A stretch of 64,000 nucleotides of DNA from Niabella aurantiaca DSM 17617 (GTDB lineage Bacteria; Bacteroidota; Bacteroidia; Chitinophagales; Chitinophagaceae): assembly GCF_000374125.1 (NCBI RefSeq), contig NZ_KB893648.1, positions 62,001 to 126,000 of the forward strand, given 5' to 3'. The first letter of the stretch is position 1, and every line of letters begins with the position of its first letter. The position numbers and the translations under genes are program-made. The notes beneath the pieces are model-generated. The model ran no database searches, had not been told where the DNA came from, and was given only the letters and a program-made list of their open reading frames with translations. Of this stretch, positions 1 to 64,000 are shown one piece after another.

Positions 1-650
1 GCGGCAATCAATACCAGCCCGGCAGCGACAATAGCGGCCAGGCTCATATGCCTGGCTTTCCGGATAAACCGCTGCCGTTCCGCTGCTGTTTTTGTTTCAC
101 CGATAATAAAAATGGCAGCCAGGAATCCGCAGATCGTAACAGTAAAGATACCTACGGTTACCGGAAACAATCCCAGCCAGCTGAAGATATAGGCATCCGT
201 GAAGTGGGTAGCCTGCGGATCGATCCTCCCCGAAACGGCGCTGCCGGCAATGATGCCGAGGAACAGGGGCGTAATGACACTGGAATACATAAAGGTTTTG
301 GAATAAACCACCTGCATGCGATCCTGTACCGCATCATAGTTCCGGAAGCTGAAGGCGGTACCCCTTGCCACAATGCCCAGCAGCATAATGACCAGCGGAA
401 TGTGAAGGGATATGGAGACCGTGGAATAAATAACAGGGAAGCCAACAAAGAGGATCACGATAGCAATGATCAGCCACATATGATTGGCCTCCCATATCGG
501 GCCGATGGCACGGTACATAACCTGCCGGGTCTGATCCTTGCTTTTACGTGTAGAAAGGAATTCGAGGATCCCCGCACCAAAATCGGCCCCTCCCATTAAT
601 ACGTAAAGAAGGATCGAAGCCCACAGATATGCCATTACTACATAAAGCAT
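1..650 (-). CDS. cydB: Cytochrome bd ubiquinol oxidase subunit II (partial)
   Basis: The minus-strand translation from an ATG at 650 reads MLYVVMAYLWASILLYVLMG followed by GADFGAGILEF, the N-terminal signature of CydB. Several hydrophobic helices follow, and about 216 residues are present before the gene runs off the left edge. CydB is the second inner-membrane subunit of the cytochrome bd quinol oxidase, which reduces O2 without pumping protons. It lies 129 bp downstream of cydA on the same strand, the usual operon order. An in-frame ATG at 635 is an alternative start. The 3' end is cut off by the window, not by mutation. Confidence 0.95.
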   Translation of the reverse strand, partial: MLYVVMAYLWASILLYVLMGGADFGAGILEFLSTRKSKDQTRQVMYRAIGPIWEANHMWLIIAIVILFVGFPVIYSTVSISLHIPLVIMLLGIVARGTAFSFRNYDAVQDRMQVVYSKTFMYSSVITPLFLGIIAGSAVSGRIDPQATHFTDAYIFSWLGLFPVTVGIFTVTICGFLAAIFIIGETKTAAERQRFIRKARHMSLAAIVAAGLVLIA

Positions 651-779
651 CACGAATATTTATTTATGGTGAAGACCGGGAGCAGAGCATCGGGTGATCA
701 GCTATCAGCCTTCAGCTCTCCGTTCCGGTGCCAACCTGAAACGTTGAATTTTAAACCTTGATCAAAATGTTCTTTTTAC

Positions 780-2093
780 TCAACTTGTCACATCATATAA
801 TTTGCCCACCATCTTCACCTGCCGGTACAGCAGGGCCATCACTACAATGCTCAACGAAACATACACGGCAGTAAAGATAGAGAACGAATAAACAATGCCG
901 GGCATGGGCGTAACCGCATCGCGGGTGCGCATAATGCCATAGATGATCCAGGGCTGGCGGCCTACTTCCGTTACGGTCCAGCCGGCTTCCACAGCGATAA
1001 AGCCTACCGGAATGGCGGCGGCGAACAGTTTCAGAAGCCATCGTTTTTCCAGCCATCTTTTTTTACGCCAGAGTGTAAAGAAATAAAAGACAGCGATCAG
1101 CAACATCATCATTCCCAGGCCTACCATCACCTGGAAAGCATAATGGGTAATGGCAACGGGGGGGCGAACGTCTTTCGGAAAAGCTTCCAGACCCGTTACC
1201 GGCGTTTTAAAATCGCCATGTGCCAGGAAGCTCAATGCCCCGGGGATCTTTAAGGCATAACGTACGGTATCGTTCTGTTCGTCGGGGATGCCGCCCAGGA
1301 TAAGGGCTGCCTTTTCTTCTGTTTTAAAATGGGCTTCCATAGCCGCCAGCTTTACCGGCTGGCGCTTTGCCACGTCCTTTGCAGAGATATCGCCGCTCAA
1401 TGGCTGCAGGATAGCGCCGGCACAGGCAAAAACGGCGGCAATGCGAAAGGCTTTTGTATGAAAGAGCACATTCTTTCGCTTGAGGATCATAAGGGCATGC
1501 ACACCAGCCACTGCAAATCCTGTAGCCGTAAGCGCAGCCAGGATCATATGCAGGGCCTGCGAGAACCAGGCATCATTGAACATGGCCGCGATGGGATCAA
1601 TATTCAGGTATTGCCCGTTTATATAGTCAAATCCGGCCGGACTGTTCATCCAGGCATTGGCAGCAACTACCAGGATGCCGGAGGCGAGCCCGCTTACACC
1701 AACGATCACCCCGGTGAACCAGTGAAACCATTTATTAAATTTATTCCAGCCATACAGATAAAAGCCGAGCGCGATGGCTTCAATAAAAAAGGCGGTTCCT
1801 TCCAGGGAAAAGGGCATGCCAAAAATAGGCCCGGCATGTTTCATGAACTCCGGCCAGAGCAGGCCCAGCTCAAAGGACAATACCGTACCGGAAACGGCGC
1901 CCGTGGCAAAGAAAATGGCCACCCCCCGGCTCCAGGCACGGGTTACATTGCGGTAAACGATGCTGCCGGTCTTCAGCCATTTATAATGCGAAACCGCCAT
2001 AAAGAACGGCATGATCATGCCAATGCAGGAAAAGATAATGTGAAATCCTAATGAAAGCGCCATCTGGGAGCGCGCCGCAATAAAGTCATCCAT
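780..2093 (-). CDS. cydA: Cytochrome bd ubiquinol oxidase subunit I
   Basis: This 437-residue membrane protein is CydA, the haem-bearing and quinol-oxidising subunit. Visible family marks are His18 (position of the haem b595 ligand), Glu99 and Glu107 in the proton-channel segment, His182 (position of a haem b558 ligand) and the conserved GRQPWIIYGIMRT stretch near residue 360. The Q loop is short, as in the bd/CIO forms of many Bacteroidota. CydA and CydB together oxidise quinol and reduce oxygen at low oxygen tension. No small CydX-like ORF was noticed between cydA and cydB, though the window lacks the DNA beyond cydB. Confidence 0.96.
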   Translation of the reverse strand: MDDFIAARSQMALSLGFHIIFSCIGMIMPFFMAVSHYKWLKTGSIVYRNVTRAWSRGVAIFFATGAVSGTVLSFELGLLWPEFMKHAGPIFGMPFSLEGTAFFIEAIALGFYLYGWNKFNKWFHWFTGVIVGVSGLASGILVVAANAWMNSPAGFDYINGQYLNIDPIAAMFNDAWFSQALHMILAALTATGFAVAGVHALMILKRKNVLFHTKAFRIAAVFACAGAILQPLSGDISAKDVAKRQPVKLAAMEAHFKTEEKAALILGGIPDEQNDTVRYALKIPGALSFLAHGDFKTPVTGLEAFPKDVRPPVAITHYAFQVMVGLGMMMLLIAVFYFFTLWRKKRWLEKRWLLKLFAAAIPVGFIAVEAGWTVTEVGRQPWIIYGIMRTRDAVTPMPGIVYSFSIFTAVYVSLSIVVMALLYRQVKMVGKLYDVTS

Positions 2094-2237
2094 AATCTAT
2101 GGATTGGTTTAAAAATGAACCGCTGGTAAACGGTATTTACAAAGATAGTTCAACTGTGTGAGCAAACCAGTTGTTTATTACCTGTTGCGTTATAAAGAAT
2201 TGTTGCGTTTAGTAAAACAGAACCAAAAAGCAGAGAA

Positions 2238-2735
2238 ATGCTAATGAAGAAATATAGAACCCGGCTCTTTTGCTGCCTTGTGCTTGTTTTAAGTATATAC
2301 AGTTGCGATCCTCCTTTTTCAAATCTGATTCATTGCACAAAGCTTGGCTATCTTCATATCCTCCAATTTGTGATCAGGGATAAAAAAACATCGGAAAATC
2401 TTATAACAAAAGGGGTTTATAAGCAAGATTCGATACGGCTTTTTTACGAGAGTGCTCCCGGAAAATATGATACCCTATATCACACAGGAGGGGCGCAGAA
2501 CATGCCGAAGGATACGGTAGCAGTCGCATTGGATATTGATCACCCTGTTTTTAGCCAGTCAAGGGAATTTTATATTAAATACAATGCTTCGGACATTGAT
2601 ACCTTAAAAATAGTGGCCCGGTCCAAGCGGATCAACCTCTGTAAAACTGAATATACGCTGAAGCAGTTTTGGATCAATGGAACGGTTGAAGAAATACCAA
2701 AGCATTTTTCCGGAATTTTTGTCATTTATAAATAA
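2238..2735 (+). CDS. Hypothetical lipoprotein, paralogue A
   Basis: A 165-residue protein with a lipoprotein signal ending in LSIYSC (lipid-modified Cys23). I do not recognise a named family. It is a clear paralogue of the next gene: both carry the order 'SENLITKGVYKQDSIRLFY / GKYDTLYH / REFYIKYNASDIDTLKI / FWINGT / FSGIFVIYK' with conserved spacing. Several alternating hydrophobic strands suggest a compact beta-sandwich. The start at 2238 is the first ATG of the frame; ATG at 2244 (MKKYRT) is equally good. Likely anchored in the membrane facing the periplasm or the surface; function unknown. Confidence 0.75.
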   Translation: MLMKKYRTRLFCCLVLVLSIYSCDPPFSNLIHCTKLGYLHILQFVIRDKKTSENLITKGVYKQDSIRLFYESAPGKYDTLYHTGGAQNMPKDTVAVALDIDHPVFSQSREFYIKYNASDIDTLKIVARSKRINLCKTEYTLKQFWINGTVEEIPKHFSGIFVIYK

Positions 2736-2917
2736 TGCGGGACTTCGGTCCGCTCATAGCAGCTACGACAGGAAAGCCATGGATGATGTATGATTGGCTG
2801 TTTTTTGGCTCCTTTTCAGGGTATCCGGCAAAGAAAACGAGGACGGCCGCAGGGTGCCAGGGAATAATATTTGTTTGACTCAACTGAAACTATTGTTTTT
2901 ACTTAAAATTGATAATT

Positions 2918-3397
2918 ATGAGAATCTTATTGTTTTGCGCCATAATACTCGGCTGCCTGATGACACCAAGCTGTTCTAAAAAGGAAAAGACCTATGGCTG
3001 TCCGCCTGTGGGTTATTACTATTCACCCAAATTCGTAATAATCAATAAGACCACGGGAGAAAATCTTATTGAAAAAGAAGTCTATAAAAAGGAGGAGATA
3101 AGAATGTTTTACCAGAATGGGCGGGGTGGGTATGATACGCTTTATAAATTTGGAAAAGGCGATACTATAGAAATATTGGTGCCGGTTGGAACTCCGATTA
3201 TAAACGATTCCCGCGATTTTTATATAAAATATAATGGTGTAGATATTGATACACTAAAAATACGGACAAGGTTAGATAAGAGAGAGGCTTGCGTCACCTG
3301 GTATGCGCCGGTTCAATTTTATATTAATGGTAAAGCTGCCTTAACGCCCCCGAACCTTTTTGGGACCTTTGTTATCAATAAACAGGAAAACCGATAA
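2918..3397 (+). CDS. Hypothetical lipoprotein, paralogue B
   Basis: About 159 residues with a lipoprotein signal MRILLFCAIILGCLMTPSC (lipid-modified Cys19). The ATG at 2918 is preferred over the upstream TTG at 2909 because it starts directly at the charged n-region. It aligns along its whole length with the gene at 2238: 'GENLIEKEVYKKEEIRMFY', 'GGYDTLYKFG', 'RDFYIKYNGVDIDTLKI', 'FYINGKA', 'LFGTFVINK'. A 182-bp gap separates the two copies, so they look like an old tandem duplication that has diverged mostly near the N-terminus. Function unknown. Confidence 0.75.
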   Translation: MRILLFCAIILGCLMTPSCSKKEKTYGCPPVGYYYSPKFVIINKTTGENLIEKEVYKKEEIRMFYQNGRGGYDTLYKFGKGDTIEILVPVGTPIINDSRDFYIKYNGVDIDTLKIRTRLDKREACVTWYAPVQFYINGKAALTPPNLFGTFVINKQENR

Positions 3398-3614
3398 AGC
3401 AACCCTTTTCCCGGTGTTTCCCGCCGGAAAAATAGAAACACTGCGGCTGAACGGAGCGGCGTCCGGCTGAATGACATCGTCAGACAGGCAAGTAAAGCCT
3501 GCCATGAGTACCGGGGCGCGGCCAATAAGAAGTGCAACTATATGCAACGTGCAAACACGGCACTGCCTTTTGAACAATCGTTTGTGCAACCGGCCGCAAA
3601 TCCGAAATAGACCG

Positions 3615-3622
3615 TATCTTTG
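3615..3622 (+). promoter_or_regulatory. TAnnTTTG -7 box of prfB
   Basis: TATCTTTG matches the Bacteroidota -7 consensus TAnnTTTG exactly. It ends only 6 bases before the prfB ATG at 3629, so transcription would begin at or next to the start codon. No well-spaced -33 TTTG is seen. Confidence 0.5.
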
Positions 3623-3628
3623 CAGCCT

Positions 3629-4718
3629 ATGACACAGGAAAAATTACAGGATATGCGGTCCCGCGTTCTCGGGATAAGGAGGTTTCTTTGACGTCGAGAA
3701 CCGTCAACAGAAAATAAATGAAGATAAACAGCTTTCGTTAAGTCCCGGCTTCTGGGACGATAATCAGCGTGCCACAGAGATCTTAAAGACCTTAAAGACC
3801 AATGAATACTGGATGAGCCTGTTTCGCGAGGCCGAAACAGCAGTAGAGGACTTTGCGGTTTTGTTCGATTTCTGGAAGGCCGGTGACGCCACAGAAACAG
3901 AAACGCAGGAGGCCTATGACCGGGCCCTTGAGGTGCTGGAAGACGCTGAGTTTAAAAGCACCCTGAATGAACCGGAGGATGAATTGCCTGCAGTGATGCA
4001 GATCAATTCGGGCGCCGGCGGCACGGAGAGCCAGGACTGGGCGGAAATGATCGCCCGGATGTACCGGATGTATGGCGAAAAACAAGGCTGGAAAATTACC
4101 GAACTGGACTGGCAATGGGGAGATGGCGCCGGTATTAAAACGGCCACCCTGCAGTTTGAAGGTCCGTTTGCCTATGGCTTTTTAAAGGCAGAAAGCGGTG
4201 TGCACCGCCTGGTACGGATCTCGCCGTTCGACAGCAATGCCCGCAGGCATACTTCGTTTGCATCGGTATTCGTATACCCGCTGGTAGATGATACCATCGA
4301 TATTGAGATTAAGGATTCCGAAGTAAAGATGGAAACGGCGCGCAGCGGTGGTGCCGGCGGACAGAATGTGAATAAAGTTGAAACCAAGGTATTCCTGACC
4401 CATATTCCCACCGGTATTGTGGTGGTTTGCCAGACGGAGCGTACTCAGATGGGCAACCGGGAAAAAGCCATGCAAATGCTGAAGAGCCGGTTATATGAAG
4501 AAGAGCTGCGCAAGCGCGAAGAGCTGAAAAATGCGGCGAATGCCAATAAGAAAAAGATTGAGTGGGGCAGCCAGATCCGGAGTTATGTGTTTCATCCTTA
4601 CAAAATGATCAAAGATCACCGTACCGAGCATGAGGTAGGGAATGTGCAGCCGGTAATGGACGGTGAGCTGGATGGCTTTATCAAGGCCTATCTGATGCAG
4701 CGGAAGGAAACAGTTTAA
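3629..4718 (+). CDS. prfB: Peptide chain release factor 2, programmed +1 frameshift
   Basis: RF2 releases peptides at UGA and UAA. Translation starts at ATG 3629 ([20 protein letters not shown]), meets an in-frame TGA at 3689-3691 and must slip +1 on CTT to continue at GAC 3690 ([14 protein letters not shown]...), giving about 362 residues, normal for RF2. All elements of the classic autoregulatory frameshift are present: an AGGAGG anti-SD-binding sequence at 3677-3682, a short spacer, CTT as slippery codon, TGA, then C. The domain with the SPF stop-codon-reading tripeptide and the GGQ peptidyl-transferase motif ([11 protein letters not shown]) are intact. Low RF2 levels favour the slip and restore synthesis. 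Confidence 0.95.
3677..3692 (+). promoter_or_regulatory. prfB +1 recoding site
   Basis: AGGAGG at 3677-3682 is followed by TTT, CTT, TGA and C. This matches the established RF2 recoding signal: the SD-like sequence sits just upstream of the P-site CTT codon, which re-pairs on TTT when UGA decoding is slow. It is notable in a lineage where SD sequences are otherwise rare before genes. Confidence 0.93.
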
Positions 4719-4832
4719 ACATGCAAATACAGCACCCATATCAGTGCGCTGATCATCGGAGTACGGATGGTTCATGGCTGTAAACAGCCACAAACATGTT
4801 TTTATATTTTCAAATTTTCAAATTGAGATAAT

Positions 4833-6464
4833 ATGCACCAGGGATCATTTTCCTATCCTTTGCCGGCCAATGAGCCGGTTTTGAACTACGCCCCCGGAAG
4901 TAAAGAGCGGGAAAACCTCAAAACAGCCATTGCGTTGCTGAAGAGTCAGAAAGTCGATGTGCCCATGTACATCGGGGCCAACGAAGTGCGCACCACAAAA
5001 AAAGAAACCCTGCGCCCCCCGCATGAGCACCGGTTTGTATTGGGACAATTTTCCATCGGGGAAAAGAAGCATGTACAGCTGGCGGTGGATGCAGCGCTGG
5101 CTGCAAAAAAAGACTGGGAAGCCATGACCTGGGAAAGCCGGGCGGGCATCTTTTTAAAAGCAGCGGATCTGATCGCCACAAAGTACCGTGGACAGATGAA
5201 TGCTGCCACCATGCTGGGGCAGAGTAAAAATGCGTACCAGGCAGAGATCGACAGCGCCTGCGAGCTGATCGATTTTTTGCGTTTCAATGTTCATTTCCTG
5301 AGCCAGATCTACCAGCAGCAGCCTATAAGCGGTGCAGGCATGCACAACCGCCTGGAGTACCGGCCGCTGGAAGGTTTTGTACTGGCGATCACACCCTTTA
5401 ATTTTACGGCGATCGGCGGTAACCTGCCTACTTCTGCCGCCATGTGTGGCAACGTGGTCGTATGGAAACCGGCACATACACAGATCTACTCCGCGCAGTT
5501 GTTTATGCGCATTCTGAAAGAGGCCGGACTTCCGGATGGAGTGATCAACCTGATCTATGTGGATGGCCCCGCAGTGGGCGATGTTTGTTTTAACCACCGG
5601 GAATTTGCCGGCGTGCATTTTACCGGCTCTACCGGGGTGTTCAATCATATGTGGGAAACCATCGGGAAAAATATTCCCAAATACAGGAGCTATCCGCGCA
5701 TCGTGGGAGAAACCGGGGGGAAGGACTTTGTAATGGTGCATAAAAGCGCCCACCCGGATGTGGTGGCAACCGCATTGTTACGGGGCGCTTTTGAGTTTCA
5801 GGGGCAAAAATGTTCCGCCGCATCCCGGGCATACATCCCATCGAACCTGTGGAAGGAGGTAAAGAAACTGCTGATCGAAGGAGTGCACTCATTTAAAATG
5901 GGAGCGGTAGAAGACTTTAGCAATTTTATTAATGCCGTCATCGATGAAAAAAGCTTTGACAAGATAAAAGGATATATCGATAAGGCCAGAAAAGATCCGA
6001 AAGCTGCCATTGTAGCGGGCGGCACCTGTGATAAAAAAGTAGGTTATTTTGTTCAGCCCACCATTATTGAAACAAAAGACCCGCAATATGTAACCATGTG
6101 CGAGGAGATCTTCGGACCGGTGCTGACGGTATATATATATCCCGCCGGTAGTTTTGAAAAAACGCTGGACCTGGTGGACAGCACATCGCCTTATGCATTG
6201 ACGGGCTCGATCATCGCAACAGATCGCGCGGCTATTGAAACCGCAACCAGGAAGCTGTCCAATGCTGCGGGTAATTTTTATATCAATGACAAGCCCACCG
6301 GTGCCGTGGTGGGGCAGCAGCCGTTTGGGGGTGCGCGCGCCTCCGGCACCAATGATAAAGCAGGCTCCATCCTGAATCTTTATCGCTGGCTGAGTGTGCG
6401 CACGGTTAAAGAAACTTTTAACCCACCGGTTGATTACCGGTACCCGTTCATGGCGGAGGAATAA
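4833..6464 (+). CDS. pruA: L-glutamate gamma-semialdehyde dehydrogenase (P5C dehydrogenase)
   Basis: This 543-residue NAD-dependent aldehyde dehydrogenase oxidises glutamate semialdehyde, from 1-pyrroline-5-carboxylate, to glutamate in proline catabolism. Visible features are the Asn-containing FNFTAIGGNLP segment, the FTGSTGVF nucleotide-binding turn, the VGETGGKDFV segment with the general-base Glu, and the GQKCSAASR segment with the catalytic Cys. It is the stand-alone form that resembles mitochondrial ALDH4A1 rather than the C-terminal half of a PutA fusion. No proline dehydrogenase gene is in the window. The start at 4833 gives the expected MHQGSFSYPLPANEPV beginning. Confidence 0.95.
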   Translation: MHQGSFSYPLPANEPVLNYAPGSKERENLKTAIALLKSQKVDVPMYIGANEVRTTKKETLRPPHEHRFVLGQFSIGEKKHVQLAVDAALAAKKDWEAMTWESRAGIFLKAADLIATKYRGQMNAATMLGQSKNAYQAEIDSACELIDFLRFNVHFLSQIYQQQPISGAGMHNRLEYRPLEGFVLAITPFNFTAIGGNLPTSAAMCGNVVVWKPAHTQIYSAQLFMRILKEAGLPDGVINLIYVDGPAVGDVCFNHREFAGVHFTGSTGVFNHMWETIGKNIPKYRSYPRIVGETGGKDFVMVHKSAHPDVVATALLRGAFEFQGQKCSAASRAYIPSNLWKEVKKLLIEGVHSFKMGAVEDFSNFINAVIDEKSFDKIKGYIDKARKDPKAAIVAGGTCDKKVGYFVQPTIIETKDPQYVTMCEEIFGPVLTVYIYPAGSFEKTLDLVDSTSPYALTGSIIATDRAAIETATRKLSNAAGNFYINDKPTGAVVGQQPFGGARASGTNDKAGSILNLYRWLSVRTVKETFNPPVDYRYPFMAEE

Positions 6465-6523
6465 AATTTGTTTGCCGTTTGCCCGTCCGGTCAGGCGGAT
6501 CTCGAACCTTAAATTGTATAGTT

Positions 6524-7051
6524 TTGAAACTGATTTTAAAACCAGAGGAGATTGCGATTACGATCCGGCGGCTGGCGCACCAGATCGTAGAGAATCACGA
6601 AGATTTTTCCAGGATCGCTATCATTGGCCTGCAGCCGAGAGGTATTTTTCTGTCAAACCGTATTTACGAAGAGATACAGAAAATATCAAAGGGACAATCC
6701 ATCGATTACGGCAAGCTGGATATCACTTTTTACCGGGATGATGTGCGTAATGAGCTCCATACCGCCAATGAAACGGATATCCCCTTTTCCATTGAAGGAA
6801 AAGACGTGATCCTGATCGATGATGTGTTGTACACGGGCCGTACTACCCGCGCGGCGTTTGATGCCCTGCTGGATTACGGAAGGCCAAAAAAGGTGGAGCT
6901 TTGTGTATTGATCGACCGCCGGTTTACCCGGGAGTTTCCGATACAGGCCGACTACGTGGGCAAGTACATCGATTCTTTTGAAACACAGAAGGTGCTGGTA
7001 CGCTGGACGGAAAACAGCGATAAAGATCATGTAACGATAACGGAAGGATAA
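6524..7051 (+). CDS. pyrR: PyrR-like uracil phosphoribosyltransferase / pyrimidine regulator
   Basis: A type I phosphoribosyltransferase. The PRPP loop VILIDDVLYTGRTTRAA and the IGLQPRGIFLSNRIYEEI segment match PyrR, which binds pyr mRNA and has uracil phosphoribosyltransferase activity in Firmicutes. RNA binding in Bacteroidota is not established. The frame has no ATG near the expected N-terminus; TTG at 6524 (then KLILKPEEIAITIRR) is chosen because the family starts just before LKPEEI. A TTG at 6479 is the other option. It follows pruA by 59 bp. A strong terminator follows at 7072. Confidence 0.85.
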   Translation: MKLILKPEEIAITIRRLAHQIVENHEDFSRIAIIGLQPRGIFLSNRIYEEIQKISKGQSIDYGKLDITFYRDDVRNELHTANETDIPFSIEGKDVILIDDVLYTGRTTRAAFDALLDYGRPKKVELCVLIDRRFTREFPIQADYVGKYIDSFETQKVLVRWTENSDKDHVTITEG

Positions 7052-7071
7052 AATAACTGAACGGAATACAG

Positions 7072-7104
7072 AAGGGGTGCAAGGGTAACTTGCGCCCTTT
7101 TTTG
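7072..7104 (+). terminator. Rho-independent terminator after pyrR
   Basis: AAGGGGTGCAAG and CTTGCGCCCTT form an 11-bp stem with one bulge around a 5-base loop, followed by six T residues. It lies 20 bp past the pyrR stop. Confidence 0.85.
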
Positions 7105-7158
7105 TCTGAACTTTTGAATGGAGGAATTGTTTAAAAAAAGAAAAACAGGCTTCACACA

Positions 7159-8025
7159 ATGCGATTGCTTTGGACCCTTTTATTCTTTTCTTTCCATAGA
7201 GCAATACTAAGCCAGGAAAGAATTCCTTACAACCTCCTTTCCAGCGAGCTGGAGGAGATCCTCGCAAAGGACCAGGGTCCCCGCGATACGCTGAATAAAC
7301 TGGTGTTACAATACGGAGCTCGTGCTGACACCATCGGCGCATATTGGAGCTATATTCATGCGGTCGACTCGCTCAATATGCGGCAGGTATCCGGGATCAT
7401 CAATGTCTATGGATGGCCCGATAACCGGCGGATCTCTCCGGATGCTTCTAAAGCATTATGGCTCGTTATTCAGCATGCAGATTCCCTTACCCGCGAAGAA
7501 TACCTGCCGGTACTGGAACAAGCCGTTGCGGAAAAAAAGGCCCCCAAAAAATATTATGCCTATTTATACGACCGGGTGCAGATGTTCCGGGAGCGCTTTC
7601 AGCTATACGGAACACAGCTGGGCGGCGATTATGAAGGGAATACTGTGTTGTGGCCCGTTAAAGACATGATCCGGCTGGATGCCCGCAGAAAAGCGATGGG
7701 ATTGCCTCCAATAAAGGAGGCGCTTAAAGATTATTCGGTTTCCTGGTCTGATCCTGCTTACGACTCGCTGGCGGGCAGGATTGTATTTTATGGGCTTGTG
7801 AGCAACCGGCAGGGGAGCGGTATTGCCGGCATCCATATTTACGAGCCCTCCGGAAAGTTTGCCGGTAAAACCGGTCAACGGGGATATTTCAGGGTTTTGG
7901 CAAACCGGAGGGCATTGCGGAAAGGACTTTTATTCAAGGGCGTGGGATACCGGGCATTTAGGTATCACTTCCGGAATCAGCAGGCGGAGGTATTTTATGA
8001 TACCATCTCTTTACCGGAAAACTGA
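7159..8025 (+). CDS. Secreted DUF6624-like protein with C-terminal beta domain
   Basis: A 288-residue protein beginning with a signal peptide (MRLLWTLLFFSFHRAILSQ). Residues 75-180 carry the pattern typical of DUF6624: an INVYGWP segment, a WLVIQHAD segment, YAYLYDRV and LYGTQL. That family has no known function. The last 85 residues (from GRIVFYGLVSN) look like a carboxypeptidase-regulatory-like beta-sandwich: SGIAGIHIYEPSGKFAGKTG then GYFRV. Most likely periplasmic. It stands alone between the pyrR terminator and a small ORF. The domain assignments are by eye. Confidence 0.75.
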   Translation: MRLLWTLLFFSFHRAILSQERIPYNLLSSELEEILAKDQGPRDTLNKLVLQYGARADTIGAYWSYIHAVDSLNMRQVSGIINVYGWPDNRRISPDASKALWLVIQHADSLTREEYLPVLEQAVAEKKAPKKYYAYLYDRVQMFRERFQLYGTQLGGDYEGNTVLWPVKDMIRLDARRKAMGLPPIKEALKDYSVSWSDPAYDSLAGRIVFYGLVSNRQGSGIAGIHIYEPSGKFAGKTGQRGYFRVLANRRALRKGLLFKGVGYRAFRYHFRNQQAEVFYDTISLPEN

Positions 8026-8136
8026 CCTTTTGAATGGAAATCTTAACAACCGCGGGATTTCTTTGGCCTGATCTTGGTAGTTTTCTGTAGATACCTGTCG
8101 GCACTGCCCGGCTTTTTCATCATTAAAAAGAATGTT

Positions 8137-8391
8137 ATGGAAACGGGAAAGGAACAGTTTTCGATTGAAGCGACCATCGGCGGCAAGCGGACGCAGATAC
8201 AGGTAACGCCTGCGGAAACAACAGACGGCGTCGCTTTTTATAAATGTACAGCCGGATCTGATGAAATCACACAGATCCGGAATGACGAAGGCTTTTGGAA
8301 ACAGGTTTGGGGCGATCTGAGTGACGAGGAAGTAAAAGCCATTGGGGCTGTCATTGATTCTTACCAGGAAAAGAACAAGATCGTTTCGTAG
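8137..8391 (+). CDS. Small hypothetical protein (84 aa)
   Basis: A soluble, acidic 84-residue protein without signal peptide or membrane segment. The frame is open from 8074, but ATG 8137 (METGKEQFSIEATIGG) begins the part with protein-like composition. The sequence 'IGGKRTQIQVTP...YKCTAGSDEITQIRNDEGFWKQVWGDLSDEEVKAIGAVIDSY' suggests a short beta region and a C-terminal helix. I do not recognise a family. Function unknown. Confidence 0.6.
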   Translation: METGKEQFSIEATIGGKRTQIQVTPAETTDGVAFYKCTAGSDEITQIRNDEGFWKQVWGDLSDEEVKAIGAVIDSYQEKNKIVS

Positions 8392-8430
8392 CTGCAATGG
8401 GCTGACTGCACCGGTGCAGCTGTTGCCGGG

Positions 8431-9096
8431 TTAGAGAAAAACGGCGATGCCGGCACTCAACCCCCGCTGGCCGTATTTTTCTTCCAAAGGCCGGGCATTG
8501 CTAAGGCCATAGCTGTATTGGAGGTTCAGTGCTATTTTTCCGGAAAACTCAATGCCGCACAGCGCATTTGCACCCCAGGAAACCCGTTTAAAATATCCCC
8601 CGTTGCCGGGCTGTATGGTTACCGGCGGCTCATTGCTCCATGTTATTTTTTCGGAGAAAACAGTTCCGTCCGTAACCAGCGCCGCATACCGGTGTTTGCC
8701 ACCCATACCATAGGCAATATAAGGCCCGAGCCCCAGGTAGAGGTCGGTGTGTTTTGCGCCTTTCTTCAATATAAGGTTTAGCGGTAATTCAAGATACATG
8801 GGAGCGGCCTTTCCGTTTTTGGTTAACGTATTTTCATATTTTGTTCCTTTACCCTGCCAGTCCAGCCCGGTCCGCAGGAAGATGTGCTCCTTCATTTTAA
8901 GGTCGATGATCACGCCGGCATGATAGCTCGTCAGCCAGCTGTTCGCGTCTGGCGGAACGGTGCTGCTATGCGACTCGCTCAGCTTTACATAGTTGATGCC
9001 GCCTTTGATCCCGAAACGGATCAGGGTATTTTGTGCTTTGCAGAGCGGAAAAAGAACAAGAAGTGCGATAACGGTCAAAATCAGCCTTTGTTGCAT
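8431..9096 (-). CDS. Outer-membrane beta-barrel protein (PorT-like family)
   Basis: A 221-residue protein with signal peptide MQQRLILTVIALLVLFPLCKAQ. After it come alternating strands with glycine and aromatic caps (FGIKGGINYVKL, HAGVIIDLKMKEHIFLRTGLDWQGKG, LPLNLILKKGAKHTDLYLGLGPYIAYGMGG), ending LNLQYSYGLSNAR ... GLSAGIAVFL. This is the usual look of the small 8-stranded barrels common in Bacteroidota. A precise role cannot be read from the sequence. It converges with the small gene ending at 8391. Confidence 0.8.
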   Translation of the reverse strand: MQQRLILTVIALLVLFPLCKAQNTLIRFGIKGGINYVKLSESHSSTVPPDANSWLTSYHAGVIIDLKMKEHIFLRTGLDWQGKGTKYENTLTKNGKAAPMYLELPLNLILKKGAKHTDLYLGLGPYIAYGMGGKHRYAALVTDGTVFSEKITWSNEPPVTIQPGNGGYFKRVSWGANALCGIEFSGKIALNLQYSYGLSNARPLEEKYGQRGLSAGIAVFL

Positions 9097-9256
9097 TCAT
9101 TCATGGTTTTATTCGTCTTTCAATCAGGTGGTTGTACGAGCTGTCCGGGCGATTGCCCATAAAACAAAAATAAAGAATATCTGCGTATGCGCGTCGTTTT
9201 AAATAAGCGGGATACCAGACAATCCGTTATTTTTGCGTATCTGTTTAAAACCCCGA

Positions 9257-10402
9257 ATGACCAGTGCTATGATGAAGACATTATTCCGGCCTTTTATTTT
9301 GACGATGTTACTGGGTTGCTTTCTATATGCCTGCGAGAAAAAGGATGCTTCCCCGGAACATGAATACAGCAATACCTACTGGGACCCCTTGTCTGCAAAT
9401 TATTATGTTTCGTTAGCCATCAGAGGCGATCGCTCATTATGGGCCACGGGGAGCAACAACTATGGGCAACTGGGTAATGGTATTGCCGGACGTGATTCCA
9501 ATTTCCGGAAAGTGATGGACAATGTAGCCCTGGTACGGTCAGGATATTTTCATACGCTGGTATTAAAAACGGATGGTACCTTATGGGGAATGGGACGGGT
9601 CGATTCCGGGCAACTGGGCAATGTGCCGGGTAGCAAGATCGTAAAAGTACCTGTCCGGATCATGGATGATGTGGTGCGGATGGCAGGTGGATTGGCGCAT
9701 AGCCTGGTGTTAAAAAAAGACGGAACGGTATGGGCAACGGGCGGAAATTTTTATGGACAACTGGGGGATGGAACCGGCACCTCCAGGAGTACCCCGGTAC
9801 AGGTTGCGGCAAACGTGAAGCAACTGGCTGCAGGAAGGGACTTTAGTTTGCTTGTAAAGGAGGACGGCAGTTTATGGGCGGCCGGCCGCAATAATTACGG
9901 ACAACTGGGTAATGGAAGCCGGACAGATAAAAAAACGTTTGTAAAAATAATGGACCAGGTAGTTGCGGTTGCTGCGGAAACCTATCACTCGTTGATCTTA
10001 AAGACCGATGGCAGCTTATGGGGCGCCGGGCAGAACACTTATGGTCAGTTAGGAGACGGAACAAAGGAGAACCGGGCTGAGCCCATACAGATTACCGGAA
10101 ATGTTGCGGCGATGGCTTCAGGGGCTTTTCATACCGTGATCCTGAAGAAGGACGGGACATTATGGACAACGGGAAGAAACCATGTAGGGCAATGCGGGAA
10201 CGGCAAAATAGAACCTTCGGTATTAACCCCGGTTAAGATCGCTTCAGAAGTCATGGCCATTGCTGCGGGCCATTATCATTCGGTGTTCTTAAAAAAAGAT
10301 GGCAGGCTGTATACAACCGGGCGGAACACATCCGGGGAACTGGGGTTGGGCAACAGCGAAGATGTTAGCAAACCCACGCCCACCCTGTCTCTGGTGAGGT
10401 AA
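9257..10402 (+). CDS. RCC1-repeat lipoprotein
   Basis: A lipoprotein (signal ending LLGCFLYAC, Cys26 from ATG 9257; ATGs at 9269 and 9272 are alternatives, the upstream TTG at 9233 is unlikely). The mature part is about seven RCC1-type repeats of roughly 50 residues, each with a WATGSNNYGQLGNG-like core: GSNNYGQLGNG, GRVDSGQLGN, GGNFYGQLGDG, GRNNYGQLGNG, GQNTYGQLGDG, GRNHVGQCGNG, GRNTSGELGLG. This predicts a seven-bladed propeller displayed on the cell envelope. The repeats usually mediate protein contacts; the ligand is unknown. Confidence 0.88.
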   Translation: MTSAMMKTLFRPFILTMLLGCFLYACEKKDASPEHEYSNTYWDPLSANYYVSLAIRGDRSLWATGSNNYGQLGNGIAGRDSNFRKVMDNVALVRSGYFHTLVLKTDGTLWGMGRVDSGQLGNVPGSKIVKVPVRIMDDVVRMAGGLAHSLVLKKDGTVWATGGNFYGQLGDGTGTSRSTPVQVAANVKQLAAGRDFSLLVKEDGSLWAAGRNNYGQLGNGSRTDKKTFVKIMDQVVAVAAETYHSLILKTDGSLWGAGQNTYGQLGDGTKENRAEPIQITGNVAAMASGAFHTVILKKDGTLWTTGRNHVGQCGNGKIEPSVLTPVKIASEVMAIAAGHYHSVFLKKDGRLYTTGRNTSGELGLGNSEDVSKPTPTLSLVR

Positions 10403-10490
10403 ATGAGCCCGAGCCGGTCAGTTGATAAAACAACGCGACCATTTGCCATAAGCAGGGAAAATATAAGAGATCAATCTGGTAAAATATTTT

Positions 10491-10498
10491 TACTTTTG
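10491..10498 (+). promoter_or_regulatory. TAnnTTTG -7 box of the topoisomerase gene
   Basis: TACTTTTG fits the Bacteroidota -7 consensus and lies 62 bp upstream of the ATG at 10560. Confidence 0.45.
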
Positions 10499-10559
10499 AG
10501 CGTTTCATTTCTGGCCGGAGGATGGCCGGACGGGAGCGCGTAAAAAAAGGAAAGGATTC

Positions 10560-12467
10560 ATGGCAAAAGAAATTGCAGTACCAAAGACAGGAGTAACATA
10601 TGATGAAGATAGTATTAAAAGTCTCGACTGGAAAGAGCACATTCGCCTTCGCCCGGGGATGTATATCGGGAAGTTAGGAGACGGAAGCAGCCCGGATGAC
10701 GGGATCTATGTATTGGTAAAGGAGGTGATGGATAACTGTATTGATGAGTACATGATGGGTTACGGTAAAACCATCGAGCTGACCATTAAAGACAATACCG
10801 TAACCGTAAGGGATTACGGGCGGGGTATACCCCTGGGAAAAGTAGTGGATGTGGTGAGCAAGATCAATACAGGGGCAAAATATGACAGCCGCGCTTTTCA
10901 GAAATCGGTGGGATTGAACGGGGTAGGTACCAAGGCTGTAAATGCGCTGAGCAACTATTTTAAAGTGGTTGCGGTCCGTGATGGAAAAGATAAGACCGCC
11001 GAATTTGAACGCGGAGTTTTGATAAAGGAAAGTAAGGAAGCAAAAACAGGGGAAGATAACGGTACCCTGGTTACTTTTATTCCGGACGATACCATCTTTA
11101 AAAATTTTAAATTTCATCCCGAGTTCCTCGAAAGTCTCATCTGGAATTATTGTTTTCTGAATGCCGGGCTGAAGATCGCTTTTAACGGCAAAACCTATAT
11201 CAGCCGCAACGGATTGCTGGATCTGCTGCAGCGCAAAACCAATGAGGATGAGATCCGGTACCCGATCATTCACCTGAAAGGAGAGGATATTGAAGTGGCT
11301 GTTACGCACGGGAATGACTATGGAGAAGAATTGTACAGCTTTGTAAACGGCCAGCACACAACCCAGGGAGGTACCCACCAGCAGGCGTTCCGGGAAGCGT
11401 TTGTAAAAACCATCCGCGAGTTTTATAAAAAAGACTACGACGCTTCGGATATCCGGGGTGCTATCGTGGCGGCAGTTGCCGTAAGGGTGGTGGAACCGGT
11501 GTTTGAAAGCCAGACAAAAACAAAGCTGGGATCACAGAACGTAGATATTAACGGCCCCAGCATGAAACAGTTTGTGGGGGATTTCCTTTCCAGGGAACTG
11601 GACAACTATCTGCACAAGAACCCTTCAACCGCAGAGACGCTCAAAAAGCGGATCGAACAGAGCGAGCGCGAGCGTAAAGACCTTGCAGGCATCAAAAAGC
11701 TGGCCAATGAGCGGGCAAAAAAAGCCAATCTGCACAATCGCAAACTGCGTGACTGCCGGGTGCATTTGAATGAAGAGCCGCCGGCAAGAGGCAAGGAAGA
11801 ATATATTGCCAAGCAGAATGAGAGCACTATTTTTATTACGGAAGGAGACAGTGCCAGCGGTTCCATTACCAAGGCCCGGAATGTTGAAACACAGGCTGTC
11901 TTCAGCCTGCGGGGTAAGCCACTGAACAGCTTTGGGCTTACAAAAAAAGTAGTGTATGAAAATGAAGAATTTAACCTGTTGCAGCATGCCCTCAATATTG
12001 AAGAAGGAATGGAAGGGCTGCGGTTCAATAATATTGTGATTGCTACCGATGCAGATGTAGACGGTATGCACATCCGGCTGCTGATCATGACCTTTTTCCT
12101 GCAATTTTTTCCGGAACTGGTCAAACAGGAGAAGGTATATGTACTGGAAACCCCGTTATTCCGGGTGCGCGACAAAAAAGAAACGATCTATTGTTACAGC
12201 GAAACAGAAAAGAGAGCTGCCATTAAAAAACTGACCGGAAAACCGGAAGTGACCCGTTTTAAAGGATTGGGCGAGATCAGTCCGGAGGAGTTTGCCCAGT
12301 TTATCTCCGGCGACATGCGAAAACAGCTGATGCGGCTGGAACAGGGAGATCATATACAGCAATTGCTGGAATACTATATGGGTAAGAATACGATGGACCG
12401 CCAGGAGTTTATCATAGACAATCTGGTGGTAGAGATCGATGAAGCTGCGGAAGAGGCTGCTGCCTGA
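10560..12467 (+). CDS. parE: Type IIA DNA topoisomerase subunit B (ParE-type topo IV)
   Basis: A 635-residue ATPase subunit of a type IIA topoisomerase. In order: GHKL ATPase with [10 protein letters not shown] (catalytic Glu and Mg-binding Asn) and GRGIPLG, the [16 protein letters not shown] lid, a transducer domain with the QTKTKLG switch-Lys segment, a TOPRIM domain with EGDSASG and DADVDGMHI, and the C-terminal FKGLGEI motif. Length and the [20 protein letters not shown] stretch point to ParE rather than GyrB, but the two are hard to tell apart in Bacteroidota without a tree. The partner subunit gene is not adjacent: a thioesterase gene on the other strand follows. Confidence 0.85.
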
Positions 12468-12560
12468 TGCTGATGCCCCGGCGGGAGCATCTGCTTTTGG
12501 AACGGTGCACATTGCCTTTTAGTAACGAACGGGCCTGTGGGATGGGCTGACGGCTGATCA

Positions 12561-13010
12561 TTACCGGGCGGTAGCCGCCGTATCTGCAAGTTTTTGCAAT
12601 GCTGCTTCCGGTATTGCTGAAATTTTACGTTGGGAATAATCAAAACAGACCATGCCGGTTTTTGCAAATGCAACGGGTATCTTTTTGCCCTGGCCCTCTT
12701 TTTCAATCAGGTAGTACAGGTCAAAACCCACCCGCTGAAAATCGCCGGTTGCTACGGACACCAGGAGTACATCACCCATAAAAGCCTCATTTTTAAATTC
12801 AATGGCCGCATCGGCCATGATCAGTCCCAGGCCCTCCAGGGACAGCTCGGTATACCCCAGCCGGCGCAGGAACTGAACCCTGGCTTCATGGATCATTCCC
12901 AGCAGGGCATCGTTGCCCATATGCCCCCCATAGTTGATATCGGTGACCCGTACCGGCAGGGTACAGGAAAAATGGAACGCCTGGGGTAGTGTGATCTTGA
13001 TCCTCGGCAT
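12561..13010 (-). CDS. Hotdog-fold acyl-CoA thioesterase
   Basis: A 149-residue protein of the 4-hydroxybenzoyl-CoA thioesterase/YbgC type. The N-terminal segment has the VRVTDINYGGHMGNDALLGMIHEAR pattern, in which the Asp before the Tyr-Gly-Gly-His loop sits where these enzymes hold the active-site acid and the following helix forms the hot-dog sausage. A later FDLYYLIEKEGQGKKIPVAFAKTGMVCFDY strand pair completes the fold. It would hydrolyse an acyl-CoA; the chain length cannot be deduced. It converges with the topoisomerase gene. Confidence 0.8.
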   Translation of the reverse strand: MPRIKITLPQAFHFSCTLPVRVTDINYGGHMGNDALLGMIHEARVQFLRRLGYTELSLEGLGLIMADAAIEFKNEAFMGDVLLVSVATGDFQRVGFDLYYLIEKEGQGKKIPVAFAKTGMVCFDYSQRKISAIPEAALQKLADTAATAR

Positions 13011-13282
13011 ATTGTGTATTTAGGATTGCTGCTGTTGCATTGTTTTTTAATAACCGGAACTGCCTACGAATGCCCACCGCCGGCATCCACTGCATTGCAT
13101 ATACACCTAATGGAATGGATGCCGGAAGCCTGATATGGCTCGAATATAAGTATAAAAAAAGGTTGCACCCAAAGCCGTTTTATAGAATATTGTCCGTCCG
13201 AAATAAGTTCAGCCGGACAATAAAAGCTTTGATACAAACTTTTTAAATAGGTTTTCGTATTTGTTTGGAGTGAATTGTTGGT

Positions 13283-14128
13283 TTACAAACCGGCGTTCTC
13301 CGACTTGGCCAGTTCCAGGATATCCAGAAAATTGTCCGGGGTGGCGGCTACAGGCGCCTTCGCCATTTCTTTCTGCCATTGTTCGATCTGGTAATTGCAA
13401 TCCTCGCTGGCATTTTCGCCCGCTATACAATCGGCCATATTCCCCAGCTTTTTTGACATACGCACCACGTTGCCGTCTTCGGTCATCAGCATAATATAGC
13501 GGCCCTGGATGGCTTTATTTTTTTCTACAGTGGTCTTATAAGTGTTGCCGGATGCGGTCCTGATCTGCACCGGCTTAACCGGGGGGTCATTAAGGGCAAG
13601 GCTGCCTCCTGCTTCTGAATGCGGCAGGGCTGCCGGCCCGGTCTTTGGTTGCTGCAGCGCTACCGGGGGCTTGCTGGAATCTTTTTTACCGTCAAATATC
13701 TTGGCCAGAATGTCCTTGGTATTATTATCAGGCTTGTTAGCCAGGTGAAAAAGTGCAAACGCCAGCAGGCCGGCAATGCAGGCCGCGACGGCGTACTTCG
13801 ACCAGTTGAAAGCACCTCTTTTTACCGGAGCCTGCTTCGTGGCCGGCATATCTGTTTTCAGTGCGGCATCTATTTGGTCCCAGGCGGCGGCCGGGGGCAT
13901 CACCTCCAGCGTCTGGAGCCGTTCCGCAACACCGGTAAACGAATGCTCTTCTTCAAGATGTTCCCGGATATGATCCCACACAGCCGGGGGAGGCGTGGTT
14001 TCCAGCGCCTGCAACCGCTGACCCAGTGGTTTTAACGTTTGCAGTTCTTCTAACTCGCCAGCAATGTTTTTCCATGCTTCAGCCGGTGGGGTTACCTGAT
14101 GGTTATATAATTTATGTTGGCTGCTCAT
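13283..14128 (-). CDS. Putative anti-sigma factor (single-pass membrane protein)
   Basis: A 281-residue protein with a long cytoplasmic N-terminus, one membrane span near residues 135-155 (VAACIAGLLAFALFHLA) and a periplasmic C-terminus. The N-terminal part has three copies of a unit 'PPAEAW..I..EL', 'PPPAVWDHIREHL', 'PPAAAWDQIDAAL', alternating with 'QRLQALE' / 'ERLQTLE'. Its start overlaps the end of the upstream ECF sigma gene by 17 bp, the usual sign of a sigma/anti-sigma pair. It lacks an obvious zinc-binding ZAS motif, so the anti-sigma role is inferred from context and topology. Confidence 0.7.
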   Translation of the reverse strand: MSSQHKLYNHQVTPPAEAWKNIAGELEELQTLKPLGQRLQALETTPPPAVWDHIREHLEEEHSFTGVAERLQTLEVMPPAAAWDQIDAALKTDMPATKQAPVKRGAFNWSKYAVAACIAGLLAFALFHLANKPDNNTKDILAKIFDGKKDSSKPPVALQQPKTGPAALPHSEAGGSLALNDPPVKPVQIRTASGNTYKTTVEKNKAIQGRYIMLMTEDGNVVRMSKKLGNMADCIAGENASEDCNYQIEQWQKEMAKAPVAATPDNFLDILELAKSENAGL

Positions 14129-14705
14129 TGCTTACTGTATCCATTTTATCTTTATTCTCAATGTATTTTTTAACCAGGTCCTGCAAAATCGCTTTTGCGC
14201 GCGAAAGCTGCGATTTGCTGGTCCCTTCACTGATGCCTAACATTTCGCCGATCTCTTTGTGCGAGTATCCTTCCACCACATACATATTAAATACCGTCCG
14301 GTAACCGGGAGACAATTGGGTGATCAGTTGTAAGATATCCTTTTCAGCTAGTTCATCCAGTACGGAAACATATTTGCCTTCGATGGTATTCTCTTCCCTT
14401 TCTGTTACCGGCTGCAGGTATTTTTTCCGGCGGAAATGCTCAATAGCCGTGTTCACAAAGATACGGCGCACCCAGCCTTCAAATGATCCGTCACCGCGAA
14501 AACTGTCCAGCTTTTTATAAACCTTAATGAACGCGTCCTGCAATATATCCTGTGCTTCTTCAGCATTAGAAGCATAACGCAGGCAAACAGCGTACATTTT
14601 TGGAGAAAAGCGGCGGTACAGTTCTTCCTGCATCCTTCGATCTCCGTCAATACATCCTTTAATTAAGTCGTTGTCCGGTATATTATGGTTGCTTTCTGTG
14701 TTCAA
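14112..14705 (-). CDS. ECF RNA polymerase sigma factor
   Basis: A 197-residue sigma-70 family factor. Region 2 is seen in the FSPKMYAVCLRYASNAEEAQDILQDAFIKVYKKL segment and region 4 in the HTH SHKEIGEMLGISEGTSKSQLSRAKAIL. No region 1 or 3, so it is an extracytoplasmic-function type. The downstream membrane gene overlaps it and probably encodes its anti-sigma. Bacteroidota have many such factors; those next to FecR usually serve TonB systems, but here the partner is not FecR-like. Confidence 0.9.
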   Translation of the reverse strand: MNTESNHNIPDNDLIKGCIDGDRRMQEELYRRFSPKMYAVCLRYASNAEEAQDILQDAFIKVYKKLDSFRGDGSFEGWVRRIFVNTAIEHFRRKKYLQPVTEREENTIEGKYVSVLDELAEKDILQLITQLSPGYRTVFNMYVVEGYSHKEIGEMLGISEGTSKSQLSRAKAILQDLVKKYIENKDKMDTVSNEQPT

Positions 14706-14808
14706 ATTTTTAAATTTTTTAAAAAGTGGGCGACTATAGCAGGCCGGCGGGATCGGTTGACAGGAGGATCGGAACGTTTTTTCCTGTCAGGTTCCTGTTC
14801 TTGGCTTG

Positions 14809-15396
14809 TTAACTGCCCACAAGTTCCTTCAAATATACCACCAGTTTTTTAACTGCTTTCTTTCGGTGGCTAAATTCCTGTTTTTCTTCGAGAGTCATCT
14901 GTCCAAATGTTCGGTCGCTTCCGTCCGGGATAAAGACGGGATCGTACCCGAAGCCACCGGTACCGAGCGGTGCTTCCGCTATTTTCCCGGTGCAGAGGCC
15001 TTCAAACCGTTGTTCTTTTCCATTGATAATAAGCGAGATAACGGTTTTAAACCGGGCTTTACGGTTTCCCTGGTTGCGGAGCAGTGCAAGAAGTTTATCC
15101 GTGTTGGATGTGTAAGCCGGCTCGTCGTCGGCAAAACGGGCGCTCCGTACGCCCGGGGCTCCGTTAAGGGCTTCTGTTTCCAGCCCGCTGTCTTCGCTAA
15201 AGCAGTTCTTGCCGGTAAGCTGGTATATAACGGTCGATTTTTCGGTGGCATTGGCCTCGAGGGTGGGATGGGGCTCTGGTATGTCTTTCAGGATCCCGGC
15301 TTCCCGGAGGCTGATGATTGAAAATCCTTCAGGCAGGGCCTGCCGGATCTCGAGCACTTTATGTTCATTATTGGTGGCAAAAATCAATTCGATCAT
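14809..15396 (-). CDS. rdgB: Non-canonical purine NTP pyrophosphatase (dITP/XTP)
   Basis: A 195-residue Ham1/RdgB family enzyme that converts dITP, ITP and XTP to monophosphates and keeps deaminated purines out of DNA. Visible motifs are the N-terminal ELIFATNNEHKVLEI, the central SEDSGLETEALNGAPGVRSARFAD segment with catalytic Asp, and GFGYDPVFIPDG, then FSHRKKA. Its ATG overlaps the stop of the upstream gene as ATGA (15393-15396), so the two are translationally coupled. Confidence 0.95.
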   Translation of the reverse strand: MIELIFATNNEHKVLEIRQALPEGFSIISLREAGILKDIPEPHPTLEANATEKSTVIYQLTGKNCFSEDSGLETEALNGAPGVRSARFADDEPAYTSNTDKLLALLRNQGNRKARFKTVISLIINGKEQRFEGLCTGKIAEAPLGTGGFGYDPVFIPDGSDRTFGQMTLEEKQEFSHRKKAVKKLVVYLKELVGS

Positions 15397-15941
15397 ATAT
15401 TGAATATTGTTTTCAGGCTGGCCCAGAGCTGGGTTTTGGCGGGTTTGTCTTCTTTAAGTTCGTGCAGTGAAGGGGCGTGGACCACTGTCAGCCCCGCATG
15501 GTTTTGTACCTGGTATGGCGGAATTTCAAACGGAAGGCCAAATGCGGCGGTGGTAATACCAAATAATAATACCACCGCACTTTGAAAATGCCCGATGATC
15601 ATTTTGTGATCCAGGGCCGGATAGTTATGGCGGTTCACGATGGCCACGTCGTTCGGCGTTAGTTTACAGGCATTGAGCAGCTGTGAGAGAAACTGAAACG
15701 AAGTATCCGGCAGGTGCAGGTCGCCCGGGTAATACACCACCACGAGTATATTCTTTTTATTTCCGCCCAGCGATTTCCAGTCGGGCAGAGCTGCTGCAGC
15801 CGGTGCATCTTCACCGGAAGCAATAGCGGCGGGCTCCGGCTGCACAGCAGGCGGGGCCTGGGTTGTGGGGTCTATTGACAGGGATCTTGGATAAAGCCGG
15901 GCAACCAGCCCGGGCGTCAGATCAATTTTATTCAGACTCAT
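15393..15941 (-). CDS. Conserved hypothetical protein coupled to rdgB
   Basis: About 182 residues from ATG 15941 (MSLNKIDLTPGLVARLYPRSL). The frame is open further upstream to 16124, but that would run over the start of ilvE on the other strand, so 15941 is preferred. The protein has a Pro/Ala-rich linker (about residues 25-55) and then an alpha/beta domain: NILVVVYYPGDLHLPDTSFQFL, VAIVNRHN, AVVLLFG, ending PAKTQLWASLKTIF. I recognise no family with certainty. Its outline resembles the psi subunit of DNA polymerase III (HolD), which would be a new observation; see findings. Confidence 0.6.
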   Translation of the reverse strand: MSLNKIDLTPGLVARLYPRSLSIDPTTQAPPAVQPEPAAIASGEDAPAAAALPDWKSLGGNKKNILVVVYYPGDLHLPDTSFQFLSQLLNACKLTPNDVAIVNRHNYPALDHKMIIGHFQSAVVLLFGITTAAFGLPFEIPPYQVQNHAGLTVVHAPSLHELKEDKPAKTQLWASLKTIFNI

Positions 15942-16022
15942 ACGTTTTACTTTTTTCCTAACAGCACTGTTCGTACCTTCGCTATACTCCCGTAAAGGTA
16001 TCGGGATCAAAAATAATATTTT

Positions 16023-17087
16023 ATGGTGGAAGCAATGAGTATTCCGGTAACGAAAACCGGTAAGAGCAAGCTGCAGGAGGTGGATTTTGACCACCTGGGT
16101 TTTGGTAAGTATTTTTCTGACCACATGCTGGAAGCGGATTACGTAGATGGTCAGTGGACAAATGTCAATATCCGCCCTTATGAGTCTCTTGGCTTTCTAC
16201 CGGCCCTATCCGTGCTGCATTACTCACAGACCATTTTTGAAGGACAAAAGGCGCATAAAGATGAAAACGGCAATATCCACATCTTCAGGCCCCATGAGAA
16301 CTGGAAGCGCATGAACCGTTCGGCAGAACGGCTGGCCATGCCATCCGTTCCTGAAGAGATCTTTATTGATGGTATGAAACAACTGGTGGAGCTGGATAAG
16401 GATTTTATTCCTGCCGGCTATGACGAATCGCTGTACATCCGTCCATTTCTTTTTGCTACGGAAGAAACACTGGGCGTAAAAGAGTCTTCTTCCTATAAAT
16501 TCCTGATCATTACCGGCCCTGCAGGTTCTTATTTTTCCGCTCCGGCGCGCATTTATGTGGAAGAGAAATATACAAGGGCCGCGCCTGGCGGAACCGGTTT
16601 TGCAAAAACGGGTGGCAACTACGCCGCATCCCTGCTGTCTTCCGCGGAAGCAAAAAAGCAAGGCTATGACCAGGTATTGTGGATGGATGCCCTGGAACAC
16701 AAATATGTGCAGGAGGTAGGGGCCATGAATATCATGTTTATCATTGGAGATACATTAGTAACCCCGGATCTTACGGACGGCACTATTTTAAGTGGCATTA
16801 CCCGACTGAGCCTGCTGGAGCGGTTCCGTGACCAGGGTTTTAAGGTAGAAGAACGCAAAGTGTCGATCGATGAATTGATCGATGCTTATAAAGCCGGCAA
16901 TTTAAAAGAGGTATTCGGGTGTGGAACAGCTGCCACCATTTCCCATGTTAAAGAACTGAAATACAAAGATTTTGTAATGGAATTTAATGTGGATAGCATG
17001 ACCATTTCCGCAGAGATGAAAAAATACCTGCTGGATTATAAAGAGAACAAGCACGGTGATCCCTATGGATGGCTGGAAAAAGTATAA
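16023..17087 (+). CDS. ilvE: Branched-chain amino acid aminotransferase
   Basis: A 354-residue class IV PLP-dependent aminotransferase interconverting Leu/Ile/Val with their 2-oxo acids. The FGKYFSDHMLEADY start, GQWTNVNIRPYESLG, the AKTGGNYAASLLSS segment and QVLWMDALEHKYVQEVGAMNIMF (PLP-site region) are typical of the long, eukaryote-like BCAT II type. ATG 16023 gives MVEAMSIPVTK; ATG 16035 is the alternative. It is transcribed alone, closed by a perfect terminator hairpin at 17110. Confidence 0.95.
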   Translation: MVEAMSIPVTKTGKSKLQEVDFDHLGFGKYFSDHMLEADYVDGQWTNVNIRPYESLGFLPALSVLHYSQTIFEGQKAHKDENGNIHIFRPHENWKRMNRSAERLAMPSVPEEIFIDGMKQLVELDKDFIPAGYDESLYIRPFLFATEETLGVKESSSYKFLIITGPAGSYFSAPARIYVEEKYTRAAPGGTGFAKTGGNYAASLLSSAEAKKQGYDQVLWMDALEHKYVQEVGAMNIMFIIGDTLVTPDLTDGTILSGITRLSLLERFRDQGFKVEERKVSIDELIDAYKAGNLKEVFGCGTAATISHVKELKYKDFVMEFNVDSMTISAEMKKYLLDYKENKHGDPYGWLEKV

Positions 17088-17109
17088 GTTGTAACAATTT
17101 CAACAGGTG

Positions 17110-17144
17110 AACGGGCCCGGAATACACTTCCGGGCCCGTTTCGT
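17110..17144 (+). terminator. Terminator after ilvE
   Basis: A perfect 13-bp stem AACGGGCCCGGAA / TTCCGGGCCCGTT with a 5-base loop, followed by TTCGTT, located 22 bp after the ilvE stop. Confidence 0.85.
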
Positions 17145-17372
17145 TAAATGAAAGACCTTTGACTATCATTGAATTAGGACCTTGCGCTGACAGGTATCGG
17201 TGTGCTACCCGAGCCACTTATAAGTAGTACCTTTGCAGGCCGTATATCTGTAATTTAATGAAAAACAGATGATTAGATATTTTCCGGTACAAGAGAGTGA
17301 CACAACGAAGATGCTGGAATTACAGCAGGCGGCTTAAAAAATAAGAGAAGGGCAGAAAAAATGAGAATTATT

Positions 17373-17403
17373 TTTGAAAGTTCCGATACAAATGCTACCT
17401 TTG
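17373..17403 (+). promoter_or_regulatory. Bacteroidota promoter of rpsL-rpsG
   Basis: TTTG at 17373-17376, a 19-base spacer and TACCTTTG at 17396-17403 fit the Bacteroidota consensus TTTG-N19-TAnnTTTG exactly. The expected transcript start is about 20 bp before the rpsL ATG at 17430. Confidence 0.75.
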
Positions 17404-17429
17404 CCGTCCTAAATTTAAAGCATTAAAGA

Positions 17430-17804
17430 ATGCCTACTATTAATCAGTTAGTTCGTAAAGGAAGAGAAATCATAAGGGCAAAAAGCAAATCCAGGGCCTT
17501 GGATCAGTGTCCGCAGCGTCGTGGTGTTTGTACCCGTGTTTATACTACAACTCCCAAAAAACCAAACTCTGCGCTGCGTAAAGTGGCTAAGGTACGTTTG
17601 ACCAATAAGGTAGAGGTGATCGCTTATATTCCGGGTGAAGGACATAACCTGCAGGAGCACTCCATTGTACTGATCAGGGGTGGTCGTGTAAAGGATCTGC
17701 CGGGTGTGCGTTACCACATTGTACGTGGAAGCCTGGATACTGCCGGTGTAAAAGACCGCAAGCAGAGCCGCTCTAAGTACGGAACTAAAAAGGCTAAAAA
17801 ATAA
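17430..17804 (+). CDS. rpsL: 30S ribosomal protein S12
   Basis: A 124-residue S12 with the standard start [13 protein letters not shown], the conserved [15 protein letters not shown] segment and the decoding-centre loop [30 protein letters not shown]. Lys at the streptomycin-determining position (TTPKKPNSA) is wild type. First gene of a two-gene ribosomal operon with rpsG 70 bp downstream. Length is normal. Confidence 0.98.
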
Positions 17805-17851
17805 TTAGCTGTCAGATATCAGCCCCGATAGCTATCGGGATCAGACTTCAG
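17805..17851. repeat. Intergenic repeat with perfect palindrome
   Basis: Between rpsL and rpsG lies a TTAGCTGTCAGATATCAGC stretch followed by CCCGATAGCTATCGGG at 17824-17839, a perfect 16-bp palindrome, and ATCAGACTTCAG. Related sequences occur near 695-722, 24882-24921 and 28082-28097. In the rpsL-rpsG mRNA it could fold into a hairpin. Confidence 0.7.
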
Positions 17852-17874
17852 AAAAAAGAAAAAATTAGAATAAA

Positions 17875-18342
17875 ATGCGTAAAGCACAAGCCAAGAAACT
17901 TCCGTTAGCACCGGATCCCAAATTCAATGATAAATTGGTTACCCGTTTTGTAAACAACCTGATGTGGGAAGGTAAAAAAAGTGGCGCGTTCACGATTTTT
18001 TACGATGCAATTGATAAGGTGGCAAAACAAACCAACGAAGATGGTTATGAGGTTTGGAAAAAAGCTTTGGCCAATGTAACACCAGCGGTTGAAGTACGTA
18101 GCCGCCGTATCGGTGGTGCAACCTTCCAGATCCCTGCAGAGGTTCGTCCAGACAGGAAGATCTCCCTGAGCATTAAATGGCTGATCCGTTATAGCCGCGA
18201 CCGGAATGGCCGCAGCATGGCGGATAAACTGGCCAACGAGATCGTTGCTGCCAGCAAGGGCGAAGGCGCCGCTTATAAAAAGAAAGAAGATACCCACCGT
18301 ATGGCAGAAGCCAACAAGGCGTTTGCGCATTTCAGGGTATAA
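17875..18342 (+). CDS. rpsG: 30S ribosomal protein S7
   Basis: A 155-residue S7, start [17 protein letters not shown], with the [17 protein letters not shown] and [22 protein letters not shown] segments that bind 16S rRNA, and the C-terminal [14 protein letters not shown]7 nucleates assembly of the 30S head and usually represses its own operon. Most Bacteroidota continue with fusA and rpsJ; here a terminator follows immediately and those genes are absent. Confidence 0.98.
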
Positions 18343-18368
18343 CAATACTAAAGATGCTTTAAACAAGG

Positions 18369-18395
18369 GCCCGTTCCGTAAGGAGCGGGCTTTTT
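18369..18395 (+). terminator. Terminator after rpsG
   Basis: GCCCGTTCC, loop GTAA, GGAGCGGGC (one G-T pair) and five T residues, 26 bp after the rpsG stop. It ends the rpsL-rpsG unit. Confidence 0.88.
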
Positions 18396-18466
18396 GTTTG
18401 CTGCAAATACAGTATTTTTATAAGCGACCCCGGAATGGGTCTGCGGGTATCAAAAAACAGAATCTT

Positions 18467-18973
18467 TTGGAAGTAAAAAAAGAAGTTTGGTTACGCGGGG
18501 AGAAGGACCCGCACCTGGCGGCGGAGCTGCAGCCCGCTGCAGATGCATTGCTACAGGCCGGCGAAGAGCTGGAGGCCCTGTTAAAGGATTTTCCCGACGC
18601 ATGGTTATGGGACCGGCCGGCTGGTGTGGCCGCTGTCGGTTTCCACCTCAAACATATTGCCGGGGTGCTGGACCGGCTCCTGAGCTATGCCGAAGGCAAC
18701 ATGCTTGCCCCGGAGCAACTGGAATACCTGGAAAATGAAGTAGCAGCAGGCGAGGCTACCGTAAATGAATTGCTGCAGCAGGTGCACGGTGCTATTGAAA
18801 GATGCATTGCACGGTACCGGCAATTTTCTTCTGCTGCGCTTGCAGCGTCCAGGAGTGTGGGCCGCGCCGGACTCCCTTCAACCGTGATCGGGCTTTGTTT
18901 TCATGCCGCGGAGCATACCATGCGACATACCGGGCAGCTGTTAGTTACGGTGAAAATGCTTCAAAACCAGTAA
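18467..18973 (+). CDS. DinB-like four-helix protein
   Basis: About 168 residues of mainly helical sequence. Metal-type histidines are placed as in the DinB/YfiT superfamily: one in VGFHLKHIAGVLDRLLSYAEG and the cluster CFHAAEHTMRHTGQLLVTVKML near the C-terminus. Such proteins are dimeric, often use Ni or Zn, and some are bacillithiol- or mycothiol-dependent transferases. The frame is open back into rpsG but contains no ATG; the TTG at 18467 (then EVKKEVWLRGEKD) begins the conserved part and lies after the rpsG terminator. Start certainty is moderate. Confidence 0.75.
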   Translation: MEVKKEVWLRGEKDPHLAAELQPAADALLQAGEELEALLKDFPDAWLWDRPAGVAAVGFHLKHIAGVLDRLLSYAEGNMLAPEQLEYLENEVAAGEATVNELLQQVHGAIERCIARYRQFSSAALAASRSVGRAGLPSTVIGLCFHAAEHTMRHTGQLLVTVKMLQNQ

Positions 18974-19024
18974 CTGGATCGACCGGTTACCGGGGCCTGT
19001 TAAGGGAGTTATTTTCATCAGATG

Positions 19025-19054
19025 TGGACGAAAATAGAAAATTATACTTGTCCA
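19025..19054. promoter_or_regulatory. 30-bp dyad, copy 1
   Basis: TGGACGAAAATA (19025-19036), a 6-base spacer, and TATACTTGTCCA (19043-19054) form an inverted repeat. A second copy starts exactly 54 bp downstream. Likely operator half of a paired site before the ATPase gene. Confidence 0.7.
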
Positions 19055-19078
19055 TAACTGTATTTGTGTGTATATTTA

Positions 19079-19108
19079 TGGACGAGTATAAAAATATATA
19101 CTTGTCCA
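19079..19108. promoter_or_regulatory. 30-bp dyad, copy 2
   Basis: TGGACGAGTATA (19079-19090), a 6-base spacer and TATACTTGTCCA (19097-19108), a nearly perfect dyad. It ends 7 bp before the ATG at 19116, so an occupied site would block translation or transcription start of the ATPase gene. Confidence 0.75.
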
Positions 19109-19115
19109 CATCTAT

Positions 19116-20552
19116 ATGCCGGAGACGATCATTGGCCGGGAGGCCGAGAAGAAAATACTGAAAGACATGCTGGGCTCGAAGGAAGCGGAGCTGATCGCCA
19201 TTTTGGGGCGGCGCCGGGTTGGAAAAACCTTCCTTGTGCGGAGGTATTACCAGCAACAGCTTGTATTTGAGTGCACAGGTCTTCATGAAGCTGGCCTGGC
19301 AGAGCAGTTGCTGAATTTTAGCAAAGCCCTTCAGCAGGCCATGCAGTCTGCGATACCCCCGGCAACCCCGGATGGCTGGATGCAGGCATTTGCTTTTCTC
19401 GGTGCTTTTCTGCAAACAAAAATTAAAACGCAACCGGTGGTGGTGCTGTTTGACGAATTTCCATGGATGCACACTCCTAAATCCGGGTTTTTAACGGCCT
19501 TTGGGCATTGGTGGAACACCTGGGCATCGCGCCAGCCGCAACTGAAAGTGGTCATCTGCGGTTCGGCAGCATCCTGGATGGTTGAAAATGTGCTGCACAA
19601 CCGGGGTGGCCTTCACAACCGGGTAAGCCGTACCATCCGGTTATTGCCTTTTAGCTTAAAGGAATCCGAAGCGTATCTCGCAAGTCGCGGCATCCTGTTG
19701 GACCGCTACCAGGTATTGCAGCTTTATATGGCGATGGGAGGCGTTCCCCAGTATCTGAAGCAGGTTGACAGGGGAGAAAGTGCCAACCAGGTTATTGATA
19801 AACTTTTTTTTGAGCGGAACGGAATGCTGAAAACCGAGTTTGATGTACTTTACCGGTCCCTGTTCAACAATGCCGGCCATCATGAGTCCATCGTCCGGCA
19901 GCTGGCAAAAAAAGCAAGTGGAATGAGCCGGACAGAGATCATAAAAGCATGCGGGTTCACTACTGGCGGAACAACGACCCGGTTGTTTGAGGAGCTTGAG
20001 CAGTCGGGGTTTATTGCTCAATATATACCCTTTGAAAAAACTTCGCGTGATGCCCTCTATAAGCTATCGGATGAATACTCCCTGTTTTACCTGAAATTCG
20101 CTGACCGGGCCCGCGCTATGGGGGCAGGCACCTGGCATAAGATGGCGGCGGGGCAATCGTATAATAGCTGGAGCGGTTATGCCTTTGAAGCCATTTGCCA
20201 AAAGCATGTACCGCAGATCAAGGAAGCCCTGGGAATCAGAGGTGTATATACCGAAGCCTCTGGCTGGCGGTACATTCCGAGACAAGGAGAGATGGGCGCT
20301 CAAATCGATCTCCTGCTGGACCGCCAGGACCATTGTATCAATGTATGCGAAATGAAGTTCTCAGATAAGGCCTTCGTCATTGATAAAAAGTATGCATCGG
20401 AACTGGACCGGAAACTGAGCGTTTTTAAGGAACGGACAGGGACAAAAAAAACGGTCTTCCCCACAATGATCACCACCTATGGCACAAAGCAGAACGTCTA
20501 TTACACCGGGCGCATTACATCGGAGGCAACAATGGAAGATCTGTTTGTATGA
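19116..20552 (+). CDS. AAA ATPase with wHTH and PD-(D/E)XK-like C-terminus (DUF234 type)
   Basis: A 478-residue protein. Residues 31-38 (GRRRVGKT) are the Walker A loop and VVVLFDEF near 108-115 the Walker B. A winged-helix segment follows (MSRTEIIKACGFTTGGTTTRLFEELEQSGFI). The C-terminus has Asp398 in AQIDLLLDR and Glu412-x-Lys414 in VCEMKFSD, the D...ExK pattern of PD-(D/E)XK nucleases seen in DUF234. These ATPases are widespread in Bacteroidota and archaea; their biological role is unclear. It sits directly behind two tandem dyads. Its stop abuts the stop of the convergent gene with no gap. Confidence 0.85.
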   Translation: MPETIIGREAEKKILKDMLGSKEAELIAILGRRRVGKTFLVRRYYQQQLVFECTGLHEAGLAEQLLNFSKALQQAMQSAIPPATPDGWMQAFAFLGAFLQTKIKTQPVVVLFDEFPWMHTPKSGFLTAFGHWWNTWASRQPQLKVVICGSAASWMVENVLHNRGGLHNRVSRTIRLLPFSLKESEAYLASRGILLDRYQVLQLYMAMGGVPQYLKQVDRGESANQVIDKLFFERNGMLKTEFDVLYRSLFNNAGHHESIVRQLAKKASGMSRTEIIKACGFTTGGTTTRLFEELEQSGFIAQYIPFEKTSRDALYKLSDEYSLFYLKFADRARAMGAGTWHKMAAGQSYNSWSGYAFEAICQKHVPQIKEALGIRGVYTEASGWRYIPRQGEMGAQIDLLLDRQDHCINVCEMKFSDKAFVIDKKYASELDRKLSVFKERTGTKKTVFPTMITTYGTKQNVYYTGRITSEATMEDLFV

Positions 20553-20810
20553 TTACCCCTTCAGTTTGCCGACCAGCTCAATGTACTCCTGCATGGCAGC
20601 TTCTTTTGACTTTCCTTTTTGTTCTTCCCGGGCGTTGTATTTAGCTTTTGCTACAAAATCGAACGGGTTAGAAGGCACTTCTGTGTGCACATCACCTTCG
20701 GTGGCCTGTTTGTAGAGGGCGTATAGTTGCAGTAATATTTCGTTGACCGGCTTTTCGGCCAAAGTCTTGCTGGCAGCCACCGCGGCTTCAAATTGCTGAT
20801 CGAGTTCCAT
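20553..20810 (-). CDS. Acyl-CoA-binding protein
   Basis: 85 residues from ATG 20810 (MELDQQFEAAVAASKTL), the standard ACBP length. The conserved ACBP features are visible: LLQLYALYKQATEGDV (ligand-binding Tyr and Lys on helix 2), PFDFVAKAKYNAREEQKGKSKEAAMQEYI (helix 3 and 4 with binding Lys and Tyr). It binds long-chain acyl-CoA in the cytoplasm and buffers or carries it. A further ATG at 20861 would add a tail without family support. ACBP is mainly eukaryotic but occurs in some bacteria including Bacteroidota. Confidence 0.92.
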   Translation of the reverse strand: MELDQQFEAAVAASKTLAEKPVNEILLQLYALYKQATEGDVHTEVPSNPFDFVAKAKYNAREEQKGKSKEAAMQEYIELVGKLKG

Positions 20811-20968
20811 ACTTTGCTGATTTATTCGTACTAAAATACGGCTTGGGACGCAATACAGCACTGCGGGGAAGATTTCTTGTTCGGCGTCAAGGAGAGGGGA
20901 GGACGTAGACGTCTCATACAGCAGTGGACTAAGCCCTGTGAGGTTTTAAAAACCCACGGGTCTATTGC

Positions 20969-22048
20969 CTAAAACGAATAAATAAAGCCGGGAATGACCT
21001 GGTTGTTGATGCGTACAAAGGTTAAAGACAGGGACGACCGGTCATTTTTATTCATACCGATCGATTTTAGCAGCTTCCTGCTCCGGCTGGCAACGGTTTT
21101 GGCGCTCAGGTACCCCATGCCCAGCGCCAGGGGGTAGTCGCTGGCCCAATGTACGTCGTTATCGATCATGGAAAGACCTAAAAGCGCAACCATGCCGTAT
21201 CCGATGGGCTTAATAAAGCGGCTTTCAGGATAGTTCTGTGCCAGGATGGTTACGCTGCTCATCAAAGTGGCCAGGTGGCCGGAAGGGAAGGCATCGTAAT
21301 TGGGCGTATTTTTTTGGTATTCTTTAATAGAGGGAAAGGGGTGCCAGTTGCCACCTGGGCTGCTGGCCATAAAGGGCGATTGACGGCCGGTGATCCGCTT
21401 TACCAGCTGAGTGCTGGCGCCCATCAGGAAAAAGGATTCCAGCAACTGACTGGCCGTGCTTCGCGAGCGGTAATCATTGGCTATTTTGCCATAGGTGAAC
21501 AGGCCGGCGCCTACCAGCAGGCTGATATATCCCTGACCCATCTGGTAAAAAGCGCTGTTCAGGTTGTTGGGGATCCTTAACATGCTGGTTTTTGTACTTC
21601 CTGCTTTAAGCTCCCATACCGTTTTATATGAATTATTACGCTGGTAATGGATCCTGTCGGAGAAGCGGTGCAACTCATCGGCAATGGGCTGATCCAGCGC
21701 CAGCAGGATGCCGGTGGCCCCTGCTATCATGATCCAGGGTTTGATGCTTTCTTTTGAAAAACTGTTTTTAACATAGCCCCATCCGTCGCGCGGCAGGTCG
21801 GTGATAAAACCAAAGTTCTTTGGTTTGGGATAAACCAGTGTAATACCCTTTCTGAGATGGTACACCTGCTCATCCCTTGCCGGGGAAGCCTCATGCTCCG
21901 TTTTTAATAACAGGGAGTCTATGGATACGGGTAGAACAGTATCTGCCTGGGGGCGGGTATCAACCGGAGCCCCCAGGCTGTCTGTTTGCGCGTGCACGCT
22001 TATAAAGGATATGAGGGATAAAAGAAAGGACCCCAACTGCCTGCTCAT
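20969..22048 (-). CDS. PAP2-family phosphatase
   Basis: About 359 residues from ATG 22048, which starts a signal peptide (MSRQLGSFLLSLISFISVHAQ); the frame is open upstream but inside pafA. The C-terminal PAP2 domain has the three phosphatase motifs in order: KRITGRQSP, FPSGH (catalytic His) and DNDVHWASDYPLALGMG. Such enzymes dephosphorylate lipid phosphates such as phosphatidic acid, undecaprenyl pyrophosphate or lipid A at the periplasmic side. It begins 5 bp after the pafA stop, so the two phosphatases form an operon. Confidence 0.88.
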   Translation of the reverse strand: MSRQLGSFLLSLISFISVHAQTDSLGAPVDTRPQADTVLPVSIDSLLLKTEHEASPARDEQVYHLRKGITLVYPKPKNFGFITDLPRDGWGYVKNSFSKESIKPWIMIAGATGILLALDQPIADELHRFSDRIHYQRNNSYKTVWELKAGSTKTSMLRIPNNLNSAFYQMGQGYISLLVGAGLFTYGKIANDYRSRSTASQLLESFFLMGASTQLVKRITGRQSPFMASSPGGNWHPFPSIKEYQKNTPNYDAFPSGHLATLMSSVTILAQNYPESRFIKPIGYGMVALLGLSMIDNDVHWASDYPLALGMGYLSAKTVASRSRKLLKSIGMNKNDRSSLSLTFVRINNQVIPGFIYSF

Positions 22049-22053
22049 AAAAC

Positions 22054-23682
22054 TTATTGCCCTACTTCGGGTATCACACTGCCAATGCATCCGTTGGGAC
22101 GCTGAATATGCAATAACGCGGCAAGCGTGGGCGCAATATCGGTCATATGCACTTCCCGCGTCAGCCTTCCGGGTTTGATGCCCCAGCCAAACCAAAGCAG
22201 CGGGATATGGGTATCATGCGGGTTCCAGGTTCCATGGGTGGTGCCGGTACCGCCGGGGCTTCCGCTGAACCATGCCGGATCCAGAACGATCTGGATAGGG
22301 CCGGAGCGCTTGGGATTGTGCCCGTTAATAATCATGGTTTTAACAGGCTCGGGTATGGATGCGTTGCCAATATTTTCCACGTCTGCTACGAACTGAACCC
22401 CGTCTTGTTTTTGCAGGAATGCAACGGTTGCTTTTTTGATAGCTGCAAAATCGAGTTTCTTTTTTTCGATCCGGTCATTGTCGAAATGAATCTGGTAGTT
22501 GGCGCCTGAGCGTACGAGTTTCTCTTCCCCAAACTCAGCTTTCAGCTGGTCGTTCAGCTCACGGATCACTTTTCCGCCCTGGAAGAAATCGGCTGGCATT
22601 TGGTGCTCCTGCATAAACCCGATCGAATGTGCTGCACCATGGTCTGCTGTCAGAAAAACGAGGTAATTGCCTTTTCCTACTTTTTGATCCAGGTATTTAA
22701 AGAAAGCATCCAGGTCTTTATCCAAACGCAGGTAAACATCTTCTACCTCGATCGAATTGGGCCCGTATTTATGACCTACATAGTCGGTTGAAGCGCAGTT
22801 GATGGTAAGGAAATCTGTAAAAGACCCGGTCCCTAACTCGTAGCCGTCAACGGCGGCTTTTGCAAAATTCAGGGTCAGCGTGTTTCCGTAAGGGGAGCTG
22901 CGGATCACATCCGGATCCTGCTTGAAGATCTCGCTGAGATCGTGCGGAAAGCTGGTGGTCTTTTCTCCTTTGAATTTCCCTTCCCACCTTACGTCATCAG
23001 CGGTGCTTTGTGTATAGGTATTGATGGGATAAAGCGTGGTCCAGGGTTTTGATGTCAATGCTTCCGGTTCTTTTTGGGCATTGAATTGCGCCACCCAGCG
23101 GGGCAGCTCTTTCATATACCAGGTGCTGGTAATGAACTGGCGACTTTCGTCATCAAACCAGAATGCCGCGTTGGGATTGTGCCCGGCGGGTAAAATGGAT
23201 GCCCGGTCCTTGAGGGAAACACCCACTACTTTTGAGCGGAAGTTGGTGGCCAGGCGCAATTCATCGGTGATGGTTGTAGCCAGGTTGTTCCGCGGAGACA
23301 TTTTGCCGGCCCTGGAATTGCTGCCCACACCCTGTACGGTGGAGTCTTCGGTACAATAAACGGATCTTCCGGTCAGCTGGTCTACCCAGTCATTTCCCGT
23401 AATGCCATGTATGGCAGGAACCGAGCCGGTAAATACAGTAGTATGCCCTACTGCTGTAAATGAGGGCAGGTGGCTGATAAATGTGTTTTCACAGGAATAT
23501 CCTTCTTTTAGCATCCGGCTAAAGCCCCCGGTGCCGTAACGATCGGCATAGCGGTAAAGATAGTCCCAGCGCATCTGGTCTACCACGATGCCAACAACCA
23601 GTTTGGGGCGCTTTACGGCATTTTGTCCAGATCCGGCAAGGGCAATGACCAATGCAATCAGTAGAAGGTGAATTTTTTTCAT
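22054..23682 (-). CDS. pafA: PafA-type alkaline phosphatase
   Basis: About 542 residues from ATG 23682 with signal peptide MKKIHLLLIALVIALAGSGQ. It belongs to the alkaline phosphatase superfamily. The nucleophile is Thr76 in PSFTAVGHTTVFTG, and Lys158 and Arg160 in SLKDRASILPAGH match the substrate-binding Lys/Arg pair of the phosphate-irrepressible PafA of Elizabethkingia. Metal ligands are in VVDQMRWD, FLTADHGA and GTTHG. It hydrolyses phosphomonoesters in the periplasm, independent of phosphate starvation in the studied homologues. The PAP2 gene follows after 5 bp. Confidence 0.9.
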   Translation of the reverse strand: MKKIHLLLIALVIALAGSGQNAVKRPKLVVGIVVDQMRWDYLYRYADRYGTGGFSRMLKEGYSCENTFISHLPSFTAVGHTTVFTGSVPAIHGITGNDWVDQLTGRSVYCTEDSTVQGVGSNSRAGKMSPRNNLATTITDELRLATNFRSKVVGVSLKDRASILPAGHNPNAAFWFDDESRQFITSTWYMKELPRWVAQFNAQKEPEALTSKPWTTLYPINTYTQSTADDVRWEGKFKGEKTTSFPHDLSEIFKQDPDVIRSSPYGNTLTLNFAKAAVDGYELGTGSFTDFLTINCASTDYVGHKYGPNSIEVEDVYLRLDKDLDAFFKYLDQKVGKGNYLVFLTADHGAAHSIGFMQEHQMPADFFQGGKVIRELNDQLKAEFGEEKLVRSGANYQIHFDNDRIEKKKLDFAAIKKATVAFLQKQDGVQFVADVENIGNASIPEPVKTMIINGHNPKRSGPIQIVLDPAWFSGSPGGTGTTHGTWNPHDTHIPLLWFGWGIKPGRLTREVHMTDIAPTLAALLHIQRPNGCIGSVIPEVGQ

Positions 23683-23825
23683 TGTAATAATCAATTTGCT
23701 CAAAAATAGTGAAAGGAAAGGGATAAAACGCACCGGTTGTGTAAAGTTTCGTTGAATAATTCCGGTTCGCCGGCCGGGTCTGGCCGATGGTATTTTCAGC
23801 AGCAGGGAGCAAGCAACATAATGAA

Positions 23826-23860
23826 GCCTGGAGAAAAGCGGGAACGCTTTTCCACCAGGC
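23826..23860. repeat. Strong imperfect hairpin between redoxin and pafA
   Basis: GCCTGG-a-GAAAAGCG-ggaa-CGCTTTTC-ca-CCAGGC gives 14 paired bases around a GGAA loop. No T-run follows on either side, so it is probably a structured 3' end of the redoxin mRNA or a regulatory hairpin rather than a plain terminator. Confidence 0.65.
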
Positions 23861-23887
23861 GGTCATTTCAAAAAACAATTAAAAAAA

Positions 23888-24379
23888 CTATTTGCCGAAA
23901 ACTTTTAAAATGGTTGCTACCGACATGGAGCCTTCAAAACCGCTGATCAGCTGCTTGTTGCTGTTGTAGAAGGCATGGAACGGAAGATTTTTAATGCTGT
24001 AATAACCCGGCAGTGCAAAAGCATAGTCTTTGCCTACAAGAATATTGGGATACTTCTGAAGTTGATAATGTGCGGCAAACTTCGCCATTTCTTTTAAAGG
24101 AAGGGGTGTTGCCATGATGATCTGAATGTCCCGGAACTTTTCAATGTTTTTTATCAGCTCTTCTGTTTCATGTTTGCAATGGTCGCATTCGGGGCTGAAC
24201 ACCATGATCATTACCGGTTTGTTCTTTTGTAGTTTCGCCTTTAACTCCCAGCCGGTGCTGTCTGCAGATAGCAGCCTTACAGAAGGAATGGTTTTGTATT
24301 GCCGGTATGGAGGAAGCGCCTGGCTGCGGGCGCCGCTAAAACTTAAAATGGTAACCAGTAATAATAGTAAATACTTCAT
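23888..24379 (-). CDS. Thioredoxin-fold secreted protein
   Basis: A 163-residue redoxin with signal peptide MKYLLLLLVTILSFSGARSQ. The core VMIMVFSPECDHCKHETEEL carries a CxxC centre (CDHC), as in TlpA/ResA-like thiol-disulfide proteins, followed by the cis-Pro region KYPNILVGKDY ... NLPFHAFYN. It probably acts in the periplasm on disulfides. It is divergent from the blaI-like gene, with a 138-bp shared promoter region containing a perfect palindrome, so it may be regulated by that repressor. Confidence 0.85.
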   Translation of the reverse strand: MKYLLLLLVTILSFSGARSQALPPYRQYKTIPSVRLLSADSTGWELKAKLQKNKPVMIMVFSPECDHCKHETEELIKNIEKFRDIQIIMATPLPLKEMAKFAAHYQLQKYPNILVGKDYAFALPGYYSIKNLPFHAFYNSNKQLISGFEGSMSVATILKVFGK

Positions 24380-24445
24380 CTTGTTGGTTTTATAAAAATA
24401 AATGCTCCCAAAGATAACAATAGGATGCGGATTCGGTTGTGAGGG

Positions 24446-24477
24446 TTGTCTTAAAAGGATAAAAAATTTTACCTTTG
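24446..24477 (+). promoter_or_regulatory. Promoter of blaI-like gene
   Basis: TTG at 24446-24448, a 21-base spacer and TACCTTTG at 24470-24477 match the Bacteroidota promoter consensus. The palindromic operator starts at the next base. Confidence 0.7.
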
Positions 24478-24494
24478 TTACGAATTATTCGTAA
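24478..24494. promoter_or_regulatory. Palindromic operator for BlaI-like repressor
   Basis: TTACGAA-TTA-TTCGTAA is a perfect 7-3-7 inverted repeat, placed directly after the -7 box and 23 bp before the blaI-like ATG. The position fits autorepression, and it also lies in the promoter region of the divergent redoxin gene. Confidence 0.75.
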
Positions 24495-24517
24495 ATTTAC
24501 TTCAAAATCGTATAGTG

Positions 24518-24880
24518 ATGAAAAAATTAACCGCTCAGGAAGAGCAGCTGATGATCGCCATCTGGCAGGTGGGGGAGGGAAACGTAAAGGCATTTATGGA
24601 GCAGTTGCCCGGACAGCTGCCTTACACAACAGTGGCTTCCACTATTAAAAACCTGGAAAAAAAAGGGTACGTAGCCAGCCGGCTGTTTGGAAATGTGTAT
24701 GTGTACAAGCCGGCTATTTCCGAAGATGAGTATAAAAGGAAATTTATGGGAGGCGTGGTGAAGGATTATTTCAGCAATTCCTATAAGGAGCTGGTGAACT
24801 TTTTTGTAGATCAAAAGAAATTATCGGCCCAGGAACTGAAGGAGATTGTAAAGATGATCGAAAGCGGGAAGAAGAAATAA
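24518..24880 (+). CDS. BlaI/MecI/CopY-family repressor
   Basis: A 120-residue winged-helix protein: KKLTAQEEQLMIAIWQVGEGNVKAFMEQL, then YTTVASTIKNLEKKGYVASRLFGNVYVYKP is the family DNA-binding signature, followed by a C-terminal dimerisation helix region. ATG 24518 is preferred over the GTG at 24515. BlaI proteins bind palindromes as dimers and are cleaved after signalling by an M56 (BlaR1-like) protease, here encoded 110 bp downstream on the same strand. No beta-lactamase gene is nearby, so the target is open. Confidence 0.93.
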   Translation: MKKLTAQEEQLMIAIWQVGEGNVKAFMEQLPGQLPYTTVASTIKNLEKKGYVASRLFGNVYVYKPAISEDEYKRKFMGGVVKDYFSNSYKELVNFFVDQKKLSAQELKEIVKMIESGKKK

Positions 24881-24989
24881 CGATCAGTTGTCAGCTATCA
24901 GCTTTGAACTTTCGACTTTCAGCAGTGGGCTCATGGCTAAAAGCTATTGGAATCTCAACTCTCAATTCTCGAATCTCAACTTCTATACT

Positions 24990-27368
24990 ATGCCTGTCAT
25001 TATTGATTATATCCTTAAGCTGAGTATTTGCCTGGCCATTGTGCACCTTTTTTACCAGCTGTTCTTAAGGCGGCTTACCTTTTATAACTGGAACCGCTGG
25101 TATTTGCTGGGGTACAGCGCTCTGAGCTTTGTGATCCCGCTGATCGACATTATGCCGGAGTTGCAACGAAAGGCGCTGGACCGGAATGTGTTTGTGCAGA
25201 TGATACCGGCATTTGGGTTTTCACCGGCTCCTGCAGGTGCTTCGCTGCTGCAATCCCTGTCTGCCTGGGATTGGATAATGATCGCGGGAGTTGCGGGGTC
25301 GCTGATACTGCTGGTGCGTTTCTTTGTAATGTTTTTTTCATTCATCCGCATCAGAAAAAGAGCACAGCTGATCTCAGATGCCCGTACCCGTATCTACCAG
25401 CTGGATGAAGATGTACGTCCGTTTTCCTTTGGGAATGCCATTTTTATCAATACAGAACTGCACAGCGGTGAAGAGCTCGAAGAGATCATCCGCCATGAGT
25501 TTGTGCATGTACGGCAAAAACATACTATTGATATTATCTGGAGCGAGCTGCTGTGTATCCTGCTCTGGTTTCATCCTTTTGTATGGCTGCTGCGCAAGAG
25601 CATCAAGCAAAACCTGGAGTTTTTGGCCGACAAGCAGGTATTGCAAAATGGCATGGACAAAAAGGAATACCAGTATCTGCTGTTAAAGGTCATGGGCAAT
25701 AAACAATTTGCCTTTGCCAATCATTTTAATTTTTCATCTTTAAAGAACAGGATCGCCATGATGAATACCATTAAATCTGCAAGGATTCACCTGACTAAAT
25801 TTTTGTTCCTGCTGCCGGTAGTGGCCGTGCTGCTGCTGGCCTTCCGGAAAGAGGTGATACGGGAGGAAAAGAACAAGGCGGAAGTAAATAAGGAGCAAAA
25901 GGCGACGGATGGTGAGGATATTATTCAAAAAGCAACCAGGATGGCGGAGGGCTCGCCAAAACCTGTTTGGATAGTGGGTGGCATACCGGTTGCCGTGGGA
26001 AATGGATCCTGGGCTTATTTTGATAAGCAGGAGCTCGCAGGCCCGGATGATTTCAAGGTCTGGTTTGACGGGAAAATCATAGACATGGAAGAAGCCAATA
26101 AGAAAGTGAACCGGTTTGTCTTAAAGGGTGTGGGAACGGCTACCAAAGCAAATGCATACAGGGAGTTTGGCATAAATGAAAATTTGCTCCTGCTTTCTTC
26201 CACAGGCCGGTTCGGCTCCGGGCGCAGGCCGGCTAAAGACACCGTTCCTGCTCCTCGTACATCCAAAGCGAAGATCGTTTTATCTCATGCAGGGACAGAT
26301 CCGGAAAAAAGACCGCTGATCGTGCTCGATGGTATAACACAACCCAAAGGCTTGACCCTCGATAAGGTAGATGCCCATACAATTGAGAGCCTTACGGTTT
26401 TAAAAGATGCGTCTGCTGAGTCATTATATGGCGAAGGAGGTAAAAATGGGGTATTGATCATTACTACAAAAAAGGCGGCGACGACTATCCGCGATTCTTC
26501 CCAACTGCAGAAGAATATCCGTCTGCAGCAAAAAAACTCTGGCGGGTCTCAACAACCGGCGCTGCCCTTAAAAGGCAAGGTAACCGGCGTGCATGTTATA
26601 GACCGGGGTATTGTAGCATCGGGCGTGGGTGATGAGCTGGTGTATAAGGGATACGGGCCCATAAAACCGGGCAACAGGTCCGCCGGAACGCTTATTTCCG
26701 GCAGTGGTAAACCTTTAGAAATGTTTAAGGGCGTTTATGTGATCGATGGAAAGGTACAGGATGGAAAAAGCCTTAAAGATCTTCCTCCTGACCGTATTGA
26801 GTCCATAGATGTGTTTAAGGGCGATAAAGCCCTGGACCGGGGATATGGAGAAAAAGCGAGGAACGGCGTCATTGAGATCAAAACAAAGAAGCGCGAAGAG
26901 CACAGGGCTGCTTCCGGGCCGGCAATAGCTCCAAAAGAAGTGATGGTGATAGGGTATGGAACAAAGATCCGGCCCGCCCGGGCCGGAACCACCGTTGTGC
27001 AGCCGGCAGTTAAAACAGGACATCAGCAACAACAAAAAAAAGGAGCGGATTCCCCCGCTATGCGCCCGGCAAAGCCGGCACCGGCTGCCATTACCTTCCG
27101 GACGGCATATTCCTATGATCTTGTACAAACCCCCGCGCCGGAGGATAAGGAGGTTGTTAAAAATGGAAAATCACCCAAACATTACCTGCAGCTTCGGTAT
27201 GTCGGACCGGTCGGGAGTGATAAAAAGGCAGGAGCCGCGCTTGCCAGGCCCGGAAAGCCGGTTGCTGTGAAAAGCAGCAGTAAGACAATACCGGCCGATA
27301 CCATCCGGATATACGACAAGCTGGATACAGAGCGTATTTTTAAACGGGTGGGAGGTATGAATGAGTGA
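24990..27368 (+). CDS. BlaR1-like M56 metallopeptidase fused to TonB-plug-like modules
   Basis: About 792 residues from ATG 24990 (MPVIIDYILKLSICLAIVHLF). The N-terminal 300 residues have four membrane segments and the zinc protease motif HEFVH (His169, Glu170, His173), as in BlaR1/MecR1. In place of a penicillin-binding sensor, the extracellular C-terminus carries repeats that look like the plug signature of SusC proteins: 'IESLTVLKDASAESLYGEGGKNGVLIITTKK' type and 'IESIDVFKGDKALDRGYGEKARNGVIEIKTKK', plus 'EVMVIGYGTK'. It pairs with the BlaI-like repressor. The sensed signal is unknown but may be TonB-linked. Confidence 0.88.
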   Translation: MPVIIDYILKLSICLAIVHLFYQLFLRRLTFYNWNRWYLLGYSALSFVIPLIDIMPELQRKALDRNVFVQMIPAFGFSPAPAGASLLQSLSAWDWIMIAGVAGSLILLVRFFVMFFSFIRIRKRAQLISDARTRIYQLDEDVRPFSFGNAIFINTELHSGEELEEIIRHEFVHVRQKHTIDIIWSELLCILLWFHPFVWLLRKSIKQNLEFLADKQVLQNGMDKKEYQYLLLKVMGNKQFAFANHFNFSSLKNRIAMMNTIKSARIHLTKFLFLLPVVAVLLLAFRKEVIREEKNKAEVNKEQKATDGEDIIQKATRMAEGSPKPVWIVGGIPVAVGNGSWAYFDKQELAGPDDFKVWFDGKIIDMEEANKKVNRFVLKGVGTATKANAYREFGINENLLLLSSTGRFGSGRRPAKDTVPAPRTSKAKIVLSHAGTDPEKRPLIVLDGITQPKGLTLDKVDAHTIESLTVLKDASAESLYGEGGKNGVLIITTKKAATTIRDSSQLQKNIRLQQKNSGGSQQPALPLKGKVTGVHVIDRGIVASGVGDELVYKGYGPIKPGNRSAGTLISGSGKPLEMFKGVYVIDGKVQDGKSLKDLPPDRIESIDVFKGDKALDRGYGEKARNGVIEIKTKKREEHRAASGPAIAPKEVMVIGYGTKIRPARAGTTVVQPAVKTGHQQQQKKGADSPAMRPAKPAPAAITFRTAYSYDLVQTPAPEDKEVVKNGKSPKHYLQLRYVGPVGSDKKAGAALARPGKPVAVKSSSKTIPADTIRIYDKLDTERIFKRVGGMNE

Positions 27369-27420
27369 TCTCATTTCTTTCACCACCGAAATCTATGCGC
27401 GCATTTTACAGAAAAAGTAG

Positions 27421-27439
27421 CCGGGTATTAACAACCCGG
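27421..27439 (+). terminator. Hairpin after M56 gene
   Basis: CCGGGT and ACCCGG enclose a 7-base loop about 50 bp after the stop. No T-run follows, so termination is uncertain. Confidence 0.4.
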
Positions 27440-27490
27440 AAGAATAGGCTCTGTGAAGGGCTGTAAATAATAGCTGCCCGGCAAAAGAAG

Positions 27491-27814
27491 ATGCTTTTGT
27501 TAATAAGTATTGCTCCTTGTTATGGACAAACGCCGGCTGAAATGGAAAATTTAATAGCAGAGGCCGACTCTATTAAGAACTCCAAGCAGCTGAATCGGGC
27601 GAGACAGCTGGCAACTGTCAACGACTATGGACCGCCTTCGCTTTTTGCGCTTGCGGCGTTGTTCACCAATACAGGAAAAACCAATATTTATTCCGATTGC
27701 TGGAAGCGGAGCCTGACTGCCGGCGAGGTGGCTATGATCTTTGCAGACCATACTGAAAGGGTGCCATACGCTACCCTGACCGGCATGCAAAATTGCACAT
27801 TGACTTTTTCATAA
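27491..27814 (+). CDS. Hypothetical protein, possibly truncated
   Basis: A 107-residue ORF starting with a short hydrophobic signal-like stretch (MLLLISIAPCYGQ), then PAEMENLIAEADSIKNSKQLNRARQLATVNDYG and a C-terminal part with LTAGEVAMIFADHTERVPYATLTGMQNCTLTF. The composition is protein-like and not a shadow of another gene. The end is abrupt: the -1 frame continues as AKLHIDFFIKIDFL before its own stop, so a frameshift may have cut the protein. I recognise no family. The ATG at 27491 is the first one; no promoter stands out. Confidence 0.4.
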   Translation: MLLLISIAPCYGQTPAEMENLIAEADSIKNSKQLNRARQLATVNDYGPPSLFALAALFTNTGKTNIYSDCWKRSLTAGEVAMIFADHTERVPYATLTGMQNCTLTFS

Positions 27815-28261
27815 AAATTGATTTTTTGTAAAGGTTCCGTTGCGCTGCCGGACAAAACATACTTCTTATTTGCCCCTACGCAAACCGGAGTACCCGGCAG
27901 GAGCCGACAAAAGGACCGGTGGATGAATGGGGCCCGCAACTAAAAACAGGAACAGCAGCGATCAGTCACCTTGAGTTTTCAATTTGCGTTGCAAAATCAA
28001 TGAAGCCATGACAAATCCGCTTTGGGTCATCCTGAACTTGTTTAAGGATCTGCCTAAATCATGCGTAGATGCCGAAACAATCCCGATCGCCATCGGGATG
28101 ACATAACTGAAGTATAATTGATTTCCAATGCGTAAGCAATCTGTCATTGGCATCCGTGTCCTCATGACCGCGAAAAATGTTATGCACCTCCCGCGCACTT
28201 CGTCTGTTTATCTTCATTTATTTTTCCTATTTTTATTTGCAAAGTATGGCCTGTTATTGAG
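27815..28261. other. Intergenic region with REP-like inverted repeats
   Basis: This 447-bp gap has no convincing gene. It holds a palindromic element: GTCATCC at 28026-28032 and GGATGAC at 28096-28102 as outer arms, an inner ATCCTGAAC-loop-like segment, and CCCGAT/ATCGGG at 28082-28097 as an inner stem. An AT-rich segment (28205-28250) before the GntR gene is probably its promoter. Confidence 0.55.
28026..28102. repeat. REP-like palindromic element
   Basis: Outer arms GTCATCC and GGATGAC enclose TGAACTTGTTTAAGGATCT and a CCCGAT-cgcc-ATCGGG stem (28082-28097). The inner stem is close to the palindrome between rpsL and rpsG. Elements of the form GTCATCCTGAACTTG are familiar intergenic repeats in several bacterial groups. 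Confidence 0.6.
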
Positions 28262-29284
28262 ATGAGTATTTTTAAGTATATTGAACTGGATGTTTTATCC
28301 GCCACCCCCAAATACCAACAGTTAGCCCAGTCGATCATGAACGCGATTGCCGATGGCAGCATCCGGAAGGATGAGATCCTGCCTTCGATCAACGAACTGA
28401 GCTACGAGTTTGAGATTTCCCGGGATACGGCCGAGAAGGCCTATAAACACCTCAAGCGGATGGGTGTGCTGGGTTCCGTGCCGGGCAAAGGGTATTTTGT
28501 AAAAGCCGGTGAACTGCAAAGCACCCTGAAGATATTTTTGCTTTTTAACAAGCTGAGCACGCACAAGAAGCTGATCTATGATGCATTTGTAAAAACGCTG
28601 GGGCCCACAGCCCTGATTGATTTTTACATTTATAATAACGACTTCAACTTATTCAAAAAGCTGATCTCCGGCATTGAAAAACAATATACCCATTTTGTAA
28701 TAATTACCCATTTCCTCGAAGGCGGGGAGGGTGCTCCCGAGATCATCAATGCATTGCCCAAGGAAAAGCTGATCCTGCTGGATAAGCTGGTGCCGGGTGT
28801 TACCGGCGATTTCAGCGCGGTATATGAAAATTTTGAAGAAGATATCTACCAGTCGCTCGAGAAAGCGCTGGACCGCCTGAAACACTATGAAACCCTGAAG
28901 ATCATTGTGCCGGAGTATTCCTATTTCCCGCAGGAGATCACGAAAGGTTTTAAGCGGTTCTGCCAGCAATATGCTTTTAACGGGAAGATTGTGCACCATA
29001 TTCAGAAGGAGCTCATTGCCCCTAAGGAAGTATATATCTGTCTGATGGAAGATGACCTCGTGACGCTCGTGGATAAGATTATAGAAACCCGGTTGGAGAT
29101 CGGCAGGGAGGTGGGAGTGATCAGCTATAATGAAACGCCCTTAAAAAGACTGATCCTGCAGGGGATCACCACATTTTCCACTGATTTTTCCGTGATGGGT
29201 GAAGAAACGGCAAAACTGGTACTCAGCGGAGAAAAACAGCAGGTAGCGGTGCCTTTTCATCTGCGATTGCGCCCTTCCCTGTAA
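28262..29284 (+). CDS. GntR-type regulator with periplasmic-binding-protein-like sensor
   Basis: 340 residues. Residues 15-85 form a GntR winged helix (YQQLAQSIMNAIADGSIRKDEILPSINELSYEFEISRDTAEKAYKHLKRMGVLGSVPGKGYFV). The rest is an alpha/beta two-lobe domain like LacI/PBP sensors (IFLLFNKLSTHKKLIYDAFVKTL ... GVISYNETPLKRLILQGITTFSTDFSVMGEETAKLVLSG). Bacteroidota proteins of this architecture respond to free sugars such as arabinose or rhamnose. No transporter or sugar-catabolic gene is adjacent, so the ligand is unknown; engB follows after 10 bp. Confidence 0.88.
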   Translation: MSIFKYIELDVLSATPKYQQLAQSIMNAIADGSIRKDEILPSINELSYEFEISRDTAEKAYKHLKRMGVLGSVPGKGYFVKAGELQSTLKIFLLFNKLSTHKKLIYDAFVKTLGPTALIDFYIYNNDFNLFKKLISGIEKQYTHFVIITHFLEGGEGAPEIINALPKEKLILLDKLVPGVTGDFSAVYENFEEDIYQSLEKALDRLKHYETLKIIVPEYSYFPQEITKGFKRFCQQYAFNGKIVHHIQKELIAPKEVYICLMEDDLVTLVDKIIETRLEIGREVGVISYNETPLKRLILQGITTFSTDFSVMGEETAKLVLSGEKQQVAVPFHLRLRPSL

Positions 29285-29294
29285 ATTTGCAGCT

Positions 29295-29927
29295 ATGGAA
29301 ATTTTGTCCGCGACCTACGTTAAGAGCAGTGCTGCTTATACGCAATGCCCCAAAGCCGACCGGCCGGAATATGCTTTTATAGGCCGGAGCAACGTTGGAA
29401 AGTCCTCCCTGATCAATATGCTGTGCCATAAGAAGGCATTGGCCAAAACATCGGCGGCGCCGGGAAAAACACAGCTGATCAATCATTTTGAGATCGTATC
29501 CGGTACGCGTGATAAAGCCGGAAAAATGAAGCAGTCATCCTGGTACCTGGTAGATCTTCCCGGTTATGGGTATGCAAAAGTTTCACAAAAACAGCGGAAG
29601 AGCTGGTCGATGATGATTGAACAGTATATCCTGAAAAGGGAAAATCTTGTCAGCTTATTCGTGCTGATCGATAGCCGGCATGAGCCGCAGAAGATCGATC
29701 TTGAATTTGTTAACCAGCTGGGTGAGTGGGGGATCCCCTTTGCCCTGGTGTTTACCAAAGCAGATAAAAACAAGCCGGGCGCCACTACCCGGAACGTAAA
29801 CGCCGTGCTGGATGTATTGAAGGGAACCTGGGAAACACTGCCGCAGTATTTTGTTACCTCTGCTATCGACAGACTGGGCCGGGATGAGGTACTGGGGTAT
29901 ATTGCGGTGCCTGGCGGGCAGCAATGA
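29295..29927 (+). CDS. engB: Ribosome biogenesis GTPase EngB (YihA/YsxC)
   Basis: A 210-residue GTPase needed for 50S subunit assembly. The G motifs are clear: G1 IGRSNVGKSSLIN, G2 Thr in KTSAAPGKTQ, G3 VDLPGYGYAKVS and G4 VFTKADK, with the G5 region VTSAIDRLG. It starts 10 bp after the GntR-type regulator and is probably co-transcribed with it, an unusual link for a housekeeping GTPase. Length is normal. Confidence 0.96.
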   Translation: MEILSATYVKSSAAYTQCPKADRPEYAFIGRSNVGKSSLINMLCHKKALAKTSAAPGKTQLINHFEIVSGTRDKAGKMKQSSWYLVDLPGYGYAKVSQKQRKSWSMMIEQYILKRENLVSLFVLIDSRHEPQKIDLEFVNQLGEWGIPFALVFTKADKNKPGATTRNVNAVLDVLKGTWETLPQYFVTSAIDRLGRDEVLGYIAVPGGQQ

Positions 29928-29967
29928 TCTGCACATTCCGGGCCGGGCGTTTCGCCAAGGCCACCGG

Positions 29968-30348
29968 CTACAGCTTGATCATTACGCTTCCGGAAAGGAT
30001 GTCGTGGATGGCCCTTCTTTGTTTGCTGGCTCCTATAGTAAAAAAAGATACCAGTCCGAGGAACAGCTTAACCGGGTACCGGAGCAGCGACTGGGCAAAA
30101 CCGATCTTCTTAAGCGGATCGGTGCTTTGTCGCACCCGGATCCCCTTTATATAATTTCCCAGGGTGCAGCCCAGCGCGATTAACAGGGGCTCGTAGATGA
30201 TCAGGAAGATAAAAATGCCGATCTTAACGGCGTCGGGCACCTGCTCATAGCGGTCGAGGATCATGGCAGCAGCAAACATAAGCAGTACCAGCAGTCCGAG
30301 GTCGATAAGGGAAGACTGAATTCTGTCGATTACTTTGGGGTATGTCAT
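29968..30348 (-). CDS. RDD family membrane protein
   Basis: About 126 residues from ATG 30348 (MTYPKVIDRIQSSLIDLGLLVLLMFAAAMIL), with three hydrophobic segments. The RDD signatures are in modified form: VIDRIQSSLIDLG at the start, LGCTLGNYIKGIRVRQ after the second span, and a final QRRAIHDILSGSVMIK. The function of the family is generally unknown; some members are proposed Na+/H+ antiporters. The frame is open 13 codons upstream, but ATG 30348 starts the family part. It converges with engB. Confidence 0.85.
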   Translation of the reverse strand: MTYPKVIDRIQSSLIDLGLLVLLMFAAAMILDRYEQVPDAVKIGIFIFLIIYEPLLIALGCTLGNYIKGIRVRQSTDPLKKIGFAQSLLRYPVKLFLGLVSFFTIGASKQRRAIHDILSGSVMIKL

Positions 30349-30446
30349 GGCTCTATAGAATAAAAAATAATACTCAATATAGTACAATATTTCTTTTTTA
30401 TTGTTGCGTTTGTCATACAGGGGACGTTATATAAGAAAAGCTTATT

Positions 30447-31073
30447 GTGAGAAAAGCCTGCCTGATCCTGCTGCTATTTTTTCCTGTAAAGGGGAACACC
30501 CAGGTATTAAAGAACTGGTATGCCGAAGCACAGGCTGCGGGGGGCCATAGCTGGTACAGTAATTATCGCGGACATACCCTATGGCACCCACATTATAAAG
30601 GCGGAGTGAACCTGGTGAAGATGGGCGGCAGCCTTGTTGGTTTTGGCGTCGGAGCCACGTTTAGCGGGGAGGGAGTTTCTAAAAGATGCGATCGATTGGA
30701 CACGCGCGCAATTGAGAATGCGTACTATGTAAAAGTTCCATTATTCGCCAGGTTCCTATTCTGCCGGGCACGAAAAATAAAGCCCTTTGCAGACGCCGGT
30801 GTGGAGTGGGGCTTTTTCATGGGCGGGCAAAGCTGGTCCGTTCACGATGATAAAAAAAGCTCCAAAGAGAATACCACGGTTACCAATGAAACTGACCTGG
30901 GGCTGTTTACCAGGCTGGGGGCGCAGCATTGTCTTAATGACCGGTTCGTTATTTCGGGCTTTGGAAGCTATTGTCACGGGCTTTCGCAAAAACATGTTTT
31001 AATGGGTGGAACCTCCCCCTTTATTACCAACCGGAGTATCGTGATCGGGATCGGGCTTGCCCGTATGTTATGA
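30447..31073 (+). CDS. Putative outer-membrane beta-barrel protein
   Basis: A 208-residue protein; GTG at 30447 starts a good signal peptide (MRKACLILLLFFPVKGNTQ). The mature part alternates amphipathic strands (GGVNLVKMGGSLVGFGVGATFSG, YYVKVPLFARFLF, IKPFADAGVEWGFFMGG, LGLFTRLGAQHCLNDRFVISGFGSYC) and ends IVIGIGLARML, which fits a small outer-membrane barrel. No defined family seen. It is 11 bp from the convergent mutS-like gene. Confidence 0.65.
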   Translation: MRKACLILLLFFPVKGNTQVLKNWYAEAQAAGGHSWYSNYRGHTLWHPHYKGGVNLVKMGGSLVGFGVGATFSGEGVSKRCDRLDTRAIENAYYVKVPLFARFLFCRARKIKPFADAGVEWGFFMGGQSWSVHDDKKSSKENTTVTNETDLGLFTRLGAQHCLNDRFVISGFGSYCHGLSQKHVLMGGTSPFITNRSIVIGIGLARML

Positions 31074-31084
31074 TAACGGCTGTG

Positions 31085-32401
31085 TTACAACCGTTCCAGC
31101 ATTTCCACAACTTTTTCTTTTTTCAAAATAAAATAGCCCAGGCGGTCCTTGCTGATGCCATCCTTTAGTTGATAGCTGAAGGATAGCGTATCCCCTTCGA
31201 TCTTGGTTTCAAAATGTTTAAATGCAATCGAGGGCATAGGCGCTAACTCTTCACCGATCTCATACAAATGGGTGGAGAGGATGAACAGTGAGCTTTTTAC
31301 CTTCAGCAGCCCCTGAATCACCGCCAGCGAGCAGCGCATGGCATCCTGCACGTTGGTGCCCTTGAACAGCTCATCGATCAGCACCAGCCATTTTTGTCCG
31401 TTGCTCACTTTTTCAACCGTATTCCGGATGCGCTGTACTTCATTGAAGAAAAAACTTTCGCCTTTAACAATGTTGTCCACCACATTGATGTTGCTGATGA
31501 GGCCCTCAAACATCGTCAGCTTCATGGAGCGCGCGGGCACGCCCATGCCGATATGGGCCAGGAAGACGGCGGCGCCCACCGATTTGATCAGGGTGCTTTT
31601 TCCGGCCATATTGGCTCCGGTAAGGAACAGGAAATTATTTTCCTGGTTGATCTTCAGCTCGTAGGGCACAGGTTCCTGCAATAAGATATGGTAAAGCCCT
31701 TCGGCCTCTATTACTGGTGTGGGCTGCTCTGTAAATTCCGGGAAGGCGAGGTCGTAGTGTTTAACGGCCATGGCCATGGAGTACCAGGCATCCAGGCGGC
31801 TGTAGATGTCCATCAGCTCCTGTATGGCATGTTTGTGTGCTTCCCGGAGCTGACCTGCAAAATACAGGTTCCGGCTCATGGGGAAGGATTGGTCCTTCTC
31901 TGACTCGGATAGTTGGTTAAATGCTTCGATCTTTAACAGCTGGCCGATCCGCTCAATATATATGCTGAACCCTGCCGGCAATTCCACTTCTTTCAACAGG
32001 TTTGCGATCTGCCGGATGCTTCTGAAAAAATCGGCAAAATGATTGATCGAAAAGCGCACCATCGAATAATCGGCATGATGCAGCACCCGGTAAATGGCCG
32101 CATCCAGCGCGTTTGGCCGGTTGCTTACCCTGTCCAGCGCGTAGTCGAGGAACCGGTCCATTACCAGGATGGTGCCATTGGTGATGTCTTCCGGCCACTC
32201 GTCTACATGCAGGATCAGCTTCCGGAGAATGGTTTGTGTGCCCCGGATCTTTTCAACATCGCTAAAGGGATTGGAAAAGAAATGCCGCAGCCATTCCCTT
32301 CCGCCAAATGTGCGGGTAAAGTTGAGTTTGTGAAAAATGGAATAGTCCTCTTCCGGGTGAAAAATAGCGATGTCGTTAAAAGAGATGTGATCGATCTGCA
32401 T
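31085..32401 (-). CDS. MutS-related ATPase lacking the mismatch-recognition domain
   Basis: 438 residues with the MutS core (lever helices, about residues 30-230) and ABC-type ATPase: Walker A FLTGANMAGKSTLIKSVG, FLAHIGMGVPA, the signature-like FFNEVQRIRNTV segment, Walker B WLVLIDELFKGTN and His loop FILSTHLYEIG. The mismatch-binding N-terminal domains of MutS and the Smr domain of MutS2 are absent. Short MutS relatives of this layout are common in Bacteroidota and their role is not known. The start MQIDHISFND is the only good ATG. Confidence 0.88.
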   Translation of the reverse strand: MQIDHISFNDIAIFHPEEDYSIFHKLNFTRTFGGREWLRHFFSNPFSDVEKIRGTQTILRKLILHVDEWPEDITNGTILVMDRFLDYALDRVSNRPNALDAAIYRVLHHADYSMVRFSINHFADFFRSIRQIANLLKEVELPAGFSIYIERIGQLLKIEAFNQLSESEKDQSFPMSRNLYFAGQLREAHKHAIQELMDIYSRLDAWYSMAMAVKHYDLAFPEFTEQPTPVIEAEGLYHILLQEPVPYELKINQENNFLFLTGANMAGKSTLIKSVGAAVFLAHIGMGVPARSMKLTMFEGLISNINVVDNIVKGESFFFNEVQRIRNTVEKVSNGQKWLVLIDELFKGTNVQDAMRCSLAVIQGLLKVKSSLFILSTHLYEIGEELAPMPSIAFKHFETKIEGDTLSFSYQLKDGISKDRLGYFILKKEKVVEMLERL

Positions 32402-32509
32402 GTTTCTTGTTTAGGGTTCCCTGTTCAACGTTTAAAATTTCAAGTCACCGGGCCGGTCGAAAATTATCCGATTGTCTCAAACCCTTATCGTACTGCGTGT
32501 TAGCTCGTT

Positions 32510-33871
32510 TTACCGGTCAAATAACAGCCGTTGTCCTTTTACAGACTCATTCCACTGTCCCTTTCCATAAATCAGATTCCCGTTGACGAAGGTATGGGTG
32601 ATGCTTGCGGGAAAGGCAAAAGGAGTGCCCCGGCCATCTACGTTCTCAAAGGGGCTCCAGCCGCATTTATACAGGATGTTTTCCTTTGTTGCGGCAAAGG
32701 GAGCATTCATATCTGCAATCACCAGGTCGGCCTGGTAGCCTTCCCGGATATAACCGCGGTCTTTGATCTGGAAGCAGTCGGCTACGGCATGGCTCATTTT
32801 TTCCGCAACCTTCTCAATAGAAAGTTTTCCCTGTTTTACATAATGAAGCATCAGCGGCAGCGAGTGTTGTACCAGGGGCACACCGGCATGTGCTTTCAGG
32901 TAGGGCTGCTGTTTTTCCGCAAGGGTATGCGGTGCATGATCGGTGGCGATCAGGTCCAGCCGGTCGTCCAGCAATGCTTTCCACAGTGCTTCCCGGTTGT
33001 GGGGCGCTTTAATTGCGGGATTGCATTTGATCAGGTTGCCCTGAACGGCGTAGTCATCCGCCGTAAAATGCAGGTGGTGCACACATACTTCGGCCGTGAT
33101 CCGCTTGTCTTTCAGCGGAAGCATATTGGTAAACAACTGCAGTTCTTTTTCCGTGCTGATGTGCAGGATGTGCAAGCGAGAGCCGTGCTTTTTGGCAAGC
33201 TGCACCGCGTAGAAGGAGGATTCAAAACAGGCTTCTTCGTTCCGGATCAGGGGGTGATCCGCTGCGGTTAATTCTTTTCCGGAGTCAAGCGCCTTTTGAA
33301 GATTGGCTTTAATGATCCGCTCATCCTCGCAGTGGGTGGCAATGAGCAGCTCGCTTTCTCCAAACAACTTTTCCAGTACCAGCGGATTGTCTACCAGCAG
33401 GTTGCCGGTGCTGGATCCCATAAAGGCTTTAATGCCGCAAATACGGTCTTTATGGGCATTGGCTGTCAGCGCGTCGGCTGCATTCTGGTTGTTTGTGCCC
33501 ATAAAAAAAGAGTAGTTGGCCAGGGACGTTTTCCGTGCCGTTTCATATTTGTCCTCCAGCAGTTCCAGTGTAAAGGCAGGCGGTAGGGTATTGGGCATTT
33601 CCATAAAGCTGGTAACGCCACCCGCTATGGCCGCTTTGCTTTCTGTATAGATCGTAGCCTTATGGGTAAGCCCCGGTTCCCGGAAATGCACCTGGTCATC
33701 GATCGCGCCGGGCAAAAGGTATTTGCCTTCTCCGTTGATCTCGGTGATGCGGTCTTTTGCTTCGATGGTACCGGCTATTTTTTCGATCCGTTCCCCGCGG
33801 AGCAGTACATCACCGGTTTGCGTTCTGCCTTCATTTACGATGTTTATGTTCCGGATCAGGAATGTTTGCAT
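32510..33871 (-). CDS. pyrC: Dihydroorotase
   Basis: About 453 residues from ATG 33871 (MQTFLIRNINIVNEGR). An amidohydrolase fold: metal site DDQVHFREPGLTHKAT, carboxylated-Lys region ICGIKAFMGSS, His ligands in ATHCED and HILHIST, and catalytic Asp in IATDHAPHT. It cyclises carbamoyl-aspartate to dihydroorotate in pyrimidine synthesis. The first residue of the usual HxH metal pair is Gln (DQVHF), which I have seen as usual for Bacteroidota members but leaves the exact metal geometry open. pyrR is 25 kb away. Confidence 0.88.
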   Translation of the reverse strand: MQTFLIRNINIVNEGRTQTGDVLLRGERIEKIAGTIEAKDRITEINGEGKYLLPGAIDDQVHFREPGLTHKATIYTESKAAIAGGVTSFMEMPNTLPPAFTLELLEDKYETARKTSLANYSFFMGTNNQNAADALTANAHKDRICGIKAFMGSSTGNLLVDNPLVLEKLFGESELLIATHCEDERIIKANLQKALDSGKELTAADHPLIRNEEACFESSFYAVQLAKKHGSRLHILHISTEKELQLFTNMLPLKDKRITAEVCVHHLHFTADDYAVQGNLIKCNPAIKAPHNREALWKALLDDRLDLIATDHAPHTLAEKQQPYLKAHAGVPLVQHSLPLMLHYVKQGKLSIEKVAEKMSHAVADCFQIKDRGYIREGYQADLVIADMNAPFAATKENILYKCGWSPFENVDGRGTPFAFPASITHTFVNGNLIYGKGQWNESVKGQRLLFDR

Positions 33872-33976
33872 GGTTTTTGTTATTGAGTGCAACAATATGA
33901 TTGGTAAAATACGCTAAAATCGTTCGAAATTAATCAATTGGCAGGAATCCTGCTACAATAAACTTGGGGATGGTCT

Positions 33977-33984
33977 TATCTTTG
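33977..33984 (+). promoter_or_regulatory. TAnnTTTG -7 box upstream of the RemB/Wzi-like gene
   Basis: TATCTTTG matches the Bacteroidota -7 box and lies 49 bp before the ATG at 34034. No well-spaced -33 element was identified. Confidence 0.45.
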
Positions 33985-34033
33985 CTACGGTTAGGCCGGG
34001 GGAAGAAAATCATTAAACCTTTATTTTACATCT

Positions 34034-35746
34034 ATGCAAATCAAAAATTTCCTGAAGCTCGCTTTGATCGTGCTGCCCCTGTATAGCAGTGCACAAACCG
34101 ATAATATTGAGCTGAGCGACAAACAGAACCGGTTGATCAACCGGCTGGATATAAAGCTGCGGGGAGATTCTGTATTGCAGTTTACGACCGTAAAACCCTA
34201 CGGGCGCAAGCGCGCTACCGAACGGGTGGAACGGATCGATTCCCTGGATAAGGCCGGGGCATTGGAAGGAGTGCTCACGTCCGTGGACCGGTACAATATC
34301 CGGAGCATGATGATGAATAACTCCGACTGGACCGTCAACCACGCGGATTCCTTCCGGAGAAAACCCATTCTCGGCGCTTTTTTTAAAAACCCGGCGCACT
34401 TATATTCCATTGATAAACGCGACCAATATAGCCTGATCATTGACCCCGTGATCAACTTTGAGCTGGGAAAAGCTACGGGCACCAAAACCTTTGTAAATAC
34501 GAGAGGGGTCCGTTTTCGCGGGCAGATCGATCAGCGGGTAGGCTACTATCTGTATTTTTCAGAGAACCAGGAGCGGGACCCGTTGTATGTGCAGGATTAC
34601 AATAAGGCGCATGTAAGCGTGCCCGGTCGGGGATATTACAAAACCTTTAAAGACGACGGGTTCGATTACTGGGATGTGCGCGGAGGCGTTACGTTTCATG
34701 CAGGAAAGTACATCGACTTCCAGATCGCCCATGATAAATTTTTTATCGGAGATGGTTACCGCACCACATTCATCAGTGATTTCAGCGCCCCGTACCCCTT
34801 CCTGAAGCTGGGTGTGCAGGCCGGAAAATTGCAGTTGACATCGGTGGCAGCGCAAACGATCGCTCCTTTTGATAATGCTTATTTTGGAAGAGACTCCACC
34901 CGCCCGCGCAACTATATGATGTTCCATTACCTCACCTGGCAGCCTACCAACTGGTTGAAGCTGGGCTTTTTTGAAAGCACTATGTATAACAGTAAAAAGA
35001 ATGGGGGATTACAGGTGGGCTATCTCAATCCTTCGATGTTTAACCGGGCGTATTCCTCCTATACCGGCAACAGCGCCAAATCCAGCATCGGCCTTGATTT
35101 TAAGGCTAATTTTGCAAAATATTTCCAGGCCTATGGCCAGTGGCTGATTAATGAATTTGTGGTAAGCAAAGTGTTCAGCTCCGGCGGCCCCTGGGTCAAT
35201 AAATTCGGGTACCAGGTAGGCGCGAAATATATAGACGCCTTTACCGTTAAAAACCTGGACCTGCAGGTGGAAGGTAATTTTATACGGCCGTTTACCTATA
35301 CGGATAAATGGGCACAAAACAACTTCCTGCATTACAATCAGCCGCTGGCGCACCCGCTGGGAGCCAATTTTAAAGAGTTTGTCGGCATCGCCCATTATCA
35401 GCCCTTGCCGCGCCTGTATCTGAAGGCTATGCTGATACTCTACAACAAGGGATTGGATACAACCAACTATAATACGGCATGGACTTCCCCCAGTTATGGT
35501 GGTGATCTTTTCCGGAACTATAGCGACGGCCGTTTGAGCGACGATGGTTATTTTATAGGAGGAGGGGTCAGTAACAAGGCCATGCTCGGGTCACTGATGG
35601 TTTCTTATGAGATCTTACAGAACCTGTTCTTTGATGTTACCGGTATGTACCGCAAGTACCAGGTAGCCGACATACCGGATAATACCACCAAGTGGCTGTC
35701 TGTTGGTTTGCGTTGGAATATGGCGCGGCGGGATTTTGTATTTTAA
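34034..35746 (+). CDS. RemB/Wzi-like outer-membrane protein
   Basis: 570 residues with signal peptide MQIKNFLKLALIVLPLYSSAQ. The mature sequence is a long series of amphipathic strands typical of a large barrel, with 'NTRGVRFRGQIDQRVGYYLYFSENQ', 'GKYIDFQIAHDKFFIGDGYRT' and a C-terminal 'MARRDFVF' ending in Phe. The HDKFFIGDGYRT region resembles capsule-assembly Wzi and the gliding-associated RemB proteins of Bacteroidota. A role in surface polysaccharide or adhesion is inferred. It lies 4 bp before the next gene, which is in the same operon. Confidence 0.72.
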   Translation: MQIKNFLKLALIVLPLYSSAQTDNIELSDKQNRLINRLDIKLRGDSVLQFTTVKPYGRKRATERVERIDSLDKAGALEGVLTSVDRYNIRSMMMNNSDWTVNHADSFRRKPILGAFFKNPAHLYSIDKRDQYSLIIDPVINFELGKATGTKTFVNTRGVRFRGQIDQRVGYYLYFSENQERDPLYVQDYNKAHVSVPGRGYYKTFKDDGFDYWDVRGGVTFHAGKYIDFQIAHDKFFIGDGYRTTFISDFSAPYPFLKLGVQAGKLQLTSVAAQTIAPFDNAYFGRDSTRPRNYMMFHYLTWQPTNWLKLGFFESTMYNSKKNGGLQVGYLNPSMFNRAYSSYTGNSAKSSIGLDFKANFAKYFQAYGQWLINEFVVSKVFSSGGPWVNKFGYQVGAKYIDAFTVKNLDLQVEGNFIRPFTYTDKWAQNNFLHYNQPLAHPLGANFKEFVGIAHYQPLPRLYLKAMLILYNKGLDTTNYNTAWTSPSYGGDLFRNYSDGRLSDDGYFIGGGVSNKAMLGSLMVSYEILQNLFFDVTGMYRKYQVADIPDNTTKWLSVGLRWNMARRDFVF

Positions 35747-35750
35747 GGTT

Positions 35751-36353
35751 ATGAAAGTATTGCTGCTGGTTGCTGGGTTGTTTTGGATACATTTGGCAAT
35801 TGCGCAGACATCCAAGATCCGGTGGACGGCATCGCGGGTGCTGCAGTTGTCCGATTTTCAGATCCTGGCAAAAGGAGAAAAAGAACCGGCAAGGCTGGAG
35901 CAGAATATGTCGGTGACCCGGACAGGCTTTGTCTATACGATGAGGCGGATCGGCTCCGGAAAAAATAAAGGCAAGACCCTGGTCAGCGTTTACGCACATA
36001 TGGATCCCTCAAATTCATACCTCGCCCACAAGGTACTGAAAGAGTCCGCGTCCAACATTGCTTACCTGCTCAACCATGAGCAGCGTCATTTTGATATCTC
36101 TGAGATCTATGCGAGGGAGCTTTCCCGGTATTTAAAGACACAGTCGCTTCGAAGGATAGCTACCGCAAAGATCACAGAAGCAGGGCGGCGGTTATTTGCG
36201 GAACTGGATGCGTTCCAGCGCTGGTATGATATAGAAACCGATCATGGGCGCAACCAGGATAAGCAGGAGGAATGGAACCGGATCATCGCCCAACGGCTGA
36301 AGGCGCTTTCGCCCTATGCCCGTAAGGAGTATCTGCTAACGATAACTCCGTAA
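35751..36353 (+). CDS. DUF922-like secreted zinc protease
   Basis: About 200 residues from ATG 35751, with signal peptide MKVLLLVAGLFWIHLAIAQ. The sequence IAYLLNHEQRHFDISEIYARELSRYL holds the zincin motif HEQRH (His109, Glu110, His113) followed by a further acidic residue, and the family pattern KIRWTASRVLQLSDFQ precedes it. DUF922 proteins are predicted secreted metallopeptidases. It follows the RemB/Wzi-like gene by 4 bp. Confidence 0.8.
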   Translation: MKVLLLVAGLFWIHLAIAQTSKIRWTASRVLQLSDFQILAKGEKEPARLEQNMSVTRTGFVYTMRRIGSGKNKGKTLVSVYAHMDPSNSYLAHKVLKESASNIAYLLNHEQRHFDISEIYARELSRYLKTQSLRRIATAKITEAGRRLFAELDAFQRWYDIETDHGRNQDKQEEWNRIIAQRLKALSPYARKEYLLTITP

Positions 36354-36591
36354 GCCGGAGGGAGCAAGTATGCTGTTGTATGTAATATTCCCGTTTTTAG
36401 GTACCGGCTTGCTGTTTTTATTTTTTCATTCTGCTGAACGGAGCAGGTCGCGGGCTCCTTTCCCTGAAGGCAGGGCTGCTTCTTCAGGCGTATATTCTCA
36501 AATTCAGCGATACAACAGATCTTCATTATAGAGGAGCACGATATTGCCTGGTGCTTCTCAAAAGTATGCGGGCTTACCGGCAGAGGCAGGG

Positions 36592-37806
36592 TTACACATT
36601 ATTTTGCCCGGCATAGTCCTGCAGGTAGGCATATTCCTTCCCCAGCGCCCCGTTCCGGGCAATGGTTGCCCTTGTCAGTATCTCGCTTCCCGCGTTCAGC
36701 AGATCGTCCAGTACAAACTTGATCAGTTGTTCACCGAAGTAACGGCTGGCATCCCGGGGCAATTCATTGGGCAGGTTGCCCACAGCCATGATATCGATCG
36801 AGTTCTTTTGATAGGGCGCGGTTACTTCTTTTGTTGCCCGGTCAATGCCATAAACGGGGTCATCGATCGTTTGCGTCTGTTTGTTGATGGGTACAGACCC
36901 GTTTTCGTCGTCGGAGACATCCGCAATGGTTTCAATAATGAAGTCGTTCCGGCTGATGTCGTCCATTTCAAAGAGACGGGGTACCCCTTCATACCAATAA
37001 ACGCCGTTCAGCAAAATATCTGTCTGGCGGGTATAAGAACCAAATCTGCTTTCGTAGCGTTGGGGATGTTCGTGAAAATTCAACCGGTTATAGGCGCCGG
37101 TGCCCGGTTGTTCGTAAAGATCATGACCCTTTAACTGCGTATATACGGGATAATTAAAACGCCGCTCCAGGTATTCGTCAGGTTCCACTTCATGCACGCC
37201 CATCAGATTCATGATCTCCAGCAGCCCGTGCGCAACCCTGCCGCTCCCGGTAATGGCTATTTTGAGGTTGGGCAGCTTTAGCCCGAAGTAGGTATGAATA
37301 AGCTCTTTAAAATTTTTTTGTTTGTACACCCGGTCCAGCTGAAAAAGTCCGGTCCGGTTGCCATAGGCCATCAGCCCGTTATGAGCGCCCACAATGCCCG
37401 CAAAGAAGCCAAAGCCGATGATCCGCTTTCCGTCTTCGTGCTCCAGGCATTCATAGTCGATCAGGGTGATCTTCTTTTCCAGGATGGCCTGCAGCAATTT
37501 CCGGTTCTGGGGTTGTTTCTTTTTGGTATGGGAGAAAAAAAGGTAGGTTTTATGATCGATGAGATCACCTACGGGCACTTCTTTGATACCCAACAGGATA
37601 TCGCAGGCAGTCAGGTCCTCACTAAGGGGGATCCCGGCCCGGTCGTATTCTTCATCTTTATAGCAACGCCCCGGTGAGGGTTGAACGATAAAAGAGAGGC
37701 CCGTCCGGTGCGCCTGCAGCCATTTGCATTGCGCGGGGGTAAGGGCTACCCGGCTGTCGTGCGGGATCTTCCCTTCGCGTATCAATCCGATTTTAACCGG
37801 TTTCAT
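36592..37806 (-). CDS. Saccharopine/alanine-dehydrogenase-like NAD(P) enzyme
   Basis: About 404 residues from ATG 37806 (MKPVKIGLIREGKIPHDSRVALTPAQ). The N-terminal domain resembles alanine dehydrogenase and Lys1-type saccharopine dehydrogenase (REGKIPHDSRVALTP), and the Rossmann domain starts at LKIAITGSGRVAHGLLEIM. The central part matches Lys1: FFSHTKKKQPQN, LIDYECLEHEDGKRIIGFGFFAGIVGAHNGL. Saccharopine dehydrogenases act in lysine metabolism. The precise substrate is uncertain. Convergent with the DUF922-like gene. Confidence 0.8.
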   Translation of the reverse strand: MKPVKIGLIREGKIPHDSRVALTPAQCKWLQAHRTGLSFIVQPSPGRCYKDEEYDRAGIPLSEDLTACDILLGIKEVPVGDLIDHKTYLFFSHTKKKQPQNRKLLQAILEKKITLIDYECLEHEDGKRIIGFGFFAGIVGAHNGLMAYGNRTGLFQLDRVYKQKNFKELIHTYFGLKLPNLKIAITGSGRVAHGLLEIMNLMGVHEVEPDEYLERRFNYPVYTQLKGHDLYEQPGTGAYNRLNFHEHPQRYESRFGSYTRQTDILLNGVYWYEGVPRLFEMDDISRNDFIIETIADVSDDENGSVPINKQTQTIDDPVYGIDRATKEVTAPYQKNSIDIMAVGNLPNELPRDASRYFGEQLIKFVLDDLLNAGSEILTRATIARNGALGKEYAYLQDYAGQNNV

Positions 37807-38069
37807 AACAAAGCGGTCTTTGGGTGAAACAAAAAGGCCATTTAATTGTAATTTTATGGATGCGATCATGAAAGTACTGAATAAAATATTATCCATTCTC
37901 CGGAAGGTGCTGCTTCCCAGGAAAAGCTGCTGTAAGTAACCCTGGCCATAACGGCAAAAAAATATGTAACCGCGAGATACGGTTTTCCGCTGAAACTTTG
38001 TAATATTGCAGCCCGTTTGAATGGTTCAACGTTTGAATGTTCTAAGTTTAACATTAAACCCCCCAACAG

Positions 38070-38153
38070 GCCCAGATGGCGGAATTGGTAGACGCGCTAG
38101 ACTCAAAATCTTGTTTCGGCAACGGAGTGCAGGTTCGATTCCTGTTCTGGGCA
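38070..38153 (+). tRNA. tRNA-Leu (CAA anticodon)
   Basis: 84 nt. The acceptor stem GCCCAGA/TCTGGGC pairs fully, with A as discriminator. The anticodon loop CTCAAAA gives CAA, reading UUG; its stem has one T-T mismatch. The T arm is GCAGGTTCGATTCCTGT, and a long variable arm (TTTCGGCAACGGA) fits a class II leucine tRNA. The CCA end is not encoded. It marks the left edge of the AT-rich island. Confidence 0.95.
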
Positions 38154-38173
38154 CTTGATTTTCAATCAGTTAT

Positions 38174-38203
38174 AAAGATCGCTAAAAAGCGATCTTTATT
38201 TTT
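38174..38203 (+). terminator. Terminator after tRNA-Leu
   Basis: AAAGATCGC, loop TAAAAA, GCGATCTTT and then ATTTTTTG: a perfect 9-bp stem with a T-run 20 bp after the tRNA. Confidence 0.85.
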
Positions 38204-38312
38204 TGACCTTTTCAGACAATTTAATCAATTTAAAGGCAGCCAATTGAGTGAGTGACTAACGATCCTGGGAAATACAGATTTTGTGCGGCAAAAAATATTT
38301 ATTAAATACCAA

Positions 38313-38846
38313 TCAATTTTCAGAATATTTTCCCTCTTCTTTTAATGTATTTACAAACGTATTCCATTGAGCTTGAACTGCTTTAACGCTTTCGTCTCGC
38401 TCCTCCCTCCAGCCATTCTGAACCGGTTCGCTCGAAACAGTATTTATTGCAATACCCTGCGGGTACCCATCCAAAATATACCATTTATTTTCGCTACCGC
38501 CAGCAAAATAGATTACAGGCTCGTTGTATACAAAACTAAAGGTTGGTGAGGAAAAAGTCAGTGTAAATAACGGAGAATCGCTTTTATATACGGACAGCTT
38601 TAACTTATTGTTTGCCCATTCTCCTAATGCTGGATTCTTGTCAAACACAACCTCTCCGGTCTTTGCATTGTATGATTTAATATTCAACGTTGCAACGACG
38701 CCATCGTTAGTAACACTCCGTTGATTGGATGCAGTGGGAGCTGTAACAAACTTTGCTTTCAAACTACCTGGGCTGGCATTATCCTTATTGCCCTTGCTAC
38801 AGGAAATAAGTAGCAGAATTCCCACCAAAAAGTATAACATTTTCAT
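38313..38846 (-). CDS. Island lipoprotein, hypothetical
   Basis: 177 residues with lipoprotein signal MKMLYFLVGILLLISC (Cys16). The mature part is strand-rich (VATLNIKSYNAKTGEVVFDKN, KLSVYKSDSPLFTLTFSS, NKWYILDGYPQG) and ends in a helix (KAVQAQWNTFVNTLKEEGK). I recognise no family. It starts 34 bp downstream of the large island protein and is probably co-transcribed, so it may be a partner or immunity protein. Codon use is AT-richer than the flanking genes. Confidence 0.72.
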   Translation of the reverse strand: MKMLYFLVGILLLISCSKGNKDNASPGSLKAKFVTAPTASNQRSVTNDGVVATLNIKSYNAKTGEVVFDKNPALGEWANNKLKLSVYKSDSPLFTLTFSSPTFSFVYNEPVIYFAGGSENKWYILDGYPQGIAINTVSSEPVQNGWREERDESVKAVQAQWNTFVNTLKEEGKYSEN

Positions 38847-38880
38847 ATTCTCAATTTTTGTTTGATTAATGTGATATAAG

Positions 38881-40542
38881 TTACAATCTTTTTAAAATTT
38901 CTTTGACGTATTTTTTTGTAAATGTTTCGGGTAAAGGTGCAATGTATCTTCCATCTTTTGTGTATTTGTTATTTTTCCAGTTCGCTTTAATATCCTCCAT
39001 TATATTTCCGTATTTGCCTTTTGCAACCTGCCAGAACATATAATAGGATATATTTTGCTCAAATGATTTACTTTTGTCATCTTCAAAAATAATTGAGGTA
39101 AAGAACAGAATCGCCTCTTCAATATTTCCTTTTGAATATGCCAATAATTGCCGCCCTTCCTTTGTTTCAATAAAAATGTACGGGTTACTGATCATCTTAT
39201 ACCTGTCTGACTTAATTAAATTCATCCAATTGTCATACAGCGACTGTATTTTGGTTATGCCTTCTTTTAATTTAGCTTTTCGAGAACCAACTAACATCGT
39301 CTCCGTGCTCGACAATTCTATTGATTCATTTACAGTCAACCCACGAGCCACCGATTCATCAAAAGATATTCCACCTGGCCCATTATTCGATGAATTTCTT
39401 GCATAGAGTGGCGTTGCCTCTGTATAGTACTGTACAATCGAGCCATAGCCATAAGTACTTGTAGAAGCTAAAGCGTCCCGTGGGTGAAATGTCCTTGCTA
39501 ATTGTCCAGGCTTACTTTCCCAATCATATCCATATGCATTTCCGTTTCCCGGTTTGCGAATAGATCCGTGTGTAATAGTTCCATTCGATTGAGCCCACAT
39601 TGCAATAAGGCCATTATTAGCGTCTGCTCCGACAGAAGTATAAGTTTTGGCACCAACGTATCTCTCTGGATTATTTCCATAATAATCGTCCCAGGTACTC
39701 CAAATAAAGCCGCTTCCGTAATAATAACTTGGAGTAGACCCCCAAAACCAGAAAGATGTAAAACCCCCAGTCCACGCAGTACAGTTATAAACAGTACTTG
39801 CCGGTGAACTCATAATCGCATCATCGCCTTTTAAATTTGGAAAACCTAAAGTGTTGTCAGGATTAAGATAAGTATGAATATTACTATTCTTGCACCCAGA
39901 ATATATATCTGTTGTACCCGTTGGGTTGTACGAACTGAATGCAGTAACAACTACTCCCTGGATAGATCTGTTAAAGTTTTTCTTTATTCTTGAGTTCAAG
40001 CTCCAGGAAAAATCTCCACCATTGTATCCGTAATCGTCGTTATACCCGCAAACTCTGCCCGGGGATCCACTGTTGTCAACAACCCACATCCTTGGATCAC
40101 CGGTGGTATGAGCTGTAAAATAATTGAGTTCTTGATTATTGTTATGGTAGTGAGAAAGATTTGCTAAACCGGCAATAGGACAATCATAATAGTATGACGG
40201 CGTTGATCCGGATCCTGCATAAACAACAAGACTTGCCATTCCTGTTTCAGCTAACCAATATGAACGCAGTTTTACATAATAGTAACCTGTGGTGGGTACT
40301 GTGAAAGCAATGTATCCTCTTTGTGACCCACTTACCACATATGATTGAGCAGACCAGCTCTGACTTTGGGGGTTATCAGCACTGAATACTTCCATAATAT
40401 GTAGTAAGGATCCGGCCCAACTGGTAAACGACATGTTTTTGCCGGCAGTTAAATAAACAGTTGTATAATAGCTGTACGCAAAATTTCTGTCTAAACCATA
40501 AGCATAATCGTTCAAATCTGGATCGGGCGATACCGTAGACAT
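38881..40542 (-). CDS. Large island protein with DUF7689-like possible Cys-His centre
   Basis: 553 residues from ATG 40542. The first 110 are a beta-sandwich like pre-peptidase C-terminal domains (YIAFTVPTTGYYYVKLRSY). Residues 250-355 carry VYNCTAW (Cys254), ITHGSIRK (His325), DWESKPGQ (341-344) and a second His353. This order of N-C-x-A-W, T-H and W-x-S-K-x-G matches my recollection of DUF7689 proteins and would suit a papain-like centre. The C-terminal 150 residues are helical. No signal peptide is found at this start; it might use the upstream short ORF or another route. Confidence 0.7.
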   Translation of the reverse strand: MSTVSPDPDLNDYAYGLDRNFAYSYYTTVYLTAGKNMSFTSWAGSLLHIMEVFSADNPQSQSWSAQSYVVSGSQRGYIAFTVPTTGYYYVKLRSYWLAETGMASLVVYAGSGSTPSYYYDCPIAGLANLSHYHNNNQELNYFTAHTTGDPRMWVVDNSGSPGRVCGYNDDYGYNGGDFSWSLNSRIKKNFNRSIQGVVVTAFSSYNPTGTTDIYSGCKNSNIHTYLNPDNTLGFPNLKGDDAIMSSPASTVYNCTAWTGGFTSFWFWGSTPSYYYGSGFIWSTWDDYYGNNPERYVGAKTYTSVGADANNGLIAMWAQSNGTITHGSIRKPGNGNAYGYDWESKPGQLARTFHPRDALASTSTYGYGSIVQYYTEATPLYARNSSNNGPGGISFDESVARGLTVNESIELSSTETMLVGSRKAKLKEGITKIQSLYDNWMNLIKSDRYKMISNPYIFIETKEGRQLLAYSKGNIEEAILFFTSIIFEDDKSKSFEQNISYYMFWQVAKGKYGNIMEDIKANWKNNKYTKDGRYIAPLPETFTKKYVKEILKRL

Positions 40543-40550
40543 TGTTGACG

Positions 40551-40748
40551 TTAATGCGTTATTTTAGTTGTCGGGTTTGCTGACTTTTCATTTTTAACAC
40601 TGCGAGCTGTAAAAGAGAGACATGATACTTTCATAAACTTAAGCAGTTGGAGTTTTAGCATGATTCTTTTGTGTTTTAGTTTAAATACGACAGAGCAAAG
40701 TGAAGGTATTAAAATTTTAGATAATCTATCCATTTTTTCTAATAGCAT
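40551..40748 (-). CDS. Short ORF upstream of the large island protein
   Basis: 65 codons starting at ATG 40748 and ending 8 bp before the next ATG. A downstream ATG gives 36 residues with an amphipathic leader-like segment (MLKLQLLKFMKVSCLSF) and a Ser/Thr-rich tail without Cys. It could be a small peptide gene, or an N-terminus separated from the large ORF by a frameshift. No family seen. A 24-bp palindrome lies 3 bp upstream. Confidence 0.35.
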   Translation of the reverse strand: MLLEKMDRLSKILIPSLCSVVFKLKHKRIMLKLQLLKFMKVSCLSFTARSVKNEKSANPTTKITH

Positions 40749-40751
40749 TTT

Positions 40752-40775
40752 ATATTAATGTTTAAACATTAATAT
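40752..40775. promoter_or_regulatory. 24-bp perfect palindrome
   Basis: The half-site ATATTAATGTTT is followed at once by its exact complement AAACATTAATAT. The centre is between 40763 and 40764. It stands just upstream of the three-ORF minus-strand unit of the island and is probably the binding site of its regulator. Confidence 0.75.
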
Positions 40776-40981
40776 CGCGATTCTTTTTCCATCACGCCTT
40801 ATATTTAAACACTTGACGGTTCATAATCAATTCTTTAAATTGAATTTATTTATATCAGGTAGCATTTTAAAACATTCTTAAAAGTTAGCGCCAACCTACT
40901 TTGTCACTAAAATTCATGACAAAAATTCCATTATAATTAAAATTGAACATCGGAGGCTCACTGAATGCATAGTAAACTTCA
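40776..40981. other. AT-rich non-coding stretch
   Basis: Between the palindrome and the 3' end of the recombinase remnant. AT-rich, with no ORF that looks like a protein and no clear repeat. Confidence 0.5.
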
Positions 40982-41524
40982 TTAGACAGCTTTTAAAGTG
41001 GTATTATCTTGTTTGGGGATATTCTTAAAAGCCAGCAATTTTCGAGAGAACTCTTTCTTTACAACATCTTCATAGTCTCCTAAATAAATTTCTGTTGTGG
41101 TCTTGGTCGTGTGGCCCAAAGCCTCCTGTACATATTCTGTGCTTGCTCCGGATCGCTTGGTAATAGTGGCATAGGAATGGCGGCACACCATATTATTTAC
41201 CTCTTTTTCTATACCAAATTCTTTGCATATCCTCTTCACGCCATCGCAGATAAATTTGCACAGCCATCTAACTCGAATATGCTGCTGCAAAGGATCGGCG
41301 TCCTTATCAACTATAGGAAACAGGAAGTTATCCGGGCTTTTGTTCTTATTTCCCCATTTTTCAATAATTGCCCACATATCTTCATTGATGTATGCACGGA
41401 TTAGTTTGGGGTCGTTGCGTGTTTCCCTTTCTGTCTTAGCCCTGATAAAATGCAGATACGCCCCATAAATATCTTTGAATTTCAGATAGGCTAAATCCTT
41501 TGGATTCATGCCGTTTCTATGCAA
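40982..41524 (-). pseudogene. Truncated tyrosine recombinase (integrase) of the island
   Basis: About 180 residues of the catalytic domain of a Bacteroidota phage-type integrase. The DNA-binding N-terminal SAM-like domains are missing: upstream the frame closes with TGA, then continues as CFFNLITSLTTLHRNGMNPKDLAYLKF, which is family sequence. The C-terminal signature is intact: CRHSYATITKRSG (His box), TEYVQEALGHTT and the catalytic Tyr in TTEIYLGDYE. A remnant of about half the usual 400 residues; probably non-functional. It shows that the AT-rich region came in as a mobile element next to tRNA-Leu. Confidence 0.85.
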
Positions 41525-41687
41525 TGTTGTCAGTGATGTAATTAAATTAAAGAAGCAGCTTAATCATCTTACTAAATATCTACAGGGAGTGGCTGTCTTT
41601 CCATGTTGAAAACCAAGCTTCGGGTATTAAGATTTCAATGCTGCATCAGCTTTTATGGGCTGGTGCAGATCTTTTTCAAAACATACA

Positions 41688-41999
41688 ATGGAAATGAGAC
41701 AAAAAAAGATGTTCCTTAATATCTTGGGAAGTATCCCAATTATTGCTCTGACCGTTCTTAATTTGGTTGACCTATTTACTGTTTACATGGGACCTGGAGG
41801 TTACCCGTTTGGTAGTGACTTTTTTAGTCCTGCGTCTATTTACAACTCTAAAACTGTTTATGTAAGTTATCAATTTGTATTTACATTATTTTTGATAACC
41901 ACAATATTCTTTTTATTTAAATCAAAATGGATATGGTTCCTTGTCTTCTTATTTTGTGATATGATTTTATTTTTTTATCCAATGCTTACGAATACATGA
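41688..41999 (+). CDS. Small membrane protein of the island
   Basis: 103 residues from ATG 41688 (MEMRQKKMFLNILGSIPIIAL). Three hydrophobic segments (about 8-30, 60-80, 84-100) separated by a short polar loop with YMGPGGYPFGSDFFSP. AT-rich. No family recognised, no neighbour of the same direction. The ORF ends PMLTNT, then the next stretch encodes a fragment of another protein. Confidence 0.55.
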   Translation: MEMRQKKMFLNILGSIPIIALTVLNLVDLFTVYMGPGGYPFGSDFFSPASIYNSKTVYVSYQFVFTLFLITTIFFLFKSKWIWFLVFLFCDMILFFYPMLTNT

Positions 42000-42012
42000 T
42001 ATAAATTCGTCT

Positions 42013-42144
42013 CATTGGTTTGTCTTTTCCTGCAAAAAAGACAGAGGCTTTTTGGGTAGTTATATTTTCTATACCCCAGAGTCAAAAAGAAAAATTCAAG
42101 ATTATTGGAAATATATAGAAACAGTTTTTAGATACGAAGATTAG
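42013..42144 (+). pseudogene. Gene fragment without start codon
   Basis: A frame that continues as HWFVFSCKKDRGFLGSYIF then YTPESKRKIQDYWKYIETVF and RYED before TAG at 42142. It reads like natural protein but has no ATG. It lies between the small membrane protein and the edge of the island and is probably a degraded 3' end. Confidence 0.4.
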
Positions 42145-42770
42145 CTCGGCTTGTTTTACCATGTTTTTCATCGGTTAACAAGGCTGAGCATTAAACGCCG
42201 GCACTGGGAATCCTCAAACGGTATGATTGTCTCCGGAGATTGGGATTTGTTCTTATGCATTTAATAACCATAGTTTTTCCAGCCAACTACACACTTAACA
42301 ATACTGTAATGAGATAAAATGAGGGTCAATTTTCGTACGATCGCGCACGGTTTTAATAATTACACCGGGTTCTGCTATTGCATTTCTCCTTTATGGTTTA
42401 TATAGCTGTCAAATACTGCCCTGATAAGCGCTCGTAATCGATCGGTTTTTTAAAAATGAAATACCCGTTGATTCCCGGGATATAGTAGTATAGGTGCAGG
42501 AATCATTGTTGTTAAGGGTCTTCGCTTCGGCGATGCATAAAAGCCATCAATACCGGCTTCATTTTTATTGACTCATAACTCAATGAACTTTTGAGCAATG
42601 CGTTTATGCCAGACGTGGTAATAATTGCATTATGAATTTAATTAATTTTATTAAATTGAGGCAGCTATTTTAAAAGATTAAACAGAACTATTGGAATACC
42701 CAAGATAGCGCTCCTCTTTTAAATTGCTTATGTAACGATCCCGGGACTATCCATTTCATAGCTATATTTT
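42145..42770. other. Non-coding right flank of the island
   Basis: About 630 bp with no recognisable gene, RNA or repeat. I looked for a second copy of the tRNA-Leu 3' end (ATTCCTGTTCTGGGCA) and saw none here. Base composition returns to the host level toward 42700. Confidence 0.5.
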
Positions 42771-43979
42771 ATGAAAAGTATGCTGATTTTTGTTGCCATT
42801 CTTTGCTGCTGGAACTTCGCAGGCGCCCAGCGTATGATTAAAGGGGCGGTAATCGATAGCCTGAGCGGGAAACCGGTGGCGGCGGCCAGCGTATATTTTA
42901 ACGGTTCGCGATCAGGTACGGTTACGGATGCAAAAGGTCTGTTTACGATAGCATCTCCCTCTCAGCCGCAGCTGCTTATTGTTTCCAATGTAGGATATAA
43001 AACGATTGCCCTTCCAACAAATGATATTCAACCTGATCAGCTTCTTACTGTAAAAATGACAATAAAAAGCGCTGATCTGGATGCGGTTACGGTTCGCTCT
43101 TTAAAATATAAACCTGCCAACACCAGGTACTGGAAGAAAAAGTTTATCGACTATTTTATCGGCCCCCGGGACAAAACAGCTGATTGCTCCATTCTGAATT
43201 TTGACGATATTGCTTTGAAAGTCTCCGCAAACGAAGAGGTCCTCAAAGCACAGTCGAAGAAGACGATCGAGATTGTGAACCATTGGTTGGGATACAGGAT
43301 CTATTTTGATATGGAAGACTGTACCATAAATTTTGAGAAGAAGACCTTTGTCAATTTTGGCTATGCCCGGTTTGAGGATATTGGTAAGGGGGATACTAAA
43401 TTTAAGGAAAGAAGAGACGCGGTTTATCAGGGATCGCTTCCGCATTTTCTAAAATCACTTTACAGTAACACCCTCCAGTCAAATAACTTTGAAGCGAGGC
43501 GGGCAAGAGTAAGACGGAATACCGAAAGGGACCGGGTAAGACAATTGATGAAAGAACAGAAGTTTGATCTGAATTTTCATGCAGAGACCCTTCAAATTGG
43601 AAAATCGCCGTCGGACAGTTCTTTATATTACTATCGTGTTTATGTGAAGGGTAAGGACCAGGTTATCGAATGCGATAGCAGCCTGCTCCATGTGGATGAT
43701 GTGTTTGTGACGGATCTTGAAGTGGTCAAGGAATTGTATTTTGAGGATTATCTGTTAGTGACCTATAAAAAAGAGGTTTCGGACCAGCTCAGACTGTTTC
43801 CATTACTCCAGGGATTGGAGCTCAACGGCAGCTATCAGAATTCACTCCTTTCTTTGAAGGACAATAACAGTGTCTTTGTTTTTGCGAATGGTGCCGCATC
43901 CCCGGCCAGCGTTTTAACGGCACAGGGGTATTGGTACGCTGCAAGCTCCATAAAAAACCTCCTCCCTTACGATTACTAA
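42771..43979 (+). CDS. Secreted protein with carboxypeptidase-regulatory-like domain
   Basis: 402 residues with signal peptide MKSMLIFVAILCCWNFAGAQ. Residues 22-105 form a CarboxypepD_reg-like beta-sandwich (MIKGAVIDSLSGKPVAAASVYFNGSRSGTVTDAKGLFTI). The remainder (KKKFIDYFIGPRDKTADCSILNFDDI onward) resembles the many Bacteroidota proteins where this domain precedes a beta-rich region of unknown role. Probably periplasmic or exposed. The following gene begins 18 bp downstream, so they form an operon. Confidence 0.75.
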   Translation: MKSMLIFVAILCCWNFAGAQRMIKGAVIDSLSGKPVAAASVYFNGSRSGTVTDAKGLFTIASPSQPQLLIVSNVGYKTIALPTNDIQPDQLLTVKMTIKSADLDAVTVRSLKYKPANTRYWKKKFIDYFIGPRDKTADCSILNFDDIALKVSANEEVLKAQSKKTIEIVNHWLGYRIYFDMEDCTINFEKKTFVNFGYARFEDIGKGDTKFKERRDAVYQGSLPHFLKSLYSNTLQSNNFEARRARVRRNTERDRVRQLMKEQKFDLNFHAETLQIGKSPSDSSLYYYRVYVKGKDQVIECDSSLLHVDDVFVTDLEVVKELYFEDYLLVTYKKEVSDQLRLFPLLQGLELNGSYQNSLLSLKDNNSVFVFANGAASPASVLTAQGYWYAASSIKNLLPYDY

Positions 43980-43997
43980 AATATAACGCCTGCGCTT

Positions 43998-46337
43998 ATG
44001 AAGAAATTTGAATTGTTGGTTTTGGGTCTTCTGATCTGCTGTCCTGGGAAAGGGCAACCTAAGACAGCTGATCTTACAAATGCCTTACCCCATTCTTTTG
44101 TAAGATTATACCTGCAGACAGACCGGGATGCCTATCTTTCGGGGGATACGATCCGGGCAAAGGGGTTTTTCACCAATACGGAGCATAGAAGCGTAACACC
44201 CCAGAGCATGACGCTTGAATTGCTGGATCTCCGGGCAGGAAAAATCATTGCGACGCATTCCTTTTTGCCTTTCAGAGGAGCATTCCCCGCATCGCTTGCT
44301 TTGCCCTTTGATCTATCCACCGGTACATACAGGATCCGGGCGTATTCCGGAGACCTTATACAGGAGGATCAGGCTGTGTTTACGAGGCTGATCAAAGTAT
44401 ATAGCCGCACTAAGAAAAAAAATGATAGCCCGGTCTATGACAAAGCGCTTGTTTTTTATCCCGAAGGCGGGCGGCTGATAGCGGGAGCGACAAACAAAGT
44501 TGCATTTAAATTTGCCGATGAAACGGGTGTGCCTTTTGATATTTCCGGGAGGATCGTTGACGCTTCCGGGAAAAAGATCGTTGATTTTAAGAGCGTGCAT
44601 AATGGAATGGGCTTTTTTATGCTCAACCCGAAGGCCGGAGCGCCCTATTTTGCTGTAATGGACAGTGGCTTTTCAGCTCATAAATACCCATTGCCCGTTG
44701 CCGCAGATAAAGGAATCGTATTAAAGGTGTCCAATGATGGCAGCCGCCTTTTATTGAATATCCAGGTATCATCAGCGGGTGTATTGACACCTGCTTTTAT
44801 GGTGTTGCAGGGAGGAAGCGGGATCCTCCATCGTGCAAACCTTCAGACAGATTCAGCTGCATATCGGGCTTCAATCGATATTGGGGGCTTCCCTTCCGGC
44901 GTGGCGAGGCTGGGCATATACAGTAAGGATACGCAGCTGCTGGCAGAACGGCTTTGTTTTATCGATAACAAAGAGTACCGGCTCGCCGCCGGCCTTTCCA
45001 CCCCCCTGCTGAACAGTAACCCCAGGGCAGAGAACCTGCTGTCCCTGGATTTAAAGGAACCCGTTAAAGGAACGTTTGCCGTTAGCGTCGTCGATGCGGG
45101 TTTCGGAGCGTTTGGAACAGACCGGCAAAATATTTACTCCGCCAACCTGCTGACCTGCTATCTGGAAAACAGCGTGTACGATGCCGGCAGCTATTTAGAT
45201 GGAAGTTATCAAAATGCTAAAGAGCTTCTGGATTTAGTAATGTTAACAAGCCATTGGGGCATTTCAAAATGGGAACATGATGGGAAGCGTGGAACTTCTG
45301 TGAAGAAAGAAAAAGGTATTTTGTCGGGAACCGTATTTTACAAAACCACCAAAAAAATATATGCAAATAAGCCCATTCATTTAATTGCGGTATCTGAAGA
45401 GGACAGCAGCACAAAAACGATATCGTTTCAAACAGACAGCGCCGGTGCTTTTGATCTGAAAGGACTGGGTCTTTCAGGAAGAAATAAACTTTTGTTTAGC
45501 CCTGCCGATAAAAAAGGAGGATTTATAGACGTGGTTCTGGATCCTGCAAATGAAGGCTCTTTGGATATAAAGTTTCCGCATGTAAGAGCTGTCGAGAACT
45601 CTGTTAATAATGCAGACAGTCCTGCATTGGACCGTTTCATTGGTGCTAAAGATTATATTGAAAATGTGACGGTCAGCGCTAAAATGAAGGACCGCCTGCA
45701 AATGCTGGAGCAGCGTTATGCTACGGGAAAGTTCCGGGATCTTTACGGGGAAATCTATGATCTGACGGATCTCAAACCCCGCAAAGGAAATATTCTTGAT
45801 TATTTGATGGCGCGTTACCCCGATATAAAGGTCGGGATAGATTCCATAGGCGGATACCATGTAAAAGCAAGGGATAGGAATGGGGAATTTGTACTGCCTT
45901 CGATTTATATAAATGAGGTTCAAGCCCTCCCCCCATATGAACAGCAGCTATTCTCGGTCAGTCCGCACGATGTTGCCATGATCAAACTTGTACAGGGTAT
46001 TGATCTTGGTGGAAGAGGCCCGATCCCCTCAATTGCCATTTATACCCGGAAAGGCCGGGATTTTAATGCGGCAAGTGAAAATTATGACATTGAATATGTT
46101 GAAGGCTATACAAAGGCAAGCACGTTTTACAGTCCGGTTTATGCAGGCGAAAATCCGGGGGGTCCGACAGACAGAAGGATCACGCTATTCTGGAACCCCA
46201 GAGCGGCAACCTCTGACCGGGTTCATTTCATCCCTGTCCATTTTTACAATACCGATTTTACAAAACGCTTCCTTCTTATAATCGAAGGTGTTACCGAAAA
46301 TGGAAAGTTGCTTTCATTTGGCAAAGCCCTGTTTTAA
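43998..46337 (+). CDS. Large secreted MG2-like / TonB-plug-like protein
   Basis: 779 residues with a signal peptide (MKKFELLVLGLLICCPGKGQ). Residues 30-120 show a macroglobulin-like MG2 domain (FVRLYLQTDRDAYLSGDTIRAKGFF ... STGTYRIRAYSG). A carboxypeptidase-like repeat lies in the middle (KGILSGTVFYKTTKKIYANKPIHLI), and the C-terminal region has IYINEVQALPPYEQQLFSVSPHDVAMIKLVQG and IPSIAIYTRKG, like a plug domain without barrel. Such proteins are common in Bacteroidota and their function is unclear. They may take part in TonB-linked envelope processes. Confidence 0.75.
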   Translation: MKKFELLVLGLLICCPGKGQPKTADLTNALPHSFVRLYLQTDRDAYLSGDTIRAKGFFTNTEHRSVTPQSMTLELLDLRAGKIIATHSFLPFRGAFPASLALPFDLSTGTYRIRAYSGDLIQEDQAVFTRLIKVYSRTKKKNDSPVYDKALVFYPEGGRLIAGATNKVAFKFADETGVPFDISGRIVDASGKKIVDFKSVHNGMGFFMLNPKAGAPYFAVMDSGFSAHKYPLPVAADKGIVLKVSNDGSRLLLNIQVSSAGVLTPAFMVLQGGSGILHRANLQTDSAAYRASIDIGGFPSGVARLGIYSKDTQLLAERLCFIDNKEYRLAAGLSTPLLNSNPRAENLLSLDLKEPVKGTFAVSVVDAGFGAFGTDRQNIYSANLLTCYLENSVYDAGSYLDGSYQNAKELLDLVMLTSHWGISKWEHDGKRGTSVKKEKGILSGTVFYKTTKKIYANKPIHLIAVSEEDSSTKTISFQTDSAGAFDLKGLGLSGRNKLLFSPADKKGGFIDVVLDPANEGSLDIKFPHVRAVENSVNNADSPALDRFIGAKDYIENVTVSAKMKDRLQMLEQRYATGKFRDLYGEIYDLTDLKPRKGNILDYLMARYPDIKVGIDSIGGYHVKARDRNGEFVLPSIYINEVQALPPYEQQLFSVSPHDVAMIKLVQGIDLGGRGPIPSIAIYTRKGRDFNAASENYDIEYVEGYTKASTFYSPVYAGENPGGPTDRRITLFWNPRAATSDRVHFIPVHFYNTDFTKRFLLIIEGVTENGKLLSFGKALF

Positions 46338-46702
46338 ACGGACATGCAATTCAGGACTACGGTATCTTTTTGAACGGCATATCCGGTACGCGGGAGCGGG
46401 GAGTAAGGCTAAATAGAAAAGTATATATCCAGTCAGTTTAAATTAAAAAACAATTCTGTATAAGTCCGGATGGTGACGGTACCGCCGGCCATATGGGGTG
46501 CCTGAAGACACGGATCCCGGCAGCCGGCATGGGCGGCTTTTTAAAACTTCTGTCCTGTGTTAAAAGGATCGTATGTTTTTGAACATTTTGGAATGATTCG
46601 ACAAAGGATTGAACAAAATATTCAACAGGTATTTATTTTCTTCGCAACTCCATTGGATCCCGGTGTTATTAATTTAGAAAATCATTCAATTTAGTTGTAT
46701 CG
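46338..46702. other. Intergenic region before the PUL
   Basis: 365 bp without a gene. It contains copy 1 of the 36-bp conserved motif (46586-46621) and a likely -7 region TATTTATTTTCTTCG at 46630-46644. Nothing else is recognised. Confidence 0.6.
46586..46621 (+). promoter_or_regulatory. PUL conserved 36-bp motif, copy 1
   Basis: Starts TTTTGGAATGATTCGACAAA and ends ATTGAACAAAATAT. It matches copy 2 at 31 of 36 positions and lies 81 bp before the GH43 start. A TATTTATTT box follows 8 bases downstream, with the same spacing as at copy 2. Confidence 0.78.
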
Positions 46703-48193
46703 ATGTTTGCTAAGCGTTTGTTATTATTGGTCCTTTTACTGACTCTTACGGTTCATTCAAATGCACAACAACTGGTGCTGCCCGGTGATCATCCCGATCC
46801 TTCGGTGGTTAAAATAGGCGATGAGTACTGGGCCGCAGGCACCACCTCAAACTGGTTCCCGGCGTTTACATTATATCGTTCGACAGACCTCATAAACTGG
46901 AAAGCTGCGGGGCATGTGTTTACAAAAATGCCTGGCTGGGCCGGCTATTATATGTGGGCTCCGGAAATTACCTATGACAACGGTAAAGTGTATGTTTATT
47001 ATACGGCAGGTAAAAAGGAGGGCGGCCTGTGCATCGCTGCAGCTGTTGCCGACCGGCCCGAAGGTCCGTATCGTGATCTTGGCCCGTTAATGTGTCAGAA
47101 AGATGGGTCGATTGATCCATTCGCTGTCCGCGATGAAAATGGTAAACTGCATATGATCTGGAAAGAGGATGGAAATAGCGTGGGGAAACCGACGCCGATC
47201 TGGATAGCGGAAATGAGCGAGGACCGGACATCCCTCCTTGGTGAAAAAAGAGAACTTTTCCGGGCGGATATACCCTGGGAACGGGGACTGGTCGAAGGGG
47301 TGTCTGTAATGCGGCATAAGGATTATTTTTATGCCTTCTATGCCGGTGCAGGATGTTGTGGAAGAACCTGTAGCTATGGTACAGGGGTGGCCCGGTCAAA
47401 AAATCTCTTTGGTCCCTGGGAGAAATATCCCGGCAACCCGGTGCTTACCGATAACAACGAATGGAAATGCCCGGGACACGGAACACCGGTTGAAAAAGAT
47501 GGCCGGTTTTATTTTCTGTATCATGCCTACAGCAGGAGCAGCAGCATATACGCCGGGCGGCAGGGCGTGTTGAACGAATTTGAATTTACGCCGGATGGGT
47601 GGCCGCGTTTCCTGAATAAAGGGGAAGATGCAGACCCGGTAAAAGCCGGGAGCAGCAGGGATGATTTTTCAACGAAAACATTGGCCGATAGCTGGCATTG
47701 GAGCATATTTCAGAATGTGAAATACACGGTTACCGGAAATACATTGAGATTGCATGCCCTGCCCGCTGCCTGTGGCGCCTATATTGGTCGGGCTGTTTTG
47801 ACCCCCGATTATGAATCGCAGGTAACATTGCTAAAAGCGTCTTCTTCAAAAGCCGGGCTTGCCCTGATCGGGGACGACAGGAATATGGTGGTGGCGACTG
47901 TTTATGAAAACAAGCTTCGTTTGATACAACTGAAGCAGGATAAAACGGAAGTGATTGCCGAAAAAACGATCCGCATGCCTCTACGGCTGGTGTTGAAAGT
48001 GAGGGTAACGAACAATACGCAGGCTACTTTTCTGTACAGTACAGATGGCAGGCGGTTTAATATCTTGAATGACCGGCCGGCGGATATCTCCTACCTGCCT
48101 CCATGGGACAGGGCCGTACGTGTGGGATTGGTTTCAAAAGGAACCGCCGGGGAAACCGCACTTTTTAAAAACTTTGTTTTGAAGAATCAATAG
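46703..48193 (+). CDS. GH43-family glycoside hydrolase
   Basis: 496 residues with signal peptide (MFAKRLLLLVLLLTLTVHSNAQ). A GH43 five-bladed propeller: catalytic base Asp32 in GDHPDPSV, pKa-modulating Asp138 in GSIDPF, and general acid Glu198 in LVEGVS. The C-terminal 170 residues form a beta-sandwich typical of a GH43 C2 domain. GH43 enzymes release arabinose or xylose from side chains, often arabinofuranose; the exact specificity cannot be fixed. It is first in the PUL, preceded by the 36-bp motif. Confidence 0.88.
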   Translation: MFAKRLLLLVLLLTLTVHSNAQQLVLPGDHPDPSVVKIGDEYWAAGTTSNWFPAFTLYRSTDLINWKAAGHVFTKMPGWAGYYMWAPEITYDNGKVYVYYTAGKKEGGLCIAAAVADRPEGPYRDLGPLMCQKDGSIDPFAVRDENGKLHMIWKEDGNSVGKPTPIWIAEMSEDRTSLLGEKRELFRADIPWERGLVEGVSVMRHKDYFYAFYAGAGCCGRTCSYGTGVARSKNLFGPWEKYPGNPVLTDNNEWKCPGHGTPVEKDGRFYFLYHAYSRSSSIYAGRQGVLNEFEFTPDGWPRFLNKGEDADPVKAGSSRDDFSTKTLADSWHWSIFQNVKYTVTGNTLRLHALPAACGAYIGRAVLTPDYESQVTLLKASSSKAGLALIGDDRNMVVATVYENKLRLIQLKQDKTEVIAEKTIRMPLRLVLKVRVTNNTQATFLYSTDGRRFNILNDRPADISYLPPWDRAVRVGLVSKGTAGETALFKNFVLKNQ

Positions 48194-48224
48194 CCCTTAT
48201 CGCATGGTTGCCTGCGGTCCTGTA

Positions 48225-48260
48225 TTTTGGAACGATTCGACAAAATGTTGAACAGAATAT
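48225..48260 (+). promoter_or_regulatory. PUL conserved 36-bp motif, copy 2
   Basis: Begins TTTTGGAACGATTCGACAAA and ends TTGAACAGAATAT, 214 bp before the lipoprotein that heads the susCD operon. A TATTTATTTCCTTTG box follows at 48269-48283. Confidence 0.8.
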
Positions 48261-48474
48261 ATCGGGTGTATTTATTTCCTTTGTTGTGATAATGAAGCTA
48301 ACTGAAATAGCTTGCCTTTTTGCTCAGACGTATTGTTTGTAAACTAAGTTTTATTTCAGCGCTTATTGGAAGGAAGAACTGTTTATCGGAATCAGAGAAA
48401 GATCCCAAAATATTGATTGCGGATACAGATCAGTTCTGCCATATAGTAATTTGTAAACACAAGATAACGCCGTT

Positions 48475-49848
48475 ATGAAATTTCAAAAGAGAATTAATTG
48501 CTTTTTCATTTTTTTCCTGTTTTTCGGCAGTTTGTTTTATGCCTGTAAAGACAAAGATCTGATCCGGAAGGACAATAATTATGATCCGGGAAAACCTACG
48601 GTATTTGCTGATTTTTCTCCGAAGAAAGGTGCGATCAGAACGCGCCTCTATATTTACGGGGACAATTTTGGTACCGATGTTTCCAAAATTCATGTTTATA
48701 TCGGCGACAGGGAGCTCAAAGTCGTCGGCGCCAATGGGAAGCAGATCTACTGTTGGGTGCCGGGCCAGACCAGTACCGGTCAGGTGCGGGTGGTCATAGA
48801 CGGCAACCCTGCTGCGGAGCATACGTTCACGGATCCGTTCACCTATACCAAAAGTACCACTGTGGGTACGCTGGTGGGCAATGTAGATGAGGATGGAAAG
48901 TCCGGGATTATAGACGGCACCTTTGAAGAAGCCCGGTTCGAATACCCGGCCTGGATCACCTACGAACCCGGAAGCAATGCATTGTTTGTAACGGAGCTGG
49001 ATAAGGCGGTAAGAAGGGTAGACCTGGCGGCACAAACCGTATCCACCCTTATTACCAACGGACAGGCCGGCTTTGGTAAGATGCAAACCACCATGCTTAG
49101 CCCGGACACGGACACGCTGTTCCTTGCAAACGATAACGGGAACCGGTCTACCCCAAACAAGGTGGCCCTTGCCTACTCCCTGCGTTCGGAAAACTACCGC
49201 CGCGTGCACCCGATCCTTTACGATGTTGGTGCTTTCAGCTGCGCCCCGCACCCCGTACATCATGACTTGTATTATAACAGCATGAATGGAACGATTATCA
49301 AGAAAGCTGTTGCCGATCCGGTAACAGGAGAGATGGTTCCGAAAAAACTGTTCAGCATAGGAGGCAATCTCAGCACACTGATCTTCTTTCACCCCACCGG
49401 CAATTATGCCTATATTATGGCACATAGCCGCATTTACAAGAGCATGTATAACTGGGAGCGGCGGGAGTTGGAACCGGCCATTATTTTTGCCGGCGGCGCT
49501 GCGGGTGATGTGGACGCCATTGGTACTTCAGCCAGAATGGGCAGGGCCTACCAGGGTGTGTTCGTCAAAAACCCCGCTTATGCCGGGCAGGCGGATGAAT
49601 ATGACCTTTACTTCTGCGATCAGAACAATCAGAGCATCCGCATTCTGTCGCCCACGGGGATGGTGACCACGTTTGCCGGCAAAGGCAGCCCTACACCAGA
49701 CGGCAGCAAGAAAGGCTATATCGATGGCGATCCAAGGCTGGAAGCCCGGTTTGCTGATCCTACCGGGATTGCTTATGACGAGGTCAATAAAATCTTTTAC
49801 ATCGCGGAGCGTGATAACAAACGCATCCGTACCATAACAGTGGAATAA
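48475..49848 (+). CDS. IPT/TIG and NHL-repeat surface lipoprotein
   Basis: 457 residues with a lipoprotein signal ending GSLFYAC (Cys24). After a short spacer comes an IPT/TIG immunoglobulin-like domain (PTVFADFSPKKGAIRTRLYIYGDNFGTD), then NHL-type six-bladed repeats (GTFEEARFEYPAWITYEPGSNALFVTE ... GLEARFADPTGIAYDEVNKIFYIAERDNKRIRTI). Such proteins precede susC in PULs and may bind glycan at the cell surface. The susC gene follows after 101 bp. Confidence 0.85.
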   Translation: MKFQKRINCFFIFFLFFGSLFYACKDKDLIRKDNNYDPGKPTVFADFSPKKGAIRTRLYIYGDNFGTDVSKIHVYIGDRELKVVGANGKQIYCWVPGQTSTGQVRVVIDGNPAAEHTFTDPFTYTKSTTVGTLVGNVDEDGKSGIIDGTFEEARFEYPAWITYEPGSNALFVTELDKAVRRVDLAAQTVSTLITNGQAGFGKMQTTMLSPDTDTLFLANDNGNRSTPNKVALAYSLRSENYRRVHPILYDVGAFSCAPHPVHHDLYYNSMNGTIIKKAVADPVTGEMVPKKLFSIGGNLSTLIFFHPTGNYAYIMAHSRIYKSMYNWERRELEPAIIFAGGAAGDVDAIGTSARMGRAYQGVFVKNPAYAGQADEYDLYFCDQNNQSIRILSPTGMVTTFAGKGSPTPDGSKKGYIDGDPRLEARFADPTGIAYDEVNKIFYIAERDNKRIRTITVE

Positions 49849-49949
49849 CCGCGTTCCTGTTTATCCTCATTTTTTAACCAATTGCTTTGTTTGCAGTAAG
49901 CACAACAGGCTTACGGCGAAGCGACCAGGCAGTTACTGAATACAGATTC

Positions 49950-52900
49950 ATGAAGAAAATTATTTTTTTACTGATAGGGATCATTGGAGCTACAGCCTGC
50001 TCTCTTGCACAGGACACAACCCAGGTACCCGTCACCGTTACCGGTACGGTTATCAATGAACAGCAGGAGCCGATGGTAGGTGTTTCCATCACCATCAAGG
50101 ACCAGCCCGGGCTGGGCGTAACCACCAACGAAAAAGGCGAATACAGCGTTCGTGCCAATAAATACCAGTGGCTTGTTTTTTCATTCACCGGCTATACGCC
50201 GCAGGAAGTTTTAATAAAAGACGGGTTAAAGCTGGATGTTGTGCTCAAGCTGGCAGAGAACAAAGCCATGGATGAGATCATCGTTACGGCATTGGGTACC
50301 CAGAAAAAAGCTACGGTAACCGGCGCCATCACCACGGTGGACCTCTCTACCCTTAAAACGCCTACTTCCAGCATTACCAATGCGCTTGCGGGAAATGTGT
50401 CGGGGGTGCTGGCCATGCAGTCGAGCGGACAGCCGGGCAGCAACTCCTCCGAGTTCTGGATCCGGGGCATCTCCACCTTTGGCGCGGGCACATCGGCCCT
50501 CATCATGGTGGATGGTTTTGAGCGGAGCCTTTCGGAAATAAACATAGAAGATATTGAAACCTTTACCGTGCTTAAAGATGCTTCCACAACGGCCATATAC
50601 GGTTCCCGCGGGGCAAACGGGGTGGTGCTCATTACCACCAAAAAAGGGAAAAGGGACCGGGTAAGCATCAATGGCAAGTATGAGGCATCCTACAATACCC
50701 GCACGTTCACACCTGATTTTGTAGACGGGTACACGTATGCCAGCCTCATGAACGAGGCGCGGACCACGCGCAACGAAGAAGCTTTTTATACACAGGAGGA
50801 CCTGACCCTGATCCGGAACCAGCTGGATCCGGACCTGTTCCCCAACATTAACTGGATGGATATGTTCCTGAAGCCCGGTGCTTTTACGCAACGTACCTCG
50901 CTCAATTTTGACGGCGGCGGCGCCCTGGCCCGCTATTTCGTATCGGGCAGCTATATCAACGAGGGTGGTATGTACGAAACCGATGAAAACCTGAAAAGCT
51001 ATAATACCAATGCCAATTATAAAAGATGGAATTACCGCGCCAATGTAGACATGAACCTTACCAAAACAACGCTTGTAAGAGTTGGAGTGAGCGGTTCTTT
51101 AGGCAAGCAAAACCTGCCGGGAGGTACGTACAGCGAGATCTGGGCTTCGCTGATGGGGCAAAATCCTATTTCCATTCCCATTAAATATTCAAACGGTAAA
51201 GTGGCTTCACGTGGCGGCGCCGAAAAGCAAAACCCCTGGGTGCTCATTACCCAGCAGGGCTATATCGAAAACTGGGAGAATAAGATACAGACGAACGTGA
51301 CCCTTGAGCAAAACCTGAAATTTATTACCAACGGTCTTCGCTTTGTGGGGCGGTTTGGTTACGATAACAATAACAAGAACTATATCCGCAGGATGAAATG
51401 GCCCGAAGGCTGGATCGCCGAACGGCAACGGGAATCCACCGGGGAGCTGCGGTTAAAACGCACGATCGCCGAGCAGTTGCTTACCCAGCGATCGGACGCC
51501 ACCAGCGACCGGTTTGAAACCATACAGGGAGAGCTGCACTACAATAAAAGCATCAGAAGCCATACATTAGGCGGGGTGCTGCAATATACCCAGGAAAAAA
51601 GGGTGAACACTTCCAATTATGGCGAGGACATCATGCAGGGCATCGAACGCCGCAACCAGCGCCTTGCAGGCCGGTTCACTTATGGCTACCAGTCGCGCTA
51701 TTTCTTTGACGTAAACTTCGGGTATAATGGATCCGAAAACTTTGCGCGGGGCCACCAGTTTGGCCTGTTCCCCGCTCTTTCCGGCGCCTGGAACGTGGCC
51801 GAGGAAAAATTTATCACGGAGCACCTGAAATGGATGGATATGTTCAAGATCCGCTATTCTTTTGGAAAGGTGGGGAACGATTATATGCCCATCCGCTTCC
51901 CTTACCTTGCTTCCTTTGCAACGGATACGGAGCGGGGCTATAACTGGGGCGATATCGAAAGCAGGAACGCATACTCCAGTCTTGCATACAGCGTGATCGC
52001 CTCCAATTCCATCACCTGGGAGGTAGCCACCAAGCATGATCTTGGCCTGGATTTTTCCTTTTTTGGCGATAAGTTTGGCGGTGCCCTCGATTATTTTCAT
52101 GAGCAGCGTGACGGCATTTACATGACCCGGGATTATATGCCGCCGAGCGTAGGCATCCTGCCGGATGCTGCCCCGCGCGCCAATGTGGGCTCTACCTTAT
52201 CCCAGGGGTTCGACGGGCAACTGAAGTTTTCACAACGGATCCATAAAGTGAATCTTACCGTGCGGAGCACAATGACCTACAGCCGTAACGAAATACTGGA
52301 GGCCGATGAGCAATACAGCAACTATCCTTACACCGCCCGCGCGGGCTACCGGGTAAACCAGAACAGGGGGCTTGTGGCCCTGGGACTTTTCAGAGACTAT
52401 GAGGATATCCGCAACAGTCCTACCCAGAACTTTGGAAGAACCGCCCCCGGCGATATTAAATACAAGGATATTAACGGCGATGGTACCATTGATAACAATG
52501 ATATTGTTCCCATAGGAGCTACCCGGTATCCGAACCTGGTTTATGGTTTTGGATTGTCCGCCAGCTGGAAAGGTTTTGATGCCAGTGTGCTGTTCCAGGG
52601 AGCCGGAAAGTCCTCCTTCTTCATAAATGGTTTCACGGTGTATCCCTTTAGCGAGGGCGACTGGGGCAATATCCTCACCGATGTCGTTGAATCGAACCGG
52701 TGGATCCTGGGTGTGAACGAAGATGTGAACGCCGTTTACCCCAGGCTGAGCTACGCCGGAAGCGCGAACAACTACCGTGCTTCTACCTACTGGCTGCGCG
52801 AAAGCTCATACATGCGGCTGAAAACCGTAGATGCCGGGTACACGTTTCCAAAAACGTTCACCAACAGGATGGGCGTGAAAACCATGCGCCTGTACTTCCT

Positions 52901-53021
52901 GGGTACCAACCTGCTTACGTTTTCCAAATTTAAAATGTGGGATCCTGAAATGAACAGCACAAACGGCCAGGCGTATCCGCTGGCGAAAACAGTCACCCTT
53001 GGATTAACTGTAAACCTATAA
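49950..53021 (+). CDS. SusC/RagA-type TonB-linked glycan importer
   Basis: About 1023 residues from ATG 49950, with signal peptide MKKIIFLLIGIIGATACSLAQ. N-terminal carboxypeptidase-like domain (VTVTGTVINEQQEPMVGVSITIKDQ), the TonB-box region and a plug (MDEIIVTALGTQKKATVTGAI ... IETFTVLKDASTTAIYGSRGANGVVLITTKKG), then a 22-stranded barrel. It imports oligosaccharides across the outer membrane with the SusD lipoprotein encoded 11 bp downstream. Length is normal for the family. Confidence 0.96.
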   Translation: MKKIIFLLIGIIGATACSLAQDTTQVPVTVTGTVINEQQEPMVGVSITIKDQPGLGVTTNEKGEYSVRANKYQWLVFSFTGYTPQEVLIKDGLKLDVVLKLAENKAMDEIIVTALGTQKKATVTGAITTVDLSTLKTPTSSITNALAGNVSGVLAMQSSGQPGSNSSEFWIRGISTFGAGTSALIMVDGFERSLSEINIEDIETFTVLKDASTTAIYGSRGANGVVLITTKKGKRDRVSINGKYEASYNTRTFTPDFVDGYTYASLMNEARTTRNEEAFYTQEDLTLIRNQLDPDLFPNINWMDMFLKPGAFTQRTSLNFDGGGALARYFVSGSYINEGGMYETDENLKSYNTNANYKRWNYRANVDMNLTKTTLVRVGVSGSLGKQNLPGGTYSEIWASLMGQNPISIPIKYSNGKVASRGGAEKQNPWVLITQQGYIENWENKIQTNVTLEQNLKFITNGLRFVGRFGYDNNNKNYIRRMKWPEGWIAERQRESTGELRLKRTIAEQLLTQRSDATSDRFETIQGELHYNKSIRSHTLGGVLQYTQEKRVNTSNYGEDIMQGIERRNQRLAGRFTYGYQSRYFFDVNFGYNGSENFARGHQFGLFPALSGAWNVAEEKFITEHLKWMDMFKIRYSFGKVGNDYMPIRFPYLASFATDTERGYNWGDIESRNAYSSLAYSVIASNSITWEVATKHDLGLDFSFFGDKFGGALDYFHEQRDGIYMTRDYMPPSVGILPDAAPRANVGSTLSQGFDGQLKFSQRIHKVNLTVRSTMTYSRNEILEADEQYSNYPYTARAGYRVNQNRGLVALGLFRDYEDIRNSPTQNFGRTAPGDIKYKDINGDGTIDNNDIVPIGATRYPNLVYGFGLSASWKGFDASVLFQGAGKSSFFINGFTVYPFSEGDWGNILTDVVESNRWILGVNEDVNAVYPRLSYAGSANNYRASTYWLRESSYMRLKTVDAGYTFPKTFTNRMGVKTMRLYFLGTNLLTFSKFKMWDPEMNSTNGQAYPLAKTVTLGLTVNL

Positions 53022-53032
53022 TTTAAAAGGCC

Positions 53033-55048
53033 ATGAATAAAAAACAAATCACAATAGGTATATTACTGACCGGTGTAATCGCATTTTTCAGCTCCTGCTC
53101 CAAGTATCTTGATGTGGAGCATTATTTTGATGACCGCCAGAGCGAGGAGCGTATCTTCAGGAGCAAGGATTATACGGAGCAGTGGCTCGGCACCTGCTAC
53201 AACCGGTTGCTGAACTATAACCTCGAGATCGGGCACCGGAACTACACGATCACCAATTATTCCGACGATATGTTCTTCAATGAATCGGGGGGGAATAATG
53301 GTCAGCAGTACCGGCAGTTCAAGTTCGGGGAATATGACTACACCTGGCTCCGGTGGTCCTGGGCGCAGGCCTATGACGGTATCCGGCAGGCTTCGGTAAT
53401 GCTCGCCAGCATGGGCGATGGCAGTACCTTCACAGAAAAAGAGGTGGCAGACTATAAAGCACAGGCGCGGTTCATACGGGCCTACCTGTACTGGCTCCTG
53501 CTGCGCAAATACGGCCCTGTACCCATTATGCCCGATAAAGGGGTAGACTATGATGCCGACTATGACGAGCTGTCCTACCCCCGTAACACCTACGATGAGG
53601 TGGCAACCTTTATCGCGGATGAAATGGCCCTTGCGGCAAAGGACCTCCCGCTAAAACGGGATAACCGCAACGTTGCCCGTCCTACGCGCGGTGCGGCACT
53701 GGCCACGCGCGCCAAAGCGCTGCTGTTTGCCGCCAGTCCGCTGGCAAACGGCAATACGGAAATGGCCGATTTTACCGATGATGAAGGCAGGGCTCTGATT
53801 GATCAGCAGTATAAGGAGGAAAAATGGGCAAAAGCGGCGGCCGCAGCGAAGGATGTTATGGACCTGAATGTGTACCGGCTGTACATCGCTGCCCCCAAGT
53901 TTAAAGGAACGGTTGACTATCCGGCCACTATCTTCCCTCCGTATAATCCCGAATACTCCGACAAGGACTTCCCGGATGGCTGGGCCAATGTGGATCCCTT
54001 TGAATCTTACCGGGCATTATTCAACGGAGACCTTTACGCTTCCGAAAACCCCGAAATGATTTTTACCCGGGGCGAGAACCAGACCGACGAAGATCATGGC
54101 GTCATTTCCCTGGCGAGGCACCAGATGCCTCAGATAGGGGGCGGCTACAACTGCCACGGCATTACCCTGAAGCAATGCGATGCCTATGCTATGAACGATG
54201 GCACGCCGTTTAACCGGCAGGAGATACGGAACAAATACGGCGCTGATATGTTCGTGCAGCCCGGCGAAGTGGACGATTTTAAACCGCTGCTGCCAAATGT
54301 ATGGAAGGAATTCGCCAACCGCGAGCCGCGTTTTTATGCTTCGGTAGCATTTAGTGGTGCGCTCTGGACCATGTCCAGCGCCGTGAACAACGCCGAGTCG
54401 GTTACCAACCAGCAGATCTTTTATTATCGCGGCGAAAATGAAGGTATGATCAATGGGGACCGCTGGCTGCCCACCGGCATCGGCATGATGAAATACGTAA
54501 ACCCCAAGGACAATGCCACCGGTAATGGCGGCAAAATTTTTCCCAAGGTGGAAATCACTATACGCTATGCAGACATCCTGCTCATGTATGCCGAGGCGCT
54601 CAACGAACTGGGTAGCGCTTACAGCATCCCCTCCTGGGATGGCAGCAGCACCCACGCCATATCCCGGAACATCGATGAAATGAAAAAAGCCGTTGGACAG
54701 GTGCGCATCCGTGCAGGCGTGCCCAACCATGATATGTCTGTGTACGGCAGCAAAGAAGAGCTGCGTAAAAAGATAAAACGTGAGCGCCAGATAGAGCTGC
54801 TGGGCGAAAACCAGCGTTACTATGACCTGCGGCGCTGGAAGGACGCTCCTGTAGAGGAGGCGGAGCAGATATACGGCTACAACGTGTTCATGACCCGGGA
54901 CCGGGCCGCAGATTTTTATACACCGGTACGGGTGCCGCTTTTGCAGACCACATTTTCCAGAAAAATGTATTTCTGGCCCATTGACTGGGACGAACTGCAA
55001 AAAAACAGGCGCATGACCCAGGCGCCGGGCTGGCCTTCTTTTGATTAA
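53033..55048 (+). CDS. SusD/RagB-type surface glycan-binding lipoprotein
   Basis: 671 residues with a lipoprotein signal ending FFSSC (Cys22). The TPR helical core is visible at AQARFIRAYLYWLLLRKYGPVPIM, and the C-terminal SusD signature at MKKAVGQVRIRAGV ... LRKKIKRERQIELLGENQRYYDLRRWKDA, ending with FSRKMYFWPIDWDEL. It covers the SusC barrel as a lid and binds the oligosaccharide. Pairs with the SusC gene upstream. Confidence 0.95.
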   Translation: MNKKQITIGILLTGVIAFFSSCSKYLDVEHYFDDRQSEERIFRSKDYTEQWLGTCYNRLLNYNLEIGHRNYTITNYSDDMFFNESGGNNGQQYRQFKFGEYDYTWLRWSWAQAYDGIRQASVMLASMGDGSTFTEKEVADYKAQARFIRAYLYWLLLRKYGPVPIMPDKGVDYDADYDELSYPRNTYDEVATFIADEMALAAKDLPLKRDNRNVARPTRGAALATRAKALLFAASPLANGNTEMADFTDDEGRALIDQQYKEEKWAKAAAAAKDVMDLNVYRLYIAAPKFKGTVDYPATIFPPYNPEYSDKDFPDGWANVDPFESYRALFNGDLYASENPEMIFTRGENQTDEDHGVISLARHQMPQIGGGYNCHGITLKQCDAYAMNDGTPFNRQEIRNKYGADMFVQPGEVDDFKPLLPNVWKEFANREPRFYASVAFSGALWTMSSAVNNAESVTNQQIFYYRGENEGMINGDRWLPTGIGMMKYVNPKDNATGNGGKIFPKVEITIRYADILLMYAEALNELGSAYSIPSWDGSSTHAISRNIDEMKKAVGQVRIRAGVPNHDMSVYGSKEELRKKIKRERQIELLGENQRYYDLRRWKDAPVEEAEQIYGYNVFMTRDRAADFYTPVRVPLLQTTFSRKMYFWPIDWDELQKNRRMTQAPGWPSFD

Positions 55049-55069
55049 TTATAAAATGTTTGATTTATT

Positions 55070-56071
55070 ATGAAAAGTTTACGCATATATGTCGCAATGG
55101 TAGCGCTGGGACTTGTTTTCAGCGCCTGCAACAATGAATGGGAAGGCGAGTTGTACACCCAGATGGTTTCGTTTAAAGCCCGGCTTGGCAGTGAGGGGGT
55201 TTCCGAGGTGTACCTCCGGTATAATAAGAACGGGGAAGTCGTATACAACCTGCCCCTTATAGTAAGCGGATCGCAACCCAGCCAGCAGGATCTGAATGTT
55301 AAAATAGAAGTGGACGATGATACGCTGAATATTTTTAACCGGGAAAAATATCAGTACCGCACCGATCTGTATTTTAAGCAGCTGCCCGGCCAGTTTTTTG
55401 AGTTGCCTTCACCTACCTGTTATATTCCCAGAGGCGCGCATACCGAAAACTATAAAATAAAGTTCAAGTTCAACAACCTGGACCTGGTAGAGCGCTGGGT
55501 GTTGCCCCTTACTATAAAGGACGATCCGGGATATATTTCCAATTACCGTAAAGGCTGGCGCAAAGCCTTGCTTTATGTAAAACCGTTCAACGATTATTCC
55601 GGCAATTACTCCTCCACCGCAATGAACGTATATCTTGACGGTGAGAACAAAAATCCGCTCGTGGCAAGTACGAGAACGGCATCGGTGGTAGATGAAAAAT
55701 CCGTTTTTTTCTATGCGGGTGTATTTGAGGAAAAATCGGAAGCGAGGGGGGATTATAAAATTGTTATGGAGTTCCAGGAACCCACTACGGAGCCCAACGG
55801 CAATAAGGTTGGGGCATTGAATGTGTATGCACCCAACAGCGCCATCAATTTTGAAATGCTGGGTCAGCCTACCTATCAGATCCGGGAGGTGGTAGATGCC
55901 ACCAAGAAATACCTGGTGACGCAATATTGCACGGTATATCTCAAATATAAATATGACGATATCAGCACCGTGCCCGGTACACCGATCCGGTACAGGGCCG
56001 AAGGCTCCATGACCATGGCGCGGCTGAAGAACACGCTGATACCGGATGAAGACCAGGCAATACAATGGTAA
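55070..56071 (+). CDS. DUF1735/DUF4973-like surface lipoprotein
   Basis: 333 residues with signal ending LVFSAC (Cys20). The mature sequence resembles the BT_3987-type N-terminal domain (LYTQMVSFKARLGSEGVSEVYLRYN ... VKIEVDDDTLNIFNREKY) and a DUF4973-like C-terminal part with a lipocalin-like beta fold (YKIVMEFQEPTTEPNG). Such proteins are encoded next to susD in pectin and arabinan PULs and are candidate surface glycan binders. It lies 21 bp after susD and overlaps in position with the leader of the next gene only outside the coding start. Confidence 0.8.
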   Translation: MKSLRIYVAMVALGLVFSACNNEWEGELYTQMVSFKARLGSEGVSEVYLRYNKNGEVVYNLPLIVSGSQPSQQDLNVKIEVDDDTLNIFNREKYQYRTDLYFKQLPGQFFELPSPTCYIPRGAHTENYKIKFKFNNLDLVERWVLPLTIKDDPGYISNYRKGWRKALLYVKPFNDYSGNYSSTAMNVYLDGENKNPLVASTRTASVVDEKSVFFYAGVFEEKSEARGDYKIVMEFQEPTTEPNGNKVGALNVYAPNSAINFEMLGQPTYQIREVVDATKKYLVTQYCTVYLKYKYDDISTVPGTPIRYRAEGSMTMARLKNTLIPDEDQAIQW

Positions 56072-56114
56072 TGTGCAGGGTCCCTTTGAAATAAAAATCA
56101 ATAAAAACATACAA

Positions 56115-57659
56115 ATGAAACGATCCATAGTAACTGTATGTATGCTCGGTTGTATATTACTAACAGGTGCCTGCAGGAAATCGCAGGAAGCGCCTTATTA
56201 TGATCCGATACCCCAGAAGCCGGAAGAGCCCGAAGTGCCTAAAGATGAATGGTCGGATTTTACCCTGGATAGTACATTTAGCAATCCCGTTATGCCGGGT
56301 GGCCCGGACCCTTGGGTGGTGCAGAAAAACGGCATCTATTACTATACCTATACACAGGGCAGCAGGTTGGTGATCCTGGAAACTAAAAATTTATCCGAGC
56401 TGGCATCGGCGCGCAGGCATGATGTATGGACACCTCCTGCAGGGATGCCTTACTCCAAAAATATCTGGGCGCCCGAACTGCATGAGATCGATGGCAAATG
56501 GTATTTTTATTTTGCCGGTGACAACGGGCAAAACGCCAATCACCGCATGTACGTGCTGGAAAATACGTCGCCGACTCCCGTTGAAGGTACCTGGGAGTTT
56601 AAAGGAAAACTGGCAGACCCCACAGATATGTGGGCTATAGACGGTACCATACTCACGTACAACGGTCAGCGGTATATGATCTGGTCGGGAGGTAATGCCG
56701 GTGCGGCGCCGCAAAGTATTTATATTGCGGCAATGAGCAATCCCTGGACCATCTCCGGTGAGAAGGTAATGATCTCAACACCCAATTTCGCATGGGAAAA
56801 AAATGGCAACGCCATCAATGAGGGGCCGCAAGTGCTCATTAACCCACAGGGCCGCGTATACCTTTTATATTCGGGCAGCGGCTACTGGTCAGACGGCTAT
56901 TGCCTTGGGATGCTGACGCTGCGGGATGGCGGCGACCCCATGAACCCGGGTGACTGGTCGAAGAAAGTGCACCCGGTTTTTTCTATGCGGTCGGAAAGCG
57001 GCGTGTTCGGACCCGGGCATAACGGCTTCTTCAAATCGCCCGACGGTAAAGAAGACTGGATCATCTATCATGCGCGCTCCGTTGCCAACCAGGGCGCTTC
57101 CGGAGGTCGCAGCCCGCGCATACAGCGTTTTACCTGGAACCCGGACGGGTCGCCAAATTTTGGCCTTCCTACAAGTATGACAACACCGCAAAAGCGGCCA
57201 TCCGGCGAGCCTTGGCGGTATATCCATTCCAAGACGAAGTGGTCCATCGCCGGCGTCAGCTCGGAGGAGCCCGTTAACGGCCGCCTGGCGTCCGGAATTA
57301 TTGACGACAACCTGGGTACCATCTGGATCACACGCTACTCCACACAGGCAACAGATTACCCCGATCACTGGGTTACGGTGGATATGGGAGCAACGGCTAC
57401 TGTGGACGGATTTATCATTTCCCAGAAAGACGGGGACCGTAAAATAAAAGAACTGGAGATCTTCGTTAGCAATGATAATGCTACCTGGGAAAGCATGGGA
57501 CTGTTCACGTTGAATGATGTCAACCTGCTGCGGCAATTCATCGATCTGCCGCAACGCAAGCAGTTCCGCTATTTTAAACTGGTGCCTAAGTCCGGCTATG
57601 ACAGCCAGCGGCAGCCCGGGTTGGCGGAGGTATCTGTGTTCAGACTTAAGGATGAGTGA
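56115..57659 (+). CDS. GH43-family hydrolase with F5/8-type C (CBM32-like) domain, lipoprotein
   Basis: About 514 residues from ATG 56115, lipoprotein signal ending LLTGAC (Cys20). The GH43 catalytic residues are Asp65 in GGPDPWV, Asp176 in AIDGTI, and Glu236 in INEGPQV, the order expected for alpha-L-arabinofuranosidases. The C-terminal 140 residues form a discoidin/F5/8C domain (DDNLGTIWITRYSTQATDYPDHWVTVDMG ... QFRYFKLVP). Surface or periplasmic. Next to the susCD pair, so it likely trims arabinofuranose side chains. Confidence 0.92.
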   Translation: MKRSIVTVCMLGCILLTGACRKSQEAPYYDPIPQKPEEPEVPKDEWSDFTLDSTFSNPVMPGGPDPWVVQKNGIYYYTYTQGSRLVILETKNLSELASARRHDVWTPPAGMPYSKNIWAPELHEIDGKWYFYFAGDNGQNANHRMYVLENTSPTPVEGTWEFKGKLADPTDMWAIDGTILTYNGQRYMIWSGGNAGAAPQSIYIAAMSNPWTISGEKVMISTPNFAWEKNGNAINEGPQVLINPQGRVYLLYSGSGYWSDGYCLGMLTLRDGGDPMNPGDWSKKVHPVFSMRSESGVFGPGHNGFFKSPDGKEDWIIYHARSVANQGASGGRSPRIQRFTWNPDGSPNFGLPTSMTTPQKRPSGEPWRYIHSKTKWSIAGVSSEEPVNGRLASGIIDDNLGTIWITRYSTQATDYPDHWVTVDMGATATVDGFIISQKDGDRKIKELEIFVSNDNATWESMGLFTLNDVNLLRQFIDLPQRKQFRYFKLVPKSGYDSQRQPGLAEVSVFRLKDE

Positions 57660-57676
57660 TTGGAAGACGGAGACAT

Positions 57677-58903
57677 ATGAAAAGAAGAACTTTTTTAAAA
57701 GGCGCAGGATTGTTAGCGGGCGGTACCCTCATCGGTGACTCGGGTGTTTTTGGGGGCAATAGGAAGTCCGTTATAAAAGTGGGGATCATCGGTTGCGGCG
57801 ACAGAGGCAGGGGAATGATGCACGTGATCCGGGAACTGAAGGATCAGTTCAGCATCACGGCAATATGTGATACACTTGATTTTCGATTGGAGAGCGCCCG
57901 TAAAATGCTAGGGACCGGTACTTTCCGTGCGTATAAAGATTACCGGAAACTGCTGGACGACAGCAATGTGGATGCGGTTGTGATCGCCGTGCCGCTTTAT
58001 TTGCATTATCCGGTTGCTGCAGACAGCTTGCAGGCGGGCAAGCACCTGTACCTCGAAAAAACGATGACCTTTGATATACCACAGGCATTAAAGCTGGTGA
58101 AATTATCTGAACAGCGGCGGGGACAGGTGCTGCAGGTCGGGCACCAGTACCGCTATTCACCACTGTATTACAAGGTAAAGGAATTCATAGATAAAGGCTG
58201 GCTGGGCAAGGTAAACCAGGTAGACTGCCGGTGGGACCGGAACGGGAACTGGCGGCGGCCGGTGCCGGACCCGTCCCTGGAGCGCCGGATCAACTGGCGG
58301 ATGTATAAAGCGTATTCAGGAGGATTGGTGGCCGAACTGCTGTCACACCAGATCGATTTTATCAATTGGATCTTCGATGCACACCCGACAGCCATTCAGG
58401 CAACGGGCGGTATTGATATTTTTAAAGACGGTCGCGAAACCTTTGACAATGTGCAGGTCATGTTCCGCTACCCGGAAGAAGGCATCATCGGTAATTTTGG
58501 AGCCACCTGCGGCAATGCTCATGACGGATACCTGTTTAAGATAAAGGGTACCAAAGGCACGATTTCCCTGTTGACTGACCGGGGTGTTTTTTTACCGGAG
58601 AAAAATACGGCTCCCGAAAATGAACTGATCGATGGGGTAACGGGGGCGTCAAAAATTGTATGGAGTAAAGAAGGGGGCGCTCCGATCCTGCCGGAGCCTA
58701 CAAAGGACGGCACCTGGTATGCATTGATCGATTTTTACAAAGCGGTAAGGTCCGGGCGGCTGCCGGACTCCAATGTTTATACTGGGGCAAAAACAGCCAT
58801 ATGTGTTGATCTGGCGAACCAGGCCCTATACGGTCAGAAAGTAATGCATTGGAGCAAAGAAGCCAATGCGGTGTTGGCGGCACCCGTAAATCAGCAGAAA
58901 TAA
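57677..58903 (+). CDS. Tat-exported Gfo/Idh/MocA-family oxidoreductase
   Basis: About 408 residues. ATG 57677 begins MKRRTFLKGAGLLAGGTLIG, a twin-arginine signal (RRTFLKG). The Rossmann dinucleotide fold starts at VGIIGCGDRGRGMMHV. Usual family marks follow: LYLEKTMTFDIPQA, where EKP is EKT, and VGHQYRYSPLY. The C-terminal domain has LSHQIDFINWIF. Members of this type, found in PULs, reduce or oxidise sugars or act as GH109-like NAD-dependent glycosidases. Begins 17 bp after the GH43. Confidence 0.88.
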   Translation: MKRRTFLKGAGLLAGGTLIGDSGVFGGNRKSVIKVGIIGCGDRGRGMMHVIRELKDQFSITAICDTLDFRLESARKMLGTGTFRAYKDYRKLLDDSNVDAVVIAVPLYLHYPVAADSLQAGKHLYLEKTMTFDIPQALKLVKLSEQRRGQVLQVGHQYRYSPLYYKVKEFIDKGWLGKVNQVDCRWDRNGNWRRPVPDPSLERRINWRMYKAYSGGLVAELLSHQIDFINWIFDAHPTAIQATGGIDIFKDGRETFDNVQVMFRYPEEGIIGNFGATCGNAHDGYLFKIKGTKGTISLLTDRGVFLPEKNTAPENELIDGVTGASKIVWSKEGGAPILPEPTKDGTWYALIDFYKAVRSGRLPDSNVYTGAKTAICVDLANQALYGQKVMHWSKEANAVLAAPVNQQK

Positions 58904-58986
58904 AAGCGTTTTTGCCGGAGCAATACAGTTTGATTCTTTCTTTATTGCTTTTATACAGATTTCGTTGTGAGAAACAGCGGTGGATG

Positions 58987-59022
58987 ATTTGGAACGATTC
59001 GGCAAAAGGTTGAATAACGTAT
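58987..59022 (+). promoter_or_regulatory. PUL conserved 36-bp motif, copy 3
   Basis: Begins ATTTGGAACGATTCGGCAAA and continues AGGTTGAATAACGTAT, 149 bp before the GH105 start. It shares the blocks TTTGGAA, GATTCG, CAAA and TTGAA with the other two copies at the same relative spacing. Confidence 0.72.
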
Positions 59023-59171
59023 TTAGAAAATATTCTGTTGCTTTAGACCCCGGAAAGGCGGGCACCGGCAGCGGATCTGTAAGGCCCGCTGATGAACCGG
59101 CCACTTGCAATCACCTTACCCGCTGCTCCGGGTTCATTAAAATTTAAACAGGATTCATAAAAAACAGTATC

Positions 59172-60278
59172 ATGTATAAAAAGCTATTTGTATCGCTGCT
59201 GGCGGTTTGCTCTTTTCAGTTTTTGTTCGCCCAGCAAAATCACCTGGCCGGCTTTCCAAAAAAGTTTGCGCCAAAAGAAGTGGGCAAACGCCTGGCCTAT
59301 CATTTCGTGGACGGCAGGCATGAGCTCTATGCCGGAAAGTATATTCATTATGCGGAAGTCTGCTCCTGGAACGGAGCTCTGGACTATGCATTGAAAACAA
59401 AAGACCGGAAGCTCATGAGGCTCTTGCAAGACAAGTTCGAACCGTTCTTTACAAGGGAAAAAGTATTATTGCCGCCCATGAATCATGTGGATTACAATAT
59501 GTTTGGCAGTCTTGCCTTAAAATTGTACCAGATAACTAAAGACGAGCGTTACCGGAAGATCGGCTTGGCCTACGCGGATGCACAGTGGACATTACCCGGC
59601 AATGCAAAGCGCCAGGAAAAAGACTGGGCGGATAAGGGGTACTCCTGGCAAACACGTATGTGGATCGACGATATGTATATGATCACTGTGGTGCAGAACG
59701 AAGCATATAAAGTAACCGGCGACCGTAAATATGTGGACCGGGCTGCAAAGGAAATGGTGCTTTATTTGGACGAATTGCAACGCCCCAACGGCCTTTTCTA
59801 TCACGCTCCGGATGTGCCCTACTACTGGGGCAGGGGCGATGGCTGGATGGCTGTGGGCATGGCGGACCTGCTGCGCGACCTTCCGCAAGACCATCCAAAC
59901 CGGCCGCGCATTATGGAAGGGTACCTGGCGATGATGAAAAGTCTGAAAAACTATCAGCGGCCCAATGGTATGTGGAACCAGCTGATCGATGAAGCGGATT
60001 TCTGGCCGGAAACCTCCGGAACAGCAATGTTCACCTACGCATTTATCAGGGGCGTTCAGCAGGGGTGGTTAGATGCTGCTGCATACGCTCCAGCAGCGCG
60101 GAAAGCATGGATGGCCATGGTTTCGTATATTGATGAACGGAATAACGTAACCGAGGTTTGCATCGGTACCGGCAAAAAGAATGACAAGCAGCATTATCAT
60201 AACCGTCCGCGCAACGCAGGCGATCTTCACGGACAGGCGCCTTACCTGTGGTGTGCGGCCGCGCTTATGGATAAATAA
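59172..60278 (+). CDS. GH105-family unsaturated uronyl hydrolase
   Basis: 368 residues with signal peptide (MYKKLFVSLLAVCSFQFLFAQ). An (alpha/alpha)6-barrel enzyme of the YteR/GH105 type: the motif TRMWIDDMYMITVVQ contains the acidic residue (Asp166/167) used for hydration of the unsaturated bond, followed by APDVPYYWGRGDGWMAVGMADLL and NQLIDEADFWPETSGTAMFTYAF. GH105 removes unsaturated uronic acids left by lyases on rhamnogalacturonan or ulvan fragments. A separate transcription unit preceded by motif copy 3. Confidence 0.92.
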   Translation: MYKKLFVSLLAVCSFQFLFAQQNHLAGFPKKFAPKEVGKRLAYHFVDGRHELYAGKYIHYAEVCSWNGALDYALKTKDRKLMRLLQDKFEPFFTREKVLLPPMNHVDYNMFGSLALKLYQITKDERYRKIGLAYADAQWTLPGNAKRQEKDWADKGYSWQTRMWIDDMYMITVVQNEAYKVTGDRKYVDRAAKEMVLYLDELQRPNGLFYHAPDVPYYWGRGDGWMAVGMADLLRDLPQDHPNRPRIMEGYLAMMKSLKNYQRPNGMWNQLIDEADFWPETSGTAMFTYAFIRGVQQGWLDAAAYAPAARKAWMAMVSYIDERNNVTEVCIGTGKKNDKQHYHNRPRNAGDLHGQAPYLWCAAALMDK

Positions 60279-60568
60279 CCGAACCTAAAGGGGGATTTGC
60301 CAATGACATCAAAAGGATCATCATGAGGCGGTATGCTCATTATTGCTTTTTTTGAGATTTTATTGTCTCCGGTGTGTTCATGTGATGAAATGGAAAGATA
60401 GAAAAAGCCGCCGCAAGATTTTTAGAATAGAAGGGGCATTATCAAACGTTTTTTAGAAGATCTTTTCAACCCTTGATTCGCATAACTTGCAACGCGGGGG
60501 CTTTCCAACGGAGCTGTTTTAGCGGTTGAATGCCATTGGAAGATTGCAGCGGAAACTTTTAAAACGGT

Positions 60569-62545
60569 ATGAAATATATTTTTATTTATTTGGCGCTCAT
60601 CATCCCTGCATGGGTGCGGGCCAATCGTATTGATGTGGACATCTGCGTGTATGGTGGTACTTCGGCAGGTGTGATTGCTGCTTACACAGCGGCGCTTCAT
60701 AAAAAAACAGTAGTGCTCATTGAGCCCGGACATCGGCTGGGAGGCTTGTCGTCCGGGGGACTGGGTTTTACGGACATCGGCAATAAATATGTGGTTACCG
60801 GCCTGGCCAGGGATTTTTACCGGCGCATCGGGAAACACTATGGAAGATTTGAGCAGTGGATATTTGAGCCCAAAGTGGCGCATGCTGTTTTTCTGGGCTA
60901 CATAAAAAGAGCCGGGTGCCGGGTATTATACGGCAAACGGTTAAACCGCGTTGATAAAGCGGGAACGGTGATCCGGTCGGTCTTGCTGGAAAACTCCGAT
61001 GGCTCTGCAGGCTCATTGCAGGTAAACGCCAGACAGTTTATTGATTGTTCTTATGAAGGAGACCTGATGGCGGGGGCCGGTGTAAGTTATACTACCGGGC
61101 GGGAATCCAATGACCGATATAAAGAAACGGTTAATGGCGTGCAGCTGAAAGAGAAGCACCAGTTCCCCGATGGGGTGGATCCCTATAAGATCCCGGGCAG
61201 GCCGGAGAGCGGGCTGCTATGGGGCATCAGCAATGAACCGTTGAAGGAAGCCGGCTCGGGAGACAAAAAGATACAGGCGTACAATTTCAGGATCTGCCTG
61301 AGTAACGACCCTGAAAACCGGCTGCCCATCGGGCGTCCTGTAAATTACGATTCGGCAAAATACGGGTTACTGCTGCGTTATCTTTCGGTGCGGCCGGTAA
61401 AGCAGCTTGGGCAGATCCTGAAGATGGACCGGATGCCGAACCGTAAAACCGATATCAACAACCAGGGCCCTTTTTCCACGGATATGATCGGGATGAATTA
61501 CGATTACCCGGATGGCGATTATGCCACAAGGGAGCGCATCTTTCAAAAGCATGTCGGTTATACGAAGGGACTGCTGTATTTTATCGGCAATGATCCGCGC
61601 ATGCCATTGCATTTGAGAAAACAAATGTTGCAGTGGGGATATCCAAAAGATGAATACCCGGAAACACAGCACTGGACCCCGCAATTGTATGTGCGTGAGG
61701 CAAGAAGAATGGAGGGCGCTTATGTAATGACGCAAGCCAATTGCCAGGCGAAAGAAGTGGTGGAAGACGGGATCGGGATGGCCGCTTATACCATGGATTC
61801 GCACAACACAGAAAGGATCGTAGTCAACGGCATGGTAAAGAACGAAGGCGATGTACAGCTAAAGGGTGTACAGCCATATCCTGTTTCTTACCGGGCGATC
61901 ACGCCCAATAAGAAAGAGTGTACGAATCTGCTGGTTCCGGTTTGCCTGTCGGCCAGCCATATCGCCTATGGCTCCATACGTATGGAACCGGTGTTTATGG
62001 TGCTGGCGCAGTCGGCAGCAACGGCCGCTTCCATGGCAATTGACGAAAAAAGAAGTGTGCAGATCGTAAATGTCGGGGCGCTGCAGCAACAACTGCGAGC
62101 GGATCCGTTGGCTGATGGAAGCACTGCTGAGATCCTTATAGATGATGTGGATGCGCAGATCATTACCGGGCAATGGGAAAGAAAAGGTGCCGGAGGATAT
62201 GGACCTTCTTTTCTATTGAATCGTACCGCACCGGCCGCCCGTGTCCGTTTTGAGCCGGACATCAAAAAGCCCGGCAGCTACGAGATCTATTTTTATTATC
62301 CGGGACTGCGCAATGCGTCGGATGTACTGCAAATTAAAGTATATGATGGAAAGCGTCCGGTATTGAAGACCATCCGGAGTGCAGAAGTAAAAGCAGCCGG
62401 CCAAACCTCAGGCGAATGGGTCGCGCTTGGGGAATATATATTGAATAAAGGGCGGAAAGCCTATGTTGAGCTGTCGAACCAAAATACGCACGGTGCTATT
62501 GCAGCAGATGCGGTATTGTTTGTGCCGGTGGACCAACGACAATAA
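60569..62545 (+). CDS. FAD-dependent oxidoreductase with C-terminal carbohydrate-binding-like domain
   Basis: 658 residues with signal peptide (MKYIFIYLALIIPAWVRA). Residues 20-530 are a FAD-dependent oxidoreductase of the FAD_oxidored type: the dinucleotide fold VDICVYGGTSAGVIAAYTAAL ... VLIEPGHRLGGLSSGGLGFTDIG and the conserved QFIDCSYEGDLMAGAGVSYTTGRES segment. The last 120 residues are a beta-sandwich like the xanthan lyase/golvesin C-terminal domain (AAARVRFEPDIKKPGSYEIYFYYPG). Frequent in PULs; substrate unknown. The next ORF begins 10 bp later. Confidence 0.85.
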   Translation: MKYIFIYLALIIPAWVRANRIDVDICVYGGTSAGVIAAYTAALHKKTVVLIEPGHRLGGLSSGGLGFTDIGNKYVVTGLARDFYRRIGKHYGRFEQWIFEPKVAHAVFLGYIKRAGCRVLYGKRLNRVDKAGTVIRSVLLENSDGSAGSLQVNARQFIDCSYEGDLMAGAGVSYTTGRESNDRYKETVNGVQLKEKHQFPDGVDPYKIPGRPESGLLWGISNEPLKEAGSGDKKIQAYNFRICLSNDPENRLPIGRPVNYDSAKYGLLLRYLSVRPVKQLGQILKMDRMPNRKTDINNQGPFSTDMIGMNYDYPDGDYATRERIFQKHVGYTKGLLYFIGNDPRMPLHLRKQMLQWGYPKDEYPETQHWTPQLYVREARRMEGAYVMTQANCQAKEVVEDGIGMAAYTMDSHNTERIVVNGMVKNEGDVQLKGVQPYPVSYRAITPNKKECTNLLVPVCLSASHIAYGSIRMEPVFMVLAQSAATAASMAIDEKRSVQIVNVGALQQQLRADPLADGSTAEILIDDVDAQIITGQWERKGAGGYGPSFLLNRTAPAARVRFEPDIKKPGSYEIYFYYPGLRNASDVLQIKVYDGKRPVLKTIRSAEVKAAGQTSGEWVALGEYILNKGRKAYVELSNQNTHGAIAADAVLFVPVDQRQ

Positions 62546-62555
62546 ATTTGTAGCA

Positions 62556-62873
62556 ATGGATCATTCAAGAAGGTACTTTCTGGAAAAAGGGGTTGCCTGT
62601 GTTACCGGGCTTGTCGCCGGAACCTCCCTGGCGAAGGCAGGGCCACCGGAAGTAAAGAAGCTGGCAACAATCTGGCCGGCAAAGCTGCCTGCGCTCAACA
62701 GGGGTATCGGCGGAAACAATACCATGGCGCTTTCGGTATTTGATTGTATACGCTGCAATGGCCTTCCCACAGAACAGATCGTGTGCTTTGGAGACAGTAT
62801 CACCAGGGGCGACGGATCGAATGACCGGGAAAGCTATCCCGGGTATCTGAATAAATTATTAACCACAGGCTGA
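62556..62873 (+). pseudogene. Truncated SGNH/GDSL-hydrolase-like ORF
   Basis: 105 codons from ATG 62556 (MDHSRRYFLEKGVACVTGLVAG, a Tat-like signal). Then ALNRGIGGNNTMALSVFD, which looks like SGNH block II, precedes QIVCFGDSITRGDGSNDRESYPGYLNKLL, which is block I with the catalytic Ser, and a stop. The rest of the hydrolase (Asn, His/Asp blocks) is missing, so it cannot be a complete enzyme. It may be a remnant or a rearranged piece. It lies between the FAD enzyme and the GH2 gene. Confidence 0.65.
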
Positions 62874-62922
62874 GGTATCTGTGATCATTGCATTTATGAT
62901 GTTTCAGCGTGTATCTGTTTTT

Positions 62923-64000
62923 ATGTTAAGATCCAATCGGTTATTCTTTACGGTAATTGTTGCCCTGCAATGGCTGCAGGCAACTGCGCAGCAGGCCGGG
63001 CATGAAATGAACCCCTCTGCGGTGCGGTCCGTTTTTTTAAGTTCGGGACCTGCCTGGTATATGCAAAAAGCGAGTCAGGCTGCTTCCGGGGAAGTGGTCT
63101 CTTCTGTAGCGTATCAGCCGGATGGCTGGCTGCCGGCGATCGTGCCCGGAACGGTTTTGAACAGTTTGGTTCATAACAACGTATATCCGGACCCTTACTA
63201 TGGAGATAATAACCGCCGCTCACGCCGCCTGATCCCGGATCTGCAGGAGGCCGGCAGGGAGTTTTATCATTACTGGTTCAGGACAACCTTTCGAGTTCCT
63301 CCTTCACTAAAGGGTAAGCGGTTATGGCTAAAGCTGCATGGAATCAACTACCGGGCGGCCATTTGGCTGAACGGGCAAAAGCTGGGCACGATGGCCGGCA
63401 TGTTTGAGGCTGGGAATTTTGATATTACCAGTGTTGTAAACAGGACCGGCAACAACGTTTTGGCGGTGGATGTATTGCCGGTTGATGTTCCGGGCGACGT
63501 ATATCGAAATAGTAAAAAAAGAACCGGGGCCGTCGGTGAAAATAATAATGGCGGCGACGGCACGATCGGTAAAAATGTAACCATGCTGATGTCGGTTGGA
63601 TGGGATTTTACCGCACCGGACGGCATCCGCGACCGCAATACCGGCATCTGGAGGGATGTGGAGCTATACACTACCGGAAATGTGGTGTTGCAGGATCCTT
63701 TTGTACAAACCCGGCTACCTCTGCCGGATACCAGCTTTTCCCTGCAAACTGTGTCGGTGGAGGTGAAAAATACAACAGACACCCGGCAAAAAGGAACACT
63801 TACGGGGGTGATTGCGGGTACCAGCATCCGCTTTGGGACCGATGTGGAGCTGCAGTCGGGAGAGACCCGGCAGATCGTTTTTCGCCCGGATAATTATCCC
63901 CAGCTTAAAATGAAGCACCCTAAATTATGGTGGCCGCTTTATAAGGGAGATCAGCATCGGTACTCCCTGAAGTTGCAGTTCCGGCAGGGAAGGGAGGTGG
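62923..64000 (+). CDS. GH2-family glycoside hydrolase (partial)
   Basis: Starts at ATG 62923 with signal peptide MLRSNRLFFTVIVALQWLQ; in-frame ATGs at 62896 and 62899 are alternatives. About 359 residues are seen before the window ends. The N-terminal jelly-roll is typical of GH2 (YHYWFRTTFRVPPSLKGKRLWLKLHGINYRAAIWLNGQKLG) and followed by immunoglobulin-like domain sequence (VEVKNTTDTRQKGTLTGVI) as in exo-beta-glucosaminidase and mannosidase relatives. The catalytic TIM barrel lies beyond the window. Part of the PUL. Confidence 0.85.
   Translation, partial: MLRSNRLFFTVIVALQWLQATAQQAGHEMNPSAVRSVFLSSGPAWYMQKASQAASGEVVSSVAYQPDGWLPAIVPGTVLNSLVHNNVYPDPYYGDNNRRSRRLIPDLQEAGREFYHYWFRTTFRVPPSLKGKRLWLKLHGINYRAAIWLNGQKLGTMAGMFEAGNFDITSVVNRTGNNVLAVDVLPVDVPGDVYRNSKKRTGAVGENNNGGDGTIGKNVTMLMSVGWDFTAPDGIRDRNTGIWRDVELYTTGNVVLQDPFVQTRLPLPDTSFSLQTVSVEVKNTTDTRQKGTLTGVIAGTSIRFGTDVELQSGETRQIVFRPDNYPQLKMKHPKLWWPLYKGDQHRYSLKLQFRQGREV

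Follow-up and report, generated by a model that had tools for sequence, protein, structure and literature searches.

A putative 58-bp promoter unit repeated in a Niabella aurantiaca PUL and its probable control by a nearby split kinase-response regulator pair

Three near-identical 58-bp units in a carbohydrate-degradation cluster of the soil-type bacterium Niabella aurantiaca DSM 17617 look like switchable promoters, which raises the question of what the repeated sequence is and which regulator it serves. The units lie in the window, the 64,000-nt stretch of DNA analysed here, and share a layout of TTTGGAAYGATTCGACAAAA, then TTGAAYA and, at a fixed distance, TTnCTTTG. The first-pass annotation had reported three copies of a motif with fixed spacing, and all three were confirmed by a pattern scan, by shuffles and by a whole-genome search: the pattern TTTGGAAYGATTCGRCAAANNNTTGAA matches with 0 mismatches at 46587, 48226 and 58988 of the window, no match with ≤3 mismatches appeared in 100 shuffles, and these positions are the sole matches with ≤3 mismatches in the whole Niabella genome (5,927,438 bases), where the reversed pattern, used as a control, gave 0 matches. 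A matrix of 58 columns, built from 24 training sites with the three window copies among them, scored 84.0, 74.6 and 66.8 at these copies and found no further one in the window, the next best place scoring 0.4. The CGACAAAA in the middle of the motif is well conserved.

Each unit precedes a gene or operon on the same (+) strand. Unit 1 (46587..46644, putative -7 box TTTCTTCG at 46637-46644) stands before a GH43 gene with a GH43_C2 domain (46703..48193; Pfam E 9.8e-66), with 59 nt from the end of the -7 box to the ATG. Unit 2 (48226..48283, putative -7 box TTCCTTTG at 48276-48283, 192 nt to the ATG) stands before an operon, inferred from spacing, that begins with an IPT/TIG domain protein gene (48475..49848; Pfam TIG), continues with genes for a SusC-like TonB-dependent transporter (49887..53021, start codon uncertain; Pfam Plug and CarbopepD_reg_2), a SusD-like protein (53033..55048; Pfam SusD_RagB), a DUF4973/BT_3044-like protein (55070..56071) and a GH43 protein with an F5/8 type C domain (56046..57659), and ends with a GFO/IDH/MocA oxidoreductase gene (57656..58903). 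Unit 3 (58988..59045, putative -7 box TTGCTTTA at 59038-59045, 127 nt to the ATG) precedes a gene for a GH88/GH105-type unsaturated glycuronyl hydrolase (59172..60278; Pfam GH88 E 1.3e-61). Downstream on the same strand follow a gene for a FAD-dependent oxidoreductase with Golvesin_C (60569..62545), likely in the same PUL, and one for a GH2-family enzyme (62941..64000) that extends beyond the window end, after which come a GH130-family gene and a convergent regulator pair. Comparison within Niabella supports the earlier suggestion that GH43, the IPT-susCD operon and GH105 probably form one regulon, and the motif also proved usable for finding further members, since a fourth target in the same genome, a distant sulfatase gene on another contig, was found with it. 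The concern that the motif might be abundant before unrelated genes was not borne out, at least four sites at E ≤ 1e-5 being present in this genome among the best 14 candidates scored.

The Bacteroidota sigma-A promoter is described as TAnnTTTG at -7 with TTTG near -33 (PMC7366714), and we used the position given for the sigma-A box in PMC9723704, -12 to -5, to place TTnCTTTG. This puts TTGAA at -40 to -36, and around -33 the sequence is YARA instead of TTTG; the first-pass annotation had taken TTGAA for the -33 element, and its position near -40 to -36 makes it more likely an activator site. The proposal that the left part of the motif is an activator site is, by comparison, the part of that assignment that gained support. 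The box TATTTATTT was confirmed after copies 1 and 2, copy 3 having TATTCTGTT at the same distance; a promoter with TTGAA as -33 and TATTTATTT as -7 was rejected, columns 44-50 being less conserved overall than columns 51-58. The better conserved TTnCTTTG, absent from the first-pass annotation, stands 7 bases further along than the TATTTATTT box with identical spacing in all three copies, and its T52, T55 and T56 are invariant in 31 sites. It resembles the -7 box described in PMC7366714, but its second base is T in nearly all sites, not the A of TAnnTTTG, and there is no -33 TTTG. A palindromic reading is not supported because column shuffles reached the best inverted-repeat score in 29%, 45% and 58% of cases (three sets). 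Considering only an offset of 21 bp, 4.4%, 1.5% and 1.3% of column shuffles scored as high as the direct repeat in three overlapping sets; with all offsets allowed, 12 bp came out best in two sets (2.4% and 5.1%) and 21 bp in the third (23%). With every offset taken into account, no significance is left for the 21-bp direct repeat that sites of a hybrid two-component system (HTCS) would be expected to show.

That an alternative (ECF) sigma factor instead recognises the long motif seems to us highly improbable: it contains GGAAC-like letters, which occur in ECF -35 boxes, but its GGAA lies 43 bp before TTnCTTTG, too far for an ECF -35/-10 pair, which is spaced at about 16-17 bp. The resemblance of TTnCTTTG to the sigma-A -7 box as described in PMC9723704 and PMC7366714 also speaks against an ECF factor.

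The best candidate for the regulator turned out to be the pair located 2.9 kb beyond the window end (G000:C24:128872-132835), which consists of an AraC-type response regulator (RR; 128872-129636, L111:2872-3636, - strand) with Response_reg and HTH_18 domains and, directly upstream of its gene, a membrane histidine kinase (129638-132835, L111:3638-6835, - strand) with Reg_prop, Y_Y_Y, HisKA and HATPase_c domains. The RR matches PDB 12aw over residues 3-248, and its receiver carries CHIP, the consensus letters of the S/CHIP motif that is described as an HTCS feature (PMC11253607). Among the AraC, HTCS or GntR candidates named earlier, AraC and HTCS are matched by this HTCS-type pair with AraC-type output. 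The HTCS domains are not in one polypeptide here, kinase and RR being two ORFs in different frames, and at the junction a stop codon is followed by a gap and an ATG, the gap measuring 1 base in 8 of the 9 loci compared and 4 bases in the remaining one. An initial reading of the 254-aa neighbour as a LytTR regulator was ruled out by Pfam. No motif was found with the 58-column matrix before the kinase gene of this genome (autoregulation; L111). In G004, G006 and G010 the kinase gene is preceded by motif-like left parts that have no -7 box.

If this pair serves the motif, the two should occur together across genomes. With the pattern taken from the window only (≤3 mismatches), the motif was present in 10/10 genomes with the RR clade versus 1/49 without it, with 30 matches overall versus a single one for the reversed pattern; the trained model gave 10/10 versus 2/49 (Fisher p about 1e-9, kinship ignored), the best 45 RR and best 94 motif candidates being scored per genome and the cut-offs (E ≤ 1e-90 for the RR clade, E ≤ 1e-5 for the motif) having been fixed after the lists were seen. 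Within the genus alone, the trained model gave 9/9 versus 2/8 (p 0.002, kinship ignored). The training sites of model R1 came from all ten RR-clade genomes plus G005 and G063, and G060, G062, G067, G011 and G409 have a motif match without a training site. Three non-Niabella genomes outside the training set, picked by an RR of 75-87% identity, gave motif E-values of 1.9e-9 (Paraflavitalea pollutisoli), 3.1e-8 (Pedobacter BAL39) and 2.1e-9 (a Sphingobacteriales MAG), and four genomes without the RR clade reached only 1.5e-4, 0.006, 0.016 and 0.03. A wider survey of class genomes, in which the best 6 RR and best 14 motif candidates were scored per genome, found the motif in at least 1 of 394 others. 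The two also lie close together: a site at E ≤ 1e-5 was found ≤13 kb from the RR on the same contig in 13 of 14 RR genomes (G068, whose RR coordinates are those of G012, was counted once with it). Against the pairing, only weak sites were found near the RR of G012 (RR1; E 2.7e-4 and 0.003), and the best motif of S. athyrii (RR 65%) had only E 0.099. According to crude longest-frame ORF calls, 48 of 50 distinct sites (window site 48226, identical to an L124 site, excluded) are intergenic, the other two overlapping a kinase ORF at its called 5′ end, and 40 of the 50 have a same-strand ORF of ≥150 aa no more than 500 bp away.

Co-inheritance with the PUL might produce such a pattern if an unlinked AraC-type regulator bound the motif, an explanation that we consider unlikely. 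There is no shortage of such regulators, with 51 HTH_18 matches in this genome, the RR included (1 of the other 50 under the family cut-off), and G011 and G409 keep the full motif without the RR clade, their best RRs being only 54% and 59% identical (all RR candidates were scored in these two and in G005). The motif nevertheless follows the RR rather than the susC operon, because in other genera it lies near the RR despite changed neighbours and an orthologous susC operon without a site. In Niabella, 8/8 IPT-susCD loci examined have a site (score 42-84) before the IPT gene, in G015 the operon being on another contig. Outside the genus the orthologous operon has no full inward-reading site in 9/9 loci (L032-L039, L042), not even in G060, G062, G063 and G067, which have the RR and other sites; the best scores were 12.1 for Paraflavitalea and, for a site on the opposite strand, 34.2 for Pararcticibacter; the regulon therefore differs between genera. 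Likewise arguing against an unlinked regulator, motif variants appear to follow the RR clade, sites being assigned to clades by genome and nearness: column 5 is A in 13/13 RR75 sites and G in 23/30 RR1 sites (A in the other 7/30), and columns 13-14 are GC in 3/3 RR2 sites and 0/43 others. Finally, no motif was present around nine paralogous split pairs (RR 50-55%; L138-L146), the best score being -3.3.

We therefore consider it likely that the three copies are activator-dependent promoters under the nearby split kinase-RR pair, although the motifs of G011 and G409, the IPT-susCD operons without a full site outside Niabella and the motif-free region before the kinase gene count against this. 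Sites, spacing, genome-wide rarity, placement, domains, co-occurrence and co-location with the regulator and clade variants were computed; binding, phosphorylation, activation and ligand are inferred. The propeller/Y_Y_Y sensor of the kinase would detect a polysaccharide breakdown product and phosphorylate the RR, whose putative binding site would consist of the left block and TTGAAYA; the phosphorylated RR would lie at about -62 to -30, beside and over the -33 region, from where it would recruit sigma-A RNA polymerase to TTnCTTTG. Its predicted targets are GH43, the IPT-susCD-GH43-oxidoreductase operon, GH105 with the genes behind it and the distant sulfatase. The pair might also bind the motif as a repressor that is relieved by the signal, as some HTCSs with a non-consensus contact motif have been proposed to repress (PMC11253607), but we judge this improbable: the RR keeps the consensus letters CHIP, and a site upstream of the -7 box with no -33 TTTG is as expected for an activator-dependent promoter.

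HTCS control of PULs is already known; what is new is the split form with its motif and regulon, searches of the literature for split HTCSs or for a motif of Niabella PULs having shown nothing recognised as either among the papers listed. The pair resembles the Bacteroides HTCSs, well-known sensors of gut bacteria made as one protein, in its Reg_prop propeller, Y_Y_Y, HisKA, HATPase_c, CHIP receiver and AraC-type HTH and in its location at the PUL that it presumably controls, but here kinase and RR are separate genes, one base apart, whereas the regulator of the orthologous PUL in B. xylanisolvens is one 1327-aa polypeptide. The HTCS motifs described by Ravcheev et al. 2013 (PMC3878776) are direct repeats with an average of 21 bp between sites and, like ours, lie upstream of PUL operons in regulons of few operons, some distant; unlike them, our motif has no significant repeat, conserves CGACAAAA in its middle, keeps a fixed register with a -7-like box and occurs in Chitinophagales and Sphingobacteriales. 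SusR-type regulators likewise control PUL operons in Bacteroidota, but SusR is described with predicted sites 67 or 77 bp apart and another DNA-binding domain (PMC3878776).

An RR tree, with hand-chosen rows, several long branches and split/fused labels taken from open-frame lengths, needs at least three split/fused changes and fits one split with two re-fusions or three splits. It is conceivable, although we hold this only tentatively, that a lineage of HTCSs found in Chitinophagales and Sphingobacteriales broke up into a kinase in the membrane and a free RR that could act in trans on scattered PUL pieces and be re-targeted between genera, its site drifting with the helix-turn-helix. Scattered pieces would be the sulfatase on another contig and the IPT-susCD operon, which is on another contig in G015; an example of re-targeting would be that operon, in the regulon of Niabella and not in those of its sister genera. 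A candidate regulator, site and regulon can now be named for a PUL from a part of the Bacteroidota where our searches listed no such work, and the search model finds these promoters across genera. Since RR clade is tied to motif variant, swaps offer a test of AraC-type recognition; if our reading is true, the clade would lend itself as a natural series to the study of AraC-type specificity and of the gain from untethering an HTCS from the membrane. A further testable question is whether HTCS splitting frees the RR to serve distant genes.

Three copies of the motif, at window positions 46587, 48226 and 58988, precede the GH43 gene, the IPT-susCD operon and the GH105 gene. A pattern built from them had three zero-mismatch matches in the window and none in 100 shuffles, bearing out the copies reported in the first-pass annotation. 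In the 5.93-Mb N. aurantiaca genome the same three were the only matches at up to three mismatches, and a reversed-pattern control gave none. The motif is a real, specific promoter motif. Conservation outside the searched part was assessed in a 25-site alignment, where A occupied column 29 in 25/25 sites, followed by TATTT and TTnCTTTG at a fixed distance; in an alignment of 31 sites, T52, T55 and T56 were invariant. Because columns 28-58 were absent from the pattern, their conservation was not imposed by the search; shared descent contributes to it. An excerpt of PMC9723704 places the TAnnTTTG box at -12 to -5, and one of PMC7366714 gives a -33 element for B. fragilis, not identifiable in F. 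johnsoniae. Setting TTnCTTTG at -12 to -5 puts TTGAA at -40 to -36 and leaves -33 without a TTTG, so the earlier assignment of TTGAA to the -33 element does not hold, and we read the unit as a predicted activator site followed by a -7 box.

The carbohydrate-degradation cluster (PUL) runs on past the window end with GH2 and GH130 genes, followed on the opposite strand by a regulator pair, namely a response regulator (RR) of 254 aa (C24:128872-129636; Response_reg and HTH_18 domains) and a histidine kinase of 1065 aa (129638-132835; Reg_prop, Y_Y_Y, HisKA and HATPase_c). One base separates the kinase stop from the RR ATG, and the genes lie in different frames, so a read-through stop does not explain the arrangement. 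The RR receiver has CHIP, described in an excerpt of PMC11253607 as a hallmark of hybrid two-component systems (HTCSs), and the best full-length solved relative is 12aw, a hybrid two-component system protein. The orthologous PUL of Bacteroides xylanisolvens has one 1327-aa HTCS as its regulator, whereas Niabella has two genes; a single polypeptide is a defining point of HTCS membership and the Niabella pair lacks it. Split HTCS is the name that best fits the pair, a kinase-RR system that would function like an HTCS. A tree of 55 response regulators, labelled split or fused, nests the motif clade (18 rows, all split; support 99/96) in a larger clade that is mostly split (37 split, 8 fused; 100/98) among fused HTCSs; the labels require at least three changes. 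Elsewhere in the window, a phage-integrase-family gene (40982-41524, minus strand) lies a few kb before the PUL, and a GDSL-type esterase gene (62463-62873), at 136 aa versus 254 aa in relatives from loci L116 and L121 and matching mainly their two ends, is likely decayed.

Among 59 related genomes, N. aurantiaca included, RR matches at E≤1e-90 were found in ten, each with an RR of 85-100% identity and three also with a second of 63-66%. The window pattern found sites in 11/59 genomes, comprising 10/10 with the RR versus 1/49 without (G005). A matrix model at E≤1e-5 gave 10/10 versus 2/49 (G005 and G011; Fisher p about 1e-9, or 0.002 within the genus, with kinship disregarded); unlike the window pattern, the model had sites of these genomes in its training set. 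Among the small number of candidates scored in each genome of a class-wide set of 395 (394 besides our own), no further RR at E≤1e-100 appeared, and one other genome, G409, had the motif (best RR 59%). In G005, where the motif is present and the regulator clade was not found, the GH88/105 target retains 109 of 420 residues (L119:10815-11325), which makes the site look like a relict. Full promoter units also occur in G011 (L208:9310) and G409 (L219:9430) without the RR clade, exceptions not explained by control through this RR. Ten genomes with susC relatives were then searched by RR and subsequently by the motif model. Five had an RR of 75-87% (Paraflavitalea pollutisoli, Pedobacter BAL39, Pararcticibacter amylolyticus, a Sphingobacteriales MAG and N. 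hibiscisoli, the latter being G012 of the first set), and all five had the motif (best E 3.1e-8 to 1.8e-10); the training set held sites of Pararcticibacter and N. hibiscisoli and none from the other three. The match in S. athyrii (RR 65%), directly before the kinase gene, was weak (E 0.099). Best E values in genomes without the RR clade were 1.5e-4 (P. metabolipauper), 0.03 (A. eurypsychrophilus), 0.006 (S. pedocola) and 0.016 (B. xylanisolvens); the P. metabolipauper match covers almost the full length and could be a weak site.

The sites vary with the regulator clade. G stands at column 5 in 23/30 sites of RR1 genomes, A in 13/13 RR75 sites (AG at columns 5-6 in 10/13), and GC at columns 13-14 in 3/3 RR2 sites; the RR proteins likewise differ by clade in their helix-turn-helix region. 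This fits co-evolution of site and regulator, with putative contacts between them. The neighbourhoods of nine paralogous split pairs (50-55% identity) contained no motif. Neither a 21-bp direct repeat like that of Bacteroides HTCS sites nor an inverted repeat was significant in this motif across all offsets or all centres, respectively. Three Niabella genomes (L123, L127 and L130) carry a second split pair, 63-66% identical to our own, whose separate motif variant, TTTGAAACGATTGCACAAAA, sits in the gap ahead of the kinase gene and reads into a GH43 gene in L123 and L130. Another variant, TTTGGAATGATTNGTNAAATAGTTGAATAG, is common to three Niabella genomes (L122:9767, L126:10850 and L009), the L122 copy lying near a susC-like gene. 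In three related genomes (L131:18271, L133:14327 and L125:14368) the RR gene has a motif-like site at its 3′ end that reads into it in the antisense direction.

Of 50 distinct sites scoring above 24, 48 are intergenic; 40 have a same-strand ORF of at least 150 aa within 500 bp, eight are farther from one and two are at a locus end. Targets include GH43, GH88/105, susC-like, IPT-susCD and sulfatase genes, an oxidoreductase gene (L216) and a gene without a Pfam family (L211:3660); a fourth N. aurantiaca site (C1:1041075, E 2.8e-9) and one G015 site are upstream of sulfatase genes. Of 14 genomes with the RR, 13 have a site at E≤1e-5 on the same contig and no more than 13 kb from it, the exception being RR1 of G012, with weaker sites only. 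In many genomes the site is about 3.3 kb from the RR, located in the gap ahead of the kinase gene and pointing away from it, towards a GH43 or susC-like gene where the neighbour was identifiable. The earlier proposal of one regulon stands within Niabella, where a site precedes the IPT gene in 8/8 IPT-susCD loci seen (scores 42-84). Outside the genus, and at odds with a simple reading, a full site reads into the operon in 0/9 loci (L032-L039 and L042; susC 53-82% identical), with the RR clade present or absent. The Paraflavitalea locus has a left-block-like match (score 12.1), the Pararcticibacter site faces the opposite direction, and non-Niabella sites precede other genes near the RR, including a second susC operon (54-56%) in Pedobacter and Pararcticibacter (L210 and L217). 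The motif therefore follows the regulator rather than the IPT-susCD operon, and the make-up of the regulon has shifted between genera.
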